Notes under the pieces: model-generated
What the model was told of the DNA's origin: nothing
The model's database searches: none
Seen by the model: only the letters and a program-made list of their open reading frames with translations
Translations under genes and position numbers: made by a program
Source of the DNA: Tsukamurella paurometabola
GTDB lineage: Bacteria > Actinomycetota > Actinomycetes > Mycobacteriales > Mycobacteriaceae
DNA length: 64,000 nucleotides
Assembly (NCBI RefSeq): GCF_900631615.1
Contig: NZ_LR131273.1
Span: 3,132,850 to 3,196,849 of the forward strand
Direction: 5' to 3'
Shown: piece by piece, positions 1 through 64,000 of the stretch
Position numbering within the stretch: position 1 is the first letter of the stretch
How the letters are laid out: each line of letters starts with the position of its first letter

Positions 1-1
1 G

Positions 2-244
2 CCGTCGGCGCCCCGTCGTGACCACCGCGATCAGCGCGACCAGCGGGGTGACCGGCGCGAGCAGGCGCCCCGCCGGGACGCGGCGGCGCGGCCGGCCGCC
101 GGCGCGCTGGACATGCAGTCCTTCGTCGACGAGCTCACCGAGCTGCTCCTCGACTCCTCGGACGATCTGACCGCCGGGCAGATCATCGCGATCCGCCAGC
201 GGATCGCGGATTTCGCCTTCGCACGCGGTTGGGTCACCGAGTAG
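2..244 (+). CDS. C-terminal end of a hypothetical protein (partial, 5' cut off)
   Basis: An open frame enters from the left edge and stops with TAG at 242-244. The visible 80 residues are an Arg/Asp/Gln-rich low-complexity linker (about residues 1-35) followed by a compact acidic, probably helical tail containing FVDELTELLLDSSDD and ending FARGWVTE. The stop codon abuts the GTG start of dgt, so the two genes are probably co-transcribed. I do not recognise the family. The gene upstream of dgt in M. tuberculosis is a conserved membrane-associated protein, but nothing visible here proves homology. Confidence 0.6.
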   Translation, partial: PSAPRRDHRDQRDQRGDRREQAPRRDAAARPAAGALDMQSFVDELTELLLDSSDDLTAGQIIAIRQRIADFAFARGWVTE

Positions 245-1570
245 GTGCCGCCGCGCCTGCCCGGTCCGGCCGCGTATCAGCCGGCCGACGTCGAACGCCT
301 CGTCGCCGAACCGCCCAAAACCGCGGGCCTCGAAGCGGATACCGAGCCCACACTGTTCTCGGGCCCGCAGTGGGAGGCCCTGCGCTGGGAAGGGCACAGC
401 TCGGCCTTCGCGCGCGACCGCGCTCGGGTGCTGCACAGCGCCGCCCTTCGCCGCCTCGCCGATAAGACGCAGGTCGTGGGCCCGCGCGAGGGTGACACGC
501 CCCGTACCCGGCTCACCCACTCGCTGGAAGTCAGCCAGATCGGCCGCGGTATCGCCCTCGGGATCGGCTGCGACCCGGACCTGGTGGACCTCGCCGGCCT
601 CGCCCACGACATCGGCCACCCGCCCTACGGCCACAACGGCGAACGCGCGCTCGACGAGGTGGCCCGGGACATCGGCGGCTTCGAGGGCAACGCGCAGAAC
701 CTGCGCATCCTCACCCGGCTCGAACCCAAGGTGCTCGATGCCGCGGGGGAGTCGGTGGGACTCAACCTCACCCGCGCCGCACTCGATGCGGCGACCAAGT
801 ATCCGTGGTTGCGCCGCGAGCCCGGCGGCAAGTTCGGCGTGTACGACGACGACGCGCACGTCCTGGAGTGGATGCGGGGCGGTGAGGACGGGCCGTACGG
901 CACCCGCCAGTGCCTCGAGTCGCAGGTCATGGACTGGTCCGACGACGTGGCCTACTCCGTGCACGATGTCGAGGACGGAGTGCTCTCGGGCCGCCTCGAC
1001 CTGCGCGCGCTCTCGTCGCCCGCGGAGGTGCGCAGCCTCTCCGGCTTCGGCGCGAGCAGCTTCCGCGGCGCCGAGGCCGCGGAGCTGGAGGAGGCCGGTG
1101 CTCGGCTCGCCTCGTTCGACGTGGTCGCCGCGGCCGCGAAGTACGACGGCGGCCTCGCCTCCTCGGTGGCGCTCAAGCGCATGACCAGTGAGCTGGTGGG
1201 CCGCTTCGCCTCGGCCGCGATCGACGCGACCCGCGCCGCCACGGCCAACGAGCCGGTGTGCCGGTACGAGGCGGACGTCGAGGTGCCGCCGTCCGTCCGT
1301 GCCGAGGTGATCCTGCTGAAAACGATGGCGCTGCAGTACATCTACTCCAACCAGATGCACCTGGCCATACAGCAGGGGCAGCGTGATCGGATACTGCGCG
1401 TGGCGGACTACCTGATGGGCGCGTCACCGTCGAACATCGATCCGCTGTACTCCCCGGCGTACCTGGCCGCGGACTCCGACGCCGCCCGGCTGCGCGTGGT
1501 CGTCGACCAGATCGCGTCGATGACCGAGACCCGCCTGGAGCGGCTGGACCAGAAGGTCCTCGAGGGCTGA
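245..1570 (+). CDS. dgt: Deoxyguanosinetriphosphate triphosphohydrolase-like protein
   Basis: HD-superfamily dNTP triphosphohydrolase of 441 residues, which removes triphosphate from dNTPs to give deoxynucleosides and so affects cytosolic dNTP pools. The metal-binding pattern is visible: [14 protein letters not shown] near residues 90-105, then [15 protein letters not shown] (HD pair) near 120, with the family pattern continuing in [18 protein letters not shown]. The length suits the dgt family. The start is GTG at 245, directly after the upstream stop. Only 20 bases separate its end from dnaG, the same dgt-dnaG pairing as in mycobacteria, so one operon is likely. Confidence 0.95.
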
Positions 1571-1590
1571 CCGGCAGTACACTCGAACTC

Positions 1591-3522
1591 GTGGTCGGCA
1601 GAATCCCGGAGCGTGACATCGCGGCGATCCGCGACCGTGCGCGCATCGAGGACGTCGTCGGCGAGTACGTGGCACTGCGTCCCGCCGGTGTGGGCTCGAT
1701 GAAGGGCCTGTGCCCGTTCCACGACGAGAAGACACCCAGCTTCCACGTGCGCCCTTCGCAGGGCTTCTTCCACTGCTTCGGCTGCGGCGAGGGCGGCGAC
1801 GTCATCTCCTTCCTGCAGAAGATCGAGCACGTGCCCTTCGTCGAGGCCGTCGAGCAGCTCGCCGACAAGGTGGGCATCCAGATCACCTACGAGGGCGGCG
1901 GCCCCGGTCCGAAGCAGGACCGCGGTACCCGCATGCGGCTGGTGGCGGCCAACGCGGCCGCGCAGAAGTTCTACGCCGAGCAGCTGCGCACGCCCGAGGC
2001 GGAGATCGCGCGCAAGTACCTCACCGACCGTGACTTCACCGAGGAGGACGCGGCGTTCTACGGCTGCGGCTACGCCCCGTCGGGCTGGGACACGATGACC
2101 AAAGCGCTGCTGCGCCAGGGCTTCGACGTCAAGGAGCTCGAGGCGGCCGGGCTGTCGAAGCCGGGGCAGCGCGGTCCCATCGACCGCTTCCATCGCCGCC
2201 TGCTGTGGCCCATCAAGAATCTGGGCGGCGACGTGATCGGCTTCGGCGCGCGCAAGCTGTTCGACGACGACAACCTCGGCAAGTACATGAACACGCCCGA
2301 GACCATGCTCTACAAGAAGTCGCAGGTCCTGTTCGGTCTCGACCACGCGAAGAAGCACATCGCCAAGGGACATCAGGTGGTGGTCGTCGAGGGCTACACC
2401 GACGTCATGGCCATGCACGCCGCCGGCGTCGAGACCGCGGTCGCGTCCTGTGGTACGGCGTTCGGCGAGGAGCACGTCTCGCTGGTGCGCCGGCTCATGA
2501 TGGACGACAGTTACTTCCGCGGCGAGGTGATCTACACCTTCGACGGAGACGAGGCGGGCCGCGCCGCCGCGATGAAGGCCTTCGACGGCGACCAGAAGAT
2601 CGCCGGCCAGACGTTCGTCGCCGTCGCGCCCGACGGCATGGATCCGTGCGAGCTGCGCCAGCGCCGCGGCGACGAGGCGGTGCGCGACCTCATCGCGCAG
2701 CGCGTCCCGATGTTCGAGTTCGCGGTGAAGACGCTGATCACCGAATTCGACCTCGACACCGCCGAGGGTCGCGTGCACGCACTGCGCCGCTCGGTGCCCG
2801 TGGTCGCCCGGATCAAGGACATGGCGCTCCGGGACGAGTACGCGCGGCAGCTCGCCGGTTGGGTCGGCTGGGAGGACGTCACGCAGGTCCTGCGCCGCGT
2901 CCGCGAGGAGTCCGCGCGGATCCGCCGCGGCGAGGGCAGGCCCGGGCCGGGCGCGCCCGCCCCGTCGAACAACCGGTTCCGCGCCCCGGCACCCGCCGCG
3001 CCGGTGCCCGAGGTCCGGCCGGCAGGACCACAGCGGCCCAACCCGTCCGACCCGGTGCTGTGGGTGCAGCGCGAGGTGCTCAAGGCGGCGCTCCAGGTGC
3101 CGTCGCTCGCGGGCATGGTCTTCGACGCGCTCTCCGACGACATGTTCACCGACCCCGCGTACCGCGCGGTGCGGCTGGCGATCGAGGCCGCGGGCGGCAT
3201 CGCCGCGGGCCTCGGCGGTCCGGAGTGGGTGGACACGGTGGTGCGCCACGTCGACGGCCCCGTGCTGGAGCCGCTGGTCACCGAACTCGCGGTCGAACCC
3301 ATGCAGGTCGCCGGCGATCCGACCCCACGGTACGTCGAGTCCGTGATGGCACGACTACAGGAAGTATGGGTCGGCGCGCAGGTGGCGGACCTGAAGTCGA
3401 AGCTGCGCCGCATGTCGCCCAACTCCGACGCCGACTACAACCGCCTCTTCGGCGACCTCGTGGCGCTCGAGAGCTACCGGCAGAGCCTGCTCAAGATGGC
3501 CGTGGGTGACAGCGCCTTCTAG
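1591..3522 (+). CDS. dnaG: DNA primase
   Basis: Bacterial replicative primase of 643 residues, which makes RNA primers at the fork with DnaB. In order: an N-terminal CHC2 zinc finger (CPFHDEKTPSFHV ... HCFGC, about residues 40-65), a TOPRIM catalytic domain (VVVEGYTDVMAMHAAG and FDGDEAGRAA, about 265-320), a Pro/Ala-rich linker near 450-490, and a C-terminal helicase-binding domain. Length is normal for actinobacterial DnaG. The start is GTG at 1591, giving VVGRIPERDIAAIRDRA at the N terminus. Its 3' end overlaps the opposing small gene by four bases. Confidence 0.97.
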   Translation: MVGRIPERDIAAIRDRARIEDVVGEYVALRPAGVGSMKGLCPFHDEKTPSFHVRPSQGFFHCFGCGEGGDVISFLQKIEHVPFVEAVEQLADKVGIQITYEGGGPGPKQDRGTRMRLVAANAAAQKFYAEQLRTPEAEIARKYLTDRDFTEEDAAFYGCGYAPSGWDTMTKALLRQGFDVKELEAAGLSKPGQRGPIDRFHRRLLWPIKNLGGDVIGFGARKLFDDDNLGKYMNTPETMLYKKSQVLFGLDHAKKHIAKGHQVVVVEGYTDVMAMHAAGVETAVASCGTAFGEEHVSLVRRLMMDDSYFRGEVIYTFDGDEAGRAAAMKAFDGDQKIAGQTFVAVAPDGMDPCELRQRRGDEAVRDLIAQRVPMFEFAVKTLITEFDLDTAEGRVHALRRSVPVVARIKDMALRDEYARQLAGWVGWEDVTQVLRRVREESARIRRGEGRPGPGAPAPSNNRFRAPAPAAPVPEVRPAGPQRPNPSDPVLWVQREVLKAALQVPSLAGMVFDALSDDMFTDPAYRAVRLAIEAAGGIAAGLGGPEWVDTVVRHVDGPVLEPLVTELAVEPMQVAGDPTPRYVESVMARLQEVWVGAQVADLKSKLRRMSPNSDADYNRLFGDLVALESYRQSLLKMAVGDSAF

Positions 3523-3761
3523 TCCAGGTCGGTCTTGGGGGAGTAGATCACCGTCTGCGCATCGATCTCGCGCATGGTGCGCATCTTCGGATCGGGGTTG
3601 AGCTGCTCGGCGAGCTTGCGGCGCCCGATCTCCACGGCCTTCTTCGTCGCCGGGCTGGTGGCGATGGCCTTCGCGGTGCGATTGATCTGCTCGTACCGGC
3701 GGCGTCCGGCCTTGGTGCCCAGCACGTAGCCCGCACCAGCGGCGATAACCAGTCGGATCAT
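3519..3761 (-). CDS. Small conserved YtxH-like protein, Rv2342-type
   Basis: An 80-residue basic protein. A short hydrophobic glycine-rich N terminus (MIRLVIAAGAGYVLGTKAGR) could be a single membrane anchor, followed by a helical charged segment. The motif GAGYVLGTKAGRRRYEQI is the type found in small YtxH/DUF proteins next to dnaG in mycobacteria (Rv2342). It is convergent with dnaG and overlaps its stop by four bases. Function unknown. Position and composition support a real gene; the family link is from memory of the mycobacterial locus. Confidence 0.75.
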   Translation of the reverse strand: MIRLVIAAGAGYVLGTKAGRRRYEQINRTAKAIATSPATKKAVEIGRRKLAEQLNPDPKMRTMREIDAQTVIYSPKTDLD

Positions 3762-3824
3762 GCCGCCACTGTACCGGCCGCGGGCCCGCTCCGACGGGCG
3801 GTCCCCGGCCGATAGGCTCGGACC

Positions 3825-4568
3825 ATGAGCTCGTACCCGCCCGCGCAGACGATCGCAGAGTTCGAGGCCAACATCGCCGAGGTGATGCGCCGCATCGACG
3901 CCGCCGCGGCCCGGGCGGGGCGGTCACCGTCGGACGTGCGACTCCTGCCCGTCAGCAAGACGGTGCCCCAGGAACGGCTGCGGCTCGCCGTCGCCGCGGG
4001 CTGCCGCGAACTGGGCGAGAACAAGGTGCAGGAGGCCAAGCGCAAGAGCGCCGAGATGGCCGACCTGGACGTCTCGTGGGCCGTGATCGGGCATCTGCAG
4101 ACCAACAAGGCCAAGGACGTCGCGGCCGTGGCGGCGGAGTTCCAGGCCCTCGACAGCGTGCGCGTCACGGAGGCGCTCGATCGTCGGTTGCAGGCCCTGG
4201 GGCGCGGGCTCGACGTCTACGTGCAGGTGAACACCTCGGCCGAGGAGCAGAAGTACGGGCTGCCGCCCGCCGAGGTGCCCGCGTTCCTGGATGCGCTGCC
4301 CGCCTACACGTCGCTGCGGGTGCGCGGCTTCATGACCCTCGCCGAGTTCTCGTCCGACGAGGAGCGGGTGCGCGCCTGCTTCCGGCGGCTCCGCGAGGTC
4401 CGGGACCGGGCGGTGCAGGACGGGTCCGAGGCGGTGGAGCTCTCGATGGGCATGTCCGGTGACTACGAGATCGCGGTCGAGGAGGGCTCGACCTGCGTGC
4501 GGGTGGGCCAGGCGATCTTCGGCTCGCGCGCCACGCCGGACAGCGCGTACTGGCCCGCGGGGCAGTAG
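3825..4568 (+). CDS. YggS/PLPBP-family pyridoxal phosphate-binding protein
   Basis: A 247-residue single-domain TIM-barrel protein of the YggS/ProSC family, which binds pyridoxal 5'-phosphate and helps maintain vitamin B6 and amino acid homeostasis without known catalysis. The PLP lysine lies in RLLPVSKTVPQERL (about residue 45). Other family signatures are ELGENKVQEAKRK, WAVIGHLQTNKAKD, a mid-barrel RGFMTLAEF and the phosphate-binding ELSMGMSGDYEIAVEEGST. The full length matches the family. The start is ATG at 3825. The next gene begins 10 bases after its stop, so an operon is likely. Confidence 0.93.
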   Translation: MSSYPPAQTIAEFEANIAEVMRRIDAAAARAGRSPSDVRLLPVSKTVPQERLRLAVAAGCRELGENKVQEAKRKSAEMADLDVSWAVIGHLQTNKAKDVAAVAAEFQALDSVRVTEALDRRLQALGRGLDVYVQVNTSAEEQKYGLPPAEVPAFLDALPAYTSLRVRGFMTLAEFSSDEERVRACFRRLREVRDRAVQDGSEAVELSMGMSGDYEIAVEEGSTCVRVGQAIFGSRATPDSAYWPAGQ

Positions 4569-4578
4569 TCTTCCGCTC

Positions 4579-5124
4579 GTGCTGACCGACGACGAGGACC
4601 GCCAGTTCACCGCCGCCGACATCGCCGAGCTCCTGGCGGTCGTCGTGGCGCTGGGGCTGCTGTTCTGGCTACTCGAACCGCTCAATCCATGGGTGAAGTA
4701 CCCGGCGATCCTGTTCGGTTCCGTCACCGTGCTCGCGGTGTGGCGAGGCCTGCGCGGGGTGATCGAGAAGCGCTCGGGCGGACGCGCGGGGACGATGGCG
4801 CCCCTGCAGATCGTCGAGACCGCGCCCGGGGTCCGCTCGCTGATCCTCGTGGCCGGCGGTACGCCGTCCGACGATGCCGCTCGCGCGCTCGGGCACGAAC
4901 CCACGGGCTACTTCTGGCAAGGGGTCGCCGAGCGAATCCTGTTGGAGCCGATGCTCGAGGTGCTCGACTTCGACAGTGAGGCAGGGGTGTTCAGTGCGCG
5001 TAGCGCAGATCTCGAGACCTTGGCGATCGCCGGCCGGGCGATGGCCGGGATCGTGAACGATCCCGCGCGGCTGCGCGAGGTGGTGGCGGCCGCGGAGGCC
5101 GACGGCTTCGTCTTCGACGACTGA
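4579..5124 (+). CDS. Hypothetical membrane-anchored protein
   Basis: A GTG at 4579, ten bases after the YggS stop, gives a 181-residue protein. Extending the frame further upstream gives an Arg-rich out-of-frame sequence, so I prefer this start. Residues about 15-60 form two hydrophobic segments (ELLAVVVALGLLFWLL and YPAILFGSVTVLAVWRGL). The remainder is soluble, with no motif I recognise. Probably co-transcribed with the YggS-like gene and the DUF5685-like gene that follows 18 bases later. Confidence 0.7.
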   Translation: MLTDDEDRQFTAADIAELLAVVVALGLLFWLLEPLNPWVKYPAILFGSVTVLAVWRGLRGVIEKRSGGRAGTMAPLQIVETAPGVRSLILVAGGTPSDDAARALGHEPTGYFWQGVAERILLEPMLEVLDFDSEAGVFSARSADLETLAIAGRAMAGIVNDPARLREVVAAAEADGFVFDD

Positions 5125-5142
5125 TCTCGGGCGGGAGGGATC

Positions 5143-6147
5143 GTGCTCGGTCTCGTGCGATCGTGTTCCGCGCACCTCGAACCCGAGGTGCGGCAACGGT
5201 GGCGCGCACACCTGTGCGGGCTGTGCCTGACACTGCGCGGCACCGCCGGCCAGTCGGCGCGGGCGTGCACCAACACCGACGCCGCGCTGCTCTCGGCGCT
5301 CGTCGAGGCGCAACAGCCGTGGCCCGCAGCCACGCGCACCGCCGGCCCGTGCGCGCTGCGTGGGATGCGGCGCGCCGAGGTGATCGCCCCGGCGGAACTC
5401 GGAGTCCGGCTGGGTGCCACGGCGGCGCTGACGCTCGCGGCCGCGAAGATCGGCGATCACGCGGCCGAGCGGGAGGCGGGCCTGCGCGGTTCCGCAGTCA
5501 CGGCCCGCGGCACCGTCGGGCTGCTGCGCGCGACCGAACGGCGGCTGCGGCGGAGAGCCGAGGCCGACGGTCCCGTCGCCGCTGCGGCCCGGGTGCCCGA
5601 GGCGCTCACCGGGCTCGCCGAGCAGGCGCGGATCGAATCGCGCGCCACGCGGCTGGATGAGGTCACGGCACCCACGGCGGCGGCGGTCGGCGGCATGTTC
5701 GCCGCTACGGCCGTGCTCGCGGGGTGTCCGGAGAACGCGGAGCCGCTGGGTGAGCTCGGACGCGCATACGGGGAGTTCGCGCACCTCGCGGACGCGCTCG
5801 AGGACCTGGCCCGCGACCGCGAGCACGGCGCGTACAACGCCCTCGACGCAACCGGGACCACCGTGGACGCGGCCGTGGCGCGGCTGCAGGCCTTGCGGGA
5901 CGTCGTGATCGAGCGGCTGGAGAGCGTCGAGCTGCGCGACGACCGGCTGGTCCGTCCGCTCCTGTCGACCGCGATGGCGACGGTGCTCGCGGCGCGGAGG
6001 ACGCCGATGGACAAGCGCGTGAAGAGGATGGACGAGAAGGCGAAGAAGAAGCTCGGGCGGCGGTCCGTCGACGCGGGCGAGTCCGCCGGGGACTGTTGCT
6101 GCGACGGAGACTGCTGTTGCGACGGCGGCTGTTGCGACTGCTCCTGA
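5143..6147 (+). CDS. DUF5685-like regulatory/uncharacterised protein with cysteine-rich tail
   Basis: A 334-residue protein starting GTG at 5143. The N terminus has MLGLVRSCSAHL and a CGLCLTLR motif (about residues 25-32), which I associate with the actinobacterial DUF5685 family; that is recall, not a search. The middle is a long alanine-rich helical region. The C terminus is unusual: after a basic stretch it ends in a tandem cluster of Cys and Asp (GDCCCDGDCCCDGGCCDCS), so nine of the last 17 residues are cysteine. Such a tail could bind metal. It is the last gene of the rightward group and is followed by a bidirectional terminator. Confidence 0.7.
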   Translation: MLGLVRSCSAHLEPEVRQRWRAHLCGLCLTLRGTAGQSARACTNTDAALLSALVEAQQPWPAATRTAGPCALRGMRRAEVIAPAELGVRLGATAALTLAAAKIGDHAAEREAGLRGSAVTARGTVGLLRATERRLRRRAEADGPVAAAARVPEALTGLAEQARIESRATRLDEVTAPTAAAVGGMFAATAVLAGCPENAEPLGELGRAYGEFAHLADALEDLARDREHGAYNALDATGTTVDAAVARLQALRDVVIERLESVELRDDRLVRPLLSTAMATVLAARRTPMDKRVKRMDEKAKKKLGRRSVDAGESAGDCCCDGDCCCDGGCCDCS

Positions 6148-6157
6148 TACGACGCGG

Positions 6158-6185
6158 CCCGGTGGAAGCGGGCGCTTCCACCGGG
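6158..6185. terminator. Bidirectional terminator hairpin between convergent genes
   Basis: A perfect 12-bp stem (6158-6169 pairing with 6174-6185) with a 4-base loop lies between the DUF5685-like gene and the opposing gapB gene, so it could terminate both. There is no long T run on either side, which is common in high-GC actinobacteria. Confidence 0.7.
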
Positions 6186-6204
6186 GCGGCGACGAGTTGG
6201 AAGG

Positions 6205-7728
<1,524 letters not shown>

Positions 7729-7835
7729 TATGCAATGCGCCGACGGGACGGTCGCCCACCGGGGCGATGGGGGAGAACGTCCAGGAGCAGCCTCCGGAAC
7801 GCCTGGTCACGGCGGTCGGTCCGGCGGAGGGCTGT

Positions 7836-8939
7836 TCAGTCGGATCCGAGCGGACCGTCGATCGCGTGCTCGATCCGGTCGACCACCGCCGACGGTTCGC
7901 TGTGCGTCGTGTCGATCGTGAGACGGCAACCGTCGCGGTGGCGGCGCAGGTGTGCCGCCGCCCGGTGGGCTCCCGCAGCGATGGCGCGTTGTCGCGCCGG
8001 GTCGGCGCCGAGCAGGTCGTCTCCGGGGAGACGCCCCGTGTTGTCATGCGAGCGCCGCGCTACGCGGGCCGACAGGGCGCGGTCGGAGGCGTCGAGGAGC
8101 ACGCGGGTCAACGCCTCATCCTCGTGCGCATCGGTGTCCAGCTCCGGGTCCCGCGCGACGACGACCAAGTCTTCCGCTCCCGCGCGCTCGTAACCCGCGG
8201 TCAGTGCGGCGTAGCCGGCCGCATGGACACCGGGTTCGTAGTCCGGCCCGACGAAGCCGAGCTGCCCGACGTCGATGTAGCCGGTCGCGCGGCCGGCCGC
8301 CCACCGTCGCCGGACCAGCTCCCAGCCCACAGAGGACTTCCCGACGGCCGGGGCGCCGTACACCAGTGTCGTCGGTAGGGGAGCGGCCCGCGCCGACGGT
8401 GCCGGCGTCCACGGGCCGGGGCGCATCGACGTGTGCCGGACGAGGAGTTCCTGCGCGACGTCCTCGACATCACGCGAGGTCGTGTCGACGGTGTCGGCCG
8501 ACGTCCGGTCGAGGCGGCGGGCGAGTTGTTCCAGGTCGGCGAGCACGTCAGCGGTCGAACCGCGGGCGAGGTAGCGACGTCGCAGCTCGGCCCAGTCGCA
8601 GCGGAGTCTGACGTGCTCGAGCTCGATGTCGGCGCCGGTACCGGCGCCGAGTCGCGGCGCGCCGAGGTTCGGATCGACGACGCCGGACACCACCATCTGG
8701 CGGAGGCCCCGTGCGCTCCAGGCCCGGATCAGGCGGCGTGCGTTCTCGGCCTTCACGGCGTGCGGCGCACTCCCCGCGAGCCGGTCGTACGGGCCGAGGA
8801 GGCCGAGTTGGTCGATGTCGACGTAGGCTGCGTTCCCGCCACCAGCAGTGAGGAGTTCGAACACCCGCCATCCGGTGGTGGTCTTCCCTGTGCCGGGTGC
8901 GCCGCTGATCCACAACGTCGTGGTCGTCACCGTTCCCAC
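7836..8939 (-). CDS. Tandem two-domain P-loop NTPase/kinase-like protein
   Basis: A 367-residue protein with two similar nucleotide-binding halves. Half one has Walker A GAPGTGKTTTGW near residue 13, then AAYVDIDQLGLLGPYD. Half two has Walker A GAPAVGKSSVGWELV near residue 200, then TGYIDVGQLGFVGPDYEP. The repeated order (P-loop, Y-[IV]-D-[IV]-x-Q-L-G, GP) shows an internal duplication. Each half resembles small gluconate- or shikimate-kinase-sized P-loop domains, but no substrate signature is recognised. It sits alone between gapB and a tRNA gene on the same strand. The product is probably cytosolic; function unknown. Confidence 0.75.
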   Translation of the reverse strand: MGTVTTTTLWISGAPGTGKTTTGWRVFELLTAGGGNAAYVDIDQLGLLGPYDRLAGSAPHAVKAENARRLIRAWSARGLRQMVVSGVVDPNLGAPRLGAGTGADIELEHVRLRCDWAELRRRYLARGSTADVLADLEQLARRLDRTSADTVDTTSRDVEDVAQELLVRHTSMRPGPWTPAPSARAAPLPTTLVYGAPAVGKSSVGWELVRRRWAAGRATGYIDVGQLGFVGPDYEPGVHAAGYAALTAGYERAGAEDLVVVARDPELDTDAHEDEALTRVLLDASDRALSARVARRSHDNTGRLPGDDLLGADPARQRAIAAGAHRAAAHLRRHRDGCRLTIDTTHSEPSAVVDRIEHAIDGPLGSD

Positions 8940-8996
8940 GGTAGGCAGTGGTGCAAGCCGATTTCGATGCTGAGCCGCAGCGGGGCGGTTGACAGG

Positions 8997-9070
8997 TGGG
9001 GCAGGTGGGGCTCGAACCCACGACCAGCGGATTATGAGTCCGCGGCTCTAACCGACTGAGCTACTGCCCC
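8997..9070 (-). tRNA. tRNA-Met (anticodon CAT), elongator-like
   Basis: A 74-nt cloverleaf on the minus strand. The 7-bp acceptor stem pairs 9064-9070 with 8998-9004. The anticodon loop reads CTCATAA between perfect 5-bp stems, and the T arm (GTGGG/CCCAC) carries TTCGAGC. The anticodon is CAT. The first acceptor pair is G-C and a standard D arm is present, so it is not the initiator. It could instead be tRNA-Ile2, in which C34 is modified to lysidine. The close match I recall to mycobacterial metU makes elongator Met more likely. The 3' CCA is only partly encoded. Confidence 0.85.
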
Positions 9071-9212
9071 TCGCCGGTCGCTCGGTGTCGCGCGAGGTCG
9101 ACCCTCGCCGCTCATCAGTCCTGACCAGCGCGAACACACTAGCACTGGTGCGAACAGATGGGCGTGAAGGGCTACGTCTTTGCGGTCGCACTCGACGGAA
9201 GTGATCTCTGTT

Positions 9213-9229
9213 ACATTTGTTGCAAATGT
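9213..9229. promoter_or_regulatory. Perfect 17-bp inverted repeat upstream of secreted protein gene
   Basis: ACATTTG-TTG-CAAATGT is a perfect 7+3+7 palindrome in an unusually AT-rich patch, 93 bases upstream of the ATG of the 644-residue secreted protein. It has the form of a dimeric repressor or activator operator. No adjacent regulator gene is present. The 9071-9321 gap otherwise shows no gene. Confidence 0.5.
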
Positions 9230-9321
9230 GGTTGAATGGCACTTGATGGGCGGAAGTTGCTGCAAGCTCTGAGCGGCCTCCGACGATGCTTCAAGACAGC
9301 GAGCACCCCGAGGAGTCCCCC

Positions 9322-11256
9322 ATGACCACGAGAAGCTGGTCCTTCCGCATCACGATCGCCGCCGTCGCTGCGGCGCTGACCGTGTCCGTTCTCGGCGGCA
9401 CTGCGAGCGCTGACACCACTGTCGGGCCCGCGGGCATGACCGTCACACCGTCGAGTGCCGGCGGCGCGGTCTCCGACTGGCGCGCAGGCACCGTCGTCAA
9501 GCTCTGGAGCAACGGAGCAGTGACGATCCCGGCGGTCACCGCGAATCCCGGCGGGAAGCTGGAGGTCCGCGCCCGGGGTGATCACTGCTGGGGCGCGCCG
9601 CAGATGGCGGTGAAGCGCGGCGGCGTCACGCTCGGCACCGTGGCGGCCGGACTCGGGTGGAGCACCCACACGGTGGACCTCGGTGCACTGACCGGGGCGA
9701 GCCCGGTGACGATCGAGTTCAGCAACGACTACCGCGGCTGGTTCTGCGACCGGAACCTGTATGTCGCGAGCGTGACGGTTCGCGATGGCGCGGGCCCCCC
9801 GACCACCCCTGTCCCGACGACACCGGTGCCGACGACGGCCCCGCCCACGACGACAGCACCGACGACGGTGCCCGGAACCACGGTGCCGCCCACCACCGCA
9901 CCTCCGACCACCACGGCGCTGCCGACCACCACCGTGCCACCCACGACCACCACGGTGCCCACGACGATCGCACCGACCACGACCACGCCGGTCCCGACGA
10001 CCGGTTGCCCGGTGAACCAGTACCAGGCGAGATACTTCAACAACACGACCGCGACCGGCAATCCGGTGGTGGTGCAGTGCGAGAACGCTCCAGGCGGGTC
10101 GTTCACGGGCCAACCGCTCGCAGGAGTCAACGCGGACAACTTCTCCGTCGAGTACGACGGCGTCCTCCAGTTTCCCCAGACCTCGACGTACGCGTTCTCC
10201 ACGGCCGTCGGGAACGTCGGCGCCCGCGTGTGGTTCGACGACGCCCTCGTGTTCGACAAGCCGGCACCGCATTGGAGCACGACCAGCACCCTGCGGACCG
10301 TCTCGGCGGGGCAGCATCGCGTGCGCGCGACGTTCTTCAACACGTCGGGGATCGCTCATTTCGGAATCTCGTTCCCGCGCGCGACGCCGGGAGCGCCGTC
10401 GAACAACGGGAACTACTTCGCCGCTGACTCGTTCTGGAATCAGCCGATTCCCGTGGGTGCAAGAGTTGATCCCCGCAGCGCTGGATGGATCTCGGCGCTG
10501 GATGCGCGAAGCAACGGGGTGTGGGTGAACACCAGTGAGTGGACGACGACCGTCTACAACGCGCCACCCGGTACGCCCACCATCGACGTGCGCGTGACCA
10601 ACACGAACCGACTACTGACCATCCCGTACCTGCCGACCTATCGACCGACGAATGACGCCGATCACCACCTGGCGGTGATCGATGATGCATCGGGGTGCTT
10701 GTACGAGTTCCAAGGTTTCAATCCCGTGTTGCGCTCGGCAGCCGCGTCGGCGTCGTACCGGGCCTACACGGGTTCGGGAGGTCATGACCCCGGACCGGGG
10801 CACGCGGGCGGCGAGTTCTCGTACCTTGCGGGGTTGATCACGCCGCAGGACGTCGAATCCGGCGTGATCGATCATGCCCTTCGGTACGCCATGCCCGGCA
10901 ACTCTCCCAACTACGTGTACCCAGGCACCAGGTCCGATGGCACCACGCTCGGTGGCGTTCCTGAGGGGACTCGGCTCCAGCTCGACCCGAACCTGGATCT
11001 CTCGCGGTTCGGTCTCTCGCCATTCCAACTGATGCTGGCACGAGCCTTACAGGTCTACGGCGGATTCAACGCAGACCACGCGGACGTCTTCGTGTTCTAC
11101 GCCCGCAGCACCCTCGACGGTACGACGTACGCGCAGCCGATCCAGCAGCTGCCTGACTCGCTGGTGCAGCACCTGAGGTTCCTCGCGCCCACGATCGCGT
11201 CGCAGGACATCTACCTCGACCGGTCCGACGACACGGGGTGCAACCAACAGCGATGA
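9322..11256 (+). CDS. Secreted modular protein: carbohydrate-binding-like domain, Thr/Pro linker, PA14 domain, unknown C-terminal domain
   Basis: A 644-residue exported protein with an AGGAG site seven bases before ATG 9322. A signal peptide (about 1-31) ends near GTASAD. Residues about 32-160 form a beta-rich module with conserved Cys/Trp (HCWGAPQMAV, DYRGWFCDRNLYV), resembling calcium-dependent carbohydrate-binding modules. Residues about 165-230 are a Thr/Pro-rich linker. About 232-365 is a PA14-like domain (YFNNTTATG, FSVEYDGVLQFP, GNVGARVWFDDALVFD). The last 275 residues (starting near YFAADSFWNQPIPVGARVD, with DADHHLAVIDD) form a domain I cannot name. It probably acts on or binds cell-wall or environmental polysaccharide; the enzymatic activity is not established. 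Confidence 0.8.
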   Translation: MTTRSWSFRITIAAVAAALTVSVLGGTASADTTVGPAGMTVTPSSAGGAVSDWRAGTVVKLWSNGAVTIPAVTANPGGKLEVRARGDHCWGAPQMAVKRGGVTLGTVAAGLGWSTHTVDLGALTGASPVTIEFSNDYRGWFCDRNLYVASVTVRDGAGPPTTPVPTTPVPTTAPPTTTAPTTVPGTTVPPTTAPPTTTALPTTTVPPTTTTVPTTIAPTTTTPVPTTGCPVNQYQARYFNNTTATGNPVVVQCENAPGGSFTGQPLAGVNADNFSVEYDGVLQFPQTSTYAFSTAVGNVGARVWFDDALVFDKPAPHWSTTSTLRTVSAGQHRVRATFFNTSGIAHFGISFPRATPGAPSNNGNYFAADSFWNQPIPVGARVDPRSAGWISALDARSNGVWVNTSEWTTTVYNAPPGTPTIDVRVTNTNRLLTIPYLPTYRPTNDADHHLAVIDDASGCLYEFQGFNPVLRSAAASASYRAYTGSGGHDPGPGHAGGEFSYLAGLITPQDVESGVIDHALRYAMPGNSPNYVYPGTRSDGTTLGGVPEGTRLQLDPNLDLSRFGLSPFQLMLARALQVYGGFNADHADVFVFYARSTLDGTTYAQPIQQLPDSLVQHLRFLAPTIASQDIYLDRSDDTGCNQQR

Positions 11257-11361
11257 ATCCCGGCGCGATACGGCGCGTCGTGCGCCGATTCCTCCCGCGC
11301 ATCGCGAACGAGGCCTACCGTGTGGCTCAGGTCACTCGAATCGGATGATGGGGGATCGGAC

Positions 11362-11547
11362 GTGCTCGATCACTACGACGTGCGTAGCGGTGAGTTCAAC
11401 CTGGGGATCCGTCCGCCCGCGGGCCGGCGGACCGCCCGCGGTGTGTGGCGCGTGATCAAGGCGGTGCTCAACTCCGCCGCCGAGTTGGACGTCTACGTGT
11501 GCGCGGCGCGACACGGCGCGCGGGGCGAGCGCTGGGCATCGTCGTAG
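11362..11547 (+). CDS. Small hypothetical protein
   Basis: A short frame of 61 codons from GTG 11362, preceded by a GGGGGA-like site at a suitable distance; an in-frame GTG at 11320 would add 14 residues. The product begins with VLDHYDVRSGEFN and carries a basic, possibly helical middle (GVWRVIKAVLNSAAELDVYV). No family is recognised. It lies 30 bases before the cyclase gene and could be co-transcribed with it. The short length and absence of motifs leave real doubt that it is coding. Confidence 0.45.
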   Translation: MLDHYDVRSGEFNLGIRPPAGRRTARGVWRVIKAVLNSAAELDVYVCAARHGARGERWASS

Positions 11548-11577
11548 CCCCGGGGGTACCGGGCTAGTCTCGGTCGC

Positions 11578-12405
11578 ATGGCCGACGATGCACGCCAGCT
11601 GCCCGACGACGACGGTGCCGCGGCAGAGCCCGGCAGGGGGCGGAAACTACTGGCCAGAGGCGCGGAGGCCGCGCACCGGGCCAATCGCAGCGCGGCGATG
11701 ACGGGCCTCGTGCGGGCCGCGCGCGAGAACCTTCCCGGAGGGCCGAAGAAGGATCTGTTCCAGCCGGACGCGGCATCCACCGAGCGGCTCGCGAGCCTCC
11801 TCGACCGGATCGTCGGCGACGAGCCGACGGTGACCCGCGAACTCGGCAATCTGGCGACGGCGACGTGGCAGGCGATGATCAGCCGCCGGGACCGCGACTA
11901 CCTGCCGCCGAAGCCCATCACGATCCTCTTCACCGACCTCGTCGCGTTCTCGACCTGGGCGCTGGATCGTACCGACGACGAGATCGTGCGCCTCCTGCAT
12001 GCCGTCAACCGGACCACCGCGGAGATCGTCGCGCGGCACGGCGGCGTCGTGGTCAAGACCATGGGCGACGGTGCCCTCGTCGCCTTCGACGGCGACACCG
12101 CGATCGAGGCGGCGATCGAGGCCATCGAGGCGGTCGGGGCGATCGACGTGGCCGACGGATACCGCCCGACGCTGCGCGCCGGCCTGCACACGGGTACGCC
12201 GCGGCGGGTCAAGGGCGACCTCATCGGCGTCGACGTGAACATCGCGGCGCGAGTGGCGGAGGCGGCGAACGGGGGCGAGGTGCTGGCTTCGGAGACGGTC
12301 TTCACGATCGCCGATAGGGGTCGCTACCAGGTGCGACCGCGCCGATTCAAGGCGAAGGGCGCCCCGCAGAAGCTACAGGTCTTCTCTGTGCGTCCCCTGT
12401 ACTGA
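11578..12405 (+). CDS. Class III adenylate/guanylate cyclase
   Basis: A 275-residue soluble cyclase making a cyclic nucleotide (cAMP is more likely in this phylum). The N-terminal 105 residues are a charged helical region without a clear sensor. The catalytic domain starts near residue 112 with ITILFTDLVAFSTWA (metal Asp), followed by VVVKTMGDGALVAFDG (second metal Asp in GDG), a substrate-binding LRAGLHTGTPRRVKGDLIG and the NIAARVAEAANGG catalytic Asn/Arg motif. Class III purine selectivity cannot be fixed by eye. It has no membrane segments. It is separated from the lipoprotein gene by a 146-base gap with no recognisable gene. Confidence 0.92.
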   Translation: MADDARQLPDDDGAAAEPGRGRKLLARGAEAAHRANRSAAMTGLVRAARENLPGGPKKDLFQPDAASTERLASLLDRIVGDEPTVTRELGNLATATWQAMISRRDRDYLPPKPITILFTDLVAFSTWALDRTDDEIVRLLHAVNRTTAEIVARHGGVVVKTMGDGALVAFDGDTAIEAAIEAIEAVGAIDVADGYRPTLRAGLHTGTPRRVKGDLIGVDVNIAARVAEAANGGEVLASETVFTIADRGRYQVRPRRFKAKGAPQKLQVFSVRPLY

Positions 12406-12551
12406 ACCTCAGGGATTTCCCTGAACTTCTCGAAATACCCGGCTCGGGATGTAACGAACCGTGCCATGGTCCCTATAGAGCGTGTGACTTGAGTCCTACA
12501 GTCCAGCGGCGGCCCTGTGCCCCCGTCGTCAACACCCAAGGATGGGAACAC

Positions 12552-14084
12552 ATGAACACGAAGAAGATCGGAGCCGCGTCCTTCGCCGTCGTGGCAGCCG
12601 CCGGCCTCCTCGCCGGGTGTGGTAAGTCGACCGAGGGCGACAGCCCCGTCGCGTTCTCGCCCGTCACCGGCGACCAGTTCACCGCGAACCCGGGCGCCTT
12701 CCAGACCGACGGCATCGCCGTGCCGCCGAAGGGCGTGACGATGGTGGGTAACACCGTCGCCGCCCAGGCCGTGGCCAACTCCGGTCTGCCGCAGGGCACC
12801 ATCACCTCGACGATGAACAACACCACGGTCTACTACCCGCCGGCCCCGCCCATTCCGGGCCTGCGTGTGGCGCCGCAGCCTGCGCCGCCCGCGCCGATGG
12901 TGCGCCCGGCGAACTACAAGCCGTGGAACTACACCCCGCAGGAGATCGCGGTCTACCAGCAGATCTGCGAGACCGGCACGTGGAACAACTACCGCGCCGG
13001 TATCGAGGTCCAGACCCAGACCTGCTACACGCTCTACGGCCGCCAGCTCGGCGTGAAGCCGTGGCACCCCGGCCAGCCGCGCCCGTGGCAGCGCCCCGAC
13101 TACCCGAAGCCCTGGTTCTCGGCGGACTTCAAGGTCGACGTGCCGGTGTTCTGGGTGTACCCGAAGGACTGGAACCGGCCGAAGCCGCAGCCGATCGTCT
13201 CGGTGTCGATCAGCCTGAACCTGGGCAACAACCCGTACCGCCGCGTCAACCCGGCGTGGGATCAGCCGTACTACCCGGTGTGGGCCGTCACGCCCGGCCG
13301 CGTGGTCGATGTGCGTGACCAGGCTCGCGTCGTGGCGCCGATCTACACCACGACCACGACGACGACCACCACGACCACCACCACGACGGCGCCCGTCTTC
13401 CCCGGTACGGTGCTCGCTCCGCTGCCGACCTCGGCGAAAGTGACCCCCGTGACCGCGGTGCCCGGTGCGAAGGTGACCGGCAACGTCAACCTCGACGCCA
13501 ACGTGACCGTTCCGACCGCCGCCGCGCTCAAGGGCGCGACGATCCAGGCCGGCACCACCGCGTCGCTGAACGAGGCCATCGGTACCTCGGTCGAGGCGAC
13601 CGTCGCGAAGCCCAGCTCCGACAACGGCAACCGGGTCACCGTCCAGGGCGACGCCGGTGCGACCGTCTCGGGTGGCGCGGGTGCGACCGTGACCGGCGGC
13701 GCAGGTGCGGGCAACGGCACCGTCACCGGCGGTGCGGGTGCCGGCGCAGGTGCCACGGTGACCGGCGGCGGCGCGACGGTGTCCGGTGGCGCGGGTGCGA
13801 CCGTGACCGGCGGTGCCGGTGCGGCCACCACGACCACCACCAAGCCGGCGGAGCGCCCGACGCAGACGCAGACGCAGCAGCCGACGCAGACCAAGACGGA
13901 GGAGCCGACGCAGACGCAGACGCAGACTCAGCAGCCGACGCAGACGCAGCCGACCACCACGACCCCGGCCGCGACCCCGCAGGCCGCGACCCGGACGCAG
14001 ACCCAGGCGCCGACGGCCACCAAGCCGGCGACGACCTGCACCCCGGCTCAGGTCGAGGCTGGTACCTGCACCACCGGTAACTGA
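12552..14084 (+). CDS. Repeat-rich surface lipoprotein
   Basis: A 510-residue predicted lipoprotein. The signal peptide ends in the lipobox LLAGC, with the acylated Cys at residue 23. Residues about 80-265 are Trp/Tyr/Pro-rich (NYKPWNYTPQEIAVYQQ, GVKPWHPGQPRPWQRPDYP) and look like an ordered surface domain with several Cys. A run of 14 threonines follows (codons near 13346-13388), then Gly/Ala/Thr/Val repeats built on GGAGATVT, then a Thr/Gln repeat tract (TQTQTQQPTQTKTEEPTQ), and a short tail with two Cys. The low-complexity half may be a cell-wall spanning stalk. It is followed by a hairpin terminator and then tRNA-Asn. Function unknown. Confidence 0.85.
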   Translation: MNTKKIGAASFAVVAAAGLLAGCGKSTEGDSPVAFSPVTGDQFTANPGAFQTDGIAVPPKGVTMVGNTVAAQAVANSGLPQGTITSTMNNTTVYYPPAPPIPGLRVAPQPAPPAPMVRPANYKPWNYTPQEIAVYQQICETGTWNNYRAGIEVQTQTCYTLYGRQLGVKPWHPGQPRPWQRPDYPKPWFSADFKVDVPVFWVYPKDWNRPKPQPIVSVSISLNLGNNPYRRVNPAWDQPYYPVWAVTPGRVVDVRDQARVVAPIYTTTTTTTTTTTTTTAPVFPGTVLAPLPTSAKVTPVTAVPGAKVTGNVNLDANVTVPTAAALKGATIQAGTTASLNEAIGTSVEATVAKPSSDNGNRVTVQGDAGATVSGGAGATVTGGAGAGNGTVTGGAGAGAGATVTGGGATVSGGAGATVTGGAGAATTTTTKPAERPTQTQTQQPTQTKTEEPTQTQTQTQQPTQTQPTTTTPAATPQAATRTQTQAPTATKPATTCTPAQVEAGTCTTGN

Positions 14085-14095
14085 TCGCCGACGCT

Positions 14096-14145
14096 CTCGG
14101 GGAGACCTCCGGTAGGCCTCTGACCTGCCGATTGGTCTCCCCGAG
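14096..14145 (+). terminator. Long-stem hairpin after lipoprotein gene
   Basis: A perfect 12-bp stem (14096-14107 with 14134-14145) encloses a 26-base loop that can itself form a weaker stem (GGTAGGC with GCCTACC-like pairing to GACCTGCC). It begins 12 bases after the lipoprotein stop and lies upstream of tRNA-Asn, so it is most simply the lipoprotein terminator. Confidence 0.6.
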
Positions 14146-14183
14146 TGCGTATGCGCTAGAGTCTCTTCTCGGTCAAAGTTCAA

Positions 14184-14256
14184 TCCCCCATAGCTCAATT
14201 GGCAGAGCATTCGACTGTTAATCGAAGGGTTACTGGTTCGAGTCCAGTTGGGGGAG
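14184..14256 (+). tRNA. tRNA-Asn (anticodon GTT)
   Basis: A 73-nt cloverleaf. The acceptor stem TCCCCCA pairs with TGGGGGA (14249-14255), the anticodon loop is CTGTTAA with GTT, and the T arm is ACTGG/CCAGT around TTCGAGT. The gene is intact even though the 10.7-kb element is inserted at its 3' end, because the element's copy of the att core restores the T arm, acceptor strand and discriminator base. A tRNA-Asn near the Rv2342 homologue is also the mycobacterial arrangement. Confidence 0.97.
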
Positions 14257-14258
14257 CA
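14232..14258. repeat. attL core (27-bp direct repeat, copy 1, inside tRNA-Asn)
   Basis: The 27 bases from 14232 to 14258 cover the tRNA-Asn T arm, the 3' acceptor strand and two bases beyond the discriminator. They are identical to 24929-24955. Perfect identity with divergence immediately outside both ends is typical of site-specific integration by a tyrosine recombinase at a tRNA 3' end. Confidence 0.93.
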
Positions 14259-14293
14259 GAGTTATCGCAGGTCAGATGGTGCAAGCGCTCCGC

Positions 14294-14316
14294 GTGCCAG
14301 AACGACATGCCAGATG
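14294..14316 (+). other. Candidate integrase arm-type sites, left end
   Basis: Two related words, GTGCCAGA (from 14294) and ATGCCAGATG (from 14307), lie 13 bases apart and 36 bases inside attL. The same word recurs twice near the right end (24794 and 24805), also inside the element. Short repeats flanking both att cores are what arm-binding sites of lambda-type integrases look like. Assignment is by pattern only. Confidence 0.45.
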
Positions 14317-14341
14317 AGCCCCGGTCTTCGGACCGGGGCTC
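14316..14341. terminator. UUCG-tetraloop hairpin at left end of element
   Basis: A perfect 11-bp GC-rich stem (14316-14326 with 14331-14341) closed by TTCG. It lies downstream of tRNA-Asn, whose original terminator was displaced to the right end at 24961, so it may now end tRNA-Asn transcription as well as insulate the element. The surrounding 14257-14492 contains no gene. Confidence 0.65.
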
Positions 14342-14390
14342 AGTTCGTTAGCGGAGGCTTCAACCTCAGGTCGAGTCTCGGGACGGGAAA

Positions 14391-14417
14391 CGCCCCCACC
14401 CGCTGAGGGTGGGGGCG
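14391..14417 (-). terminator. Terminator of the element's late (head) operon
   Basis: An 11-bp perfect stem, CGCCCCCACCC (14391-14401) with its complement (14407-14417), and a 5-base loop. Read on the minus strand it lies 76 bases after the stop of the last connector gene and is followed by GTTTCCC. It marks the end of the head operon exactly where tail genes would otherwise start. Confidence 0.7.
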
Positions 14418-14492
14418 CAGGGCACGCCATGAAAGGAACGAATGCGTGCCCTTGCCGGCTGCAGGGGAAAGTAGGAAACCCGTCCGGCCCGT

Positions 14493-14828
14493 CTAGGTGA
14501 GCTTTGCGCTCATGACTTCGTAGTGGTGCAAGCGTCCGCCGAGCATGTGTCGTTCAGCTGGTCCTGCGGCGTCGAGGGTGATGCCCTTCCACTCGTACTG
14601 CACGGGTGTCGACGACAGCGGCAGGTTGAGCGTCGGGGCCAGCATCATCTGATAGCGGGTCTCGTCGTACACATGCCCCAGCTCGGTGCGGGTGCCGCCG
14701 GTGACCGGCACCACCTGTCCGGGCACCACCTTGTCGACCTCGTCGTAGATCTCGTTGCCGTCCTCGTTGTATTGCGGCGGATCGAACGGTATCGAGTAGG
14801 TGACGCGGATTCGGTGCGGCCACAGCAT
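14493..14828 (-). CDS. Putative head-tail connector (stopper-like) protein
   Basis: A 111-residue beta-rich protein beginning MLWPHRIRVTYSIPFDPP and ending near HHYEVMSAKLT. Its size, its place as the last gene of the head module and its composition fit head-closure/stopper proteins of the SPP1 gp16 type, which gate DNA exit and provide the docking surface for a tail. Sequence similarity cannot be shown by eye, so the call rests mainly on gene order. The start codon overlaps the upstream stop by one base (TAATG). If the element is a satellite, this is the protein that would meet the helper's tail. Confidence 0.55.
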   Translation of the reverse strand: MLWPHRIRVTYSIPFDPPQYNEDGNEIYDEVDKVVPGQVVPVTGGTRTELGHVYDETRYQMMLAPTLNLPLSSTPVQYEWKGITLDAAGPAERHMLGGRLHHYEVMSAKLT

Positions 14829-15139
14829 TACAGGGCTCGCTTCCGGTAGCGGTTCAGGACGAACAGCTCGGCGAGGGTCCAGCCGGTGAAGCCGCCGCGC
14901 ACGGACACGGATCCGACGTCGGTTGCTAGCTGCTCGGGGTGGACGGCGAGGCGGGCGGCTGCGGTGGTGATGACAGCGGCGATCTGGTCGTTCGGCTCGG
15001 TGCCGGTGAATCCCTGGTCGCGGGTGTAGGCCATCGCCATTGCGGTGATGACGGTGGCGGCCTGCCCGGCCAGGGCGACGAGCTGTGTGTCGTCGCCCTG
15101 GCCTAGGAAGTCGGCCACGTCCTGGCCGGTGACCGCCAT
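14828..15139 (-). CDS. Putative head-tail adaptor protein
   Basis: A 103-residue mainly alpha-helical protein (MAVTGQDVADFLGQGDD..., then a helix-rich region ending VLNRYRKRAL). Small helical proteins directly after the major capsid gene are usually head-tail adaptors (gp6/gp15 type) that bind the portal ring. The pattern of an N-terminal DVADFLG-like segment and a C-terminal LNRYR is consistent with this family. It starts two bases after the capsid stop, within the same transcript. Confidence 0.6.
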   Translation of the reverse strand: MAVTGQDVADFLGQGDDTQLVALAGQAATVITAMAMAYTRDQGFTGTEPNDQIAAVITTAAARLAVHPEQLATDVGSVSVRGGFTGWTLAELFVLNRYRKRAL

Positions 15140-15141
15140 GA

Positions 15142-15984
15142 TTACGGCGCGTCGGTGAGGACGGCGACGGCCTCGGGGTGCAGCAGGCCGAGGTCGTAGC
15201 GGCAGGTGACGCGCAGGCCCACCTGGTCGTACTCGGCGTACCGCTCGTTGAGGACCGTCACGGACGGGGCGACGTCGCGGGCCACTGCGATGGTGCTGGT
15301 GTCCGCGAGGATCGCCTTGCCGGCCGCGAGCTTGTTGGTGACGGTCGCGGGGATGCCGAACAGGGTGGTGCCGCCGGCCTTGCTCGGGTCGGGCTCGAGC
15401 AGGTATCGGTTCGACGCGGTGCCCTCCTTGAGCTTGCGGAGTGCGGCGAAGTCGGCGCCGGACAGGAACCAGCGGTTCGGGGTGACCTCCTGCGCGTTGA
15501 GGGAGGCGATCGCGTCGAGCAGGGAGTCGGGGTCGGTGACGTCCAGCTCGCCCGTGGTGACACCGGTCTGATTGATGACGCCCTTGATCGAGTTCGACGC
15601 CCCGGCACCGGCTAGGAGAGCGTCGTCGAGCAGGTCCGAGACATCCTTGACTAGGCGTGCCTTGAGGGTCGCGTCGATGCCGATGACGGACTGGCGGACC
15701 AGCTCGTTGGTGAACCGCATGATCGTCTTGATGCTGGTGCGGGCGTTCGGCATGAGCTTGATCTCGTCGAACGCGATGTCAGCGGTGTCCGGGATCAGGC
15801 CACCCTCGGGGACGAACGTGGGGGTGGATCCGGAGACGAGGCGCGGGATGCGCAGTTCCGAGCTGGTGTCGAAGACGCGGACACCGGAGCTGAGGACCAC
15901 CGACGCGGCCTCGAGCGGCTGGACGAGCAGGCTCGCGACCTCGTCCTGCAGAAGAGTGGGATTGGATGCCGTGGTTTCGGCCAT
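15142..15984 (-). CDS. Major capsid protein (HK97-fold)
   Basis: A 280-residue protein from ATG 15984, chosen because a GGAGG site lies seven bases upstream; the longer in-frame start at 16032 would add 16 residues lacking coding character. Features typical of short HK97-fold capsids: an N-terminal arm (MAETTASNPTLLQDEVASLL), RIPRLVSGSTPTFVPEGG, then ELVRQSVIGIDATLKARL (spine-helix region) and a C-terminal RVTCRYDLGLLHPEAVAVLT. It has no protease-delta domain fusion; a separate scaffold gene lies upstream. It would form the shell of small particles. Confidence 0.88.
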   Translation of the reverse strand: MAETTASNPTLLQDEVASLLVQPLEAASVVLSSGVRVFDTSSELRIPRLVSGSTPTFVPEGGLIPDTADIAFDEIKLMPNARTSIKTIMRFTNELVRQSVIGIDATLKARLVKDVSDLLDDALLAGAGASNSIKGVINQTGVTTGELDVTDPDSLLDAIASLNAQEVTPNRWFLSGADFAALRKLKEGTASNRYLLEPDPSKAGGTTLFGIPATVTNKLAAGKAILADTSTIAVARDVAPSVTVLNERYAEYDQVGLRVTCRYDLGLLHPEAVAVLTDAP

Positions 15985-16039
15985 GATTTGCCTCCTGGGG
16001 CAGCAGTGGGATGTCGGGATTCCACGCGCCACCAGGACG

Positions 16040-16094
16040 ACTGAAGGGGACCAGCACCAGGCCGGCCCCCTTCAGTGTATCTCACAATGTGAGA
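16040..16094. promoter_or_regulatory. Hairpin plus palindrome between moron-like gene and capsid gene
   Basis: Two perfect structures fill this gap. The first is a 10-bp inverted repeat, ACTGAAGGGG/CCCCTTCAGT (16040-16049 with 16067-16076). The second is a 15-bp palindrome, TCTCACA-A-TGTGAGA (16080-16094), next to the preceding gene's stop. Read on the minus strand, the palindrome comes first and the hairpin second. The hairpin may terminate or attenuate the moron-like gene, and the palindrome could be an operator for a capsid-gene promoter. Confidence 0.5.
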
Positions 16095-16095
16095 A

Positions 16096-16506
16096 TTAGT
16101 CGTCGGTTTGCTCAGGCACATCGAGTCGGTTGGTTATTGCAATGCGCTTGCCCACCAATCCGCGAAGTCGCATACGGATGTCCAACTGATGGGTGATGGC
16201 GCGCAACACCTCGTACGGATCGACATCGTGAACGAAAATGTCTACTGCTTCAAACTCAGCGATCTCGCTGATGCGGCGCCCTTGAATCCAGTCGCGGTCG
16301 AGTGCAATGACATGTAAGTCGTGCTTGAACTCGCGTTCGCCACCGCCCAGATCAATCCCGATGATCTGCCATTTCCCTTTGTCGACACCGGTGAGCGAAT
16401 AGAGTGAATCTTCGCCGGTGATTCGTTCGTCGAGCGCGAGCGTGCCACGCCAGTCAGGATGGGTGAGTTCAGCTTCACCCCAAACGTAGTGCTCCGTCAC
16501 TTTCAC
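16096..16506 (-). CDS. Moron-like hypothetical protein of low GC within the head module
   Basis: A 136-residue acidic soluble protein (MKVTEHYVWGEAELTHPDW..., KGKWQIIGIDLGGGEREF, ...VPEQTDD) that I cannot assign. Hand count of 16096-16320 gives about 54% GC, while the adjacent capsid gene is near 70%, so the gene has a different origin. It sits between scaffold and capsid genes, a position not needed for assembly, and is followed by its own hairpin and palindrome. These are the classical marks of a moron: a cargo gene possibly for defence, helper interference or host benefit. Function unknown. Confidence 0.75.
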   Translation of the reverse strand: MKVTEHYVWGEAELTHPDWRGTLALDERITGEDSLYSLTGVDKGKWQIIGIDLGGGEREFKHDLHVIALDRDWIQGRRISEIAEFEAVDIFVHDVDPYEVLRAITHQLDIRMRLRGLVGKRIAITNRLDVPEQTDD

Positions 16507-16515
16507 TGCCTCCTG

Positions 16516-16944
16516 CTAGTTGGTGCCTCGCAGCATGCCAAGAAGGTTCACTTCTGCGGACCGGTTTCGAGATCCCTGCCCGACGTCGCCGGCAACCTTG
16601 CGCGCGGCGAGATGCGGCTTGCGGGCGAGAAGGTCGTCGATGGCCTGTGCCAGGGACGCCCCATCGTCCTCCAGGTGGGTGGCGTCGAACGGCAGATCGG
16701 TGGGATCGGCCAGCTTTCCGGTAGCGGTGACCAGCGCGGTGTGTAGGCGCTGAGCCAGTTCATCGCGGTCCTTCGCCCTCGTGCGGTACTTCGCGGCCTC
16801 GTCGCGCAGTCCCTTCACGTAGTCCTCGTCGTACGTCTTCGGCTCGACGGCGGGCGTGTCCTGCTCGGTAACAGACTCCTCCTGCGGCTGCTCGTCGGTG
16901 ACCTGCTCGGTCGTGGTCTCGGTGGTGGTCTGGTCGTCGGTCAT
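16516..16944 (-). CDS. Capsid scaffolding protein
   Basis: 142 residues from ATG 16944, preceded by an AAAGGA site. The N-terminal 40 residues are Thr/Glu/Gln-rich and acidic (MTDDQTTTETTTEQVTDEQ). The middle is a predicted coiled coil (YDEDYVKGLRDEAAKYRTRA, then KDRDELAQRLHTALV). The composition and the location between MuF and capsid genes are typical of phage scaffold proteins, which guide capsid polymerisation and then leave. The start overlaps the MuF-like stop (ATGA), implying translational coupling. Confidence 0.8.
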   Translation of the reverse strand: MTDDQTTTETTTEQVTDEQPQEESVTEQDTPAVEPKTYDEDYVKGLRDEAAKYRTRAKDRDELAQRLHTALVTATGKLADPTDLPFDATHLEDDGASLAQAIDDLLARKPHLAARKVAGDVGQGSRNRSAEVNLLGMLRGTN

Positions 16945-17522
16945 GCTGCTGTCCTTTCGATTCGGGTTGCGGGGACGGGTGTGCACCGGCACCCGGTGTG
17001 CCGATGCATCGGCTTGTCGGTCGGGTATATGTAGCCGATGCCCTCGGGGTCGAGGTGCTTCTTCTGCAGCCACACGCACAGCTCGCACGCGCCCGCGTTG
17101 AGCCGGCGGCGGTAGCCGGGCACCTCATGGGTGTTGTAGGTGTGGACCAGTTGTTGCTGAGCGGCCTCGGTGGGCTCGTTGCGGCCGATCCGGTCGAGCT
17201 GGGTCTTCAGGTCGTCGGCGGTGTCGAGCAGCGCGACGAGGGTGGCCGCGGCGTCGGCGAGGCGGGCGGTCTCACCTGCGACGGTGACCAGCGTCGTGCC
17301 TTTCGGCGTGGACGCCAGGTAGATGCTGCCGAGCCAGTCCGCGCCGGTGCGGGCGTAGGCGTTCATGGTGCCGACCACCTGGATGAACACGGCCTCGAAC
17401 TCGGCGGTGGTGAGCGTGCCGGCCTGCCACTGCTCGTACGCGGCGATGAGGGCGGCGGAGAGCTTGTCGCCGAGTTGGTCGACGTACAGCTCGAACTGCT
17501 CCGCCAGCTCGTCCGGGGTCAT
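16941..17522 (-). CDS. MuF-like minor head protein
   Basis: 193 residues from ATG 17522, which overlaps the portal stop (ATGA). The N-terminal two thirds are helical. The C terminus holds the Phage_Mu_F-type signature: CELCVWLQKK, then PMHRHTGCRCTPVPA, where Cys and His residues are spaced as in SPP1 gp7-class proteins. These minor capsid proteins bind the portal and the packaged DNA and can be injected. Order portal-MuF-scaffold-capsid matches SPP1-like head operons. Confidence 0.82.
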   Translation of the reverse strand: MTPDELAEQFELYVDQLGDKLSAALIAAYEQWQAGTLTTAEFEAVFIQVVGTMNAYARTGADWLGSIYLASTPKGTTLVTVAGETARLADAAATLVALLDTADDLKTQLDRIGRNEPTEAAQQQLVHTYNTHEVPGYRRRLNAGACELCVWLQKKHLDPEGIGYIYPTDKPMHRHTGCRCTPVPATRIERTAA

Positions 17523-18850
17523 GCTGCGCCGCCGAACAACTTGGAGACGTCCGCGTTGGCGATGTTGTCGCGGGCCCGGGCGGCGTGAATTTCCTCGATC
17601 TCCGCGTCGTTGTAGCCCAGCTTCTTGAGGGCGTAGCTCGCCGGCAGTAGGCCCACGCTGAACAGCTTGGTGACGGCGTCGGCTTCCTGCGCCTCGGAGC
17701 GGGTGGCGGGGTCGGCCCACTGCACCCGCACGTCGACCGACCGCGGATCAGCACCGTCACGGACGCCCACGATCAGACGCGCCACCTGCTCCCAGCTCTG
17801 CCCGAACAGTGCCTGCTTGCTCTCTGCGCGCGCCGTGAGGGCCGCCTCGGATGCGCGGATCGCGTCGGCCGAGGTGGGGTTATCGCCGCCGATACCGAGG
17901 GCGTGCTCAGGCAACCCCGACACCGCGCTGATCTGCCGCATGATCACGTCGATGCCGTTGCGGTAGCCACCGAGGTCCGCACCGGGGAGCTGCCCGAACG
18001 CGCCCTGCGGATCCTCGTTGACCATCAGGCGATCGCTCTCGGCGATCGGCGACACCGCCTCCATCACCGGCTGCCCGCCGTCGTCGAGAACCGGTTCACC
18101 GTCGGCGTCGACCTTCGGCCGCTCGTCCAACTCCAGGCCGGTCGCCCACCGCCGCGGACGTGCACCCGTCTCGCTGGCAACCATGAGGTCCGTCAGCAGC
18201 TTCGTCAGCGCGTCGGAGAGGTCCAGCACGTCGTCCATCTCCGATCGGCCCTCGTCGTCGAGGACTCGGTCGGAGTTGAGCAGCCGCACCACCGGGACAA
18301 CGCCCAGCGGGTTGTCGTACTCGTCGATCTTCTGGAAGCCGGCGGTTGTGGCGCCGGTCGAGTTGGCGACGTACTTCTCGATGCGGTCCTCGAGGTACAG
18401 GACCGCGTGCGTGCGCTTGCCGTCCTCCCACCGCTTCACCGCGGCGACGATCTCGCGGGTCACCGGGTCGGTGGTGACGGCGATCTGCCGCGCCGATTCG
18501 ATGCTCACCTGAGGGCGGCCAATCACATCGGCCCACACGATCGCGTACCCAGCGCCGAGCACCAGGGCCTCGCGGTGCGCGATCGGGCTGCGCTGGTCCA
18601 AGTTGTTGCGCAGCCACTCACCCCACACATCAGCGCCGGTGAAGCCGATGACCCGCAGCCGCTCGGTCAGGTTGTTCACCAACAGCTTCGGAATATTGCT
18701 GTTGAGCCGCTGGAGACGGTCGCCGAGGACCGCCCGCGATTCCGGCGAGATGAACGCCAACGGACCGTTGCCGGCGTAGTACCGGTCGTAGCGGTCGAAC
18801 CGAGCCAGCGGGTTGTCAATGCGCTGCAGCAAGGTAGTCAGGTCGGTCAT
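17519..18850 (-). CDS. Portal protein (SPP1 gp6-like)
   Basis: A 443-residue portal protein, which would form the dodecameric ring at the packaging vertex. ATG 18850 follows a strong TAGGAGG site. Recognisable family features are the N-terminal helical region with DRYDRYYAGNGPLAF, the VNNLTERLRVIGF segment, the wing-region Y-V-A-N context and a C-terminal ISAVSGLPEHALGIGGDNP ahead of the long crown helix. The length is typical. It follows the large terminase by 11 bases. Confidence 0.9.
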   Translation of the reverse strand: MTDLTTLLQRIDNPLARFDRYDRYYAGNGPLAFISPESRAVLGDRLQRLNSNIPKLLVNNLTERLRVIGFTGADVWGEWLRNNLDQRSPIAHREALVLGAGYAIVWADVIGRPQVSIESARQIAVTTDPVTREIVAAVKRWEDGKRTHAVLYLEDRIEKYVANSTGATTAGFQKIDEYDNPLGVVPVVRLLNSDRVLDDEGRSEMDDVLDLSDALTKLLTDLMVASETGARPRRWATGLELDERPKVDADGEPVLDDGGQPVMEAVSPIAESDRLMVNEDPQGAFGQLPGADLGGYRNGIDVIMRQISAVSGLPEHALGIGGDNPTSADAIRASEAALTARAESKQALFGQSWEQVARLIVGVRDGADPRSVDVRVQWADPATRSEAQEADAVTKLFSVGLLPASYALKKLGYNDAEIEEIHAARARDNIANADVSKLFGGAA

Positions 18851-18861
18851 GCGTGAGCCTC

Positions 18862-20325
18862 CTAGCTCGAAAACCCGGCCACACGGCGGCCGGAACGTTG
18901 GGTGTGATGCGCCGCCCGGTCCAGCGCGACGATGCTCGCCACAGCGGCGTCGATCTTCCGGGGAGAGTTCTTCTTGTCCTTGCTCACCAAGTCGCCCATC
19001 GGAGTGCGCTTGGCGACGCAGTGCGCGATGTGTGCGGCAAGCCGCGTGTCACCGTCGTGCGTCACAGCCTTGGTGACCACGGCCTGATAGAGGCGATCGG
19101 TGGCCGGCGCCATACGGGCCGCCGCCGCGGTGTTCCACTCGATCACCCGCTTGTCACCGTGCCGCTTCGCCCACGACTCGATCTCGGTGCGCCAGCCCCA
19201 CGGATCCGCCGCCAGCTCGATCACGTTGTACTTCTGGAAGGCCACGGCGACGGCGTTATCCACGTCCTCCCGAGGTACCCGCCAGCCCCGCTCGTTCTGG
19301 TTCTCCCACAACCCCTCCACCCACAAGTGCGGGACCGGGCCGACCGTGCAGCCGACCAACGCCGTGGAGTCACCGGACGCTGAACCGTCGAACGCCAGCA
19401 CCACCTTCGTGCTCCGGTCGACGCGCGGACCCTCTGACTTACACAAGTCCCATGCGCCGAACGGCAACCACGACTCCGAGCCCGTGACCCACTGGCCCAA
19501 ACGGAGCTGCCGGAACACCGGCTCGCGCAGTGTCCGACGCGCCGCCGCCATGCCGTCCTCCGCGAGGAACGGACGCTCACAGGACATCGCCGGGTTGCCG
19601 ATCCGCCAGGCCTCGCGGTCGTCGATGTTGCAGCCCTCCGGTGCGGCGAACTCACGAAGGTAGAACGCCGGGTCATCACCAGCGCGGCCGTGCTCGATCA
19701 GCCGCCACATCACCGAATCCGCCGACGAGGCCGGGGTGCTGATAGCCAACGTGAGAGACCGAGGTCGCTTGCCGACCATCGACGTCACGGCCTCCCAGAC
19801 CGCCTCGGTGACCACGTGCAGCTCATCCACAATCAGGACCGTGGGATCCCAGCCGTGCAGCGCGGACGGATCCGCCGGCAGTGGCAACAGCAACCCGTTG
19901 TTCAACGGCGTGGTGACCTTGTCGGCGAACAGATGTGCGCGCTCCAACAGCTCCGGCGCCAGCTCGATCATGCGCTTCGCGGCCCTCAGCGTGATGTTCG
20001 ACTGCCGCTGATCGCTCGCGACGACCAGCACCTCGGGCGAGTCCTCCACCAGGAACAGCACCGCCACCGAGATCATGGCTGCCAAACCGGTCTTACCGTT
20101 GGCGCGAGCGATGGACACCAGCGCCTGCCGAATCCCCTCCGCGAACGCGCCCCGAATGATCTCTTTCTGAAACTCCGCGAGCCGTACCAACTCACCCGCG
20201 CCGGCACCCTTCGGCACCACTAGGTAGGTCTCGATGAACAGGATGATCCGCTCCGCCAAATCGTCCGGCCAACCGCTGAAATCGAGCGGTTCAACGGCGA
20301 TCTGCCCCTTGGGCCCGGCCTTCAC
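18862..20325 (-). CDS. Terminase large subunit
   Basis: A 487-residue packaging motor. The ATPase domain has a Walker A-like ARANGKTGLAAM (about residues 70-80), Walker B VLIVDELHVV (about 165), and a coupling motif near LAISTPASS. The C-terminal nuclease has the metal-binding acidic residues in VVLAFDGSASGDSTAL and the late Asp in KIDAAVASIVALDRAAH. The start is GTG 20325, overlapping the HNH gene stop (GTGA). No separate small terminase is recognisable upstream, which is unusual and may mean a divergent one is present or the helper's is used. Confidence 0.92.
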   Translation of the reverse strand: MKAGPKGQIAVEPLDFSGWPDDLAERIILFIETYLVVPKGAGAGELVRLAEFQKEIIRGAFAEGIRQALVSIARANGKTGLAAMISVAVLFLVEDSPEVLVVASDQRQSNITLRAAKRMIELAPELLERAHLFADKVTTPLNNGLLLPLPADPSALHGWDPTVLIVDELHVVTEAVWEAVTSMVGKRPRSLTLAISTPASSADSVMWRLIEHGRAGDDPAFYLREFAAPEGCNIDDREAWRIGNPAMSCERPFLAEDGMAAARRTLREPVFRQLRLGQWVTGSESWLPFGAWDLCKSEGPRVDRSTKVVLAFDGSASGDSTALVGCTVGPVPHLWVEGLWENQNERGWRVPREDVDNAVAVAFQKYNVIELAADPWGWRTEIESWAKRHGDKRVIEWNTAAAARMAPATDRLYQAVVTKAVTHDGDTRLAAHIAHCVAKRTPMGDLVSKDKKNSPRKIDAAVASIVALDRAAHHTQRSGRRVAGFSS

Positions 20326-20816
20326 CGATACCCCCCAGGGGTGTGTGTCGCAAACTCTGCCTTGCCCCCGGGGTGTTCGTGCTGCTCAGGGGGTCTACTC
20401 CCCACCTGTACGGCACGCTGAGCCACTGGGATGAGCTTGCGCAGTCGGGGGCTAGGGCGACGATCCTGAGCGCCTAGAAGGGTGTTCAGGACCTCCTCTG
20501 CTTCGACTCGGGTGTAGCGGTTGCCGCGTGCGCTGTTGTGGGTGCGGCACCGAACGGTGATGTTCTCCATCGCGTAGGCCAGCTCCGGTGCGACGTCCAC
20601 GGGGATGATGTGGTCGGCGGTGAGGTCGCGGTCGGTGTGGCAGTCGATGCAGAAGGGCTGCATGCGGCGGGCTCGGACGCTGAGCCTGCGCCACTGGCTG
20701 TCGGTGCCTGCGTGGGCGATCTTGCGGGGCTTCTTGGTGTCGGCCGGGGTGCAGCTCGCACATCGTGTGCCCGAGGTGATGAGGTCACCGCAGTGGAGGC
20801 AGGGGCGTGCGGTCAT
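20322..20816 (-). CDS. HNH endonuclease
   Basis: 164 residues from ATG 20816. The N terminus has a zinc ribbon (CLHCGDLITSGTRCASC), then the HNH core: FCIDCHTDRDLTADHIIPV (first His), ENITVRCRTHNSARGNRY (Asn and last His). HNH proteins directly upstream of the large terminase are widespread in HK97-type packaging modules and stimulate terminase cleavage at cos ends, so a cos mechanism is plausible here. The C-terminal 45 residues are basic and low in complexity. It overlaps its neighbours by four bases on both sides. Confidence 0.88.
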   Translation of the reverse strand: MTARPCLHCGDLITSGTRCASCTPADTKKPRKIAHAGTDSQWRRLSVRARRMQPFCIDCHTDRDLTADHIIPVDVAPELAYAMENITVRCRTHNSARGNRYTRVEAEEVLNTLLGAQDRRPSPRLRKLIPVAQRAVQVGSRPPEQHEHPGGKAEFATHTPGGYR

Positions 20817-21064
20817 AGGGCCTCCAGGTCTGCGTGCCCGAGGAACAGACCGAGCATCTTGTACAGCTCGATGGCGTCGCCCTCGCAGAGCGAGTAGGGG
20901 CCTAGTTCGAACTCGCATCCGCGGCCGTTGAACACGATGCGTGCGGGTGCGGTGACCCACTGGTCGAGGGCGTCGATGTGGAAGTCGATGCCGCGTTCGG
21001 CGTGGACGTAGCGGTCTTGGTTGTCTTCGTCGGTGCGTGCGGTGTCGAAGGTGGGGAAGGTCAT
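20813..21064 (-). CDS. Hypothetical element protein (83 aa)
   Basis: A small acidic protein beginning MTFPTFDTARTDEDNQDRYV and ending LFLGHADLEAL, with a central GRGCEFELGPYSL. No family is recognised. It is translationally coupled on both sides (ATGA overlaps with the 52-residue gene upstream and the HNH gene downstream). It is not obviously a small terminase, having no helix-turn-helix near the N terminus. Confidence 0.7.
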   Translation of the reverse strand: MTFPTFDTARTDEDNQDRYVHAERGIDFHIDALDQWVTAPARIVFNGRGCEFELGPYSLCEGDAIELYKMLGLFLGHADLEAL

Positions 21065-21219
21065 GGTGTCTCCTGTTCGAGGGCGTCGATGATCTTGTTG
21101 GTGAGGTCGCGGGCTTCGTCGGCGGACATGACCCAGACGTCCCCGCCGAGTCGGACCATGACCTGGCCGCTGTTGATGGGGGTGACGGTGGCTTCACCGC
21201 GGCGCTGCATGCGCTTCAC
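21061..21219 (-). CDS. Very small element protein (52 aa)
   Basis: A GTG at 21217-21219 overlaps the helicase stop (GTGA) and gives 52 residues, beginning VKRMQRRGEATVTPINSG and ending ALEQETP. The stop at 21061-21063 overlaps the next gene's ATG (ATGA). These exact overlaps on both sides, a plausible basic N terminus and a helical C-terminal half (MSADEARDLTNKIIDALEQ) indicate a genuine gene despite its size. The central QVMVRLGGDVWVM could form a beta hairpin, suggesting a small DNA- or protein-binding fold. Function unknown. Confidence 0.65.
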   Translation of the reverse strand: MKRMQRRGEATVTPINSGQVMVRLGGDVWVMSADEARDLTNKIIDALEQETP

Positions 21220-22343
21220 GCTGGATCCCCGTCCGTGAGGTCCAGGTGCTCGCCGCTACCGAGCCAGCGATTCGCCGCACGTTCGGATGCAGGAACTGTT
21301 GAATCTGTTGAAAGTGTGGAATTGGTTTCAACACTTTCCACACTTTCAACACATGAGTACATTCCCCGTCCCTGTCGAATCAGTCGTCCCGCACTGACCA
21401 GACGGCCGAGATACGTTCCTGCCGTCTTGTTGTCCATACCGAGTTTGTCGGCAACGAACGATGGAGATACCGGCTCTGGTGACGCCTTGACCAGCGCCAA
21501 TACATCTGCCGACTGGTCGCCCAACTTGCCCGCATCCTTGCGCGCGGCGAGAGCGGCAGACGCCTCGGTCATCGTCGATCCAGCGAGCGCCCACCGGCCA
21601 CCACTGGTGACCATGGCGATCTCGGTCTCGGTGACGTCGCGACCGGTGATCGCGAGTGCGCCCTCGTCGGACTGTCGCTTGCGGGTGAGTACGAGGATGT
21701 AGTCCGCGGATCCGGCGAGTCCCTGTGTGCCGCTGACGGCGTCGAGGAAGTCGTCGGACTCGGCCTTGCGGCTGTGGTGGACGGCGAGGAGGCTCGCGCC
21801 GGGGAACGCGTCGATCATGTCCTTGAGTGCGGTGCCGGCCTGGTAGTCCGCGAGGTAGGGGTTGTCGCCGCGTTTCGGTTGCGGTCGGCCCTTTCCGAAC
21901 GTGTCGAGGATGACGAGGGGCTTGTCGTTTCGGTGGCGCAATAGCCATTCGGAGACGGTGGCGATGAGCTGCCCTGGTTCTATCTTCACCAGCAGGTCGA
22001 GCCTGGTGGGGATCGGCTGCCCCTCGGTGAGTGTGCGGAACCGGTCCTGGAGCCGGCGGTGTCCGTCCTCGAGTGCGAGGTACAGGACAGGGCGTGGTTC
22101 GACCTTGATTTGCCCGAGGGCTCGACCGCCGGATGCGCAGGCGAGGGCGAGGTTTCCGACGAACCAGGACTTGCCAGCTTTCGGCGGGCCGACGATGAAT
22201 CCGAATCCTTCGGTGACGATGCCGGGCACGATCTGTTCCAGTGGCGGGAACACTTGGGCGTCGAGCCATGCGCCGTTCACCAGGCCCTTGAGTAGCGAGT
22301 CGATCGGGTGCCCATCCGTGTCGTACTCGTTAGGTGCCGTCAC
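21216..22343 (-). CDS. RecA-fold (RepA/AAA_25-like) helicase or replication ATPase
   Basis: A 375-residue ATPase. Walker A is VGPPKAGKSWFVGNLA (about residue 53), Walker B PLVILDTFGKG (about 143), followed by LLAVHHSRK, the usual RepA/KaiC-type motif. The C-terminal third contains a winged-helix-like region (FVADKLGMDNKTAGTYLGRL). RepA-type hexameric helicases drive replication of plasmids and some phages, so this is likely the element's replication protein; a primase is not apparent. GTG start at 22343, coupled to the upstream gene by GTGA. Confidence 0.82.
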   Translation of the reverse strand: MTAPNEYDTDGHPIDSLLKGLVNGAWLDAQVFPPLEQIVPGIVTEGFGFIVGPPKAGKSWFVGNLALACASGGRALGQIKVEPRPVLYLALEDGHRRLQDRFRTLTEGQPIPTRLDLLVKIEPGQLIATVSEWLLRHRNDKPLVILDTFGKGRPQPKRGDNPYLADYQAGTALKDMIDAFPGASLLAVHHSRKAESDDFLDAVSGTQGLAGSADYILVLTRKRQSDEGALAITGRDVTETEIAMVTSGGRWALAGSTMTEASAALAARKDAGKLGDQSADVLALVKASPEPVSPSFVADKLGMDNKTAGTYLGRLVSAGRLIRQGRGMYSCVESVESVETNSTLSTDSTVPASERAANRWLGSGEHLDLTDGDPA

Positions 22344-22606
22344 GCGGCGTCATCCCGGTGGGGCGGGTACGGGATTGGGGCGCCTACGAGACCAAGACGA
22401 TGCTCGGCCTCCTTGGTGTCGACGCGCCAGTGGTTCGTGAGGGGCAGCTCGTTGTACGGGCCGCCGGGGCGGAGGGTGCAGTTCAGGCTGCGGTGTAGTC
22501 CGTCGCGGCAGCCGCATTCGAGCGGCTCGGATCGAGCGGCGGCATCACGGGCGCGACGGGTGGCGGCGTAGTCGGAATGTCCCGACGCGCGCGAGGGTCC
22601 GGGCAT
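22340..22606 (-). CDS. Hypothetical element protein (88 aa)
   Basis: From ATG 22606, preceded by an AAGGGA site. The first 30 residues are basic and probably helical (HSDYAATRRARDAAARS), then a Cys cluster (LECGCRDGLHRSLNC) and a Pro-rich tail. The start/stop overlap with the helicase gene supports it being real and co-translated. A nucleic-acid-binding role is possible, but I recognise no family. Confidence 0.65.
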   Translation of the reverse strand: MPGPSRASGHSDYAATRRARDAAARSEPLECGCRDGLHRSLNCTLRPGGPYNELPLTNHWRVDTKEAEHRLGLVGAPIPYPPHRDDAA

Positions 22607-22776
22607 GGGTATGGTCCCTTTCGGTCCTGCTGCTTGCTGGTGGTTCGGACTACGGCGTTCCGGGGATTCTTTGGCGAGAGGTCCGGGGCGCCGTTCTTGC
22701 GTTGGCGGTCGACGTTCCGTGCTGCGGTGTTGCCGGTGGGGTCGCGGTACGAGATCGCGCGCACTAGGCGACCCAC
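22483..22776 (-). CDS. Doubtful overlapping ORF between excisionase-like and 88-aa genes
   Basis: A 97-codon frame starts GTG 22776 inside the end of the excisionase-like gene and overlaps the 88-residue gene by 124 bases in another frame. Codons in the non-overlapped part (22607-22776) have mostly G/C third positions and encode a basic stretch (YRDPTGNTAARNVDRQRKNG). This could be a real small gene whose 3' part overlaps, or simply the untranslated gap before 22606. Confidence 0.25.
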   Translation of the reverse strand: MGRLVRAISYRDPTGNTAARNVDRQRKNGAPDLSPKNPRNAVVRTTSKQQDRKGPYPCPDPRARRDIPTTPPPVAPVMPPLDPSRSNAAAATDYTAA

Positions 22777-23003
22777 CCGCGTGGGCGGCGAGGGACTGCA
22801 TCGAGTGAGTGGGTGCCAGTCGCGGCTACGTCACGGGCAACTGGTTGCATGAGCGCGTCGAGGTCGTTCTCGTCGACGTACAGCGGACCCTTGCCCGCGA
22901 ACTGAAACAGGGTGATTTTGCCGTCCTGGGCGGCGCGAACAATGGTGTTGTAGTGCGGGGTGTTCTCGCGTTTGCACGCCTCGCGAAGGCGGATCTTCGC
23001 CAT
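22764..23003 (-). CDS. Excisionase-like helix-turn-helix DNA-binding protein
   Basis: A 79-residue protein. Its first 55 residues read like a winged helix-turn-helix of the excisionase/MerR type (MAKIRLREACKRENTPHYNT, VRAAQDGKITLFQFAGKG, LYVDENDLDAL), where KGPLYVDENDLD resembles the usual wing-to-helix pattern. Xis proteins bend DNA and direct the integrase to excision, and can also repress promoters. It is the first gene of the replication-head operon and so may be autoregulated from the 23004-23361 region. Confidence 0.7.
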   Translation of the reverse strand: MAKIRLREACKRENTPHYNTIVRAAQDGKITLFQFAGKGPLYVDENDLDALMQPVARDVAATGTHSLDAVPRRPRGWVA

Positions 23004-23361
23004 GGTCGGTGTCCTTGTCTGCCAGAGGATTCGGGGAGAGCGTGTTTGGTGCTCTGGAATTAGGTAAGCACACTGTTCCGACTCGTTCAGCTTGGTCTAA
23101 CGGCCGCAATCCTGAGAAAATGCGCAGTCGTTCTACACATTTCAGGAAATGGTCCTGATTGAGAGGTCAGCGGCGGACTGGAGCCCTAGTCCAGTTCCGG
23201 TGTTGAACTAGCGGATTTGACCCAGTGGTGACGGGTGAGCGGAAACGCACAGCGCCAGATAGGGTCACAAAGCCTTACCGGCGCTCAGCGGTTGGACGTG
23301 TTGAACAAACCTGGACGCTCGTACCTAATGTGATATCAGTCACAATCCATCGAAGCGATAG
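23004..23361. promoter_or_regulatory. Non-coding control region of the element
   Basis: About 360 bases without a supported gene, more AT-rich than the surroundings. It must carry the leftward promoter for the excisionase-to-stopper operon. Visible structures: a 6+7+6 inverted repeat ACTGGA-GCCCTAG-TCCAGT at 23177-23195, and a CRP-type palindrome at 23329-23344. A TTGAAC hexamer at 23311 on the plus strand is followed about 17 bases later by an AT-rich hexamer. An origin of replication or a packaging site could also lie here; nothing decisive is seen. Confidence 0.5.
23329..23344. promoter_or_regulatory. CRP/GlxR-type palindrome TGTGA-N6-TCACA
   Basis: The sequence matches the class consensus TGTGA-N6-TCACA in all ten conserved positions (spacer TATCAG). 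CRP/FNR-family regulators, including actinobacterial Crp/GlxR, recognise this motif. It lies in the element's control region, 18 bases from the terminator that follows the integrase operon. Binding by a host regulator is inferred only. Confidence 0.5.
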
Positions 23362-23397
23362 AAAAGCCCCCGTCCCGGGTGATTGGACGGGGGCTTT
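23362..23397. terminator. Bidirectional rho-independent terminator after integrase operon
   Basis: AAAAGCCCCCGTCC at 23362 pairs with GGACGGGGGCTTT ending at 23397 around a short loop. The A tract on one side and T tract on the other allow termination in both directions. It lies just after the stop of the Cys-rich gene at 23408 and separates the integrase transcript from the excisionase-helicase-head operon. Confidence 0.9.
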
Positions 23398-23407
23398 GAG
23401 CGTGAGG

Positions 23408-23647
23408 CTAGACAAGCCGCAGACGGCGGTGAGGCGGCTCCGGTGGTTGTTCCGGCTCGAGCTTGCCGCAGAGCAGGGTGACCACCATGGCCGCATCACG
23501 ACCGGTGAGTCCGCCCCGCCGGCCACACAGGCGGATAGAGTCGAGGAGCACGTCGGTCATCGCGGGGCAGTCCTCGAGGTGGCAGGCGAGACAGGCGGCT
23601 CCGACCGGCTTTCCGCACAGAGACAGCGCGGTGTTGGCGTCAGTCAT
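23408..23647 (-). CDS. Small cysteine-rich protein downstream of integrase
   Basis: 79 residues with clustered Cys/His (LCGKPVGAACLACHLEDCP, about residues 10-28, and later RLCGRRGG and LLCGK). Its ATG overlaps the integrase stop (ATGA). The first cluster has spacing compatible with a zinc-binding site. It could be a recombination accessory or regulator. Ends ten bases before the terminator, so integrase and this gene form a two-gene operon. No family recognised. Confidence 0.65.
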   Translation of the reverse strand: MTDANTALSLCGKPVGAACLACHLEDCPAMTDVLLDSIRLCGRRGGLTGRDAAMVVTLLCGKLEPEQPPEPPHRRLRLV

Positions 23648-24774
23648 GACTTCTCTCCTTCGATGAGTGCGGACAGTCGGCGGGCAATCTCGGCGTCGCG
23701 GCCCGCGGCGACGGATTGGTACCTGAGGGCGGCTGCTGGGGTTGAGTGCCCGAGTCGTCCCATCAGCTCAGCCAATGTCGCGCCGCTCTGTGCTGCCAGG
23801 ACCGCTCCACTGTGACGCAAGTCGTGAAATCGCAGGTCAGGCCGCCCGGCGGCGTCACGGGCAGGGTGGAATGACTTGTACAGCGTCGTCGGGGTCAGGT
23901 ACTCGGTGGCGTCACGGGCAGCGGGGAACAACAGCCCGTCCTTGTCGGGCGCAACGTGATCCTCAAGGTGTGCGCGGACCACGGGAACCAGCCCGGGCGG
24001 GATCGCTACGTCACGCCGTGATCCGGCTTTGGGATCGCCGACGATGTGCCGCTTATCCACGTAGACGACGCCGCGGCGGATGCGGAGGACACCCGAATGC
24101 ACGTCGTTCCCGTCCTCATCCTTGGTCGTGTGCAGTTCCACGTCCCGGCGGCGCAGTTCGGCCAGCTCGCCGAACCGGAGGGCGCACCAGGATGCGAGCA
24201 GCACGATGAGGCGTAGCCGATCGGGCATCGCGGCGGCGATCGCGGACAGCTCCGGGATCGAGGCGGGCTTGATCGTGATCCGTCGTTTGGTGCTGCCGGC
24301 GGCCGTGATGCGGCACGGGCTCTTGTCGATTACGTCATCCTTGACCGCGGTGAGCATGATCGTGCGCAGCAGCGAGTAGGAGTGCGCGCGAGTGGTGGCC
24401 TTCCCGGGTGCGAGGGTCGCGTGCCACGCCCGCACCGCGTCGGGGGTGATCGCCTTGAGCGGCCTGTCGCCGAATGTCGGGTTGATGTGCAGCCGCAGCA
24501 GTTGTTCGTAGTGCTCGCGCGTCTTCGGCTTGAGCGTGCGGTGCTTGAGCCACGACTCGCTGTACGCCCGGAACGCCACGCTGTCGGCCGACGCGCGCGG
24601 CACCCACTCGGTCGTGAGCACCTTGGCGCGCTGGATCACTAGCCAGTCGTCGGCGGCAGCCTCGGTGGGAAACGTGTCATCAGCCTTGTACTCCTCCCCG
24701 TCGGGGGCGGTGTAACGGGCCTGGAATCGACCCGAGGGCAGCTTGCGGATGCTGCCGAACTTGCGCTTGCTCAC
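23644..24774 (-). CDS. int: Tyrosine integrase
   Basis: A 376-residue phage-type tyrosine recombinase. The N-terminal arm-binding-like domain (FGSIRKLPSGRFQARYTAPD) is followed by the SAM-like core-binding domain (LKPKTREHYEQLLRLHINPT). The catalytic domain carries Arg in WCALRFGELAEL, HxxR in RFHDLRHSGA, the Gly-His in MGRLGHSTPAAALRY and the nucleophilic Tyr within that last motif. Length and all active residues are intact. It lies next to the right att core and is transcribed away from it. Its target is tRNA-Asn. Confidence 0.95.
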   Translation of the reverse strand: MSKRKFGSIRKLPSGRFQARYTAPDGEEYKADDTFPTEAAADDWLVIQRAKVLTTEWVPRASADSVAFRAYSESWLKHRTLKPKTREHYEQLLRLHINPTFGDRPLKAITPDAVRAWHATLAPGKATTRAHSYSLLRTIMLTAVKDDVIDKSPCRITAAGSTKRRITIKPASIPELSAIAAAMPDRLRLIVLLASWCALRFGELAELRRRDVELHTTKDEDGNDVHSGVLRIRRGVVYVDKRHIVGDPKAGSRRDVAIPPGLVPVVRAHLEDHVAPDKDGLLFPAARDATEYLTPTTLYKSFHPARDAAGRPDLRFHDLRHSGAVLAAQSGATLAELMGRLGHSTPAAALRYQSVAAGRDAEIARRLSALIEGEKS

Positions 24775-24793
24775 GGGCGGTAGTCCTCGATTC

Positions 24794-24814
24794 GTGCCAG
24801 ATCCGTGCCAGATG
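24794..24814 (+). other. Candidate integrase arm-type sites, right end
   Basis: GTGCCAGAT at 24794 and GTGCCAGATG at 24805, 11 bases apart, directly upstream of the integrase start and inside attR. They match the pair near attL, as expected for P and P' arm sites. The gap 24815-24928 is otherwise featureless and AT-rich. Confidence 0.5.
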
Positions 24815-24928
24815 GGGCGGGTTCAGACGAGGTTATTTGGTGCTCCATGAGTAGGTCAATGTTTCGGGAATCTCCGTGTCAGAACGAGATTCGTGCAGGT
24901 CTACCCATTGACTCAATCGTATCGAAAA

Positions 24929-24955
24929 ACTGGTTCGAGTCCAGTTGGGGGAGCA
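24929..24955. repeat. attR core (27-bp direct repeat, copy 2)
   Basis: Identical over 27 bases to 14232-14258. Only the 3' part of a tRNA is present, so this is the displaced end of tRNA-Asn, not a functional tRNA. The original tRNA terminator follows immediately. Confidence 0.93.
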
Positions 24956-24960
24956 AGCAA

Positions 24961-24984
24961 GCCGCCTCTTCGGAGGCGGCTTTC
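24961..24984 (+). terminator. Original tRNA-Asn terminator, displaced by insertion
   Basis: GCCGCCTC-TTCG-GAGGCGGC followed by TTTCT: an 8-bp stem with UUCG loop and a short T tract, six bases after attR. In an empty site it would sit just downstream of tRNA-Asn; it is now 10.7 kb away. Confidence 0.85.
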
Positions 24985-25008
24985 TGCGTTCCGGGGCGGC
25001 ACCGGGCT

Positions 25009-26556
25009 TCAGCTGTCCGCTCGGCAGGTCGCGAGGACCGGCAGAGCGGGCAGGTGGGTGTAGACCTCGTGGACGGAGCGTCCGGCGACCATCACGGTGC
25101 CGTCGGGCCGGACCAGCGCGGCCGCGGCGTGGTGATCGGTCAACCAGTCCGCCAGGGCTCCCGCGGCCTCGACGACGATCGTCGCCCCACGACGGGTGAT
25201 CTCGTACCGCTGCTCGGCGGTCGGCTCGTTCAGGCTCACGAGGACGAAGCCGGGAGGCCTGCGGTCGAGCCTGCGCCCGTTCGTGCCCACCATCGCGTTG
25301 GGTGCGAGTGTTCCCGCGAGCGTGTTGATCCCCAGTGCGGCGCGGAGCGCCCGGCGCCCGCCGCCGCGGACGTAGTACGAGGTCGACAGGGCCGGGGTGG
25401 CGCTGTCGGTCAGTCTCGCGGTGAGGGAGGGGGCGCGGGAGAGGGCCGGAGCCGCGAGGCCGCGCAGGAGATCGCCCGCCCGGCCGCCGCCGGTCATCAG
25501 TGCACCGATCATGATCGCCTGCCGGATCAGCCCCACGGCGTGCGGCCTCCGCTCCGCCTCATAACTGTCCAGGCTCGCCGGTGGGACGCACCCCGAGAGG
25601 ACGGCGGCGAGTTTCCAACTGAGATTCATCGCGTCCCGGATACCGGCGCCCATGCCCTGACCGATGAACGGCGGAGTGAGGTGCGCGGCATCGCCGAGCA
25701 GGAAGACGCGGCGGTCGCGCCATCGCTGCGCGACCCGGGCGTTGAACGTGTACTCCGCGCAGCGGATGAGCCGGAGATCGGGGTCCGTGAGGTGAGCAAG
25801 CCAGGGATGCAGCAATGGGAGCGCCGTCGCGAGGTCGGCGAAGTCCGCGCCGGTCTCGCCGTCGAGCAACTCGAACTCCCAGCGGTACCGCGTGGGCCCG
25901 ACGCGCATGTACGTCGCCGCGCGCCGGGTGTCGCACACCTGCTGCACTCCTTCCCACTGCCGCAGGTCGGCGGTGGTGTCGATATCGATCACCAGCCACC
26001 GCTGGCTGAACCCGAGGTCGCGCCACCGCGCTCCGATGGCCGCCCTGGTCGTGCTGCCGGCACCGTCGCAGCCCAGGAGGTAGGTGCCCTCGACGGTGAA
26101 CCGGGCACCGGTCGCCCGGTCGGTGGCGTGGACGGTCACCGACGTGTCGCCCTGCGTGACGGCCAGGACTTCCGCGCCGCCGCGCAGGGTGACGAGGTCG
26201 GCGCGCCGGGCAACGGCGTCCCGGAGGAGTCGCTCGAGCTCGGGTTGGTCGAACATCGACGCGGCGGGGAAGCCGTGCACCCCGGATTCGGTCCGCCGCG
26301 GGAACTCGGCGATGAGGTCGAGGGATTCGGTGACGAGTCGTAGTCCCCGCGCCGGGCGCGAGATCGCCGCGAACTCGTCGGCGAGCCCGAGGCGGGCCAG
26401 GATGCGGAAGACTTCGTCGTCGAGGTGGACGGCGCGGGGCTGGGGGAACACGTCGTCCCAGCGCTCCAGGACCACCGACGGTACGCCGTGGTCGGCGAGG
26501 AGCGCCGCGGCCGTCAGGCCGGTGGGGCCCGCGCCGATGATGACGACGGGGTTCAT
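25009..26556 (-). CDS. FAD-dependent aromatic monooxygenase (MhpA-like)
   Basis: 515 residues from ATG 26556. Class A flavoprotein hydroxylase: Rossmann GxGxxG in VIIGAGPTGLTAAALLADHG at the N terminus, the DG motif region CDGAGSTTRAAIG, and the FAD-ribityl GD motif VFLLGDAAHLTPPFIGQGM near residue 280. The C-terminal thioredoxin-like domain seen in phenol-hydroxylase types is present in reduced form. Together with the downstream-pathway neighbours (ring-cleavage dioxygenase, FAH hydrolase), it probably hydroxylates a phenolic or 3-hydroxyphenylpropionate-like compound. The exact substrate cannot be read. Its start overlaps the FAH gene stop (ATGA). Confidence 0.88.
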   Translation of the reverse strand: MNPVVIIGAGPTGLTAAALLADHGVPSVVLERWDDVFPQPRAVHLDDEVFRILARLGLADEFAAISRPARGLRLVTESLDLIAEFPRRTESGVHGFPAASMFDQPELERLLRDAVARRADLVTLRGGAEVLAVTQGDTSVTVHATDRATGARFTVEGTYLLGCDGAGSTTRAAIGARWRDLGFSQRWLVIDIDTTADLRQWEGVQQVCDTRRAATYMRVGPTRYRWEFELLDGETGADFADLATALPLLHPWLAHLTDPDLRLIRCAEYTFNARVAQRWRDRRVFLLGDAAHLTPPFIGQGMGAGIRDAMNLSWKLAAVLSGCVPPASLDSYEAERRPHAVGLIRQAIMIGALMTGGGRAGDLLRGLAAPALSRAPSLTARLTDSATPALSTSYYVRGGGRRALRAALGINTLAGTLAPNAMVGTNGRRLDRRPPGFVLVSLNEPTAEQRYEITRRGATIVVEAAGALADWLTDHHAAAALVRPDGTVMVAGRSVHEVYTHLPALPVLATCRADS

Positions 26557-27491
26557 GCGTGCCGCACCGTGGTGCGTTGCGTGCCCAGGTGCAGGGAGCC
26601 GTCGCCGGATCGGATGGTCGCCTCCACCACGTCGCCGTCGCGTAGGTACTTCGGGTTGCGAGCCTGGCGCCGGAAGAACGCCTTCCACTTGAGGTGGGCC
26701 GGCAGCAGCGATCCGAGGATCTCCACGGGCTTGGGCGGTGCGGTCAACGCCGTACCACCGGGTGTCCCGGTGAGCAGGAGGTCGCCGGGATCGACCCGTT
26801 GGAATCGGGTGAGGGCCTGCAGCGCCTCGACGGGACCGTAGATCATGTCGGCGACGGTGCTGTTCTGTCGCGTCACGCCGTTCACCCGCAGCTCGAGTGT
26901 GAGGGTCGCGAACTTCGCCCACTCGTCGGGGTCGAGCAGCACCAGGACCGGACCGACGGGGGTGAAGCTCGGGTACGACTTCGCCTCGTAGAACTGTGTT
27001 TTCGGCAGCTGGACATCGCGCGCCGAGACGTCGTTGGTGACGACGATGCCGGCCGCGGCCCGGGCCAGGCCCGCGGCGTCGATCGACGATCCTACGGGGA
27101 TGCTCCGCCCGAAGACGATGCCGATCTCCACCTCGTAGTCGAGCAGGGAGACGTGGGCGGGCTTGACGACGTCGTCGAAGGGCCCGGAGATCGAGCCCGA
27201 CGACTTCCGGAAGAACGTCAGGGGGACCGTCTCCGGGTTCATCCCCGAGTCCTTCACGTGGGAGACGTAGTTCGTCATCTGTGCGATCACCCGGCAGGGC
27301 GCCGTCACCGGCGAGACGAGGATCAGGGTCGACGGGTCCACCGGCGTGCTGTCGCCTGCGGCCGCGGCCGTGACCGCAGGGATGTCCGCGAGCAGTTCAG
27401 CGGTGGTGGCGGCGGTGGTGTCGATGCGGCGGGCTCCGCCGGGGATGGAGACCCACCACGCATCGGCGGTGCGGAGAACGGAGTAGCTCAT
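26553..27491 (-). CDS. Fumarylacetoacetate hydrolase-family protein
   Basis: 312 residues from ATG 27491. The FAH catalytic fold is visible: RVIAQMTNYVSHVKDSG, then the metal-binding VSLLDYEVEIGIVFGR (D-x-E-x-E), VTNDVSARDVQ and LLTGTPGGTAL. Family members hydrolyse C-C bonds of ring-fission products or hydrate/decarboxylate dienoates. Here it would act after the extradiol dioxygenase in the same operon. Both ends overlap neighbours by four bases, showing tight translational coupling. Confidence 0.9.
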   Translation of the reverse strand: MSYSVLRTADAWWVSIPGGARRIDTTAATTAELLADIPAVTAAAAGDSTPVDPSTLILVSPVTAPCRVIAQMTNYVSHVKDSGMNPETVPLTFFRKSSGSISGPFDDVVKPAHVSLLDYEVEIGIVFGRSIPVGSSIDAAGLARAAAGIVVTNDVSARDVQLPKTQFYEAKSYPSFTPVGPVLVLLDPDEWAKFATLTLELRVNGVTRQNSTVADMIYGPVEALQALTRFQRVDPGDLLLTGTPGGTALTAPPKPVEILGSLLPAHLKWKAFFRRQARNPKYLRDGDVVEATIRSGDGSLHLGTQRTTVRHA

Positions 27492-28627
27492 GAGCGTGCA
27501 ACTTTCAGTAGGCCGAGGAGGCGTTGGACATCGAATTCGTTGTCGGAGTCCCGTAACGAGGACAGGATCGAGGTGAACTCCCGGAGTGCTGGACGTCCGG
27601 GGCTGACGCCCAGGAAGTCCGCGGTGGCGGGCGGCCCCCACTGGTTGAGCCCCGATGCGGTCATCGGTGCCCAGCCGGCGGGAACGGTGTGGTCGAACCG
27701 GTCGCCGTCGGTGAAGTGCTCGACGAGCAGACCGTCGGGGTCGCGCCAGTAGTCGAAGATCTGGCTGCCCTGGATGTGGCGGCCGATTCCCCACGATCTG
27801 CGGTGCCCCCGCTCGGCGAGGAACTGGCCGCCGGCGGCGAGCGCGTCCAGGTCGCACACCTGGTAGGCCGAGTGGACGTACCGATTCGCGGGGCCGAGCG
27901 CCATCGCCAGGGTGTGGTGATCCGACGGCACCGTGCCGCGATCGCACCGGACGAAACTCATGACCGGGCCGCGATCGCGCTGCCCGGGGAAGTACTGGAA
28001 GTCGCTGACGATGAGTCCCAGGTGGCGCAGGTACCAGTTCAGTGATTCCACGTAGCGGTTCGACTGCAGCACCACGTGGCCGAGCCGTTCGACGACCGCC
28101 GGTGCCCGGGGAGGCCGCTGCGTCGCGTTCGCCCGGTGGGTGGACCCCGCGAAATTGAACGGGGCCCGCACCGACTGCATCGGTAGCGCGGGCCAGTCGG
28201 TCACGTCTGCGACCACACGGACCCTGCATCCGCTCGGGTCGCGGGTCGTGACCGCGTGCCCGCCGAGTGCCGCGTCGAGGGGGCGGACCGGCCGGCCCCA
28301 CGCGTCCGCCAGCGTTCTGAGGTCCGATCTGTCGTGGGCCCGAAAAGCCATGCCGGTGAACGCCGTCCGCGGGGCGCGGCGCACGATCACGCAGGGTGGC
28401 CCAGCGAGTGCGCCGCGTAGGTGCAGTTCATCGGGCGTCTGCAGGACCGGGAGGAGCCCGAAGTCGACGGCGAACGCCGCGGTCCGTGCCAGGTCCGGCT
28501 TGTCGAACTCGAGCCACGCGAGGTCGTCCACCTTGATCACGGGGTTCGGGTGCCGTCCGGAGTGCTCGCCGGGAAGGGCGCCTTCGTCGGCGTGCAGGCC
28601 GTCGTGCACGTCGTGGGTGAGGGACAT
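27488..28627 (-). CDS. Extradiol (type I, VOC-fold) ring-cleavage dioxygenase
   Basis: A 379-residue two-domain VOC protein. The C-terminal domain carries the Fe(II) triad expected of BphC/catechol 2,3-dioxygenase enzymes: His in VVERLGHVVLQS, His in PSDHHTLAMAL, and Glu in DGLLVEHFTDG. The N-terminal domain (about 30-140) lacks a metal site, as usual. It would open a catechol made by the adjacent monooxygenase. First gene of the three-gene operon; inverted repeats lie 32-86 bases upstream. Confidence 0.88.
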   Translation of the reverse strand: MSLTHDVHDGLHADEGALPGEHSGRHPNPVIKVDDLAWLEFDKPDLARTAAFAVDFGLLPVLQTPDELHLRGALAGPPCVIVRRAPRTAFTGMAFRAHDRSDLRTLADAWGRPVRPLDAALGGHAVTTRDPSGCRVRVVADVTDWPALPMQSVRAPFNFAGSTHRANATQRPPRAPAVVERLGHVVLQSNRYVESLNWYLRHLGLIVSDFQYFPGQRDRGPVMSFVRCDRGTVPSDHHTLAMALGPANRYVHSAYQVCDLDALAAGGQFLAERGHRRSWGIGRHIQGSQIFDYWRDPDGLLVEHFTDGDRFDHTVPAGWAPMTASGLNQWGPPATADFLGVSPGRPALREFTSILSSLRDSDNEFDVQRLLGLLKVARS

Positions 28628-28658
28628 CGTGACTCCGATCCGATCGACTATCTGATAA

Positions 28659-28713
28659 TATCGTCACTCACGACGATACCGTCAGTCAAGAGGTTCTGAT
28701 GATTTCGTCATCA
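28659..28713 (-). promoter_or_regulatory. Operator/promoter region of the aromatic operon
   Basis: Two inverted repeats: TATCGTC-N6-GACGATA (28659-28678, perfect 7+6+7) and TGATGA-N5-TCATCA (28697-28713). On the minus strand, a TATTAT hexamer overlaps the first repeat and could be the -10 box. This suggests control by a dimeric repressor or activator of the ring-cleavage operon. No regulator gene is adjacent in the window. The intergenic gap 28628-28800 holds no gene. Confidence 0.6.
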
Positions 28714-28800
28714 ATCGGAGTCTGCTCGGGAACGCCGCCGGTGCACGTATTGAACGCCCGTGACGGCGCAGTTCACCCGTTCGAATCAGGTCTGACCGGG

Positions 28801-29394
28801 TCAATTCCTCCGGAAGGCGAGCACCGGGTAGACGGGGTCCGGGCGTCCGGGCGCCGCCTGTCCGACGCCGACGAACGAGGCGGCACCCACTAGATCCAGG
28901 CCCACGGCGGCGCAGTCCCGGACGAGCAGTGCCGCGCGGTCCGCGTCGGTCCCGTCGTCCGCAACTGCGCCCCACGACAGTCGGCTCGCGGCGCGCTTGT
29001 CCGCCGTCGTCACGAAGAGTCCGCCCGGCGCCAGGACCCGGGTCACCTCGCGGACCGTGGGCGCCGCGGCGTCGAGCAAATGGAGCAGCCAGATCGCCAC
29101 TACCGCATCGATGCTCCCATCGCGGAGAGGCATCGCCTCCGCGGCGGCCCGGGCGACGGACCCCGGAAGTCGTCCCGCGGCGTTCCGCAGCATGCCGTCC
29201 GAGACATCGATGCCGACGGTGTGGAAGCCGCGGCGGCGGAGCTCCACCGCCACGATCCCCGTGCCTGTCGCGAGGTCGAGCACCGTCGAGCCGGGCACCA
29301 GGAGCCGACCCACCACGTCCGCCGCGGCGGACGCCCTCGGCACACCCCCGCGGGTGGCGTCGTAGTCGGCGGCGTGCCGGTCGTAGGTGGACAT
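28801..29394 (-). CDS. Class I SAM-dependent methyltransferase
   Basis: 197 residues from ATG 29394. Motif I is VLDLATGTGIVAVELRRRG, followed by the acidic GIDVSDGMLRNAA and AEAMPLRDGSIDAVVAIWLL (motif post-II) and VLAPGGLFVTT. The fold matches UbiE/Methyltransf_11 enzymes. The acceptor is not identifiable. It stands apart from the aromatic operon, whose control region separates the two; it may be unrelated. Confidence 0.85.
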   Translation of the reverse strand: MSTYDRHAADYDATRGGVPRASAAADVVGRLLVPGSTVLDLATGTGIVAVELRRRGFHTVGIDVSDGMLRNAAGRLPGSVARAAAEAMPLRDGSIDAVVAIWLLHLLDAAAPTVREVTRVLAPGGLFVTTADKRAASRLSWGAVADDGTDADRAALLVRDCAAVGLDLVGAASFVGVGQAAPGRPDPVYPVLAFRRN

Positions 29395-29499
29395 GCGGCG
29401 ACGATAGTCCGACCGCCCGCGCGGCGGAGTGCACGACCGGTGGTGATCGGCCCGAAAACCGCTGGGGACGTGAGGGCGGGCTGGGCGATACTGGGTCGC

Positions 29500-30045
29500 A
29501 TGGCGACGCAGTACGAGCAGATCACCGAGCGGCTGCAGCGGTTCATCGAGGAGCAGCAGATGTTCTTCGTGGGCACAGCCGCACCCGACGGACGGGTCAA
29601 CGTGTCCCCGAAGGGGCTCGACTCCCTGCGCGTCCTGGGGGCGAACCGCGTGGTCTGGCTCAACGGCACGGGCAGTGGTAATGAAACCGCCGCGCACCTA
29701 CTGCGGAATCCGCGGATCACGGTGATGTTCTGCGCCTTCGAGGGCAAGCCGCTCATCCTGCGCCTGTACGGCACGGCCCGGGCCGTTCACGACGGTGACG
29801 CGGACTGGGACGGCCTGATCGGCCTGTTCCCGCCGATGCGCGGTGCCCGCAACGTTTTCGACGTGACCGTCGATCTCGTGCAGACCTCGTGCGGCTTCGG
29901 CGTGCCGCTCTACGAGTACGAGGGGCAGCGCACTCTCATGGACTCGTGGGCCGGGAACAAGGGCGACGACGGCATCGAGCGATACCACCGCGAGCGCAAC
30001 ACCCACAGCATCGACGGCTTCCCGACGGGGATCCCCGTCCGGTAG
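29500..30045 (+). CDS. Pyridoxamine 5'-phosphate oxidase-family (PPOX) protein
   Basis: 181 residues from ATG 29500, preceded by a purine-rich stretch. The split beta-barrel is indicated by MFFVGTAAPDGRVNVSPKG, VVWLNGTGSGNETAAHLLRN and ITVMFCAFEGKPLILRLYG. Such proteins bind FMN or F420 and often act as small-molecule oxidoreductases; this subgroup (with C-terminal NTHSIDGFP) is uncharacterised. It is divergent from the methyltransferase gene. A bidirectional terminator follows. Confidence 0.85.
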   Translation: MATQYEQITERLQRFIEEQQMFFVGTAAPDGRVNVSPKGLDSLRVLGANRVVWLNGTGSGNETAAHLLRNPRITVMFCAFEGKPLILRLYGTARAVHDGDADWDGLIGLFPPMRGARNVFDVTVDLVQTSCGFGVPLYEYEGQRTLMDSWAGNKGDDGIERYHRERNTHSIDGFPTGIPVR

Positions 30046-30048
30046 AGC

Positions 30049-30084
30049 GGTCACCGGCCCGGAGGGGCGGCCGGGCCGGTGACC
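30049..30084. terminator. Strong bidirectional terminator hairpin
   Basis: A perfect 14-bp stem (30049-30062 with 30071-30084) around an 8-base loop, between the convergent PPOX gene and the large exported protein gene. Serves both. Confidence 0.85.
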
Positions 30085-30096
30085 TGTTCCGCGGGG

Positions 30097-32124
30097 TTAC
30101 GCGGCTTGATCCGCGCCGGCGTCGGAGCCGCCGGCGTCAGCGGTGGAGTCCGTGGTCGCCGACGAGTCAGAGGTCGACGGTGCGGTCTCCGCCGGGGCCG
30201 TCGGTTCCGCAGCCTCGGGGGCGGTCGTGGGCTCCTCGGCCGGTGCCTCCGCCGCAGGGGTTTCGACGGTCGGCGTCTCCGCGGTCGGTGTCTCGGCCGG
30301 AGGTGTGGGATCCGGTGTTTGCGTGGGCGTGTCGATCACGGGCGCGGGTGCGGGTGTCACCGGCGGCGCGGTCGTGCCGGAACCCGCATCCGGGGCGTCG
30401 GTGGCTGCCGGCCGGCCCGCGTCCGCGGTCGACTGCACCTCCTCGACACCGGTGTCTCGAGCGAGGAGCGTCGACACCGGCGTGCCGCCGTTCTCCGCTC
30501 GGTGGGCACCGGTGGTCTGCTTCGCCGCCGCGTTCGTGTCCGCGGCGGACTGCGCCGGGGCACCGGGCAGGTTCGCGCTCTGCTCGGACAGCGTCCTCGA
30601 CAGGTCGAGCAGCCGCGACGCCGAGCCGTTGATGAACGGGCCGTACTGGCTGGTGGCGAAGTCCGACAGCGGCTTCAGCGTGACTGCGGAGATCGCCTGG
30701 TAGACCGGACCGAACGCGGTCATGACGGGCTTGATGAAGGCGTCGATGCCGAGCAGCTGCGTCAGCGAGCTGACGCCCAGCGGCGAGGTGACGCCGGTGA
30801 TGATCTGGCTCAGCGGGTCGGTGGGAAGGATGTTCGGCGGGATCAGGCCCGCGCTGGAGTTGGGGCCGGTCTGGCTCCCGACCTGGAGCAGGTTGTCCGT
30901 GAACAGCTTGATGCCGAACAGTGACGGCGACGTCAGGCCCGCGCCCTCCACGCCGAAGTTGAAGCCGCCCAGGCCGTAGAGGATCGGCAGCGGGACGCCC
31001 AGGGGGTTCTGCAGCAACAGCAGGTTCTGGCCGTTGTTGACGTTGATCCCGTTGGTGCCGACGTAGTTCCCGGTGGTCACATTGATGTTGGTGAAACCGA
31101 CCGGCAGGATCGTGTTGACGTTCGTCATCGTCAGGCCGATGGGGGAGTAGACGCCGTTCTGCGTCGGCAGCAGCACGTTCGCGCCGAGCACACCCGCCTT
31201 CGCGAGGCCGAGCGGGAGTTCCACGCCGGCCGCTCCGATCGGCACCGACACCACGGTCTCCGAGCCACCGAGCCATCCAGGGATCTTCAGCGCCGCAGTG
31301 GGCGCAGCACCCCAGAAGCCCGCCTTGGCGCCGAGCGGGAACGTGTAGGTGCCGTCGGCCTGCGGCAGCCACATGGTCCCCGAGGGGAGGCTGCCCTCGG
31401 GGAGGATCTCCAGCGGCCCGAGGGGGATGTCGGGCAGGCCCGGAATGGGGTTGGGGAGGATGAACTTCTTGATCGCCAGCCCACTCGGGGTCTGGACGAA
31501 GGTGTTGAGGACGTTGGTCGTCCCGCTCAGTTGCAGCAGCTTCCAGGCGTAGGAGCTGGTGTACTTGCTCTGCGTCGCGGTGAGACCGTCGACGATTTGG
31601 CTGAGCGCGGGCAGGTCTTTGATGTACGGGCCGATCACGGGCAGACCGAGCGCACCGTCGAGCACCGTCGCGGCGCCGTTGAGGAGCGTGCCGCCCGGCA
31701 TCGACGTGGGCAGGATCTTCGACAGGTCGAGCTGCGAGCCGCCCGGGAGCACGACGTTCGGCACGACACCGGGCACCCCGGTCGGCAGGTTCAGCCCCGC
31801 GATGTTGCGCAGGACGGCCGGCAGGCTCGAGATCTTGGTGACGTCGACCTTGGTGTACGACGAGCCGAAGGTGGGGAGGATGCCGCCGGCCGGCGACGCG
31901 ATCGGATTCCACACGGAGCCGACGCTGTTGGTGACGTTGTTCGAGGCGTTGAGGAAGTTGTCGAGTGCGTGCGAGTAGTCGCTGAACGCTTTGCTGTAGT
32001 CGGGCGCGGCTGCCTGCGCCGGGGCGCTCATCAGGCCGACGGCCGCGGTGGCGCCGACGGCCGTCGCGGCGACTGCCGTGCGCTTGGCGGCCAGCTTGGA
32101 GGCCTTACGATGCTTCGCACTCAT
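30097..32124 (-). CDS. Large exported protein with hydrophobic repeats and Thr/Pro-rich tail
   Basis: 675 residues from ATG 32124, chosen for the signal peptide (RTAVAATAVGATAAVGLMSA, cleavage near AQA-AA). The next 430 residues are rich in Asn, Gly, Leu and Ile (LLPTQNGVYSPIGL, NYVGTNGINVNNGQNL), with no Cys or enzyme signature, suggesting a beta-rich or self-associating surface protein. The last 130 residues are low complexity: Ala/Thr/Pro/Glu (PTAETPTVETPAAEAPAEEP). No family is recognised with confidence. Comparable proteins in mycolata are cell-envelope associated. Transcribed divergently from the serine hydrolase gene across about 208 bases. Confidence 0.75.
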   Translation of the reverse strand: MSAKHRKASKLAAKRTAVAATAVGATAAVGLMSAPAQAAAPDYSKAFSDYSHALDNFLNASNNVTNSVGSVWNPIASPAGGILPTFGSSYTKVDVTKISSLPAVLRNIAGLNLPTGVPGVVPNVVLPGGSQLDLSKILPTSMPGGTLLNGAATVLDGALGLPVIGPYIKDLPALSQIVDGLTATQSKYTSSYAWKLLQLSGTTNVLNTFVQTPSGLAIKKFILPNPIPGLPDIPLGPLEILPEGSLPSGTMWLPQADGTYTFPLGAKAGFWGAAPTAALKIPGWLGGSETVVSVPIGAAGVELPLGLAKAGVLGANVLLPTQNGVYSPIGLTMTNVNTILPVGFTNINVTTGNYVGTNGINVNNGQNLLLLQNPLGVPLPILYGLGGFNFGVEGAGLTSPSLFGIKLFTDNLLQVGSQTGPNSSAGLIPPNILPTDPLSQIITGVTSPLGVSSLTQLLGIDAFIKPVMTAFGPVYQAISAVTLKPLSDFATSQYGPFINGSASRLLDLSRTLSEQSANLPGAPAQSAADTNAAAKQTTGAHRAENGGTPVSTLLARDTGVEEVQSTADAGRPAATDAPDAGSGTTAPPVTPAPAPVIDTPTQTPDPTPPAETPTAETPTVETPAAEAPAEEPTTAPEAAEPTAPAETAPSTSDSSATTDSTADAGGSDAGADQAA

Positions 32125-32332
32125 GGTGGGAGGTTCCTCTCGGACGAAATGCAGATGCTGCAATCGCGCATCCGCGCTGAGAATAAGACTGTTGAAGACG
32201 TGAATATCGCCCTTTGTGCCACAGCAAAATCGGGGAGCAATGCGTCAGTCGTTGGCGTCCGCAGTGCTGACCGAACCTCATTTTTCTTTTGCGGCCACGA
32301 TAGGGTCATCGCAACGATCGAAAGGAAACCCG

Positions 32333-33154
32333 ATGAGTCTCGCGGAACTGTCCGAGTGGCCCGTCGACAACGCCGCCGGCGCGGTCGTGCGGACCGGCGC
32401 CGCGGGCACCGTCGAGGTGCACGGCGATGTCGACCGCGTGTACGAGTTGGCCTCCGTCACCAAGCTTCTCGTGGCCTACGGCATCCTCGTGGCGATCGAG
32501 GAGGAGGCCATCGCGCTCCGACAGCCCGCCGGGCCCGAGGGGAGCACCGTCGAGCACCTCCTGGCGCACGCCTCGGGGTTGGCTTTCGATTCACCCGCCG
32601 TGCAGGCGCAGCCGGGTAGCCAACGTGTATACAGCTCGTACGGTTACGAGCTCCTCGCGCGGATCGTGGAGGAGGAGACCGGCATCGCCTTTCCCGACTA
32701 TCTCCGCGAGGCGGTCTTCGAGCCCCTGGGAATGCGGGCCTCCGAACTCGCGGGTCCCGCCGGGCACGGCGCCCGGTCCACGGTGTCGGATCTGGTGCGC
32801 TTCGCCGCCGAGGTCGCGGCGCCCACGTTGCTCGATCCCGGCACCGTCAACGGGGCGCGCACGGTCCACTTCCCAGGCCTCCCTGGCTTCGTGCCCGGCT
32901 ACGGCAAGTTTGCGAATAACACGTGGGGTCTCGGCTTCGAGATCAAGGCCGAGAAGCGGGCTCACTGGACCGGCACTCGGAACTCGCCGCGCACCGTCGG
33001 GCACTTCGGCCAAGCGGGCACGTACCTGTGGCTCGACCCTGATCTGCAGCTCGCGGCAGTGATCCTCACCGACCGGCCGTTTGGCGCGTGGGCGAAGCCG
33101 CTGTGGTCCGAGTTCAACGACCGGCTGATTTCTCAGGAACTTCAAGGCGTGTAA
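32333..33154 (+). CDS. Serine hydrolase, beta-lactamase/penicillin-binding fold
   Basis: 273 residues from ATG 32333 with an AAAGGAA site. The catalytic SxxK is LASVTKLLVAYG (about residue 42), the YxN-position motif is YSSYGYELLARI, and the third motif is likely HFGQAGTYLW in place of KTG. No signal peptide is evident, which argues for a cytosolic esterase-like role over beta-lactam resistance. The short length (about 270) matches small esterase/PBP-like proteins of actinobacteria. The intergenic gap to its left holds divergent promoters. Confidence 0.85.
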   Translation: MSLAELSEWPVDNAAGAVVRTGAAGTVEVHGDVDRVYELASVTKLLVAYGILVAIEEEAIALRQPAGPEGSTVEHLLAHASGLAFDSPAVQAQPGSQRVYSSYGYELLARIVEEETGIAFPDYLREAVFEPLGMRASELAGPAGHGARSTVSDLVRFAAEVAAPTLLDPGTVNGARTVHFPGLPGFVPGYGKFANNTWGLGFEIKAEKRAHWTGTRNSPRTVGHFGQAGTYLWLDPDLQLAAVILTDRPFGAWAKPLWSEFNDRLISQELQGV

Positions 33155-33289
33155 CTGGCGCAACACGCGCATCATGGTGCACAATGGCTCCATAACTACA
33201 TCCGTGTGATAAAGCAGCGGCCGGTAGCCACCCGGTTCGACAGACGGCTTGGGGAAGACGTTCTCGTCGAAACGAAGAAGGTGGCAACC

Positions 33290-33805
33290 ATGCAGCAGCT
33301 GAGTCAGTTTGCAGAGGTGACGACGGGAGTCGTCTGGATTCACGCCGCACCTGCTGCACTGTGCCCGCACGTGGAGTGGGCACTGTCGAGGACCCTCGAT
33401 GCGCGAGCCACGCTGAAGTGGACCGCGCAGGAGGCTGTTCCCGGCATGCAGCGCGCCGTCGTCGACTGGGTTGGCCCGGTCGGTAGCGGTGCGCGGATGG
33501 CGAACACCCTGAGGGAGTGGAACTCCCTGAGGTTCGAGGTCACCGAGGACCCCTCCGAGGGGGTCGACGGTGAGCGGTTCTGCTACGCCCCGGGACTGGG
33601 GCTGTGGCGCGGCACCATGAGCGCCTCCGGCGACACCCTGCTGGGCGAGGCACAGCTGCGCTCGATGATGCTCGAACAGGGCCCTGAGGGCCTGCAGACC
33701 GCTCTCGACTCGCTCCTCGGAACGGCCTGGGACGAGGCGCTCGAGCCGTTCCGGATGGGCGGTCAGGGCGCCGAGGTCACCTGGCTGTCGCAGGCCGTCA
33801 GCTGA
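33290..33805 (+). CDS. DUF3145 family protein
   Basis: 171 residues from ATG 33290, with a GAAGAAGG site upstream; longer in-frame starts lack support. Recognisable DUF3145 text is TTGVVWIHAAPAALCPHVEW, then LRFEVTEDPSEGVDGERFCY and LGLWRGTMSASGDTLLGE. The family is restricted to actinobacteria, is usually encoded near the FAS-II genes and has no proven role. Its proximity to kasA fits that pattern. Probably cytosolic. Confidence 0.88.
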   Translation: MQQLSQFAEVTTGVVWIHAAPAALCPHVEWALSRTLDARATLKWTAQEAVPGMQRAVVDWVGPVGSGARMANTLREWNSLRFEVTEDPSEGVDGERFCYAPGLGLWRGTMSASGDTLLGEAQLRSMMLEQGPEGLQTALDSLLGTAWDEALEPFRMGGQGAEVTWLSQAVS

Positions 33806-33938
33806 CGGCGTCGTACCTGCCTGAGACCCGGCCCTGGCGGGCGAGCGCGGCGCCGCGGCGACGGCGCCCCGCCGGGACCGGGACATCAGGACTCTTCGCG
33901 CGCTGAAAGCTGTCGGCCCGATCTGCCACCATCGGGAC

Positions 33939-34358
33939 ATGGCACTCTCACCGTCCGAGAAACAGGAATTCCTCGCGCAACCGCACGTCGCGGCGTTCTC
34001 CGTCGCCGAGCCCGGCCGCGGCCCGCTCACCGTCCCCGTCTGGTACGCGTACGAACCGGGCGGCCGGCCCTGGATCACGATCGCGCCGGACTCGCGCAAG
34101 GCGACGGCGCTGGCGGCCGTGGGCAGGTTCTCGCTCATGGTCGACACCGTCGAGCCCCGCACGATGTACGTCAGCGTGGAGGGGCCCGTAGCCGAGTCGC
34201 GGCGATCGACCGATGACGAGATCCGCGCGATGGCCGCCCGCTACCTCTCCGGCGCCGCGCTCGATGCCTACCTCGAGTTCGCGTTCGGACAGCTGGGGGA
34301 GCACCTGACCGTCGTCCTGGAACCCGAGCACTGGCTCGGCGCCGACCTGACGATGTAG
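33939..34358 (+). CDS. PPOX-class (FMN/F420-binding) protein
   Basis: 139 residues from ATG 33939. Split-barrel family pattern: FLAQPHVAAFSVAEPGRGP, LTVPVWYAYEPGGRPWI and SRKATALAAVGRFSLMVDT. Single-domain proteins of this size commonly bind F420 or FMN and reduce small substrates. Distinct from the larger PPOX protein at 29500. Convergent with kasA; the gap 34359-34579 contains the kasA terminator and no gene. Confidence 0.82.
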   Translation: MALSPSEKQEFLAQPHVAAFSVAEPGRGPLTVPVWYAYEPGGRPWITIAPDSRKATALAAVGRFSLMVDTVEPRTMYVSVEGPVAESRRSTDDEIRAMAARYLSGAALDAYLEFAFGQLGEHLTVVLEPEHWLGADLTM

Positions 34359-34531
34359 CAACGACTGCGCTACGGAGAATTCCGCGCGCGGTTCCCCCGA
34401 CGCTGCGGGGTCCCGGCCGGAGAATCGAGCAGCGCCCGGTGATACCCGTCGCGCCCGATTCGACGGTGCCGGCTCACCCGGCTCGACGGTGCCGCGCCGG
34501 CTCGCCCGACCGCGGACCGTCGGAAAACGCG

Positions 34532-34567
34532 AAACCGGCCGCCGGGGGAATCCCCGACGACCGGCTT
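34532..34567 (-). terminator. kasA operon terminator
   Basis: Read on the minus strand, AAGCCGGTCGTCGGGG folds back on CCCCGGCGGCCGGTTT with G-U pairs, followed by CGCG. It starts 12 bases after the kasA stop and closes the fabD-acpM-kasA transcript. No kasB or accD6 follows. Confidence 0.7.
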
Positions 34568-34579
34568 CTGGAGTAGAGC

Positions 34580-35887
34580 TCAGTACTTGCCGAACGCCAG
34601 CGCCACGTTGTGGCCGCCGAACCCGAAGGAGTTGTTCAGCGCGTAGGTGATGTCGCCCTTGCGGGCGGCACCGTGGACCACGTCCAGCTCGATCTCCGGA
34701 TCCTGGTTCTCCAGGTTCAGGGTGGGCGGGATGACCCCGTCCCGGATCGAGAGCACCGTCAGCGCGGCTTCGAGGGCGCCCACGGCACCGATCGAGTGGC
34801 CCAGCGCGCCCTTGGGTGCGTAGATCGCGGCATCCGTGCCGACGACGGCGTTGATGGCCTTCGCCTCCGCGATGTCGCCGATCGGGGTGGCCGTGGCGTG
34901 CGCGTTGATGAAGTCGATGTCGGCGCGGGACAGGCCCGCGGTCTCCATCGCCCGCTTCATCGCGCGGGCGGCGCCGCCGCCCTCGACGTCCGGCGAGACC
35001 ATGTGGTAGCCGTCCGACGTGATGCCGGCGCCGAGCAGCCGGGCGATCGGCTTCGCGCCGCGCGCCAGAGCGTGCTCCTCGGTCTCGATGATCATGAGGG
35101 CCTGCGCCTCGCCGAAGACGAAGCCGTCGCGGTCCTTGTCGAACGGGCGGGACGCGGCGGCAGGATCGTCGTTGCGGGTCGACAGCGCGCGCATCATCGC
35201 GAACGAGGCGATGGGCGGCGAGTCGATCCGGCCCTCCACTCCGCCGCAGACCGCGATATCGGCATCGCCGAGCACGATCTGCCGCCACGCGTGCGCGATG
35301 GCCTCGTTACCCGTCGAGCAGGCCGAGACCGGCGCGATCGCGCCCGCCCGGGCACCGATCTCCAGGGCCGAGACGGCGCACGCACCGTTCGGCATGGACA
35401 TCTGCACGGCGAACGGCGAGACCTTGCGCACGCCGGAATCGCGAAGCGCGTCCACGGCCTGCACCATCGTCTCGCCGCCGCCGAGCCCGGTGCCGACGAC
35501 CGCCGCGAGGCGGTTCGGGTCGACATCCGGACGGCCGGCACCGTCCCACAGCCGCTTGGTCATCACGTGGGAGACCTGCTCGACGTAGGACATGCGCCGC
35601 TTCGACACGTGCTGCTTGCTGATGTCCCCGGCGTACTGGCGATCGGGCCGCTCGGGCACGTCGTCCGACGGGTCCGACAGCAGCTGGCCGCCGAACCGCA
35701 CGGGCAGATCGGGGATCTGCACGCCGATGAAATCGCCCTCGAGCGGGCGGATGCCGCTCTTGCCCTCGAGCAGTCCCTGCCAGGTGGAGTCGGTATCGAC
35801 ACCGATCGACGTGGTCAGCTCGATGGCTGTGACGACGACGCTGGGGAACTGTCCGCCGAGCGTCGAGAAATTCCTCAGCGACGGCAA
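34580..35887 (-). CDS. kasA: Beta-ketoacyl-ACP synthase KasA
   Basis: About 435 residues. The best start is a TTG at 35887, five bases after the acpM stop, with AGAAGG in the acpM tail as its binding site; the N terminus then reads [20 protein letters not shown]. Condensing enzyme of FAS-II that elongates acyl-AcpM toward meromycolate. The catalytic Cys is in [12 protein letters not shown], the first His in [11 protein letters not shown], and Lys/His in [14 protein letters not shown]. It closely parallels M. tuberculosis KasA throughout. The mycobacterial partner kasB is absent downstream. Cytosolic; the start is uncertain by a few codons. Confidence 0.92.
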
Positions 35888-35891
35888 GGGC

Positions 35892-36197
35892 TTACTTGCC
35901 CTTCTCGGCCTCGTACTTGCCCTTGAGCTCGGCGGCGAGCTCGCTGTTCTCGGCCTCGAGCTTCTGGATGTACGCGACGGCGTCACCAACGGTCTTCAGG
36001 CCCGCGAGGTCCTCGTCCGGCACCTTCACGCCGTACTTGTCCTCGAGCTGCACGGCGATCTCGACCATCGACAGCGAGTCGATGTCCAGGTCATCGATGA
36101 ACGCCTTGTCCAGGGTGACCTCGGAAGGCTCGATGCCGGTGACCTCTTCGATGATCTCGGCGATGGCGGCGACGATTTCGTCCTGGCTGGTGGCCAC
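35892..36197 (-). CDS. acpM: Meromycolate extension acyl carrier protein AcpM
   Basis: 101 residues, longer than standard ACPs (about 80) because of an acidic/lysine C-terminal extension ([20 protein letters not shown]), as in mycobacterial AcpM. The phosphopantetheine serine is in [15 protein letters not shown] (about residue 41). Carries growing acyl chains in FAS-II. AAGGAAAGG precedes ATG 36197. It lies between fabD and kasA, the conserved order of mycolate producers. Confidence 0.95.
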
Positions 36198-36280
36198 AGT
36201 GGGTCCCTTTCCTTGTGTGACCCGACCCGCGATTTCGCGGAGACGGGAGTCTATCGGCGCGACGACGGACGTCGCGGTCG

Positions 36281-36306
36281 CCGACGGTGCCGGTCGGCAC
36301 CGTCGG
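36281..36306 (-). other. Intra-operon hairpin between fabD and acpM
   Basis: An 11-bp perfect inverted repeat (36281-36291 with 36296-36306) with a 4-base loop, in the 121-base gap after the fabD stop. No T tract follows on the minus strand, so it may be an attenuator or an RNA-stability element raising acpM relative to fabD, not a full terminator. Confidence 0.5.
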
Positions 36307-36318
36307 GTGGTCTGATCG

Positions 36319-37221
36319 CTACTGCGCGGTGGCGAGCAGCTCGGTCAGGTCGGCCGGGGTCTTGACGGCGACCTGCGGCACACCCTTGAGCTCGCGCTTG
36401 GCGATACCCACGAGGGCGCCGGCCGGGGGCAGCTCCACGACCATCGAGACCTCGGCCTCGCGCATCGTGGCGGTGCACAGGTCCCAGCGGACGGGGCGGG
36501 TGACCTGCGCGACGATCTGCGACAGGGCGGCCTCGCCGGAGGTGACGGGCTTGCCGTCGCGGTTCGACAGCAGCGTCAGCTGCGGGTCCCGCGGGGTGAT
36601 GGTCCGCGCGGCGGCCGCGACGGCCTCCTGCGCGGGAGCCATGAACTCGGTGTGGAAGGCGCCGGCCACGGCGAGCGGGCGCAGGCGCGCCTTCTCGGGG
36701 GCGTTGTCGGCCAGCTTCTGCAGGTTCTCGACGGTGCCCGCGGCCACGATCTGCCCGGAGGCGTTCATGTTGGCCGGGATCAGGTCGAACGACTCGAGAG
36801 TGGCGAGCACGTCCTCCTCGACGCCGCCGAGAACGGCGGTCATCGACGTGGGGACCAGCGCGCAGGCCTCGGCCATCGCACGGCCGCGGATGGCGGCGAG
36901 GCGCACGGCGTCGTCGGCGGTGATGACACCGGCGACGGCCGCAGCGGCCAGCTCACCGACGGAGTGCCCGGCCACGACGGTGTCCGCCGGCTGGGCGCCC
37001 ATCTGCTCGAAGGCGAGCAGAGCGGCGGCCACCACGAGGGGCTGAGTCACGGCGGTGTCCGTGATCTCGTCGGCCTCGGCGATGGTGCCGAGGCGGACCA
37101 GGTCGAGTTCGGCGATCTCGGACCAAGCGCGGAGACGCTCCACGGCAGAAGGCTGATCGAGCCATGCGGTCAGCATGCCGGGCTTCTGGGAACCCTGTCC
37201 GGGTGCGAGCAGTGCAATCAC
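36319..37221 (-). CDS. fabD: Malonyl-CoA:ACP transacylase
   Basis: About 300 residues, taking GTG 37221 so that the protein begins VIALLAPGQGSQKPGML, the usual FabD N terminus; ATG 37284 would add 21 unconserved residues. The catalytic Ser is in VVAGHSVGELAAAAVAG (about residue 92), and the His region follows AVAGAFHTEFMAPA (about 200). Transfers malonyl from CoA to AcpM for chain elongation. First gene of fabD-acpM-kasA, just downstream of fasR with a 137-base control region. Confidence 0.93.
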   Translation of the reverse strand: MIALLAPGQGSQKPGMLTAWLDQPSAVERLRAWSEIAELDLVRLGTIAEADEITDTAVTQPLVVAAALLAFEQMGAQPADTVVAGHSVGELAAAAVAGVITADDAVRLAAIRGRAMAEACALVPTSMTAVLGGVEEDVLATLESFDLIPANMNASGQIVAAGTVENLQKLADNAPEKARLRPLAVAGAFHTEFMAPAQEAVAAAARTITPRDPQLTLLSNRDGKPVTSGEAALSQIVAQVTRPVRWDLCTATMREAEVSMVVELPPAGALVGIAKRELKGVPQVAVKTPADLTELLATAQ

Positions 37222-37358
37222 GTGTTCCAGGAAACACCCCGGGAACCTGAAAAGAAGGTGTTGGAGCCTGAGAACCTGGCTCATCGAATTTGTGGGGTTT
37301 CCACAAAAGTGCTGCTCAGCGAGTCCTGGCTGTTACCAGAGTGTTATGTGTGACTGGA
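37222..37358 (-). promoter_or_regulatory. fabD (FAS-II) promoter/FasR control region
   Basis: An AT-richer gap between fasR and fabD. It contains short inverted repeats such as GTGTT-N6-AACAC (37222-37237) and CTGG-N6-CCAG near 37325-37340. In mycobacteria, FasR activates fabD by binding inverted repeats in this same interval (established). That these particular repeats are the FasR sites is inference. Confidence 0.55.
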
Positions 37359-38648
37359 TTAGTTCAGCGTGATGTCTGTGATTCGCGTCATAGCGGCGGG
37401 AGTGAAGCGGTCCGGATTGGCCGCCGCGAGGCGTCCGATGGTGGCGGCGACACGCAGGACGAACGCGTCGCGCGGGTCCTGCGGATCGCGCCCCGTGATC
37501 TCGGCGATCTTCTTCAGGCGGTAGCGCACGGTGTTGGGGTGGACGAACAGCTCGCGGGCGCAGGACTCGACGGCACCGCCCGAGTCCAGGTAGGCGTCCA
37601 ACGTGTCCGAGAGCGCCGATCCCGCCTCCTCGAGCGGCTTCACGAGGAGCTCGTAGAGCGTCCGGCCCGCGTGCGTGTCCCCGATCAGCGCGCGCTCGGG
37701 CAGTAGCTCCCAGCTGTGCACCGGCCGCGGCGCGCCGGGCCAGCCGGCCACGGCGTTGACGCCCGCGATGGCCTCGACGGCCGAGGCGTGCGCATCCTCC
37801 AGCGTCGCGGTGGTGTGCCCGATCACGACGGGCCCGTCGGCGAAGTGCAGCATGAGCGCGTCGGCGAACGGGTCGCCGGAGGTGACCGCACCGCTCACGA
37901 TGACCACCAATTTGGTGCCCTGCACAACAGCCAGCGCCGACCGGCCGTGCGACCGGGCGGTGTCGTGGACCGATCCCGCCACCGAGACGTTCTGGTCGGG
38001 CGGGGGATTGCCGACGATCACCGTCGCCGACGCCACCGGGTCCCAGTTCAACGCCGCGGCGCGGGAGAGCAGGTTGGCGCCGGTGTCGCCGCGGACCACC
38101 GCGTCGACCACCAGCGCTTCCATCCGCGAGTCCCACGCGCCTCGCGCTTCGGCCGCCGAGGCGTAGATCGACGCGGCGCCGAAGCCGATCTCCCGGCCGT
38201 ACCGCAGGACCGCCTCCGTCAGTGCGATGAGCTGGTCCTCGTTGCGGGCCAGCAGCGGCAGCCAGCGTTCGAAGAACTCCATCGCCACGCGGACCATCTC
38301 CACGGTCTGCAGGAGCGACACCTTGCGGGCCAGATCCTGCGGCACCGTCTGGAACGAGGCGACCGTGTACTCGACGTTGCTCGGGTTCTCGATCCACTCC
38401 GCGAAGTTGACCACCGCGGTCTGGACGACGAGCTGGATCGACGCGCGCTGGTTGGCCTCCAGGTCCGCGAAGTACGGGAGCTGCTCCTCCATGGAGCGCA
38501 CCGCCGCCGTAGCGACGTGGCCCGAGTGCTGGCGGATCCTGGCGAGGATCGCCTCGGGCAGCACGTCGCGAGGCTCGGGGCGCTTCCGGTTGAAGCCCCC
38601 CTTCCCCGGCTTCCCGGGGAGGGGGAACGAGCCCGTATCAGCGGTCAT
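37359..38648 (-). CDS. fasR: FasR-like transcriptional activator of FAS-II (PucR/CdaR-type C terminus)
   Basis: A 429-residue regulator. The N-terminal two thirds are a ligand-sensing region with a helical start (VLPEAILARIRQHSGHVAT). The C terminus has a PucR-type helix-turn-helix (ESCARELFVHPNTVRYRLKK, then IAEITGRDPQDP). The mycobacterial orthologue FasR (Rv2242) lies in the same place between aceE and fabD and responds to long-chain acyl-CoA, which fits. It follows aceE by six bases, hinting at co-transcription, and would control the downstream fabD operon. Confidence 0.9.
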   Translation of the reverse strand: MTADTGSFPLPGKPGKGGFNRKRPEPRDVLPEAILARIRQHSGHVATAAVRSMEEQLPYFADLEANQRASIQLVVQTAVVNFAEWIENPSNVEYTVASFQTVPQDLARKVSLLQTVEMVRVAMEFFERWLPLLARNEDQLIALTEAVLRYGREIGFGAASIYASAAEARGAWDSRMEALVVDAVVRGDTGANLLSRAAALNWDPVASATVIVGNPPPDQNVSVAGSVHDTARSHGRSALAVVQGTKLVVIVSGAVTSGDPFADALMLHFADGPVVIGHTTATLEDAHASAVEAIAGVNAVAGWPGAPRPVHSWELLPERALIGDTHAGRTLYELLVKPLEEAGSALSDTLDAYLDSGGAVESCARELFVHPNTVRYRLKKIAEITGRDPQDPRDAFVLRVAATIGRLAAANPDRFTPAAMTRITDITLN

Positions 38649-38654
38649 GGAGTC

Positions 38655-41459
38655 CTAGGCTACGCCGGGGTCCGACGTCTGCTTCGGGGCGGCGAGCACG
38701 TCGTCGATCCGGTACCGCTTCGCGGCCTCCGCGGCGACCGAGAAATCCACTGCGCCGTCGCGCGCCAGACCCAGCAGAACGGCCACGACGATCGACTCGG
38801 CGTCCACGTTGAAGAACCGCCGGGCCGCCGGCCGCGTGTCCGAGAAGCCGAAGCCGTCGGTGCCCAGGGTGACGTAGGTGCCGGGTACCCACTGCCGGAT
38901 GAGGTCCTGCGTGCCGCGCATGTAATCGGACGCCGCGATCGTCGGGCCCTCCGTGTCGCCGAGGATCCTGGTCACGTGCGGCGTGCGGTATTCGGCGCCC
39001 GGGTCGCGCAGCGCGGCCTTCTCCGACTCGATGCCGTCGCGCGACAGCTCGACCCAGCTGGTCACCGAGAACACGGACGCGGAGACGCCCCACTCCTCGG
39101 CGAGCATCTGCTGCGCCTTGAGCGCGTCGGGCATCGTGACGCCGGAGGCGAGGATGTTCGCCTTGAGCGCGTGCGTGGTGTCGGCTGGCTTGAACAGGTA
39201 CAGGCCCTTGAGCAGGCCGTCGACGTCCAGGTTCTCCGGCTCCGCGGGCTGGTGGATCGGCTCGTTGTAGACGGTGATGTAGTAGTAGATGTTCTCCGGG
39301 TTCTCCCCGTACATGCGCCGCAGGCCGTCGATCACGATGTGCGCCAGCTCGTACGCGAAGGCGGGGTCGTACGAGACGACCGCGGGGTTCGTCGACGCGA
39401 GCACGTGGCTGTGGCCGTCGGCGTGCTGCAGGCCCTCGCCCGTCAGCGTGGTGCGGCCGGCGGTGGCGCCGAGCACGAAGCCGCGGGCCATCTGGTCCGC
39501 CGCCGCCCACAGCCCGTCGCCGGTGCGCTGGAAGCCGAACATCGAGTAGAAGATGTACAGCGGGATCATCGGCACGTCGTGCGTGGCGTACGAGGTGCCC
39601 ACCGCGGTGAACGACGCGGTCGAGCCGGCCTCGTTGATGCCCTCGTGCAGGATCACGCCCTGCGGGTTCTCCTTGTAGGCGAGCATCAGTTGCGCGTCGA
39701 CCGCGGTGTACGTCTGGCCGAGACGGTTGTAGATCTTCAGCGTCGGGAACCAGCTGTCCATGCCGAAGGTGCGCGCCTCGTCCGGGATGATCGGCACGAT
39801 GCGGGGGCCGACCTCCGGGTCGCGCAGCAGCTCCTTGAAGATGCGCACCACGGCCTGCGTGGTCGCCACCTCCTGCTTGCCCGAGCCCTTGAGCATCACC
39901 TTCACCGCGTCGATCCCCGGCGTCTTGAGCACTTTGGCCCGGGTGCGGCGCGTCGGCACGAAGCCGCCGAGCTGCTTGCGGCGATCCAGCATGTACTGGA
40001 TCTCCTTCGACTCCGGTCCCGGGTTGTAGTAGGGCGGGAGGTACGGGTCCTTCTCGAGCTCGGCGTCCGAGATCGGGATCCGCAGGTGGTCGCGGAAGCC
40101 CTTGAGGTCGTCGAGGGTGAGCTTCTTCATCTGATGCGTGGCGTTGCGGCCCTCGAAGTTGTGGCCCAGGCCGAAGCCCTTGACGGTGTGCGCGAGGATC
40201 ACCGTCGGCTGGCCCTTGTGCTCCATCGCCGACTTGTAGGCCGCGTACAGCTTGCGGTAGTCGTGGCCGCCGCGGCGCAGGCCCCAGATCTGCTCGTCCG
40301 TCATGTCCTGGACCAGCTCCTTGGTCCGCGGGTCGCGGCCGAAGAAGTGCTCCCGGACGAAGGCGCCGTCGTTCGCCTTGAAGGTCTGATAGTCACCGTC
40401 CGGCGTGTTGTTCATGATGTTGACGAGGGCGCCGTCGCGGTCCTTGTGCAGCAGCTCGTCCCACTCGCGGCCCCAGATCACCTTGATGACGTTCCAGCCG
40501 GCCCCGCGGAAGAAGGACTCGAGCTCCTGAATGATCTTGCCGTTGCCGCGCACGGGACCGTCGAGGCGCTGCAGGTTGCAGTTGACCACGAAGGTCAGGT
40601 TGTCGAGACCCTCGGTGGCGGCGATCTGGATCTGGCCGCGCGATTCGGGCTCGTCCATCTCGCCGTCGCCCAGGAACGCCCAGACGTGCTGGTCGGAGGT
40701 GTCCTTGATGCCGCGGTCGTGCAGGTAGTGGTTGAACCGGGCCTGCTGGATGGCGTTCATCGGGCCGAGGCCCATCGACACCGTCGGGAACTCCCAGAAG
40801 TTCGACAGCAGCCGGGGGTGCGGGTACGACGGGAGGCCCTTGCCCTTGTCCTCGTGCGACTTCTCCTGCCGGAAGCCGTCGAGCCGCTCCGCGGGGATGC
40901 GGCCCTCGAGGAAGGCTCGGGCGTAGATGCCGGGGGAGGCGTGGCCCTGGATGAAGACCTGGTCGCCGCCGCCCGGATGCTCCTTGCCGCGGAAGAAGTG
41001 ATTGAAGCCCACCTCGTACAGGGAGGCCGCGCCCGCGTAGGTGGAGATGTGGCCGCCGACGCCCACGCCCGGCCGCTGCGCCCGGTGCACCATGATCGCC
41101 GCGTTCCAGCGGATGTAGGCGCGGTAGCGGCGCTCGATCTCCTCGTCGCCCGGGAACCAGGGCTCGAGGTCGGTGGGGATCGTGTTGACGTAGTCGGTCG
41201 AGGTGAGCGAGGGGATGGAGACGCGTTGCTCGCTGGCGCGCTCGAGCAGGCGCAGCATCAGATAGCGCGCACGGGCGGGGCCGTGGGTCGCGATGAGGTC
41301 GTCGAAGGACTCGATCCACTCGCCGGTCTCGTCCGGGTCGATGTCCGGCAGGTACGACGCCACCCCTTCGCGGATCACGCGGACGGGGCGACCGTCGTTC
41401 GACGGTGCGGGGCCCTGTCCTGGGGCGGGTGCCGGGGTGGTGGCGATCGAGTCTGTCAC
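38655..41459 (-). CDS. aceE: Pyruvate dehydrogenase E1 component, homodimeric AceE
   Basis: 934 residues, typical for homodimeric E1. The ThDP motif is [15 protein letters not shown] ... [11 protein letters not shown] (about 230-275), with [16 protein letters not shown] earlier and [16 protein letters not shown] in the C-terminal half. Decarboxylates pyruvate and passes the acetyl group to the lipoyl E2. It provides acetyl-CoA next to the FAS-II genes, a fixed arrangement in mycobacteria. The N-terminal 25 residues are Pro/Ala-rich. The divergent gap 41460-41709 contains an inverted repeat (ATTCC-N7-GGAAT at 41564-41580) but no gene. Confidence 0.97.
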
Positions 41460-41709
41460 TGGTGCTCCTCACGGGTCGCGAAGGCGGTGCTGGGTACAAG
41501 CCGGGGGTGTGCGGTGTGTCGCAGATCCCATCCTGCCGCATTCGAAAGCTACTCGACAGTCGTATTCCGCGTGGTGGAATTCGGCAGGTCTGCCGTGCGA
41601 GTTCCGCGTACCCGGCTTGCGCGCGGGCACAGGTGCCGTAAGTTGGCACCGAACAGTGCTATGCGGGCGACATCGGGTCGTCCGCGCGAACGCGAGGAGG
41701 CTCCCACCG

Positions 41710-42126
41710 GTGTCCACGAATGGGTCATTCGCCCAGAAGATGGGCCTGCAGCCCGGCAACATCGTGCAGGAGATCGGCTGGGACGAGGACACCGACGACG
41801 ACCTGCGCCTGGCCATCGAGGAACTGATCGGTGGCGAGATGCTCGACGAGGACACCGATGAGGTGATCGACGTGGTCGTGCTGTGGTGGCGCGACGACGA
41901 CGGTGACCTGGTGGACACCCTCATGGACGTCATCACACCGCTCTCCGACGACGGCTACGTCTGGGTCCTCAGCCCCAAGACCGGGCAGCCCGGCCACGTG
42001 CAGCCCAGCGAGATCGCCGAAGCGGCGCCGACCGCCGGTCTCACGCAGACCTCCTCGACCAATCTCGGCTCGTGGATCGGCTCGCGCCTGGTCCAGCCGA
42101 AGTCCGGCCGCGTGGCCAAGAGGTGA
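41710..42126 (+). CDS. DUF3052 family protein
   Basis: 138 residues from GTG 41710, preceded by GAGGAGG. The acidic text is typical of DUF3052: FAQKMGLQPGNIVQEIGWDE, then DTDEVIDVVVLWWRDDDGD and YVWVLSPKTGQPGHV. Found across actinobacteria next to ahpE (Rv2239c-Rv2238c in M. tuberculosis). Function unknown. Its stop overlaps the GTG of ahpE, so the two are translationally coupled. Confidence 0.9.
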   Translation: MSTNGSFAQKMGLQPGNIVQEIGWDEDTDDDLRLAIEELIGGEMLDEDTDEVIDVVVLWWRDDDGDLVDTLMDVITPLSDDGYVWVLSPKTGQPGHVQPSEIAEAAPTAGLTQTSSTNLGSWIGSRLVQPKSGRVAKR

Positions 42127-42623
42127 CCTCTCCCCAGCTCGACGGTCCGCTGCCCGTCGGGGCCGAGGCCCCCGCGTTCACGCTGCGCGACCAGAACAAC
42201 CGCCCCGTCTCCCTCGAGTCGTACCGTGGCCGCAAGAACGTGCTGCTCGTGTTCTTCCCGCTGGCCTTCACCGGTACCTGCGAGAGCGAGCTGGGCGGGA
42301 TCCGCGACTCCCTCCCGTCGTTCGAGAACGACGATGCCGCCGTCCTCGCCGTCTCCGTCGGGCCACCGCCCACGCACAAGGTGTGGTCGGGCTCGCAGGG
42401 CTACCTGTTCCCGATCCTCTCGGACTTCTGGCCGCACGGCGACGTCGCGCGCGCGTACGGCGTGCTCAACGGCAGGAACGGCTACCCCAACCGCGGCACC
42501 TTCGTGATCGACCGCGAGGGCGTGATCCGGTTCTCCGAGATGAACGAGCCCGGGGTCCCGCGCGATCAGTCGCTTTGGGAAGACGCCCTCGCTGCGCTAT
42601 CTTCGACCGGCAAGCGCGTGTAG
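42123..42623 (+). CDS. ahpE: AhpE-type one-cysteine peroxiredoxin
   Basis: 166 residues from GTG 42123, overlapping the DUF3052 stop (GTGA). Thioredoxin fold with the peroxidatic Cys in FFPLAFTGTCESELGG (about residue 45), preceded by the conserved Pro/Thr. No resolving Cys is apparent, as in mycobacterial AhpE, which reduces peroxides and peroxynitrite using mycothiol systems. The last ten bases of the gene lie inside tRNA-Val. Confidence 0.93.
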   Translation: MTSPQLDGPLPVGAEAPAFTLRDQNNRPVSLESYRGRKNVLLVFFPLAFTGTCESELGGIRDSLPSFENDDAAVLAVSVGPPPTHKVWSGSQGYLFPILSDFWPHGDVARAYGVLNGRNGYPNRGTFVIDREGVIRFSEMNEPGVPRDQSLWEDALAALSSTGKRV

Positions 42624-42690
42624 CTCAGTTGGTTAGAGTTCCGGTCTTACACACCGGCTGTCGGGGGTTCGAGTCCCTCCGCGCGCACCA
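42614..42690 (+). tRNA. tRNA-Val (anticodon TAC)
   Basis: A 77-nt cloverleaf including an encoded CCA. The 7-bp acceptor stem (with one T-G pair) is GCGCGTG/CGCGCGC, the anticodon loop CTTACAC, and the T arm GGGGG/CCCTC-type around TTCGAGT. Its first ten nucleotides are also the end of ahpE, stop codon included. A tRNA-Val follows ahpE at about this place in mycobacteria too. Confidence 0.95.
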
Positions 42691-42698
42691 CGGCGGGC

Positions 42699-44108
42699 TC
42701 ACCGGTCCCGGTAGGCCTCCAGGAGCCGCAGCCACACCTCGCTGATCGTGGGATACGCGGGTACGGCGTGCCACAGCCGGTCGATCGGCACCTCTCCGAC
42801 CACGGCGATCGTCGCCGCGTGCAGCAGTTCCGCGACCGCGGGTCCCACCAGCGTCATGCCGATCACCACGCCGCGGCTCTCGTCGACGACCATGCGCGCG
42901 CGGCCGGTGTAGTCGTCGGCGTACAGGCTCGCGCCGGCCACCCAGCCCAGGTCGTAATCGACCACCGTGACGTTCGTGCCGGCCTTCCGCGCCCGCGCCT
43001 CGGTGACGCCGATCGCCGCGACCTCCGGCTCGGTGAAGATCACCTGCGGCACCGCCGCGTGATCCGCCGTCGCCACGTGCGCGCCCCACGCCGCGTCGTC
43101 CACGGCCGCCCCGCGCGCCCGGGCGACGATGGCGTCGCCGGCGGCCCGCGCCTGATACTTGCCCTGATGCGTCAGCAGCGCCCGGTGATTCACATCGCCG
43201 GCGGCGTACAGCCAGTCGTAGCCCTCGACCCGCAGCGTGTCGTCCACGGCGAGCCACGAACCGGGCTCCAGCCCGACGGTCTCCAGCCCCAGGTCGACGG
43301 TGCGCGGCGCCCGCCCGGTCGCCGCCAGCACCTCGTCGGCCACGACGGTACGGCCGCCGGAGGTCTCGATCGTGACCTCGCCGCCCGCGCGACTCACCCG
43401 CGTCGGGGCCTCGCCGGTGACCACGTCCACGCCGAGCGCGCGGAGGCCGTCGCCGACCGCGGCTCCCGCGAAGGATTCGAGGCCGGTGAGCAGCCCGCTC
43501 CGGGCGATCAGCGTGACCCGCGAGCCGAGCCCTGCGTACGCCGTCGCCATCTCGGTCGCGACCACGCCGCCGCCGATCACCGCGAGCCGGCGCGGCGCGG
43601 CCTTCGCGCTGGTTGCCTCGCGGCTGGTCCACGGTGCCGCTGCGCGAAGGCCGGGGATGTCCGGGACGGCCGCGTCGGTGCCGGTCGCGACCACGACCGC
43701 GTGCCGCGCGGTCAGGACGGTCTCGGCACCGTCGGGCCCGGTGACGGTGACCCGCCGCGGCCCGGCGAGTCGTCCCTGACCGCGGATCGTGGTGATGCCC
43801 GCGCCCTGTGCCCACTGCACTTGGCCGGCGTCGTCCCAGTTCCGGACCACGGCGTCCCGTCGGGCGAAGACCTCGGACGGGTCGAGCGCAGCCTCACCAG
43901 TGAGCGCGCCGCGCACGTGCTGCGCCTCGCGCAGCGCCTGCCCAGGCCGGAGCAGCGCCTTCGACGGCATGCACGCCCAGTAGGAGCACTCGCCGCCGAA
44001 CTTCTCGCTCTCCACGAGCGCGGCGGTGAGCCCGCCCCGCACGGCGCGATCGGCCACGTTCTCGCCGACCGGCCCACCGCCGATCACGACCACGTCGAAT
44101 TCGTCCAT
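42699..44108 (-). CDS. Pyridine nucleotide-disulfide oxidoreductase family flavoprotein
   Basis: 469 residues from ATG 44108 with GGAGG upstream. FAD site VVIGGGPVGENVADRA; redox motif GGECSYWACMPSKALLR, with the two Cys spaced as in the family but with Tyr-Trp in the loop; NAD(P) site LAVIGGGVVATEMATAY; and C-terminal AVPAYPTISEVWLRLLEAY, with His-Ala-Val-Pro-Ala-Tyr in place of the usual His-x-His-Pro. It resembles mercuric reductase/lipoamide dehydrogenase relatives of unknown substrate. Divergent from the leader-peptide operon. Confidence 0.85.
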   Translation of the reverse strand: MDEFDVVVIGGGPVGENVADRAVRGGLTAALVESEKFGGECSYWACMPSKALLRPGQALREAQHVRGALTGEAALDPSEVFARRDAVVRNWDDAGQVQWAQGAGITTIRGQGRLAGPRRVTVTGPDGAETVLTARHAVVVATGTDAAVPDIPGLRAAAPWTSREATSAKAAPRRLAVIGGGVVATEMATAYAGLGSRVTLIARSGLLTGLESFAGAAVGDGLRALGVDVVTGEAPTRVSRAGGEVTIETSGGRTVVADEVLAATGRAPRTVDLGLETVGLEPGSWLAVDDTLRVEGYDWLYAAGDVNHRALLTHQGKYQARAAGDAIVARARGAAVDDAAWGAHVATADHAAVPQVIFTEPEVAAIGVTEARARKAGTNVTVVDYDLGWVAGASLYADDYTGRARMVVDESRGVVIGMTLVGPAVAELLHAATIAVVGEVPIDRLWHAVPAYPTISEVWLRLLEAYRDR

Positions 44109-44230
44109 GCCGCACCTCCTTCGACCACCGTACTGGCGGCGGTGGGAGGGGACCGGAAAAGGAGATGCGGCCCGGGGAGGGCGGGGGATACGCTGCCCGT
44201 AACCGTGACCGGCCGAAGGAGGTGAGACCC

Positions 44231-44281
44231 GTGAACGTTTCACGCATGTGGGTGCTCTCTCCGTTCTCACGGTCGACCTAG
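44231..44281 (+). CDS. Putative leader peptide ORF (16 aa)
   Basis: GTG 44231 is preceded by AAGGAGGTGA (44216-44225), a near-perfect Shine-Dalgarno sequence eight bases upstream, far better than those of neighbouring genes. The reading frame encodes a 16-residue peptide rich in Ser and Arg (core MWVLSPFSRST) and ends at TAG 44279-44281. The RNA over the ORF can also pair with itself (CCGTGA 44229-44234 with TCACGG 44267-44272; GTGAA-CGT-TTCAC at its start). Taken with the hairpin that follows, it looks like a regulatory leader peptide. No homologue is known to me. Confidence 0.55.
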   Translation: MNVSRMWVLSPFSRST

Positions 44282-44330
44282 GTGTCACCACCAGGAGCGC
44301 CGCACGCAGGCATTCCTGGAAGGCATCACC
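44281..44330 (+). promoter_or_regulatory. Candidate translational attenuator hairpin overlapping a ribosome binding site
   Basis: CCAGGA (44291-44296) pairs with TCCTGG (44314-44319), and GGTG (44281-44284) can pair with CACC (44327-44330). The paired region includes part of CTGGAAGG, the likely ribosome binding site of the gene starting at 44331. If the hairpin forms when the leader is translated normally, the site would be partly hidden; a ribosome stalled in the leader could free it. Confidence 0.5.
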
Positions 44331-44789
44331 ATGAACGATTCCCCTCTGACCCTTGTGCGCGCCGAGGACGGCGACTGGCTCGCCGTCGACGCCGACGCCC
44401 GCATCATCGGCCGCGGCGGTCCGTCGCGGCGTCCCGGCTTCATCAGCGTCGACGCCTGGACCGCAGCTGCTTTCGACCTGATCGCCGCGACACTGCTCGC
44501 CGAGCTCCCGGCGCCGCTGTTCACCCTCGTCGCAGACGGGGACGACGAACTGCTCGCCGCGTGGCGCCGGCACGGCTTCGCCGAGCACCGTCGGGAGACG
44601 CTGTACCGCATCCCCGTCGACCCGCCACCCGCCGTCACCCCGCCCGGGGCGTGGCTGGTCCGACCCAGGCCCGGAGTCGAGCCCTTCCTCGCGGCGCAGG
44701 CCGACCCCGCCGACGCGGCCGCCGTCGCCGTGATCGAGCAGGCCTGCGGCGTCGCGGTCGAGACCGTCGTCGAGCTGGTGCGGCCATGA
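44331..44789 (+). CDS. Hypothetical GNAT-like protein (possible acetyltransferase half)
   Basis: 152 residues from ATG 44331. The central text [20 protein letters not shown] resembles the C-terminal part of a GNAT acetyltransferase fold (helix-strand with G-F-x-x-H-R), but no clear acetyl-CoA-binding R-x-x-G-x-G/A motif is visible. A second, truncated domain may begin after residue 105. It could be an inactive or accessory protein. Coupled by ATGA to the IF-1 paralogue downstream. Assignment is weak. Confidence 0.6.
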
Positions 44790-45010
44790 CGAAGACAGCG
44801 CGCGGCATCGAGGCCGCCGGCACCGTGATCGAGGGGTTGCGCGACGCGACCTTCCGGGTCGAGCTCGACAACGGACACGTCGTCCTCGCGCACATCAGCG
44901 GGAAGATCCGGAAGAACTACATCAAGATCGTGCCCCTGGACCGCGTGCTCGTGGAGATCAGTCCGTACGACCTCAGTCGAGGGCGCATCGTCTTCCGCTA
45001 CCGGCACTGA
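44786..45010 (+). CDS. Translation initiation factor IF-1 paralogue
   Basis: 74 residues from ATG 44786, which overlaps the preceding stop (ATGA). IF-1 S1/OB-fold text is clear: [39 protein letters not shown] and [13 protein letters not shown]. The canonical infA of actinobacteria lies in the rpmJ-rpsM-rpsK cluster, which is not in this window, so this is most likely a second copy. It differs from the mycobacterial IF-1 I recall at several conserved positions. It could replace IF-1 under particular translation-stress conditions; that is inference. Confidence 0.88.
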
Positions 45011-45076
45011 CGGACGCGGCCGGATCGATCAGGAATCGAGAAGCATGCCGAAGGCGCAGTTCCTAGCGTTATCGGC

Positions 45077-45697
45077 ATGACAACCTCGCTCACCACCCCG
45101 GTCCGGTCCCTCACCCTGGAGGCGGAGGATCCGACCGCCGCCCAGGCCTTCTACGACGCGGCGTTCGGCCCCGACCCGCGGCTCCGATCCGTGCCCGCCG
45201 CGGGCCCGTCCGACGGCTTCCGCGGCTTCGTGGTCTCGCTCGTCGTCGCCGAGCCGGCCGTCGTCGACTCCTTCGTCGCGCCCGCCCTCGCGGCGGGCGC
45301 GACGGAGATCAAGTCCGCGCGGAAGTCCTTCTGGGGCTACGGCGCCGTCTTCCGTGCGCCCGACGGCACCCTGTGGAAGATCGCCTCCTCGTCGAAGAAG
45401 AACACCGGAGCGCCGCTGCGCACCATCGACGACGTGGTGCTGTTGCTCGGAGTCGACGACGTCGCAGCGACGAAGGCCTTCTACGTCGAGCGGGGCCTCA
45501 CCGTCGCGAAGAGCTTCGGCCGCAAGTACGTCGAGTTCGAGGCCGCGCCGGGCGCGGTCACGCTCGCGCTGTCGGGTCGGAGGTTCGCGGCGAAGGACGC
45601 GGGGGTCGCGCCGGAGGGGAGCGGCTCGCACCGCCTCCGGATCGACGGTGCCCTCGGCGCGATCACCGATCCCGACGGCTTCGTCTGGCACGAGTAG
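45077..45697 (+). CDS. Tandem VOC-fold (glyoxalase-like) protein
   Basis: 206 residues from ATG 45077. Two VOC halves: VRSLTLEAEDPTAAQAFYDA at the N terminus and DDVVLLLGVDDVAATKAFYV from about residue 115, with the second half ending AITDPDGFVWHE. Metal ligands are not obvious in both halves, so an enzymatic role is uncertain; members can be resistance or binding proteins. Followed nine bases later by another gene. Confidence 0.82.
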   Translation: MTTSLTTPVRSLTLEAEDPTAAQAFYDAAFGPDPRLRSVPAAGPSDGFRGFVVSLVVAEPAVVDSFVAPALAAGATEIKSARKSFWGYGAVFRAPDGTLWKIASSSKKNTGAPLRTIDDVVLLLGVDDVAATKAFYVERGLTVAKSFGRKYVEFEAAPGAVTLALSGRRFAAKDAGVAPEGSGSHRLRIDGALGAITDPDGFVWHE

Positions 45698-45706
45698 GCT
45701 CGCTGC

Positions 45707-46063
45707 ATGGACGCGGCCCTCGCGTGGCTCGACCGCCACGGCGCCGGTGACGTGGCGCACCCCGGTGGGACGCTACGAGGCCATCTCGTGCGCGTCGCCG
45801 ACCGGCTCGCGGCGTGGGGCCTGTCCGATGTCGTCCGGCTCGCCGGGCTGACCCACGCCGCCTACGGCACCGCGGGATTCGATGACCACCTCATCACGCC
45901 CGCGCAGCGCGACGACCTGCGTGCCGCGATCGGCGCGGAGGCCGAGGCCCTCGTCTACACCTACGGCGCGTGCGACCGCTCCACCTCCGCACACCGGCTC
46001 CCCGCGACCGCACTGCGGGACCTCGATCTCCTGGCGGGCGGGACGCCCACCGGGTGCGGCTGA
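45707..46063 (+). CDS. Conserved hypothetical protein (DUF6817-like)
   Basis: 118 residues from ATG 45707. Contains His/Asp-rich text (GGTLRGHLVRVADRLAAWG, RLAGLTHAAYGTAGF) reminiscent of small HD-type hydrolase-like proteins, and I associate it with DUF6817. That is recall only. Likely co-transcribed with the VOC gene. Cytosolic. Confidence 0.65.
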   Translation: MDAALAWLDRHGAGDVAHPGGTLRGHLVRVADRLAAWGLSDVVRLAGLTHAAYGTAGFDDHLITPAQRDDLRAAIGAEAEALVYTYGACDRSTSAHRLPATALRDLDLLAGGTPTGCG

Positions 46064-46102
46064 CCGCGCGGACTGACGCAGCGGACGGTGCCGTGGCGGT
46101 GC

Positions 46103-46492
46103 CTATGCGACGCGCGCGGGCGCGTTCGGGCGGACCGGTGGCACGTACGGCCCCTCGGCCTTCACCACGAAGAAGCGGTTGTTCGCGTCGACGGTGACGC
46201 GATAGATCAGGGCGGGACGCCGGTCGTCGACGCCGACGGTCGCGTTTCCTCGCTGCATCACGCGCACCTCGCACTCCACCAGGTACAGCCCGCCGCGCTG
46301 ACTGATCAGCTTCTCCGACCGGCTGTTGCCCACGCCGTTCTCGGCGTGCTGGGCCACCGATGCGGCGTAGGCGCAGGCCACGGACTTCGCCAGGTCGGCG
46401 TCGGTCTTCGGGGCAGCGCCCGCGGCGGCGGGGAGGGCGAGGGCTGCCGCGGCGGTGACGGCCGCAGCACCGAGGACAATCTTCTTAGTCAT
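46103..46492 (-). CDS. Small exported protein
   Basis: 129 residues from ATG 46492, the start that places a signal peptide (KKIVLGAAAVTAAAALALP, cleavage near AGA-AP) at the N terminus. The mature part has two Cys (KSVACAYAAS, YLVECEVRV) likely forming a disulfide, and a Pro-rich end. Family unknown. Convergent with the upstream DUF6817-like gene; an operator-like repeat lies at its 5' side. Confidence 0.72.
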   Translation of the reverse strand: MTKKIVLGAAAVTAAAALALPAAAGAAPKTDADLAKSVACAYAASVAQHAENGVGNSRSEKLISQRGGLYLVECEVRVMQRGNATVGVDDRRPALIYRVTVDANNRFFVVKAEGPYVPPVRPNAPARVA

Positions 46493-46495
46493 ACC

Positions 46496-46521
46496 GCATG
46501 CTAACATGCGAATAGCGAATA
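46496..46521. promoter_or_regulatory. Palindrome and tandem repeat in promoter of small exported gene
   Basis: GCATG-CTAA-CATGC (46496-46509) directly upstream of the exported protein's start, followed by two tandem GCGAATA repeats (46508-46514 and 46515-46521) in an AT-rich stretch. The site lies between divergent genes (the exported protein and cobD), so could control either. Confidence 0.45.
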
Positions 46522-46575
46522 GTGTGCATATCGCGAAGGTCGGTGCACTGCCGCGAACCGGTAGCGTCGACATCC

Positions 46576-47508
46576 GTGAACCGCATCACCGAGCTGGCCC
46601 TGGGCGTCCTCGCCGACGAGGTCTTCGGCGACCCGCGCCGGTACCACCCGGTCGCGGGCTTCGGCACCGTCGCGCAGGCGCTGGAGGCGCGGATGTACGC
46701 GCCGTCGAAGCTGCGGGGCGCCGCCTACACCGCGATCCTCGTCGGCGGCGCGGCGGCGCTCGGCTACGCGGCGCGGAACGTACCCGGTGCCACCGCCGTC
46801 GGCACCTGGGCGGTGGTCGGGGGAGCCGGCCTGCGCACGGTCGGGTCCACGGTGGGCGCCGACTTGGAGAGCGGCGACATCGACGGTGCACGCACCCTGC
46901 TGCCCAGTCTGTGCGGCCGCGACCCGTCCGTCCTGGACACCGCGGGTCTCGCGCGCGCCGCCACCGAGTCCGTCGCGGAGAACACGTCCGACGCGGCCGT
47001 CGCCCCGCTGTTCTGGGGTGCCGTCGCGGGCCTCCCCGGCCTGTTCGCCTACCGCGCGGCCAACACCCTCGACGCGATGGTCGGCTACCGCAACGACCGC
47101 TACGGCGACTTCGGCTGGGCGTCAGCGCGCCTCGACGACGCCCTGAACTACGTCCCTGCCCGGCTCGCGGGCGCCGTCACCGTCGCCCTCGCGCCCGCGG
47201 TGGGCGGGGCACCGTCGGACGCCGCGCGGGCGTGGCGGCGGGACGCGGCGAAGCACCCCAGCCCCAACGCCGGGGTGGCCGAAGCGACGGCCGCGGGCGC
47301 GCTGGGCCTGCGGCTGGGCGGGCGCACGCAGTACGCGCACGGCGTGGAACTGCGCCCGACGCTGGGCGACGGTCGCGCGCCTGAACCGCGCGACCTGGCG
47401 CGGGCGGCGCGCCTGTCGCTGGCGGTCGAGCTGGGAGCCCTCGCCGCTACTGCCCTTTGCGTCCGTACCGGTCGGCGAGTCGCGCGGCGCGCGCGGCCTC
47501 GGGCGTGA
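46576..47508 (+). CDS. cobD: Adenosylcobinamide-phosphate synthase CobD/CbiB
   Basis: 310 residues from GTG 46576 (NRITELALGVLADEVFGDPR at the N terminus). Cobalamin nucleotide-loop assembly: attaches aminopropanol (phosphate) to adenosylcobyric acid in the membrane. Family text: LARAATESVAENTSDAAVAP, FWGAVAGLPGLFAYRAANT and MVGYRNDRYGDFGWASARLD. Several hydrophobic segments. The 3' end overlaps the opposing SURF1 gene by 62 bases. Same neighbour order as M. tuberculosis Rv2236c-Rv2235. Confidence 0.92.
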   Translation: MNRITELALGVLADEVFGDPRRYHPVAGFGTVAQALEARMYAPSKLRGAAYTAILVGGAAALGYAARNVPGATAVGTWAVVGGAGLRTVGSTVGADLESGDIDGARTLLPSLCGRDPSVLDTAGLARAATESVAENTSDAAVAPLFWGAVAGLPGLFAYRAANTLDAMVGYRNDRYGDFGWASARLDDALNYVPARLAGAVTVALAPAVGGAPSDAARAWRRDAAKHPSPNAGVAEATAAGALGLRLGGRTQYAHGVELRPTLGDGRAPEPRDLARAARLSLAVELGALAATALCVRTGRRVARRARPRA

Positions 47509-48298
47509 CCTCCTGCGGCGTCTCGTCCTCCTGCGCCTCCGTGGAGTCCGCCGTGCCCGCGTCGAAGACCGCCTTGTCCTCGCGGCGACGCCGGACCTCC
47601 GACCACACGAAGTACGCGATCGCCAGCGGTGCCATGATGCCGAAGGCCAGCCACTGGAGGCCGTACGAGAGATAGGGGCCCGCGTCGAGCATCGGCAGCG
47701 GAATCGGATCGAGGCCCCCGGGCTGGCCCTCGTCGAGGTTGAGGTAGCCGGGCGCGAAGGCGATGCCCTGCGCCGGCCCGATCGCCGCCGGGTCGATGGC
47801 GAAGACCTGGAGGTACCCCGCCTCGGTGCGCGGCCCGCGGGCGGGATCGGTCTGCTCCGGCGCGCGGATCCGTGCCTGGACCGTGACCGTGCCCGACGGT
47901 GGCGGCGCGAACTCCGGCACGACGCCGCCGGTCGGCGTCTGCACGAATCCCCGGTCCACCAGGTAGGTCGCGCCGTCGTTCGCGGCGAAGGGCACGAGCA
48001 CCTCGTAGGCGGGCTTGCCGTTCTGGTTCCGCAGGCGGGCGAGGGACTGCTTGTCGGCGAGGTACTGCCCGGTGAGCACGACGCGCCGCCACTCGGCGTC
48101 CTTCGGCACGTCGGCGCGACCGCCGAGGAGCTGCGCGGCGGGCACGGGGTCGGCGTTCACGGAATCGGCGATCTGCTGATTGCGGTGACTCGTGGACGAG
48201 TTCTTGCCCAGCTGCCACGGCGCGAGGACCGACCAGCACAGCGCTGTGAAGGCGACGGCCGCGATCGCCAGCGCGATCCACCGCGGCTGGAAGACCAC
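47447..48298 (-). CDS. SURF1-family cytochrome oxidase assembly protein
   Basis: About 283 residues from GTG 48298; the alternative TTG 48316 overlaps the ptpA stop. N-terminal membrane helix (IALAIAAVAFTALCWSVLAP) followed by WQLGKNSSTSHRN, central soluble domain (VLTGQYLADKQSLAR, TYLVDRGFV) and a second C-terminal helix (LSYGLQWLAFGIMAPLAIAY). SURF1 proteins help insert haem a into cytochrome c oxidase. The C-terminal tail is acidic then basic, and overlaps cobD on the other strand. Confidence 0.88.
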   Translation of the reverse strand: MVFQPRWIALAIAAVAFTALCWSVLAPWQLGKNSSTSHRNQQIADSVNADPVPAAQLLGGRADVPKDAEWRRVVLTGQYLADKQSLARLRNQNGKPAYEVLVPFAANDGATYLVDRGFVQTPTGGVVPEFAPPPSGTVTVQARIRAPEQTDPARGPRTEAGYLQVFAIDPAAIGPAQGIAFAPGYLNLDEGQPGGLDPIPLPMLDAGPYLSYGLQWLAFGIMAPLAIAYFVWSEVRRRREDKAVFDAGTADSTEAQEDETPQEVTPEAARAARLADRYGRKGQ

Positions 48299-48308
48299 CT
48301 TGACCCAA

Positions 48309-48779
48309 CTAGGCAAGATTCGCTCGCGTCCACTCGACCATGCCCGGCATCGCCCCCTCGACCTGCGACAGCGTCGCGCGGAAGTCGTCGTGGTCCCCGT
48401 AATACGGGTCGGGCACGCTCTCGTGCTCGGCATCCGGATCGAAGCTGCGCAGCAGCCGGATCCGGTCCGCGGGAACGCCGCGCCGGCGGAGCGGGCCGAC
48501 GTGGGAACGATGCAGCGCCACCACGAGGTCGGCAGCGAGGTGATCGTCCGTCAGTTCGGCAGCGGTGTGCTCCGTGGAGTATCCGGCTTCCGCGAGCACG
48601 TCCCGCGCTCGACGGTCCGCGGGACCGCCCTCGTGCCAGCCGTCGGTGCCGGCGCTGGTGACCCGCACCGCCTCGGCCAGCCCGGCATCGGCGACGGCCC
48701 GCTCGTAGACGATCCGGGCGATCGGGGAGCGGCAGATGTTGCCGGTGCACACGAACGTGACATGCAGCGGAGTACTCAC
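48309..48779 (-). CDS. ptpA: Low-molecular-weight protein tyrosine phosphatase
   Basis: 156 residues from GTG 48779. The active loop is FVCTGNICRSPIA (C-x5-R) at the N terminus, and the general-acid Asp lies in SVPDPYYGDHDDF (about residue 120). A GGAGGG stretch lies close upstream. Cytosolic LMW-PTP; the mycobacterial homologue PtpA acts on host and bacterial proteins. It sits just upstream of the SURF1 gene on the same strand, as in M. tuberculosis Rv2234-Rv2235. Confidence 0.92.
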   Translation of the reverse strand: MSTPLHVTFVCTGNICRSPIARIVYERAVADAGLAEAVRVTSAGTDGWHEGGPADRRARDVLAEAGYSTEHTAAELTDDHLAADLVVALHRSHVGPLRRRGVPADRIRLLRSFDPDAEHESVPDPYYGDHDDFRATLSQVEGAMPGMVEWTRANLA

Positions 48780-48852
48780 CCCTCCATCTTGCCCGACCGT
48801 CCCGAGCGGCGAATCCGGCGCGGGCGCGGGTCGGCCGCCTACGCTGGCGGGC

Positions 48853-49968
48853 ATGTTGTTGGCAGAGGTCATCGAGGTGCTCGATCAGGCGTATCCGCCG
48901 CGGCTCGCGGAAGGATGGGACAGCGTCGGGCTGGTGTGCGGCGACCCGGAATCCGAGGTGACGCACGCCCTGGTCTGCGTGGACGTCACCGCCGAGGTCG
49001 TCGACGCCGCCCTCGCGCGCGGTGCGCAGCTCGTCATCGCGCACCACCCGCTCCTGCTCCGGGGCGTCGACACCGTCGCCGCGAGCACGCCGAAGGGCGC
49101 CCTCGTCCACTGCCTCATCCGGGGCGGCTGTGCGCTGTTCACCGCGCACACGAACGCCGACCGTGCGCGGGGCGGCGTCAACGACGCTCTCGCCGCGACG
49201 CTCGGACTCGAGGTGACCGGGCCCGTCGAGCACCTCGACGCGCCGTCGGCACTGGACCGCTGGGGCGTCATGGTGCCGCCCGCGCAGGCCGACGAGGTGC
49301 TCTCCGCGATGTTCGAGGCCGGGGCCGGGGAGGTCGGGGAGTACTCCGAGTGCGCGTGGCGGGTCGACGGCGTCGGGCAGTTCCGGCCCGGCACGGCGGC
49401 GAACCCCGCGATCGGCGCGAGCGGCGAGCTGACGACGCTCACCGAGACCCGGGTCGAACTGGTGGCGGCGCGCGATCGCCGCGCCGCGGTGCTGGCAGCC
49501 CTGCGCGGCGCCCATCCCTACGAGGAGCCGGCCTTCGACGTCGTCGAGATCGCCGGCGCGGAGCGGGAGTGGGGCCTCGGCCGTATCGGGGTGCTGCCCG
49601 AGCCGATGACGCTGGAAGCGTTCACCGCCCACGTCGCGACCGCGCTCGGCGCGCCGGCCCGTGCCGCCGGCGACCCCCGCGGGCTCATCCGCACCGTCGC
49701 GGTCTGCGGGGGAGCGGGTGACTCTCTGCTCGGCGCGGTGACCCGTCTCGGCGTGGACGCCTACGTGACGGGCGACCTGCGGCACCATCCCGTCGACGAG
49801 CACCTGCGCGCCGGCGGCCCCGCCGTCGTCGATGCCGGGCACTGGGGCACCGAGTTCCCCTGGTGCGCCACCGTCGCCGAGCTGCTGTGGCCGTACCTCG
49901 ACGTCGCCGTGCACGACGTCCCCACGGATCCGTTCACGGTGCGGGCCGCTCCCGCGGGGGATGCGTAG
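48853..49968 (+). CDS. Nif3/YbgI-family metal-binding protein
   Basis: 371 residues from ATG 48853. Dinuclear-metal ligands: LVIAHHPLLLRG (about residue 65), FTAHTNADRARGG, and C-terminal TGDLRHHPVDEH and VDAGHWGTEF. It has the central PII-like insertion (RRAAVLAALRGAHPYEEPAF) seen in long family members. Function unclear (GTP cyclohydrolase I type 2 annotation is historical). Corresponds to Rv2230c. The zinc-ribbon gene begins 10 bases after its stop. Confidence 0.92.
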   Translation: MLLAEVIEVLDQAYPPRLAEGWDSVGLVCGDPESEVTHALVCVDVTAEVVDAALARGAQLVIAHHPLLLRGVDTVAASTPKGALVHCLIRGGCALFTAHTNADRARGGVNDALAATLGLEVTGPVEHLDAPSALDRWGVMVPPAQADEVLSAMFEAGAGEVGEYSECAWRVDGVGQFRPGTAANPAIGASGELTTLTETRVELVAARDRRAAVLAALRGAHPYEEPAFDVVEIAGAEREWGLGRIGVLPEPMTLEAFTAHVATALGAPARAAGDPRGLIRTVAVCGGAGDSLLGAVTRLGVDAYVTGDLRHHPVDEHLRAGGPAVVDAGHWGTEFPWCATVAELLWPYLDVAVHDVPTDPFTVRAAPAGDA

Positions 49969-49978
49969 AGTGGCGCAG

Positions 49979-50737
49979 ATGAACGCTGATCCGGCCGCCC
50001 AACGCATCCTGCTGGACCTCGCCGAGGTCGACGCGGAGATCTCCCGCCTGGCCCACCGCGCCACCCATCTGCCCGAGGACGCGGAGATCGCCGAGCTCGA
50101 GAAGCGCGCGACCACCGAGCGCGACGAGTCGGTGCGGGTGTCGATCCTCGTCGAGGACCTCGACCGCGACATCAGCAAGCTCGAGAAGGAGGTCGAGCAG
50201 ACCCGCCTCCGCGAGCAGAAGGACCGGGAGCTCCTGGCGTCGGGGGCCGTGCCCGCCAAGCAACTCACCGAGATCGAGCACGAGCTGCGCGGCCTCGAGC
50301 GGCGCCAGTCCGTGCTCGAGGACGAGGAACTCGAGCTGATGGAGAAGCGCGAGGCCGTCGAACTCGAGCAGCAGCGCGCCGAGGCCACCGTCAACGCGAC
50401 GAACGACGAGATCGCCGCGGCGGCGCGCCGCCGCGAGGAGGCGCTCAAGGACATCGAGGTGGCGCGCAATCGCACGGCCACCGCTCGGGAGGAGACCGTC
50501 GGGCGGCTCCCGGAGGACCTGTACGCGGAGTACGAACGGTGCCGGAAGAACTCGGGCGCCGGCGCCGGGCTCCTCCGGGCCCGACGGTGCGGCGCCTGCC
50601 GCCTCGAGCTCGACCGGGGCTTCCTCGACGCCGTGACCCGCAAGCCCGCCGACGCGGTGGTGCACTGCGATGAGTGCGGCGCCATCCTGGTGCGGACCAA
50701 CGAGTCCGGCCTGCCCCAGCCGAAGCCCGAGGAGTGA
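49979..50737 (+). CDS. Coiled-coil protein with C4 zinc ribbon
   Basis: 252 residues from ATG 49979. Residues about 10-180 form a long coiled-coil hairpin rich in Glu, Arg and Leu (REQKDRELLASGAVPAKQLT). The C-terminal zinc ribbon is RARRCGACRLELD ... VHCDECGAILV (C-x2-C, C-x2-C). Homologous to the CT398/Rv2229c family, implicated in nucleic acid or secretion/flagellar-related binding in other bacteria; the role here is unknown. Overlaps the next gene by four bases (GTGA). Confidence 0.88.
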   Translation: MNADPAAQRILLDLAEVDAEISRLAHRATHLPEDAEIAELEKRATTERDESVRVSILVEDLDRDISKLEKEVEQTRLREQKDRELLASGAVPAKQLTEIEHELRGLERRQSVLEDEELELMEKREAVELEQQRAEATVNATNDEIAAAARRREEALKDIEVARNRTATAREETVGRLPEDLYAEYERCRKNSGAGAGLLRARRCGACRLELDRGFLDAVTRKPADAVVHCDECGAILVRTNESGLPQPKPEE

Positions 50738-51381
50738 CGACGGCGCAACGCGGGGGCTGGACCACCTCCGCGCACGAGCCCACGCGCCTGATCCTGTTGC
50801 GGCACGGCCAGACGCCCGCTTCCGTGGGGCGGCTGTACTCGGGACGCGGCAACCCCTCGCTCACCGAACTCGGCCGGGAACAGGCGGCCCGCGCGGCGGA
50901 GCTGCTGCGCGACACCGCGATCGATGCGGTCCTCTCCTCGCCGCTCGATCGTGCGCTGCAGACCGCCGACGCGGTGGCGGGGGAGCGGGGGCTCGCCGTC
51001 GAGGTGGAGGACGACCTGATCGAGACGGACTTCGGCGCGTGGGAGGGGCTGTCCTTCGGTGAGGCCCGTGAGCGGGATCCGGAGCTGCACGGGCGCTGGC
51101 TCGGCGATACGTCGGTGGCCGCGCCCGGTGGCGAGAGCTTCGACGAGGTGCACGTCCGCGTGGCCGCGCTCCTCGATCGTGTGACCTCCGAGTACACCGG
51201 CCGCACCGTGCTGCTGGTCTCGCACGTGACCCCGATCAAGACCGCGCTGCGGATCGCGCTCGACGTCGGGCCGCAGTTGCTCTACCGGCTGCACCTCGAT
51301 CTGGCCTCGATCTCGATCGCGGACTTCTACCCCGACGGCGGCGCATCCGTGCGCCAGGTCAATCGCACGGCCGGGCTGTAG
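50734..51381 (+). CDS. Histidine phosphatase family protein (no RNase H domain)
   Basis: 215 residues from GTG 50734. The catalytic RHG is in LILLRHGQTPASVGR, with the phosphate-binding RGNPSLTELGREQA, Glu in DLIETDFGAWEGL and second His in LLVSHVTPIKTAL. In mycobacteria, the homologue Rv2228c carries an RNase HI domain at its N terminus fused to this phosphatase; here only 20 residues precede the RHG, so the fusion is absent. A role in cobalamin (alpha-ribazole phosphatase) or acid-phosphatase activity is possible. Confidence 0.88.
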   Translation: MTTAQRGGWTTSAHEPTRLILLRHGQTPASVGRLYSGRGNPSLTELGREQAARAAELLRDTAIDAVLSSPLDRALQTADAVAGERGLAVEVEDDLIETDFGAWEGLSFGEARERDPELHGRWLGDTSVAAPGGESFDEVHVRVAALLDRVTSEYTGRTVLLVSHVTPIKTALRIALDVGPQLLYRLHLDLASISIADFYPDGGASVRQVNRTAGL

Positions 51382-51402
51382 GGCTCGGGTACGCTGTACC
51401 GC

Positions 51403-51821
<419 letters not shown>

Positions 51822-51858
51822 CCCGACGTTGCGGCTGCACCGGGGCTAGCCTGGTCCG

Positions 51859-52596
51859 ATGGACCTCTCCGTGCTCTCGTGCGGTCTCCGCGGCCACGTC
51901 ACGTACGCGCCCGACGAGGCGGACCTTCGTGCCCGGGTGCGGACGGACACCCCGGAGGGCGAGGCGTGGCGTTGTCTCCGGTGCGATGACTTCGTCGTGG
52001 GCCCGGCGGAGGGATCCGGCCCGGCGACCGAGGCGCCGGCGGTGCCCCGCGGGCGGGCGTTGCGGGACGAACTGATCCTGCGCTTCCTCGCGGTCGAGCG
52101 TGTGCTGCGCGGCGTCGTCTTCGCCGTTGCGGGAGTCGTGGTCTGGGAGGTGCGGGGCTCGCGGACGCACCTGCGCGAGGTCTTCCAGGAGAAGCTGCCG
52201 ATCCTGAGTCAACTCGGATTCAACGTGGGCGAGTCGCGAATCGTGCGGGCAGTCGATCGCGCCCTCGGGCTGTCGGACACGGCGCTGATGTGGGTGGCGC
52301 TGGGTCTGTTCGCCTACGCCGCGGTCGAGGTGATCGAGGCGGTCGGCCTGTGGCTCGGGAAACGGTGGGGCGAGTACTTCGCGGTCGTCGCCACGTCCGC
52401 CTTCCTCCCGCTGGAGGTCTACGAGATCACCGAGAAGGTGACCGCCCTCCGCGCCGGGGCGCTGGTGGTCAACATCGCCGCCGTCGTGTGGCTGGTGTGG
52501 ACCAAGCGGCTGTTCGGTGTCAACGGCGGCGCGGCGGCGTACCGCGCCGAGCGGGAGTCGGACAGTGTCCTGACGGTGCGCCGCGCCGGCGAGTAG
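51859..52596 (+). CDS. DUF2127 family membrane protein
   Basis: 245 residues from ATG 51859. An N-terminal cytoplasmic part with a possible zinc ribbon (LSCGLRGHV ... RCLRCDDFV) is followed by four predicted membrane helices (LRGVVFAVAGVVVW, ALMWVALGLFAYAAVEVI, FAVVATSAFLPLEVYEI, VVNIAAVVWLVW). DUF2127 proteins are of unknown function. The combination with an N-terminal Cys cluster is less common. Monocistronic between rnpB and an ABC transporter. Confidence 0.85.
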   Translation: MDLSVLSCGLRGHVTYAPDEADLRARVRTDTPEGEAWRCLRCDDFVVGPAEGSGPATEAPAVPRGRALRDELILRFLAVERVLRGVVFAVAGVVVWEVRGSRTHLREVFQEKLPILSQLGFNVGESRIVRAVDRALGLSDTALMWVALGLFAYAAVEVIEAVGLWLGKRWGEYFAVVATSAFLPLEVYEITEKVTALRAGALVVNIAAVVWLVWTKRLFGVNGGAAAYRAERESDSVLTVRRAGE

Positions 52597-52679
52597 GCCG
52601 CGGCGCCGGCGAAGAGTATGCGACCGCCGGGCGCAAAAGCGATGGAAACCTGTCGGCGGTCCGCATTACCGTGTGTTCC

Positions 52680-53666
52680 ATGACACACGGTGAGAGCGGT
52701 GACTGGGCGATCGAAGCCATCTGCCTGGTGAAACGGTTCGGTGACTTCACTGCGGTGGACGGGGTCAGTTTCCAGGTGCCCCGCGGCTCGGTGCTCGGCC
52801 TGCTCGGGCCGAACGGCGCGGGCAAGACCACCACGGTGCGCATGATGACCACACTGTCGCCGCCCACGGAGGGCACGGCGCGCATCGCGGGGTACGACGT
52901 GCGGGCGAACCCGATCGAGGTGCGCCGCAACATGGGGCTCACGGGTCAGGCGGCCACGGTGGACGAGATCCTCACCGGGCGCGAGAACCTGTCGATGATC
53001 GGGGGCCTGTACGGCATCCCGCGTGCGGCGCTCAAGCGGCGCAGCGCGGAGCTGTTGGAGCAGTTCTCGTTGACGGCGGCGGCCGATAAGCAGGTCAAGG
53101 CCTATTCCGGTGGCATGCGCCGTCGTCTGGACCTGGCCGTGAGCCTGCTGACCGCGCCGCCGGTCCTCTTCCTGGACGAGCCGACCACCGGCCTCGATCC
53201 GCGCGCCCGCTCGGAGCTGTGGGACGTCCTGCGCACACTGGTGGCGAACGGCACCACACTGCTGCTCACCACGCAGTACCTCGAGGAGGCGGATCAGCTG
53301 GCGGACGAGATCATCGTCATCGACAAGGGGCGGATCATCGCCCAGGGCACCCCGCTGCAGCTGAAGGAGCGCGCCGGCGCCGCGAGCCTGGTGCTGACGG
53401 TGTCCGACGCGGCCGATCTGCCCCGCGCCCGGGACATCCTGGCGCAACTGGGCAGCGAGGTGTTCGTCGACGAGGGCGCGCGCCAGGTGAGCAGCCCCGC
53501 CAACGGACTCGACGACCTGAACCGGGCCGGCGCGCTGCTCGGGGAGAGTGGCATCAAGGTCGACGATCTCGGCCTCTCCCGGCCCAGTCTCGACGACGTC
53601 TTCCTCTCCCTCACCGGTCACCGCACCGAATCCGACGCGACGGACGCCGAGGAGGCCACCGCATGA
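52680..53666 (+). CDS. ABC transporter ATP-binding protein (DrrA-like)
   Basis: 328 residues from ATG 52680. Walker A GLLGPNGAGKTTTVRM (about residue 40), signature YSGGMRRRLDLA, Walker B VLFLDEPTTGLDPRA, H-loop LLLTTQYLEEAD. The C-terminal extension after residue 230 (DDVFLSLTGHRTE) is typical of DrrA/ABC-2 exporters. It pairs with the following permease, overlapping by four bases (ATGA). Substrate unknown; in mycolata such pairs can export lipids or drugs. Confidence 0.93.
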   Translation: MTHGESGDWAIEAICLVKRFGDFTAVDGVSFQVPRGSVLGLLGPNGAGKTTTVRMMTTLSPPTEGTARIAGYDVRANPIEVRRNMGLTGQAATVDEILTGRENLSMIGGLYGIPRAALKRRSAELLEQFSLTAAADKQVKAYSGGMRRRLDLAVSLLTAPPVLFLDEPTTGLDPRARSELWDVLRTLVANGTTLLLTTQYLEEADQLADEIIVIDKGRIIAQGTPLQLKERAGAASLVLTVSDAADLPRARDILAQLGSEVFVDEGARQVSSPANGLDDLNRAGALLGESGIKVDDLGLSRPSLDDVFLSLTGHRTESDATDAEEATA

Positions 53667-54511
53667 CCAGCACCGCCACCACCACCGAGCCCGCCGGCGT
53701 GGGCGGCATCGAGACGCACCAGACCAGCCTGTGGCAGCAGTCGTGGATCATGGTTCGCCGCAGCATGATCCACACCAAGCGGATGCCAGAGATGCTCTCC
53801 GACGTGACCATCCAGCCGATCATGTTCACGGTGCTGTTCGCGTTCGTCTTCGGCTCCGCCATCCCCACCGAGGGCGTCTCCTATCGCGAGTACCTGCTGC
53901 CCGGCATCCTGGGGCAGACGATGGTCTTCACGTGTTTCGTGGTGGCGGGCGGCCTCACCACGGACCTCGAGAAGGGGGTCATCGACCGGTTCCGGTCCCT
54001 GCCGATCAGCCGCGCCTCGGTGCTCATCGGGCGCAGCATCGCGAGCCTCCTGCACTCGTCGATCGGCATCGTGGTCATGTGCCTCACGGGCCTCGCCATC
54101 GGCTGGCGGATCCGCACGAACCCGGTGGACGCGGTACTCGGATTCCTCGTGCTCCTGGTCTTCGGCTTCGCGATGATCTGGTTCGGCATCCTCGTGGGCT
54201 GCATGATGCAGTCGATCGAGGCGGTGAACGGTTTCATGTTCGCCACCATGTTCCCGATCACGTTCCTCTCCAACGCCTTCGTCCCGACCGCGGGAATGGC
54301 GCCGTGGTTGCGGGCGATCGCGGAGTGGAACCCGGTCTCCTCGCTGGTCCAGGCCATGCGTGAACTGTGGGGTAACGATCTGCCGCTGCGTGAGGGCGCT
54401 CCGTGGTCCTTGCAGCACCCCGTTCTCGCCACCGTGATCTGGTCGATCGTCCTGACCGCGGTGTTCGCGCCGCTGGCCGTGCGGGCGTTCAACAAGCGCA
54501 CCGTCGACTAG
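53663..54511 (+). CDS. ABC-2 type permease (DrrB-like)
   Basis: 282 residues from ATG 53663. Six predicted helices: QPIMFTVLFAFVFGS, LPGILGQTMVFTCFVVAGG, SSIGIVVMCLTGLAI, VLGFLVLLVFGFAMIWFG, MFATMFPITFLSNAF and VLATVIWSIVLTAVFAPL. The ABC-2 loop WNPVSSLVQAMRELW is characteristic of the DrrB family. Forms an exporter with the preceding ATPase. Confidence 0.92.
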   Translation: MTSTATTTEPAGVGGIETHQTSLWQQSWIMVRRSMIHTKRMPEMLSDVTIQPIMFTVLFAFVFGSAIPTEGVSYREYLLPGILGQTMVFTCFVVAGGLTTDLEKGVIDRFRSLPISRASVLIGRSIASLLHSSIGIVVMCLTGLAIGWRIRTNPVDAVLGFLVLLVFGFAMIWFGILVGCMMQSIEAVNGFMFATMFPITFLSNAFVPTAGMAPWLRAIAEWNPVSSLVQAMRELWGNDLPLREGAPWSLQHPVLATVIWSIVLTAVFAPLAVRAFNKRTVD

Positions 54512-54521
54512 GCTCGGGCTG

Positions 54522-55304
54522 GTGATCGGAGACCCACTGCCCCCGCGCATCACCGAGCCCGAGCGCCGCCGCGAGTTGCTGGACAGCGGCGCCATCTACA
54601 CGGCACAACGGTCGGTGCGCGGCGACGCCGTCAGCCCGGACCGTCGCCTCAAGTTCGACGGGGTCGCCCGGTACCTGCAGGACACGGGGCAGGACCACCT
54701 GCGTCACGTCGACTACGAGGACGTGCACCCGTACTGGGTGGTGCGGCGCACCGTCATCGAGATCCTCGAGGGCGGCGAACAGCCGGACATCCTGACCGTC
54801 GAGCGGTGGGGCTCCAAGATGGGCTCGCGCTGGTGCAACGTGCGCATCGGTATCGACGGGCAGAAGGGCACCCGGATCGAGACCGAGGCCTTCTGGATCA
54901 ACTTCAACATCGACACGCTCACGCCGTCGGCGCTCAGTGAGACCTTCCTCAGCACCTTCGGCGCGGCCGCCGAGCCGGGCGTCCTGCGGTGGAAGCAGTG
55001 GCTCGACCCGAAGCCGCACCCCGACGCGGTCGAGGTGCCCTTCCTGCTACGCGCCGCCGACCTCGACATCATCCAGCACGTCAACAACGCCGTGTACTGG
55101 ACCGCGCTGGAGGAGGTCCTCGCGACCCATCCCGACCTGCGGGAGCGGCTGCCGCTGCGCGGCATCGTCGAGCACAACTCGGCGCTGCAGATCGAGGACG
55201 CGCCGCGGCTGCTCGCGCATCGCGAGGGCGACGTGGTCTACGCCTGGTTGGTGGCGGGGGACCGCACGGCCGCGGCCATGAGCGTCGAGGCGCTGGCGGG
55301 GTAG
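54522..55304 (+). CDS. Acyl-ACP thioesterase family protein
   Basis: 260 residues from GTG 54522. Two hot-dog domains as in plant-type FatA/FatB-related bacterial thioesterases: first domain DRRLKFDGVARYLQDTGQDH and YWVVRRTVIEILEGGEQ; second domain VPFLLRAADLDIIQHVNNAV, holding the catalytic Asp/Asn/His-type residues (HVNNAVYWTALEE). Hydrolyses acyl-ACP to free fatty acid. Follows the ABC exporter by 10 bases, so it may belong to the same operon and supply lipids. Confidence 0.88.
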   Translation: MIGDPLPPRITEPERRRELLDSGAIYTAQRSVRGDAVSPDRRLKFDGVARYLQDTGQDHLRHVDYEDVHPYWVVRRTVIEILEGGEQPDILTVERWGSKMGSRWCNVRIGIDGQKGTRIETEAFWINFNIDTLTPSALSETFLSTFGAAAEPGVLRWKQWLDPKPHPDAVEVPFLLRAADLDIIQHVNNAVYWTALEEVLATHPDLRERLPLRGIVEHNSALQIEDAPRLLAHREGDVVYAWLVAGDRTAAAMSVEALAG

Positions 55305-55305
55305 C

Positions 55306-56727
55306 GTGACCGGCATCCCGATGCGCGGCCCCGTCCCGTCGAGCGCGGTCGACTTCGGTGCCGTCCGCGCCGAGTTCGAGCTCGTCGAGGACTTCCCGGC
55401 GGACGTGCTCGCCGAGGCGCAGGCGAGTGCGGACAGGTTCGCCGGCGAGCGGGAGGACCGCCGCGACATCGAATTCGTCACCATCGACCCGCCCGGAGCG
55501 AAGGATCTCGATCAGGCGGTGCACATCGCCGCCGAGGGCGACGGCTACCTCGTGCGCTACGCGATCGCCGATGTCGGCGCACTGGTCGCGCCGGGTGGCC
55601 CGCTCGAGGCGGAGACTCGCCGCCGCGGACAGACGATGTACCTGCCCGACGGCTCCGTGCCGCTGCATCCGCGGTCGCTGTCCGAGGGCGTCGGCTCGCT
55701 GCTGCCGGATCAGGACCGCGCCGCCGCCCTGTGGGAGATCCACCTCGACGATGCCGGTGAGGTCGTCACCGCCACCGTGCGCCGCGCACTGGTGCGCTCC
55801 CGGGCGCAGCTCGACTACGAGGGCGTCCAGGCAGACTTCGACGCCGGCCGGGTGCACCCCAGCATCGCGCTCCTGCCCGCGGTGGGCGGGTTGCGGGCCG
55901 CGTGGGGCCGCGCCCACGGCGCCATCGACCTGCGTCTGCCCGCGCAGGAGGCCGTCGAGGGCCCCGGCGGGTGGACCGTACGGATCGAGCCGCGCACCGA
56001 CTTCGACGCCCACAACGCGCAGATATCGCTGCTCACCGGCGTGTGTGCCGCCGAGATCATGCTGCGGGCGGGCGTGGGCCTGCTCCGTACCCTTCCCGCG
56101 GCCCCCGACGACGCCGTCGCCGATCTGCGACGCACCGCCGCCGCGCTCGGCAGGGACTGGCCGCGCGAGGTCACCGTCGGCGACTTCCTCGCGGCCCTCG
56201 ACGTCACGACCCCACAGGGGCTGGCGATCATGACCGATGCCGCCCGGCTGCTGCGCGGCTCCGGGTACGCCGCTTTCGGCACCGCCGCCGCGGCGGAACC
56301 ACCGGCCGACCGCGGTCACGCGGGTGTCGGGGCACCGTACGCCCACGTCACGGCGCCGCTGCGCCGCCTTGCCGACCGCTACGCCACCGAGGTGTGCCTC
56401 GCCGCGTGCGCGGGCAGCGCGATCCCGGACTGGGCCCGCGGCGCGCTCGACGACGTCGCCGAGACGATGCGCCGCACCAACACCCTCGCGAACAAGGTGG
56501 ACCGCGCGTGCATCGACGTCACCGAGGCCGTCGTCCTCGCGGACCGGGTGGGGGAGGAGTTCGCCGCGATCACGATGCGCACGGACCAGGTGCTCCTCGA
56601 CGAGCCGGCCGTGATCGCGCCCTGCACGGGCGGACCACCCGAGGGCAGTCGCGTCACGGTGCGGCTCGAGACCGCCGATCCGACGTCCAGAAAGGTGTCC
56701 TTCGCGTACGAGAAGACGCTAGCGTGA
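55306..56727 (+). CDS. RNB-domain (RNase II/R-like) ribonuclease
   Basis: 473 residues from GTG 55306, one base after the thioesterase stop. The catalytic Asp motif is VTIDPPGAKDLDQAVHI (about residue 65), then YAIADVGALV and RRRGQTMYLPDGSVPL. The C-terminal YAHVTAPLRRLADRYATEV fits the RNB domain. It lacks cold-shock and S1 domains in recognisable form, so is a short, single-domain member. Probably a 3'-5' exoribonuclease. Confidence 0.9.
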   Translation: MTGIPMRGPVPSSAVDFGAVRAEFELVEDFPADVLAEAQASADRFAGEREDRRDIEFVTIDPPGAKDLDQAVHIAAEGDGYLVRYAIADVGALVAPGGPLEAETRRRGQTMYLPDGSVPLHPRSLSEGVGSLLPDQDRAAALWEIHLDDAGEVVTATVRRALVRSRAQLDYEGVQADFDAGRVHPSIALLPAVGGLRAAWGRAHGAIDLRLPAQEAVEGPGGWTVRIEPRTDFDAHNAQISLLTGVCAAEIMLRAGVGLLRTLPAAPDDAVADLRRTAAALGRDWPREVTVGDFLAALDVTTPQGLAIMTDAARLLRGSGYAAFGTAAAAEPPADRGHAGVGAPYAHVTAPLRRLADRYATEVCLAACAGSAIPDWARGALDDVAETMRRTNTLANKVDRACIDVTEAVVLADRVGEEFAAITMRTDQVLLDEPAVIAPCTGGPPEGSRVTVRLETADPTSRKVSFAYEKTLA

Positions 56728-56732
56728 GGGCC

Positions 56733-57464
56733 ATGAGCCGTCGACTCGTCCTCATTCCCGCCCTCTCCGCCCTGCTCGTGCCCCTCGCCCCGGCGTTCGC
56801 CGCACCCGTCGCCGCGGCACCCGAGTGCGCCGACTACACCTTCATCGGGGCCGCGGGTTCCGGCGAGGGACACTCCGCCGGCGGCCTCGGCGCCACCGTG
56901 AACTCCGCCGCGCAGGCCTTCGCGGGCCGGGCCCGGGCCGCGGGGAGGTCCGTGGCGATCCGCCCGATCTACTATCCGGCTGCGGCGGTACCGAGTCGGC
57001 TCGACCAGTTCGGTGGGTTCCTCGCCAGCATGAACGCCGGCGCGGCGAACACCCAGGGCGACGTCGAGATCGTGCTCAAGGCCTGTCCGTCGACGAAGAT
57101 CGTGCTGGCGGGGTACTCGCAGGGCGCCTCCGCGGTGCATCGAGCCCTGCAGCGGCTCGGCGACCGCAAGCAGATCACCGCCGCGGCGCTCATCGCCGAC
57201 CCCGACCGCATCCCGAACGACACCACTCGGTACCTCGGCTCCGCCCCGCGGTCGCAGGGCATGGCGCAGGCCGCGGCGGTGATCAGCGGGGCCAACCCGG
57301 CACCGCTGGCCCCGCGCGTCGGCGGGCGCACGCTCAGCATCTGCACGTCGGGGGATCCGGTGTGCCACTGGACCGGTGACCTCGCGACGACGGTCCCGAA
57401 CTCGCACGACTCGTACTCGGGGGCCGACATCGGCGCTCGCCTGGCGGGGATCGCCGGGCTCTGA
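56733..57464 (+). CDS. Secreted cutinase-family serine hydrolase
   Basis: 243 residues from ATG 56733 with a signal peptide ending near APVAAAPE. The nucleophile Ser is in KIVLAGYSQGASAVHRAL (GYSQG); the Asp is in ICTSGDPVCHWTG and the His in NSHDSYS. Cys residues fit the conserved disulfides. Mycobacterial cutinase-like proteins hydrolyse lipids or mycolate esters in the envelope. It begins six bases after the RNB nuclease stop. Confidence 0.92.
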   Translation: MSRRLVLIPALSALLVPLAPAFAAPVAAAPECADYTFIGAAGSGEGHSAGGLGATVNSAAQAFAGRARAAGRSVAIRPIYYPAAAVPSRLDQFGGFLASMNAGAANTQGDVEIVLKACPSTKIVLAGYSQGASAVHRALQRLGDRKQITAAALIADPDRIPNDTTRYLGSAPRSQGMAQAAAVISGANPAPLAPRVGGRTLSICTSGDPVCHWTGDLATTVPNSHDSYSGADIGARLAGIAGL

Positions 57465-57483
57465 CCGACCGCCGGCCCGGGGC

Positions 57484-58980
57484 TCAGCGCAGGCCGCGGA
57501 GCAACCCGGGCAGGCTGGCACGGGCCTTCGCGGCGCGGAGTTCCTCGACGGCGTCGAGTCGTCCCAGGCGGAAGGCGACCGCCGGGTCGGTGGTCTCCGC
57601 CGCCAGGTCCGCCACAGCGTCCCGGGCGATGGTCGCGTCCTGGAACTCGCCGAGCCGCGTCTGGACCTTCGACAGCGCCTTCACCTCGGACCGCAGGTCG
57701 CCCCGCACCACGGGGTCGATGACGGCGGAGGCGTAGCGCAGCCGCTTCGCGTGCTTGCGGATGGCGTGCACGTCGTGATCGGTGCACGCGGGGTCGGCGA
57801 GCAGTACCGTCGACTGCCGGGCGAAGGAGCGGATCCGCTTGTCCAGCAGGGGAGCCAGGCTCTTGAGTGCCGTGCGGTCCGCGCGCTCCCGCAGCGGTGG
57901 ATCGGCGATGAAGGCGTCGATCGCGTCCAGCAGGACGTAGTACCGGTCCGAAGTCAGCGCGAGATCCACCCGCGACCAGCCCCGTGCTTCGGCGGCGTGC
58001 TGCCGCTGTGCCAGGGCGGCACCGGCGCCGCCGAGCTCGCCGTCCGCGTCGAACTCCGCGAATCGCTGCGCGAGGACCTCGGCGTCGCGCACGGCCCCGA
58101 GGATCGACGCGAGCAGTTTGAGCTCCGAGCTCAGCGCCGCGCGGGCCGGGCCCTCGAAGAACCCCGAGAACTCGGTCAGCACGCTGCGCAGTTGCCGGGT
58201 GGCGACCCGCATCTGGTGCACGGAGTCGTCGGCGCGGGCGCGCACCCGCGGGTCCTCACGGAGCAACTTGTCGCGGTACGAGGCGAGTGCCGCGGTCAGC
58301 AACTGTCCCGCCGTGGCGTGCGCGATCTTCTTCGGCAGGTCGACGGACCCGCGCGCCACGTCCGCGTCGATCGCGCGCGCCAGCTTCGACGCGGCGTCGG
58401 GCGCGGTGCCGCCGGCGGCCCGCAGCGCCTTGTCGACCGCGATCGCCGTCTTGCGGCCCAGAGGGGTGTCGGGCACCTCGAACTCCCACTCGCGCCACTG
58501 CTTCTCGGGGCCGTCGGGGAGCAGTGAGACCGAATGCACGTGGTCGTCGACGAACTCGCCGAGGAGCTCGCCGTCGACGGCGTGGCAGTACGTGGTGTGC
58601 CGCTCGTTCTCGACGATCGCGATGGGGGCGAGGGCGCGCCCGCGCACGACGGCGCGGACGCGCTCCACCAATTCGTCGGGCACCTCGGCCGACGCGCCCT
58701 CCGGCGCGTCCGTCTCGTCGCCCAGCGGCACCGTCACTTCGCGGCGGTCGGCACCGTCCGGCAGCTTCAGGTGCCACCCGTCGTCCTTGCCGCCGGTGCG
58801 GCGGCGCAGCGTGATCCGGTTCGCGGCGAGGTCCAGGGCATCGGTGTCGTAGTACACCGCCACCAGATGGAAGACCTCGTCGGTCGAGACGTGGTCGACG
58901 CCGGGGACGACGGCCAGCGAGGGGGCCGTGGTCTCCGGTCCGACCTCGTACTTCGTCTCGATCTCACGCTGCTCGGCCAT
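57484..58980 (-). CDS. CYTH-CHAD domain protein
   Basis: 498 residues from ATG 58980. The CYTH domain (about 1-200) has EIETKYEV at the N terminus and the usual Arg/Lys/Glu-rich tunnel residues (ANRITLRRRTGG, WHLKLPDGADRREV). The CHAD domain (about 220-490) has conserved His in SVHQMRVATRQLRS and VHAIRKHAKRLRYA. Binds or acts on polyphosphate/triphosphate. Corresponds to Rv2226, next to panB as in mycobacteria. Start abuts the prolyl aminopeptidase stop. Confidence 0.92.
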   Translation of the reverse strand: MAEQREIETKYEVGPETTAPSLAVVPGVDHVSTDEVFHLVAVYYDTDALDLAANRITLRRRTGGKDDGWHLKLPDGADRREVTVPLGDETDAPEGASAEVPDELVERVRAVVRGRALAPIAIVENERHTTYCHAVDGELLGEFVDDHVHSVSLLPDGPEKQWREWEFEVPDTPLGRKTAIAVDKALRAAGGTAPDAASKLARAIDADVARGSVDLPKKIAHATAGQLLTAALASYRDKLLREDPRVRARADDSVHQMRVATRQLRSVLTEFSGFFEGPARAALSSELKLLASILGAVRDAEVLAQRFAEFDADGELGGAGAALAQRQHAAEARGWSRVDLALTSDRYYVLLDAIDAFIADPPLRERADRTALKSLAPLLDKRIRSFARQSTVLLADPACTDHDVHAIRKHAKRLRYASAVIDPVVRGDLRSEVKALSKVQTRLGEFQDATIARDAVADLAAETTDPAVAFRLGRLDAVEELRAAKARASLPGLLRGLR

Positions 58981-58982
58981 GC

Positions 58983-59975
58983 TCAGTCCTTCGCGAATCG
59001 GTCGGTGGCCTCGATGAGGGCCGATCGGATGCCCGGTTCGAAGGCCGAGTGGCCCGCGTCGGGCACCATCACGAGGTCCGCGGCGGGCCACGCGCGGTGC
59101 AGGTCCCATGCGCTGCGAGCGGGGCACACCACGTCGTAGCGACCCTGCACGATCACGCCGGGGATGCCGGCGATCCGCTCGATGTCCCGCAGCAACTGCC
59201 CCTCGTCGAGGAAACCGCCGTTCACGAAGTAGTGGTTCTCGATCTGCGCGAAGGGGATCGCGAACCGCGGATCGTCGGCGTCGGCCGAGCTCTCCGGCGT
59301 GTTGATGAGATGGCTGGTACTGCGCTCCCACTTCGACCACGCCTTGGCCGCGGTCAGCGCCACCGCCTGGTCGTCGGAATGCAGGAGCCGGTGGTAGGCC
59401 GCGATCTTGTCGGCCGACGGTGCCCGGTCCGCCTCGGCGAGGGGGGCGAGGTAGTCCTCCCAGTTGTCCGGGTAGACGTGCGAGGCGCCCTCGTTGTAGT
59501 ACCAGTCCAACTCGCTGCGGCGCAGAAGGAAGATGCCGCGCAGGACCAGCTCCGTCACGCGCTCGGGATGGGTCTGCGCGTACGCCAGTCCCAGGGTCGA
59601 GCCCCAGGAACCGCCGAAGACCTGCCACCGGACGATGCCGAGGTGCTCCCGGATCTTCTCGATGTCGGCGATCAGGTGGTCCGTGGTGTTCACGGCCAGG
59701 CGGTCGGCGAGCGAATCGCCCTCACCGGCGGGCGGATCGGCGATGTGCGGCTTCGACTGCCCGCACCCGCGCTGGTCGAAGACGACGATGCGATAGACCG
59801 CCGGGTCGAAGAACCGGCGGCACTCGGGCGAGGTGCCGCCGCCGGGCCCGCCGTGGATGAACACGACGGGCTTGCCCGCGGGGGCACCGCTCTGCTCGAC
59901 GTACAGCAACTGACCGTCGCCGACGTCGAGCAACTCGGTGCTGTAGGGCTCGATCTCCGGGTAGAACTCGCGCAT
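58983..59975 (-). CDS. pip: Proline iminopeptidase
   Basis: 330 residues from ATG 59975. Oxyanion motif VVFIHGGPGGGTSPEC and the nucleophile Ser in WQVFGGSWGSTLGLAYA; later YDVVCPARSAWDLH (Asp) and VPDAGHSAFEPG (His). Cleaves N-terminal proline from peptides. Its start shares one base with the panB stop (TGATG), so it is probably translated together with panB. Confidence 0.93.
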   Translation of the reverse strand: MREFYPEIEPYSTELLDVGDGQLLYVEQSGAPAGKPVVFIHGGPGGGTSPECRRFFDPAVYRIVVFDQRGCGQSKPHIADPPAGEGDSLADRLAVNTTDHLIADIEKIREHLGIVRWQVFGGSWGSTLGLAYAQTHPERVTELVLRGIFLLRRSELDWYYNEGASHVYPDNWEDYLAPLAEADRAPSADKIAAYHRLLHSDDQAVALTAAKAWSKWERSTSHLINTPESSADADDPRFAIPFAQIENHYFVNGGFLDEGQLLRDIERIAGIPGVIVQGRYDVVCPARSAWDLHRAWPAADLVMVPDAGHSAFEPGIRSALIEATDRFAKD

Positions 59976-60835
59976 CAGAATCCGTGCTCCGGTCCGGGGA
60001 ACTCGCCCGAGGCGACCTCCGCCACGTACTCCTGGGCGCCGCGCAGCAGCTCGTCGCCGATGTTCGCGTACTTCTTGACGAAGCGCGCGGTGCGGCCGCG
60101 GTTGAGGCCGGAGAAGTCCTGCCACACCAGCACCTGGCCGTCGCACTCCTTGCCCGCACCGATCCCGATGGTCGGGATCGCGATCTCCTTGGTGACCTGT
60201 GCGGCCACGTCGGCGGGCACCATCTCCAGAACCACCGAGAAGGCGCCGGCCGCGTCCACGGCCTTCGCGTCCAGACGGATCTTGTCGGCCGCTTCATCGC
60301 CCCGGCCCTGAACCCGGTTGCCGCCCAGCGAGTTCACCGACTGCGGCGTGAATCCGATGTGTGCCATCACCGGGATGCCGCGGCGCTGCAGGAACTCGAT
60401 GGTGGGCGCCATGTGCACGCCGCCTTCGAGCTTGACCGCCTCGGCGCCGGCCTTCATCAGCTTCGCGGCGCTGCGGTAGGCCTGCTCGGGCGATTCCTCG
60501 TAGCTCGCGAACGGCATGTCAGCCACCACGAGTGCGTACTTCGTGCCACGGCGCACCGCTGCGACCATCGCCACCATCACGTCCAAGTCCATCGGCAGCG
60601 TGGAGTCGAACCCGTACACGGTGTTCGCTGCGCTGTCGCCGATCAGCAGGGCGGTGACGCCGGCCTCATCGAAGATCGAGGCGGTCATGTAGTCGTAGCT
60701 GGTGAGCATCGCCCACTTCTCGCCGCGCTCCTTGAGCTCGGCGAGGTGGTGGATGCGTACCTTCTTGCGCGGGGGTTTCGCGGCGGTCTCGCCGTCCGCG
60801 GCGGATCCGCTTCCGTACAACGGGGTCTCGCTCAT
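59975..60835 (-). CDS. panB: 3-methyl-2-oxobutanoate hydroxymethyltransferase (ketopantoate synthase)
   Basis: 286 residues from ATG 60835, preceded by GGAG seven bases upstream; ATG 60847 is a weaker alternative. Family text: MLTSYDYMTASIFDEAGVTA, the metal site LIGDSAANTVYGFDS, catalytic Glu in AVKLEGGVHMAP and VMAHIGFTPQS. First committed step of pantothenate synthesis, using methylene-THF. Conserved next to the CYTH-CHAD gene, as in Rv2225-Rv2226. Confidence 0.95.
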   Translation of the reverse strand: MSETPLYGSGSAADGETAAKPPRKKVRIHHLAELKERGEKWAMLTSYDYMTASIFDEAGVTALLIGDSAANTVYGFDSTLPMDLDVMVAMVAAVRRGTKYALVVADMPFASYEESPEQAYRSAAKLMKAGAEAVKLEGGVHMAPTIEFLQRRGIPVMAHIGFTPQSVNSLGGNRVQGRGDEAADKIRLDAKAVDAAGAFSVVLEMVPADVAAQVTKEIAIPTIGIGAGKECDGQVLVWQDFSGLNRGRTARFVKKYANIGDELLRGAQEYVAEVASGEFPGPEHGF

Positions 60836-60886
60836 CTCGTACTCCATTTCAACAGTCCCAGCCGGAATCTCCGGTCCGGGCAGTCT

Positions 60887-62635
60887 CTAGGCCGGGTCGT
60901 GCCAGCGGTTCGTGATCGGCATCCTCCGGTCGCGCCCGAAGGCCTTGGGCGTGATCTTCGGTCCCAGCGGGTACTGGCGGCGCTTGTACTCGGCGCGGTC
61001 GACGAGGCGCGCGACCCTGCGGATCAGGTCGGGGTCGTAGCCGGCACCGTTGTTCCCCTCCGCCGCGATCTCGGCGACACCCTGGTCCTGCTCGACGTAG
61101 CGGCGCAGGATGTCGTCGAGGATGTCGTAGTCGGGCAGCGAATCGCTGTCCTTCTGCCCGGGCCGCAGCTCCGCCGACGGCTCCTTGGTGATCGAGTTCT
61201 CCGGGATCGGCGGCGTCTCGCCCTGCTCGACGGCGACCTTGTTGCACCACCGGGCCAGCTCCCAGACGAGCGACTTCTCCACGTCGCGGATGGGGGCGTA
61301 GGCGCCTACCGCGTCGCCGTAGATCGTGGAGTAGCCCACGGCCAGTTCGCTCTTGTTGCCCGTGGCCAGCACCAGATGGCCGTCGAGGTTCGACAGCGAC
61401 ATCAGCGTCATCCCGCGGCAGCGGGCCTGGATGTTCTCCTCCGCCAGACCGGAGAGATGGAGCTGACCGACGAACGCCTCGACCATGTGCTCGATCGGCT
61501 CGAACCGGAAGTGGATACCCATACGCTGCGCCTGGTCCGCGGCGTCGTCCTTGGAATGGTCCGAGCTGTACTTCGAGGGCATGCCCACGCCGTAGACGTT
61601 GTCGGCGCCGACCGCGTCGGCGGCGATCACCGCGACGAGAGCCGAGTCGATGCCGCCGGACATGCCGAGCGCGACGGTGCGGCCGCCCACCTTGTGCACG
61701 TAGTCCCTGGTCCCGGTAACGAGGGCGGCCCAGATCTGTGCGAGTTCGTCGAGCTCCGTCCAACCGGTGACGATCGGCACAAGGTCGGTCGGCCGGGCGG
61801 GGAGGGCCACCTCCTCGACCTGCCACCCGTCGACGGCACCGGCCCGGGCGCGGCCCAGCGGGGCGATATCGGCGAACTGCGTGAACTCGATGAACTGCGG
61901 CCCCGGCGTCAGCGCTCCGGTATCGGGCTGGAAGACGAACGTGTCGCCGTCGAAGACGAGCTCGTCCTGCCCGCCGACGAGGTTCACGTAGATGATCGGC
62001 GCCCCGCCCTCGGCGACGCGGGCGGCGACCACCTCGCGGCGCTGCGCGGGCTTGCCCGCCTCGAAGGGGCTGGCGTTGAGGCACAGGACCGCGTCGACGC
62101 CGAGCTCGCCCAGCCCCGCGACGGGACCGTCGGGCCACCAGACGTCCTCGCAGATCGCGAGGCCGAGCCGGACGCCGTCGATGTCGAGCACCACCAGGCG
62201 GTCGCCGGGCGTGAACCAGCGCTTCTCGTCGAAGACGCCGTAGTTGGGCAGGAAATGCTTGTCGTACCGCGCGACGAGCTCGCCCCCGTGCAGCACGCCC
62301 GCCGCGTTGCGCGCGCCGCCGGTGGGGTTCGTACTGGTCTCGGGAGCGTCCGGATCGCGGTCGAGGAACCCGACCACCACGATGATGTCGCCGCAACCCG
62401 CCGCGTCCAGGGAGCGGGCCAACTCGTGCACCGCCTCGCGCGAGTCGACCGCGAACGACCGGCGCAGCAGCAGGTCCTCCACCGGATAGCCCGTGAGGGC
62501 CATCTCGCCGAAGACCGCGACCTGCGCGCCGCGCTGCGCGGCGTCCCGGGCTGCGGCGGTGATCCGAGCGACATTCGCGTCCAGGTCACCCACGACGGGG
62601 TTGATCTGGCACGCCGCGACACGAAGGGGCGTCAT
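60887..62635 (-). CDS. nadE: Glutamine-dependent NAD+ synthetase
   Basis: 582 residues. N-terminal glutaminase (nitrilase) domain with Glu in VFGEMALTGYPVED, Lys in RYDKHFLPNYGVFDE and Cys in GLAICEDVWWPDG. C-terminal synthetase with the PP-loop LGMSGGIDSALVAVIAADA, plus NLDGHLVLATGNKSELAVGY. Converts nicotinate adenine dinucleotide to NAD+ with glutamine as nitrogen source. Shorter than the M. tuberculosis enzyme (679 residues), so it is the shorter class. Divergent from the Hip1/CaeA-like gene across about 54 bases. Confidence 0.94.
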   Translation of the reverse strand: MTPLRVAACQINPVVGDLDANVARITAAARDAAQRGAQVAVFGEMALTGYPVEDLLLRRSFAVDSREAVHELARSLDAAGCGDIIVVVGFLDRDPDAPETSTNPTGGARNAAGVLHGGELVARYDKHFLPNYGVFDEKRWFTPGDRLVVLDIDGVRLGLAICEDVWWPDGPVAGLGELGVDAVLCLNASPFEAGKPAQRREVVAARVAEGGAPIIYVNLVGGQDELVFDGDTFVFQPDTGALTPGPQFIEFTQFADIAPLGRARAGAVDGWQVEEVALPARPTDLVPIVTGWTELDELAQIWAALVTGTRDYVHKVGGRTVALGMSGGIDSALVAVIAADAVGADNVYGVGMPSKYSSDHSKDDAADQAQRMGIHFRFEPIEHMVEAFVGQLHLSGLAEENIQARCRGMTLMSLSNLDGHLVLATGNKSELAVGYSTIYGDAVGAYAPIRDVEKSLVWELARWCNKVAVEQGETPPIPENSITKEPSAELRPGQKDSDSLPDYDILDDILRRYVEQDQGVAEIAAEGNNGAGYDPDLIRRVARLVDRAEYKRRQYPLGPKITPKAFGRDRRMPITNRWHDPA

Positions 62636-62689
62636 GGCTCAACCCTAGCGTCCCCGGAACCGGGAGCGGCGCGTGGCAGGATCGGGAGG

Positions 62690-64000
62690 ATGAAGGCAGG
62701 TAAGCCCGTCCTGACCGCGGTGGCGGTCGTCTCCGCGGCCGTGCTCGCGGGATGTTCCGTCCAGATCGCGGGGACCGCGGAGCCGTCGGGCGGATCCGCC
62801 GCACCCGGCAGCGCCACGCCCACGTCGACGAGGGCGGCGGGCGTCCCCGCGGCCCTGCAGAAGTACTACGGCCAGAAGATCACCTGGGGTTCGTGCGCGG
62901 CGATGGCGCGTGCCGACGACATCGCCGAATACGACAAGAACCGACTGGAATGCGGGAACCTGACGGTCCCGATCGACTACGACGACCCGTCCGCGGGGGA
63001 GACGAAGCTGGCCGTCGCCCGGGTTCCGGCGTCGGGGCAGCGGCGCGGCTCCCTCCTGATGAATCCCGGCGGCCCTGGGGGCTCCGGCGTGCAGCAGGTC
63101 GCGGGCAAGTCGATGGAGGCCGACAAGTACGAGATCTCGAGCAGCTTCGACCTGGTCGGCTGGGACCCGCGCGGCGTCGGCGCGAGCTCGCCGGCCGTGA
63201 AGTGCTTCAGCGACAAGCAGCGCGACGAGAACCGCCTGTCCACCCTGGCCTTCGACAACTCGCCCGCGGGCATCGCGAAGCAGGAGGCGTTCAACAAGTC
63301 CCAGGCGGATCTGTGCGCCGAGAAGATGGGCAAGACCTTCCTCGCCAACGTCGGCACCGCCGACACCGTCCGCGACCTGGACGTGCTCCGCGCGGTGCTC
63401 GGCGACGAGAAGCTCACCTACCTGGGGTACAGCTACGGCACGTTCATCGGTGCCATCTACGCGGAGACCTTCCCGGAGCGGGTGCGGGCGATGGTGCTCG
63501 ACGGTGCGGTCGATCCCGCCCAGGACCAGATCACCTCGAACGTGCAGCAGATGGCCGGATTCCAGACCGTCTTCGACGACTGGGCGAAGGACTGCGCCAG
63601 ATACCCCGACTGCCCGGTCGGGACCGATCCGGGGCAGGCGACGGCCCGCTACCAGCAGCTGGTGCGCCCGCTGATCGACAAGACCGTCCGCGGCCAGGGC
63701 GGCCGGCAGCTCAGCTACAGCGACGCCACCACCGCGACCATCCAGGCCATGTACGCGCAGCAGCTGTGGGAGCCCCTGCGGCGCGGGCTCACCGGCCTGC
63801 GGCGCGGCGACGGCTCGCTGCTGCAGCGCATCGCCGATCTCTACCTCAACCGCGACGAGCTCGGGCGGTACTCGCCGATGATGGACGCGAACACGGCGAT
63901 CAACTGCGTCGACGGTCCCGCCGTCACCGATCCCGCCGACCTCGCCCGCCTGGACACCGAGATCCGTAAGGCCGCGCCGTTCCTCGACGACGGCCGCGGC
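62690..64000 (+). CDS. Hip1/CaeA (SlpD/E)-like lipoprotein serine hydrolase (3' end cut off)
   Basis: ATG 62690 with GGGAGG just upstream; the frame is open to the window's end (437 codons visible of an expected 510-520). Lipobox VLAGCS with signal peptide (TAVAVVSAAVLAGC). TAP-like fold: oxyanion region SLLMNPGGPGGSGVQQ, Ser in LTYLGYSYGTFIGAIYAE, and a TAP C-terminal domain begins near VDGPAVTDPADL. Mycobacterial Rv2223c/Rv2224c (CaeA/Hip1) have this layout and sit beside panB, supporting orthology. The catalytic Asp and His lie beyond the edge. Cell-envelope protease or esterase. Confidence 0.93.
   Translation, partial: MKAGKPVLTAVAVVSAAVLAGCSVQIAGTAEPSGGSAAPGSATPTSTRAAGVPAALQKYYGQKITWGSCAAMARADDIAEYDKNRLECGNLTVPIDYDDPSAGETKLAVARVPASGQRRGSLLMNPGGPGGSGVQQVAGKSMEADKYEISSSFDLVGWDPRGVGASSPAVKCFSDKQRDENRLSTLAFDNSPAGIAKQEAFNKSQADLCAEKMGKTFLANVGTADTVRDLDVLRAVLGDEKLTYLGYSYGTFIGAIYAETFPERVRAMVLDGAVDPAQDQITSNVQQMAGFQTVFDDWAKDCARYPDCPVGTDPGQATARYQQLVRPLIDKTVRGQGGRQLSYSDATTATIQAMYAQQLWEPLRRGLTGLRRGDGSLLQRIADLYLNRDELGRYSPMMDANTAINCVDGPAVTDPADLARLDTEIRKAAPFLDDGRG

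What the first reader, a model, noticed from the sequence alone, without database searches (positions are those of the whole stretch)
14232..24955. A compact head-only element with no tail or lysis genes: candidate capsid-forming phage satellite
Seen: a 27-bp perfect att repeat at tRNA-Asn; one-strand gene set int, xis-like, RecA-fold helicase, HNH, large terminase, portal, MuF, scaffold, capsid, adaptor and stopper; frames intact and joined by repeated 4-base overlaps; the set ends at a terminator precisely after the last head-tail connector, with no tail, holin, lysin or baseplate genes in 10.7 kb. Known: capsid-forming phage-inducible chromosomal islands encode their own packaging and head but take tails from a helper. 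Inferred: this is an actinobacterial member of that lifestyle. The rival view is a prophage that lost its tail and lysis half by one deletion.
Basis: partly seen in the sequence, partly recalled or inferred. Interest (0 to 1): 0.88.

Follow-up and report, generated by a model that had tools for sequence, protein, structure and literature searches.

The report
Head-only phage satellite island
This 10.7-kb island looks like a small parasite of phages that builds and fills its own virus heads but must borrow tails from another phage; similar islands occur in many related actinobacteria.

Summary
A 27-bp repeat at tRNA-Asn bounds a 10,724-bp island with int, Rep-like helicase, HNH, TerL, portal, scaffold, capsid, adaptor and stopper genes; no tail or lysis gene was recognised. 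The layout is not unique: of 31 islands that I could bound by repeats, 29 carry the same TerL-to-adaptor block (mean 10.7 kb, sd 0.67), 26 of them at tRNA genes of nine amino-acid types. In all 29 the head block ends at the adaptor or stopper, with at most 2.5 kb left. No tailed phage with a close capsid was found (best-ranked isolate hit 29%). The genome also holds a second such island and a 49.6-kb tailed prophage, a possible helper. Relatives show the empty site, and most head-gene comparisons show purifying selection. A capsid-forming phage satellite is much better supported than a prophage that lost its tail. That kind is known (cf-PICIs, MulchRoom, mycobacterial candidate PICIs), so this is a new member; strict cf-PICI membership is not shown, as no small terminase or clear protease was found. 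Helper induction and tail capture are inferred. A sister group carries only scaffold and capsid, and 16 of 29 islands lack a recognised stopper.

The parts
14184..14257 (+). tRNA-Asn (gtt), attachment gene
   Evidence: ARAGORN
14232..14258 (+). att repeat, tRNA end
   Evidence: 27-bp perfect direct repeat
14314..14345 (-). hairpin beyond the stopper
   Evidence: fold -25.9 kcal/mol, z -6.87
14388..14424 (-). hairpin beyond the stopper, possible terminator without U-run
   Evidence: fold -28.1 kcal/mol, z -4.58; not listed by the terminator scan
14493..14828 (-). head-closure (stopper) protein, last gene
   Evidence: family rows match Hc1 PHROGs; weak hits to solved stoppers
14828..15139 (-). 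head-tail adaptor
   Evidence: family profile to solved adaptor gp9 E 1.9e-6; Ad1 PHROG in 10 of 24 members
15142..15984 (-). major capsid protein
   Evidence: PF05065 E 4.7e-34; phrog_10
16096..16506 (-). 136-aa protein of unknown function between scaffold and capsid
   Evidence: no family; 26% relative in the same slot of L080
16516..16944 (-). scaffold protein
   Evidence: phrog_233 E 1.5e-6 (a longer ORF with the same end was scanned)
16941..17522 (-). MuF-like minor head protein
   Evidence: PF25310 E 0.002, phrog_1522 E 0.0013 (weak)
17519..18850 (-). portal protein
   Evidence: PF05133 E 7.4e-42
18862..20325 (-). large terminase
   Evidence: PF03354 and PF20441; phrog_9 E 4.1e-80
20322..20816 (-). 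HNH endonuclease
   Evidence: phrog_144 E 4.5e-17
20813..21064 (-). 83-aa protein; 34% relative in the resident tailed prophage
   Evidence: phrog_17603 E 2e-11; relative in L006
21061..21219 (-). 52-aa protein, shared with the second island
   Evidence: gene; DNA 84% in L004
21216..22343 (-). AAA_25 helicase with C-terminal winged-helix match: candidate Rep
   Evidence: PF13481 E 1.1e-22; AbiEi_4 E 2.1e-4 at 284-329 (below its cut-off)
21303..21354 (.). inverted repeat in the 3' end of the Rep gene, candidate origin
   Evidence: 19-nt arms 95% complementary; arrays in relatives, (the window itself was not listed there)
22340..22606 (-). 88-aa protein, unknown
   Evidence: gene; no Pfam hit
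22764..23003 (-). xis-like small protein
   Evidence: position; 42% relative in L072; no family hit
23408..23647 (-). 79-aa protein beside int
   Evidence: gene; no hit
23644..24774 (-). tyrosine integrase
   Evidence: PF00589 E 9.5e-13; phrog_1
24929..24955 (+). att repeat, integrase end
   Evidence: 27-bp perfect direct repeat

Best explanation
The island is a capsid-forming phage satellite. Shown: it sits in a tRNA-Asn gene with precise repeats and carries its own integration, replication-like, packaging and head genes up to the head-closure protein, and no recognised gene for tail or lysis. Inferred: when a tailed helper phage is active the island excises, its AAA_25 Rep starts replication (probably at repeats in the 3' end of the rep gene), the HNH nuclease and TerL fill its own small heads, and the adaptor and stopper give a docking face to which the helper's finished tails attach; the helper lyses the cell. 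The resident 49.6-kb tailed prophage at tRNA-Lys is a candidate helper.
For: Repeat-bounded with open frames. Same head block in 29 of 31 repeat-bounded islands, mean 10,695 bp, sd 673, range 9,471-13,276; adaptor in 29 of 29, stopper recognised in 13 of 29, at most 2,476 bp after the last recognised connector. 26 of these 29 lie at a tRNA, of nine amino-acid types. Empty site in relatives: one alignment crosses the joined junction well beyond the repeat at 92-94% identity in four genomes. dN/dS adaptor 0.13-0.32, stopper 0.23-0.38, portal 0.29-0.35, scaffold 0.33, capsid 0.21 in the closest pair. 41 island capsids lie on one side of a branch from six outgroup capsids. Best-ranked isolate capsid 29%. 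A second such island in the same genome beside a prophage with lysin, tape measure and major tail protein. Repeat arrays in 13 of 31 islands against a mean of 0.65 in shuffles. Functional precedent: MulchRoom.
Against: No excision, particle or helper dependence is shown. No small terminase and no clear head protease was identified. No repressor was recognised in the window island, whereas 15 of 150 non-core ORFs of relatives match each of two repressor-type helix-turn-helix families. Window adaptor and stopper are assigned only through family profiles. The stopper shows no special likeness to an isolate phage's (best E 0.05). dN/dS is higher for capsid against L004 and L074 (0.51, 0.66), for MuF against L004 (0.46), and for HNH and TerL (0.63-0.78), at distances where the estimate is poor and modules are swapped.
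Confidence: 0.85

Rival explanations
1. A defective prophage that lost its tail and lysis half in one deletion and is now decaying.
For: The gene set is a subset of a tailed phage's, in the usual order. Individual relatives do decay: in L073 a 404-aa ORF that looks like a transposase lies between the adaptor and a stopper fragment (one of 66 downstream ORFs matches a transposase family, member not shown), and the L034 capsid is called as two pieces.
Against: The same stopping zone and size recur in 29 islands at many sites, with two integrase orientations and two terminase types; frames open and selection mostly purifying; no tailed relative with a close capsid seen.
Confidence: 0.04
2. An old satellite that is now inactive in this strain, although its family is mobile.
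For: No repressor or small terminase was recognised in the window island.
Against: All head frames open; selection signal. An IMG/VR record, L007, holds the whole gene set at 99-100%, but it may be the same strain.
Confidence: 0.08
3. A tailless particle that needs no helper tail and reaches cells by another route.
For: The authors of PMC10690885 infer that the satellite MiniFlayer attaches to its helper instead of using a tail (passages).
Against: Adaptor and stopper serve to join a tail (family knowledge); no receptor-binding, lysis or cargo gene was recognised in the window island.
Confidence: 0.03

Closest known systems
Capsid-forming phage-inducible chromosomal islands (cf-PICIs; Alqurainy et al. 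2023, paper not seen; known here through passages of PMC10690885)
   Same: Integrated island with own capsid, portal, connectors, TerL and HNH; no tail genes
   Different: No TerS and no clear protease found; sequence relation to published cf-PICIs not tested; helper untested
Streptomyces satellites MulchRoom (OQ784832) and MiniFlayer (OQ357865)
   Same: Actinobacterial satellites with TerL, portal, scaffold, capsid, adaptor; MulchRoom's head block ends at the stopper and its virions have a small capsid and a helper-length tail (PMC10690885, passages)
   Different: Of the window proteins only the portal matches (about 25%); two relatives' integrases match MulchRoom over 58-65 aa and two relatives' capsids match MiniFlayer at E 0.003-0.005. 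They have terminal repeats and TerS, and virulent helpers
Mycobacterial candidate PICIs and phiRv1/phiRv2 (PMC10654092, section 9 and passages read)
   Same: Integrase plus capsid, some with terminase, scaffold and helicase, some at tRNA genes; mobilisation not shown
   Different: That survey covers Mycobacteriaceae; I could not compare sequences with its data sets, and mycobacterial members listed here may be among them
SaPI-type PICIs
   Same: Own Rep with repeat arrays near it (the SaPI side is recalled)
   Different: SaPIs reshape helper capsids rather than make their own (PMC10690885 passages)

Membership tests
cf-PICI | Own major capsid protein | tested here: met
   PF05065 E 4.7e-34
cf-PICI | Own portal | tested here: met
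   PF05133 E 7.4e-42
cf-PICI | Own head-tail connectors | tested here: met
   Through family profiles; window proteins alone give no hit
cf-PICI | Large terminase and HNH endonuclease | tested here: met
cf-PICI | Small terminase subunit | tested here: inconclusive
   No TerS match in the window ORFs scanned; several small unknown ORFs remain
cf-PICI | Head maturation protease | tested here: inconclusive
   Only the MuF-like protein matches phrog_1522, E 0.0013
cf-PICI | No tail genes in the element | tested here: met
   Window ORFs. Relatives: 150 non-core ORFs (first 25 of 102 families shown) and 66 downstream ORFs (first 25 of 39 shown): no tail or lysis family among those shown
cf-PICI | Integrase and precise att sites (satellite feature) | tested here: met
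   empty site
cf-PICI | Depends on a helper for tails only | not testable with these tools
   Needs the bench
cf-PICI | Sequence kinship with published cf-PICIs | not tested
   Reference elements not fetched; the paper was not seen
Mulch/Flayer satellites | Homologous head module | tested here: not met
   Window: only the portal matches (24.6%)
Defective prophage | Kinship with a full-length prophage from which it decayed | tested here: not met
   Best-ranked isolate capsid 29% (25 of 145 rows shown); no tailed member seen among the loci examined

The most novel reading that the evidence does not exclude
Actinobacteria hold a graded family of head-building satellites that differ in where they hand over to the helper: some end at the stopper (borrow only the tail); at least seven of 29, and perhaps about half, end at the adaptor (would borrow stopper and tail); and a sister group keeps only scaffold and capsid (would borrow portal, terminase and tail while imposing its own shell). 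Within the family two terminase types only about a third identical are swapped under one capsid lineage.
Probability: 0.4. Interest if true: 0.75.

Novelty: new member of a known kind. Interest (0 to 1): 0.52.

Why it matters
PMC10023795 (passages read) says that experimental validation of phage satellites in actinobacteria lags behind. This family has near-uniform size, and one fully sequenced strain carries two islands and a candidate helper, so tail capture can be tested directly. If the handover point really varies, one could ask which connector decides head-tail compatibility.

Tried and rejected
Structure prediction of adaptor and stopper never ran: the machine was busy, so no fold evidence is given. 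To name a helper I sought isolate phages with a similar stopper or adaptor: one weak local hit each, so none is named. Phage TPA4 of Tsukamurella (PMC4972346, passages) was considered as an induced island: it is a 56.2-kb siphophage, not a satellite; ten resident-prophage proteins have hits in the first 50,000 of its bases. The second island's empty site: alignments in relatives go at most nine bases past the junction, so it is not shown. Defence families among 150 ORFs of relatives: eight families, matched by one to six ORFs each; no claim is made, and the window's own small ORFs were not scanned against that library. The repeat-array scan used 20 shuffles of two-base blocks per island; it did not list the window, and in several listed islands (for example L025, L039, L078) the array is only two copies of one palindrome. 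Two TerL dN/dS values failed for wrong ends and were not repeated. The plasmid collection gave 40 records with a related capsid (12 listed): the best, 49.5%, is an island on a T. tyrosinosolvens record; a second Tsukamurella and a Corynebacterium record were not looked at.

Rows left out of the 31: L021 (short contig); L024, L030, L033, L040, L042, L043, L073, L083, L088, L076, L077, L089 (no repeat pair accepted); L045, L046, L047 (partial, or no match to the window queries); IMG/VR loci L007-L020 (proviral contigs mostly without both flanks, partly duplicates, or distant; L013 had the same repeat pair as L026 and was taken as its duplicate). Less sure ends: L029, L036, L038 (repeats of 23, 16, 15 bp, no tRNA) and L039 (15 bp at a tRNA). 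The 29 are not all independent: L034 and L035 are nearly identical in capsid. L082 (13.3 kb) holds an extra 456-aa ORF; one of the 150 ORFs matches a DDE transposase and I suppose that it is this one, unchecked. Gene calls in relatives come from a simple codon-based script, not a standard annotator.
Full report
What is there. The window lies in a one-contig 4.70-Mb genome. I take the host to be a Tsukamurella: the best genome contigs capsid is in T. spumae at 90%, and the island of genome G015, same genus as the window, has gene coordinates at a constant offset from those on a T. tyrosinosolvens record. The species is not known. A 27-bp perfect repeat at 14232-14258 and 24929-24955 bounds 10,724 bp; one copy is the 3' end of tRNA-Asn. 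Within it the called genes all read leftward: integrase, a 79-aa gene, a xis-like gene, an 88-aa gene, an AAA_25 helicase, two small genes, HNH, large terminase, portal, MuF-like, scaffold, a 136-aa gene, capsid, adaptor, stopper. Eight neighbour pairs overlap by four bases. Two strong hairpins follow the stopper; a consensus scan found no U-run terminator there.

Is it one of many? A capsid search of IMG/VR gave 14 relatives; the ten at 54% identity or more are on contigs of 7.7-13.2 kb. The one scan of genome contigs gave 27 loci in Tsukamurella, Gordonia, Skermania, Nocardia, Mycobacterium, Mycolicibacterium, Janibacter, Citricoccus, Brevibacterium and unclassified Actinomycetota, with three partial or unrelated loci at the bottom of the list. 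In the host's genus 6 of 16 genomes match, the window's own included, five of them better than E 1e-90. In a draw from the order, 17 of 397 genomes match at E 1e-20. Mapping the window proteins on these loci shows one order: HNH, TerL, portal, sometimes MuF, scaffold, capsid, adaptor, sometimes stopper. The exceptions are the capsid-only loci below.

Boundaries. For 31 islands, the window included, I named a repeat pair. Of these, 29 have TerL; mean length 10,695 bp, sd 673, range 9,471-13,276. All 29 have the adaptor. A stopper was recognised in 13 of 29; L072 has an unrecognised 102-aa gene in that position. In seven of the others (L025, L027, L032, L041, L080, L081, L085) only 231-332 bp remain to the far end of the repeat, so no stopper of usual length fits. 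The largest remainder is 2,476 bp, too little for a tail module: in the resident prophage the tape measure gene alone spans 4.3 kb. Of the 29, 26 have a repeat at a tRNA gene (Asn, Leu, Ala, Ser, Pro, Arg, Thr, Met, Val). The integrase reads with the head genes in some and against them in others. In relatives without an island at this site one alignment runs across the joined flanks: bases 1-292, 1-290, 1-295 and 3-293 of 500, junction at 250, identity 92-94%. So the island entered an intact site.

No tailed relatives seen. In 50,697 phage records the capsid's best-ranked match is 29% identical (145 records match, 25 shown), mostly Streptococcus phages; portal up to 37.5% (25 of 2,226 shown), TerL about 32% (15 of 2,654 shown); adaptor and stopper one weak local hit each. 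A PHROG scan of 150 non-core ORFs of the islands other than the window (156 listed at 75 aa or more; seven dropped, one added) showed mainly regulators, primases and helicases, and no tail or lysis family among the first 25 of 102. A scan of 66 ORFs downstream of the capsid block in 11 loci without an accepted repeat pair showed one head-tail connector family and no tail or lysis family among the first 25 of 39. The families not shown could not be checked. In a quick, unrooted capsid tree of 47 rows, 41 island capsids are separated from six outgroup capsids that I picked (three phage records, one plasmid record, two IMG/VR contigs) with support 100, but the branches are long and the program warns of it. 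Closer full-length relatives could exist outside the collections.

Still under selection, and mosaic. dN/dS is 0.13-0.32 for the adaptor, 0.23-0.38 stopper, 0.29-0.35 portal, 0.33 scaffold, 0.24-0.46 MuF, and for the capsid 0.21 in the closest pair but 0.51 and 0.66 in two distant ones; HNH and TerL give 0.63-0.78. The second island of the same genome has an adaptor 95% identical to the window's while capsid is 68%, stopper 61%, TerL 36%. Two terminase types, about a third identical to each other, need at least seven changes on the capsid tree, six of them forced by well-supported branches.

How it probably works. The helicase carries a below-cut-off winged-helix match at its C-terminus, and its gene an inverted repeat near the 3' end (21303-21354). 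In relatives, arrays of direct and inverted 8-mers occur in 13 of 31 islands against a mean of 0.65 in shuffles; in 12 of the 13 an array lies in or within 60 bases of an early ORF of 316-589 aa. I infer a Rep protein and its origin. Packaging by HNH and TerL, and head assembly, are then self-encoded. The adaptor family is conserved (mean column identity 46%, 24 rows) and the stopper family less so (32%, 13 rows including the prophage's), as expected if the stopper face must suit different tails; this is inference. Tails and lysis must come from elsewhere. The same genome has a 49.6-kb prophage bounded by a 40-bp repeat at tRNA-Lys (42,222 and 91,807) with lysin, tape measure, major tail protein, tail terminator, own adaptor and stopper. 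It is a candidate helper; nothing shows that it is one. It has a 34% relative of one small island gene.

What is known. PMC10690885 (passages) describes cf-PICIs, which encode capsid, protease, portal, connectors, both terminase subunits and HNH and need only tails, and reports MulchRoom. Of the window proteins only the portal is related to MulchRoom and MiniFlayer (about 25%). PMC10654092 (section 9 in full and passages) lists mycobacterial candidate PICIs with integrase and capsid, some with terminase, scaffold and helicase, some at tRNA genes, and says induction is not shown. PMC10023795 (passages) suggests that actinobacterial elements under 15 kb may be satellites. Searches for this family in print. 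I saw titles and abstract starts (one search listed 10 of 32 papers); none named head-only satellites of Tsukamurella or Gordonia. The cf-PICI paper was not seen, and a satellite survey was not held. So the kind is known and this is a new member; strict cf-PICI membership stays open because TerS and protease were not found.

Beyond the window. Five loci (L076, L077, L086, L087, L089) carry a distant capsid on the island side of the tree with no TerL or portal match; a scaffold family match was found in the four that I scanned, L077 not being scanned. Two of them, L086 and L087, are bounded by repeats at 9.6 and 10.3 kb; the L077 stretch stops near its capsid, so its downstream genes are unseen. 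If intact, such islands would replace only the helper's shell. That, with the islands lacking a stopper, is the boldest reading and is not excluded.

Noticed in passing
L004:8726-19218 (host genome about 128.7-139.2 kb): A second island of the same family in the same genome, at tRNA-Leu with a 28-bp repeat; adaptor 95% identical to the window's while other head proteins are 36-68%.
   Followed up: yes
Host genome 42,222-91,846 (L048, L005, L006): A 49.6-kb tailed prophage at tRNA-Lys with 40-bp repeats and tail, lysis and connector genes: candidate helper.
   Followed up: partly
L086:4302-13869, L087, L089, L076, L077: Loci with capsid (scaffold match in four scanned) but no TerL or portal match, next to each other in the capsid tree.
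   Followed up: partly
L041, L042, L043, L044 capsid genes: These capsids carry an inserted stretch of about 90-100 aa; in L041 it is 38% identical over 79 aa to part of TPA4 Orf13.
   Followed up: partly
Islands L025, L027, L032, L041, L080, L081, L085: Head block ends at the adaptor with 231-332 bp left to the far end of the repeat: no room for a stopper of usual length.
   Followed up: partly
L026:13479-14279: Beyond the right repeat of a Nocardia island: a capsid C-terminal fragment and a second copy of an antisense gene pair, apparently a remnant of a tandem island.
   Followed up: no
L073:13016-14230: In genome G004 a transposase-like ORF lies between the adaptor and a stopper fragment.
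   Followed up: no
window 16096-16506 and L080:10969-11409: A 136-146-aa gene family (26% identical) in the slot between scaffold and capsid; unknown function.
   Followed up: partly
L031, L032, L078, L081, L082, L084 between HNH and TerL: One or more small antisense ORFs sit between HNH and TerL in these islands, a recurrent insertion slot.
   Followed up: no
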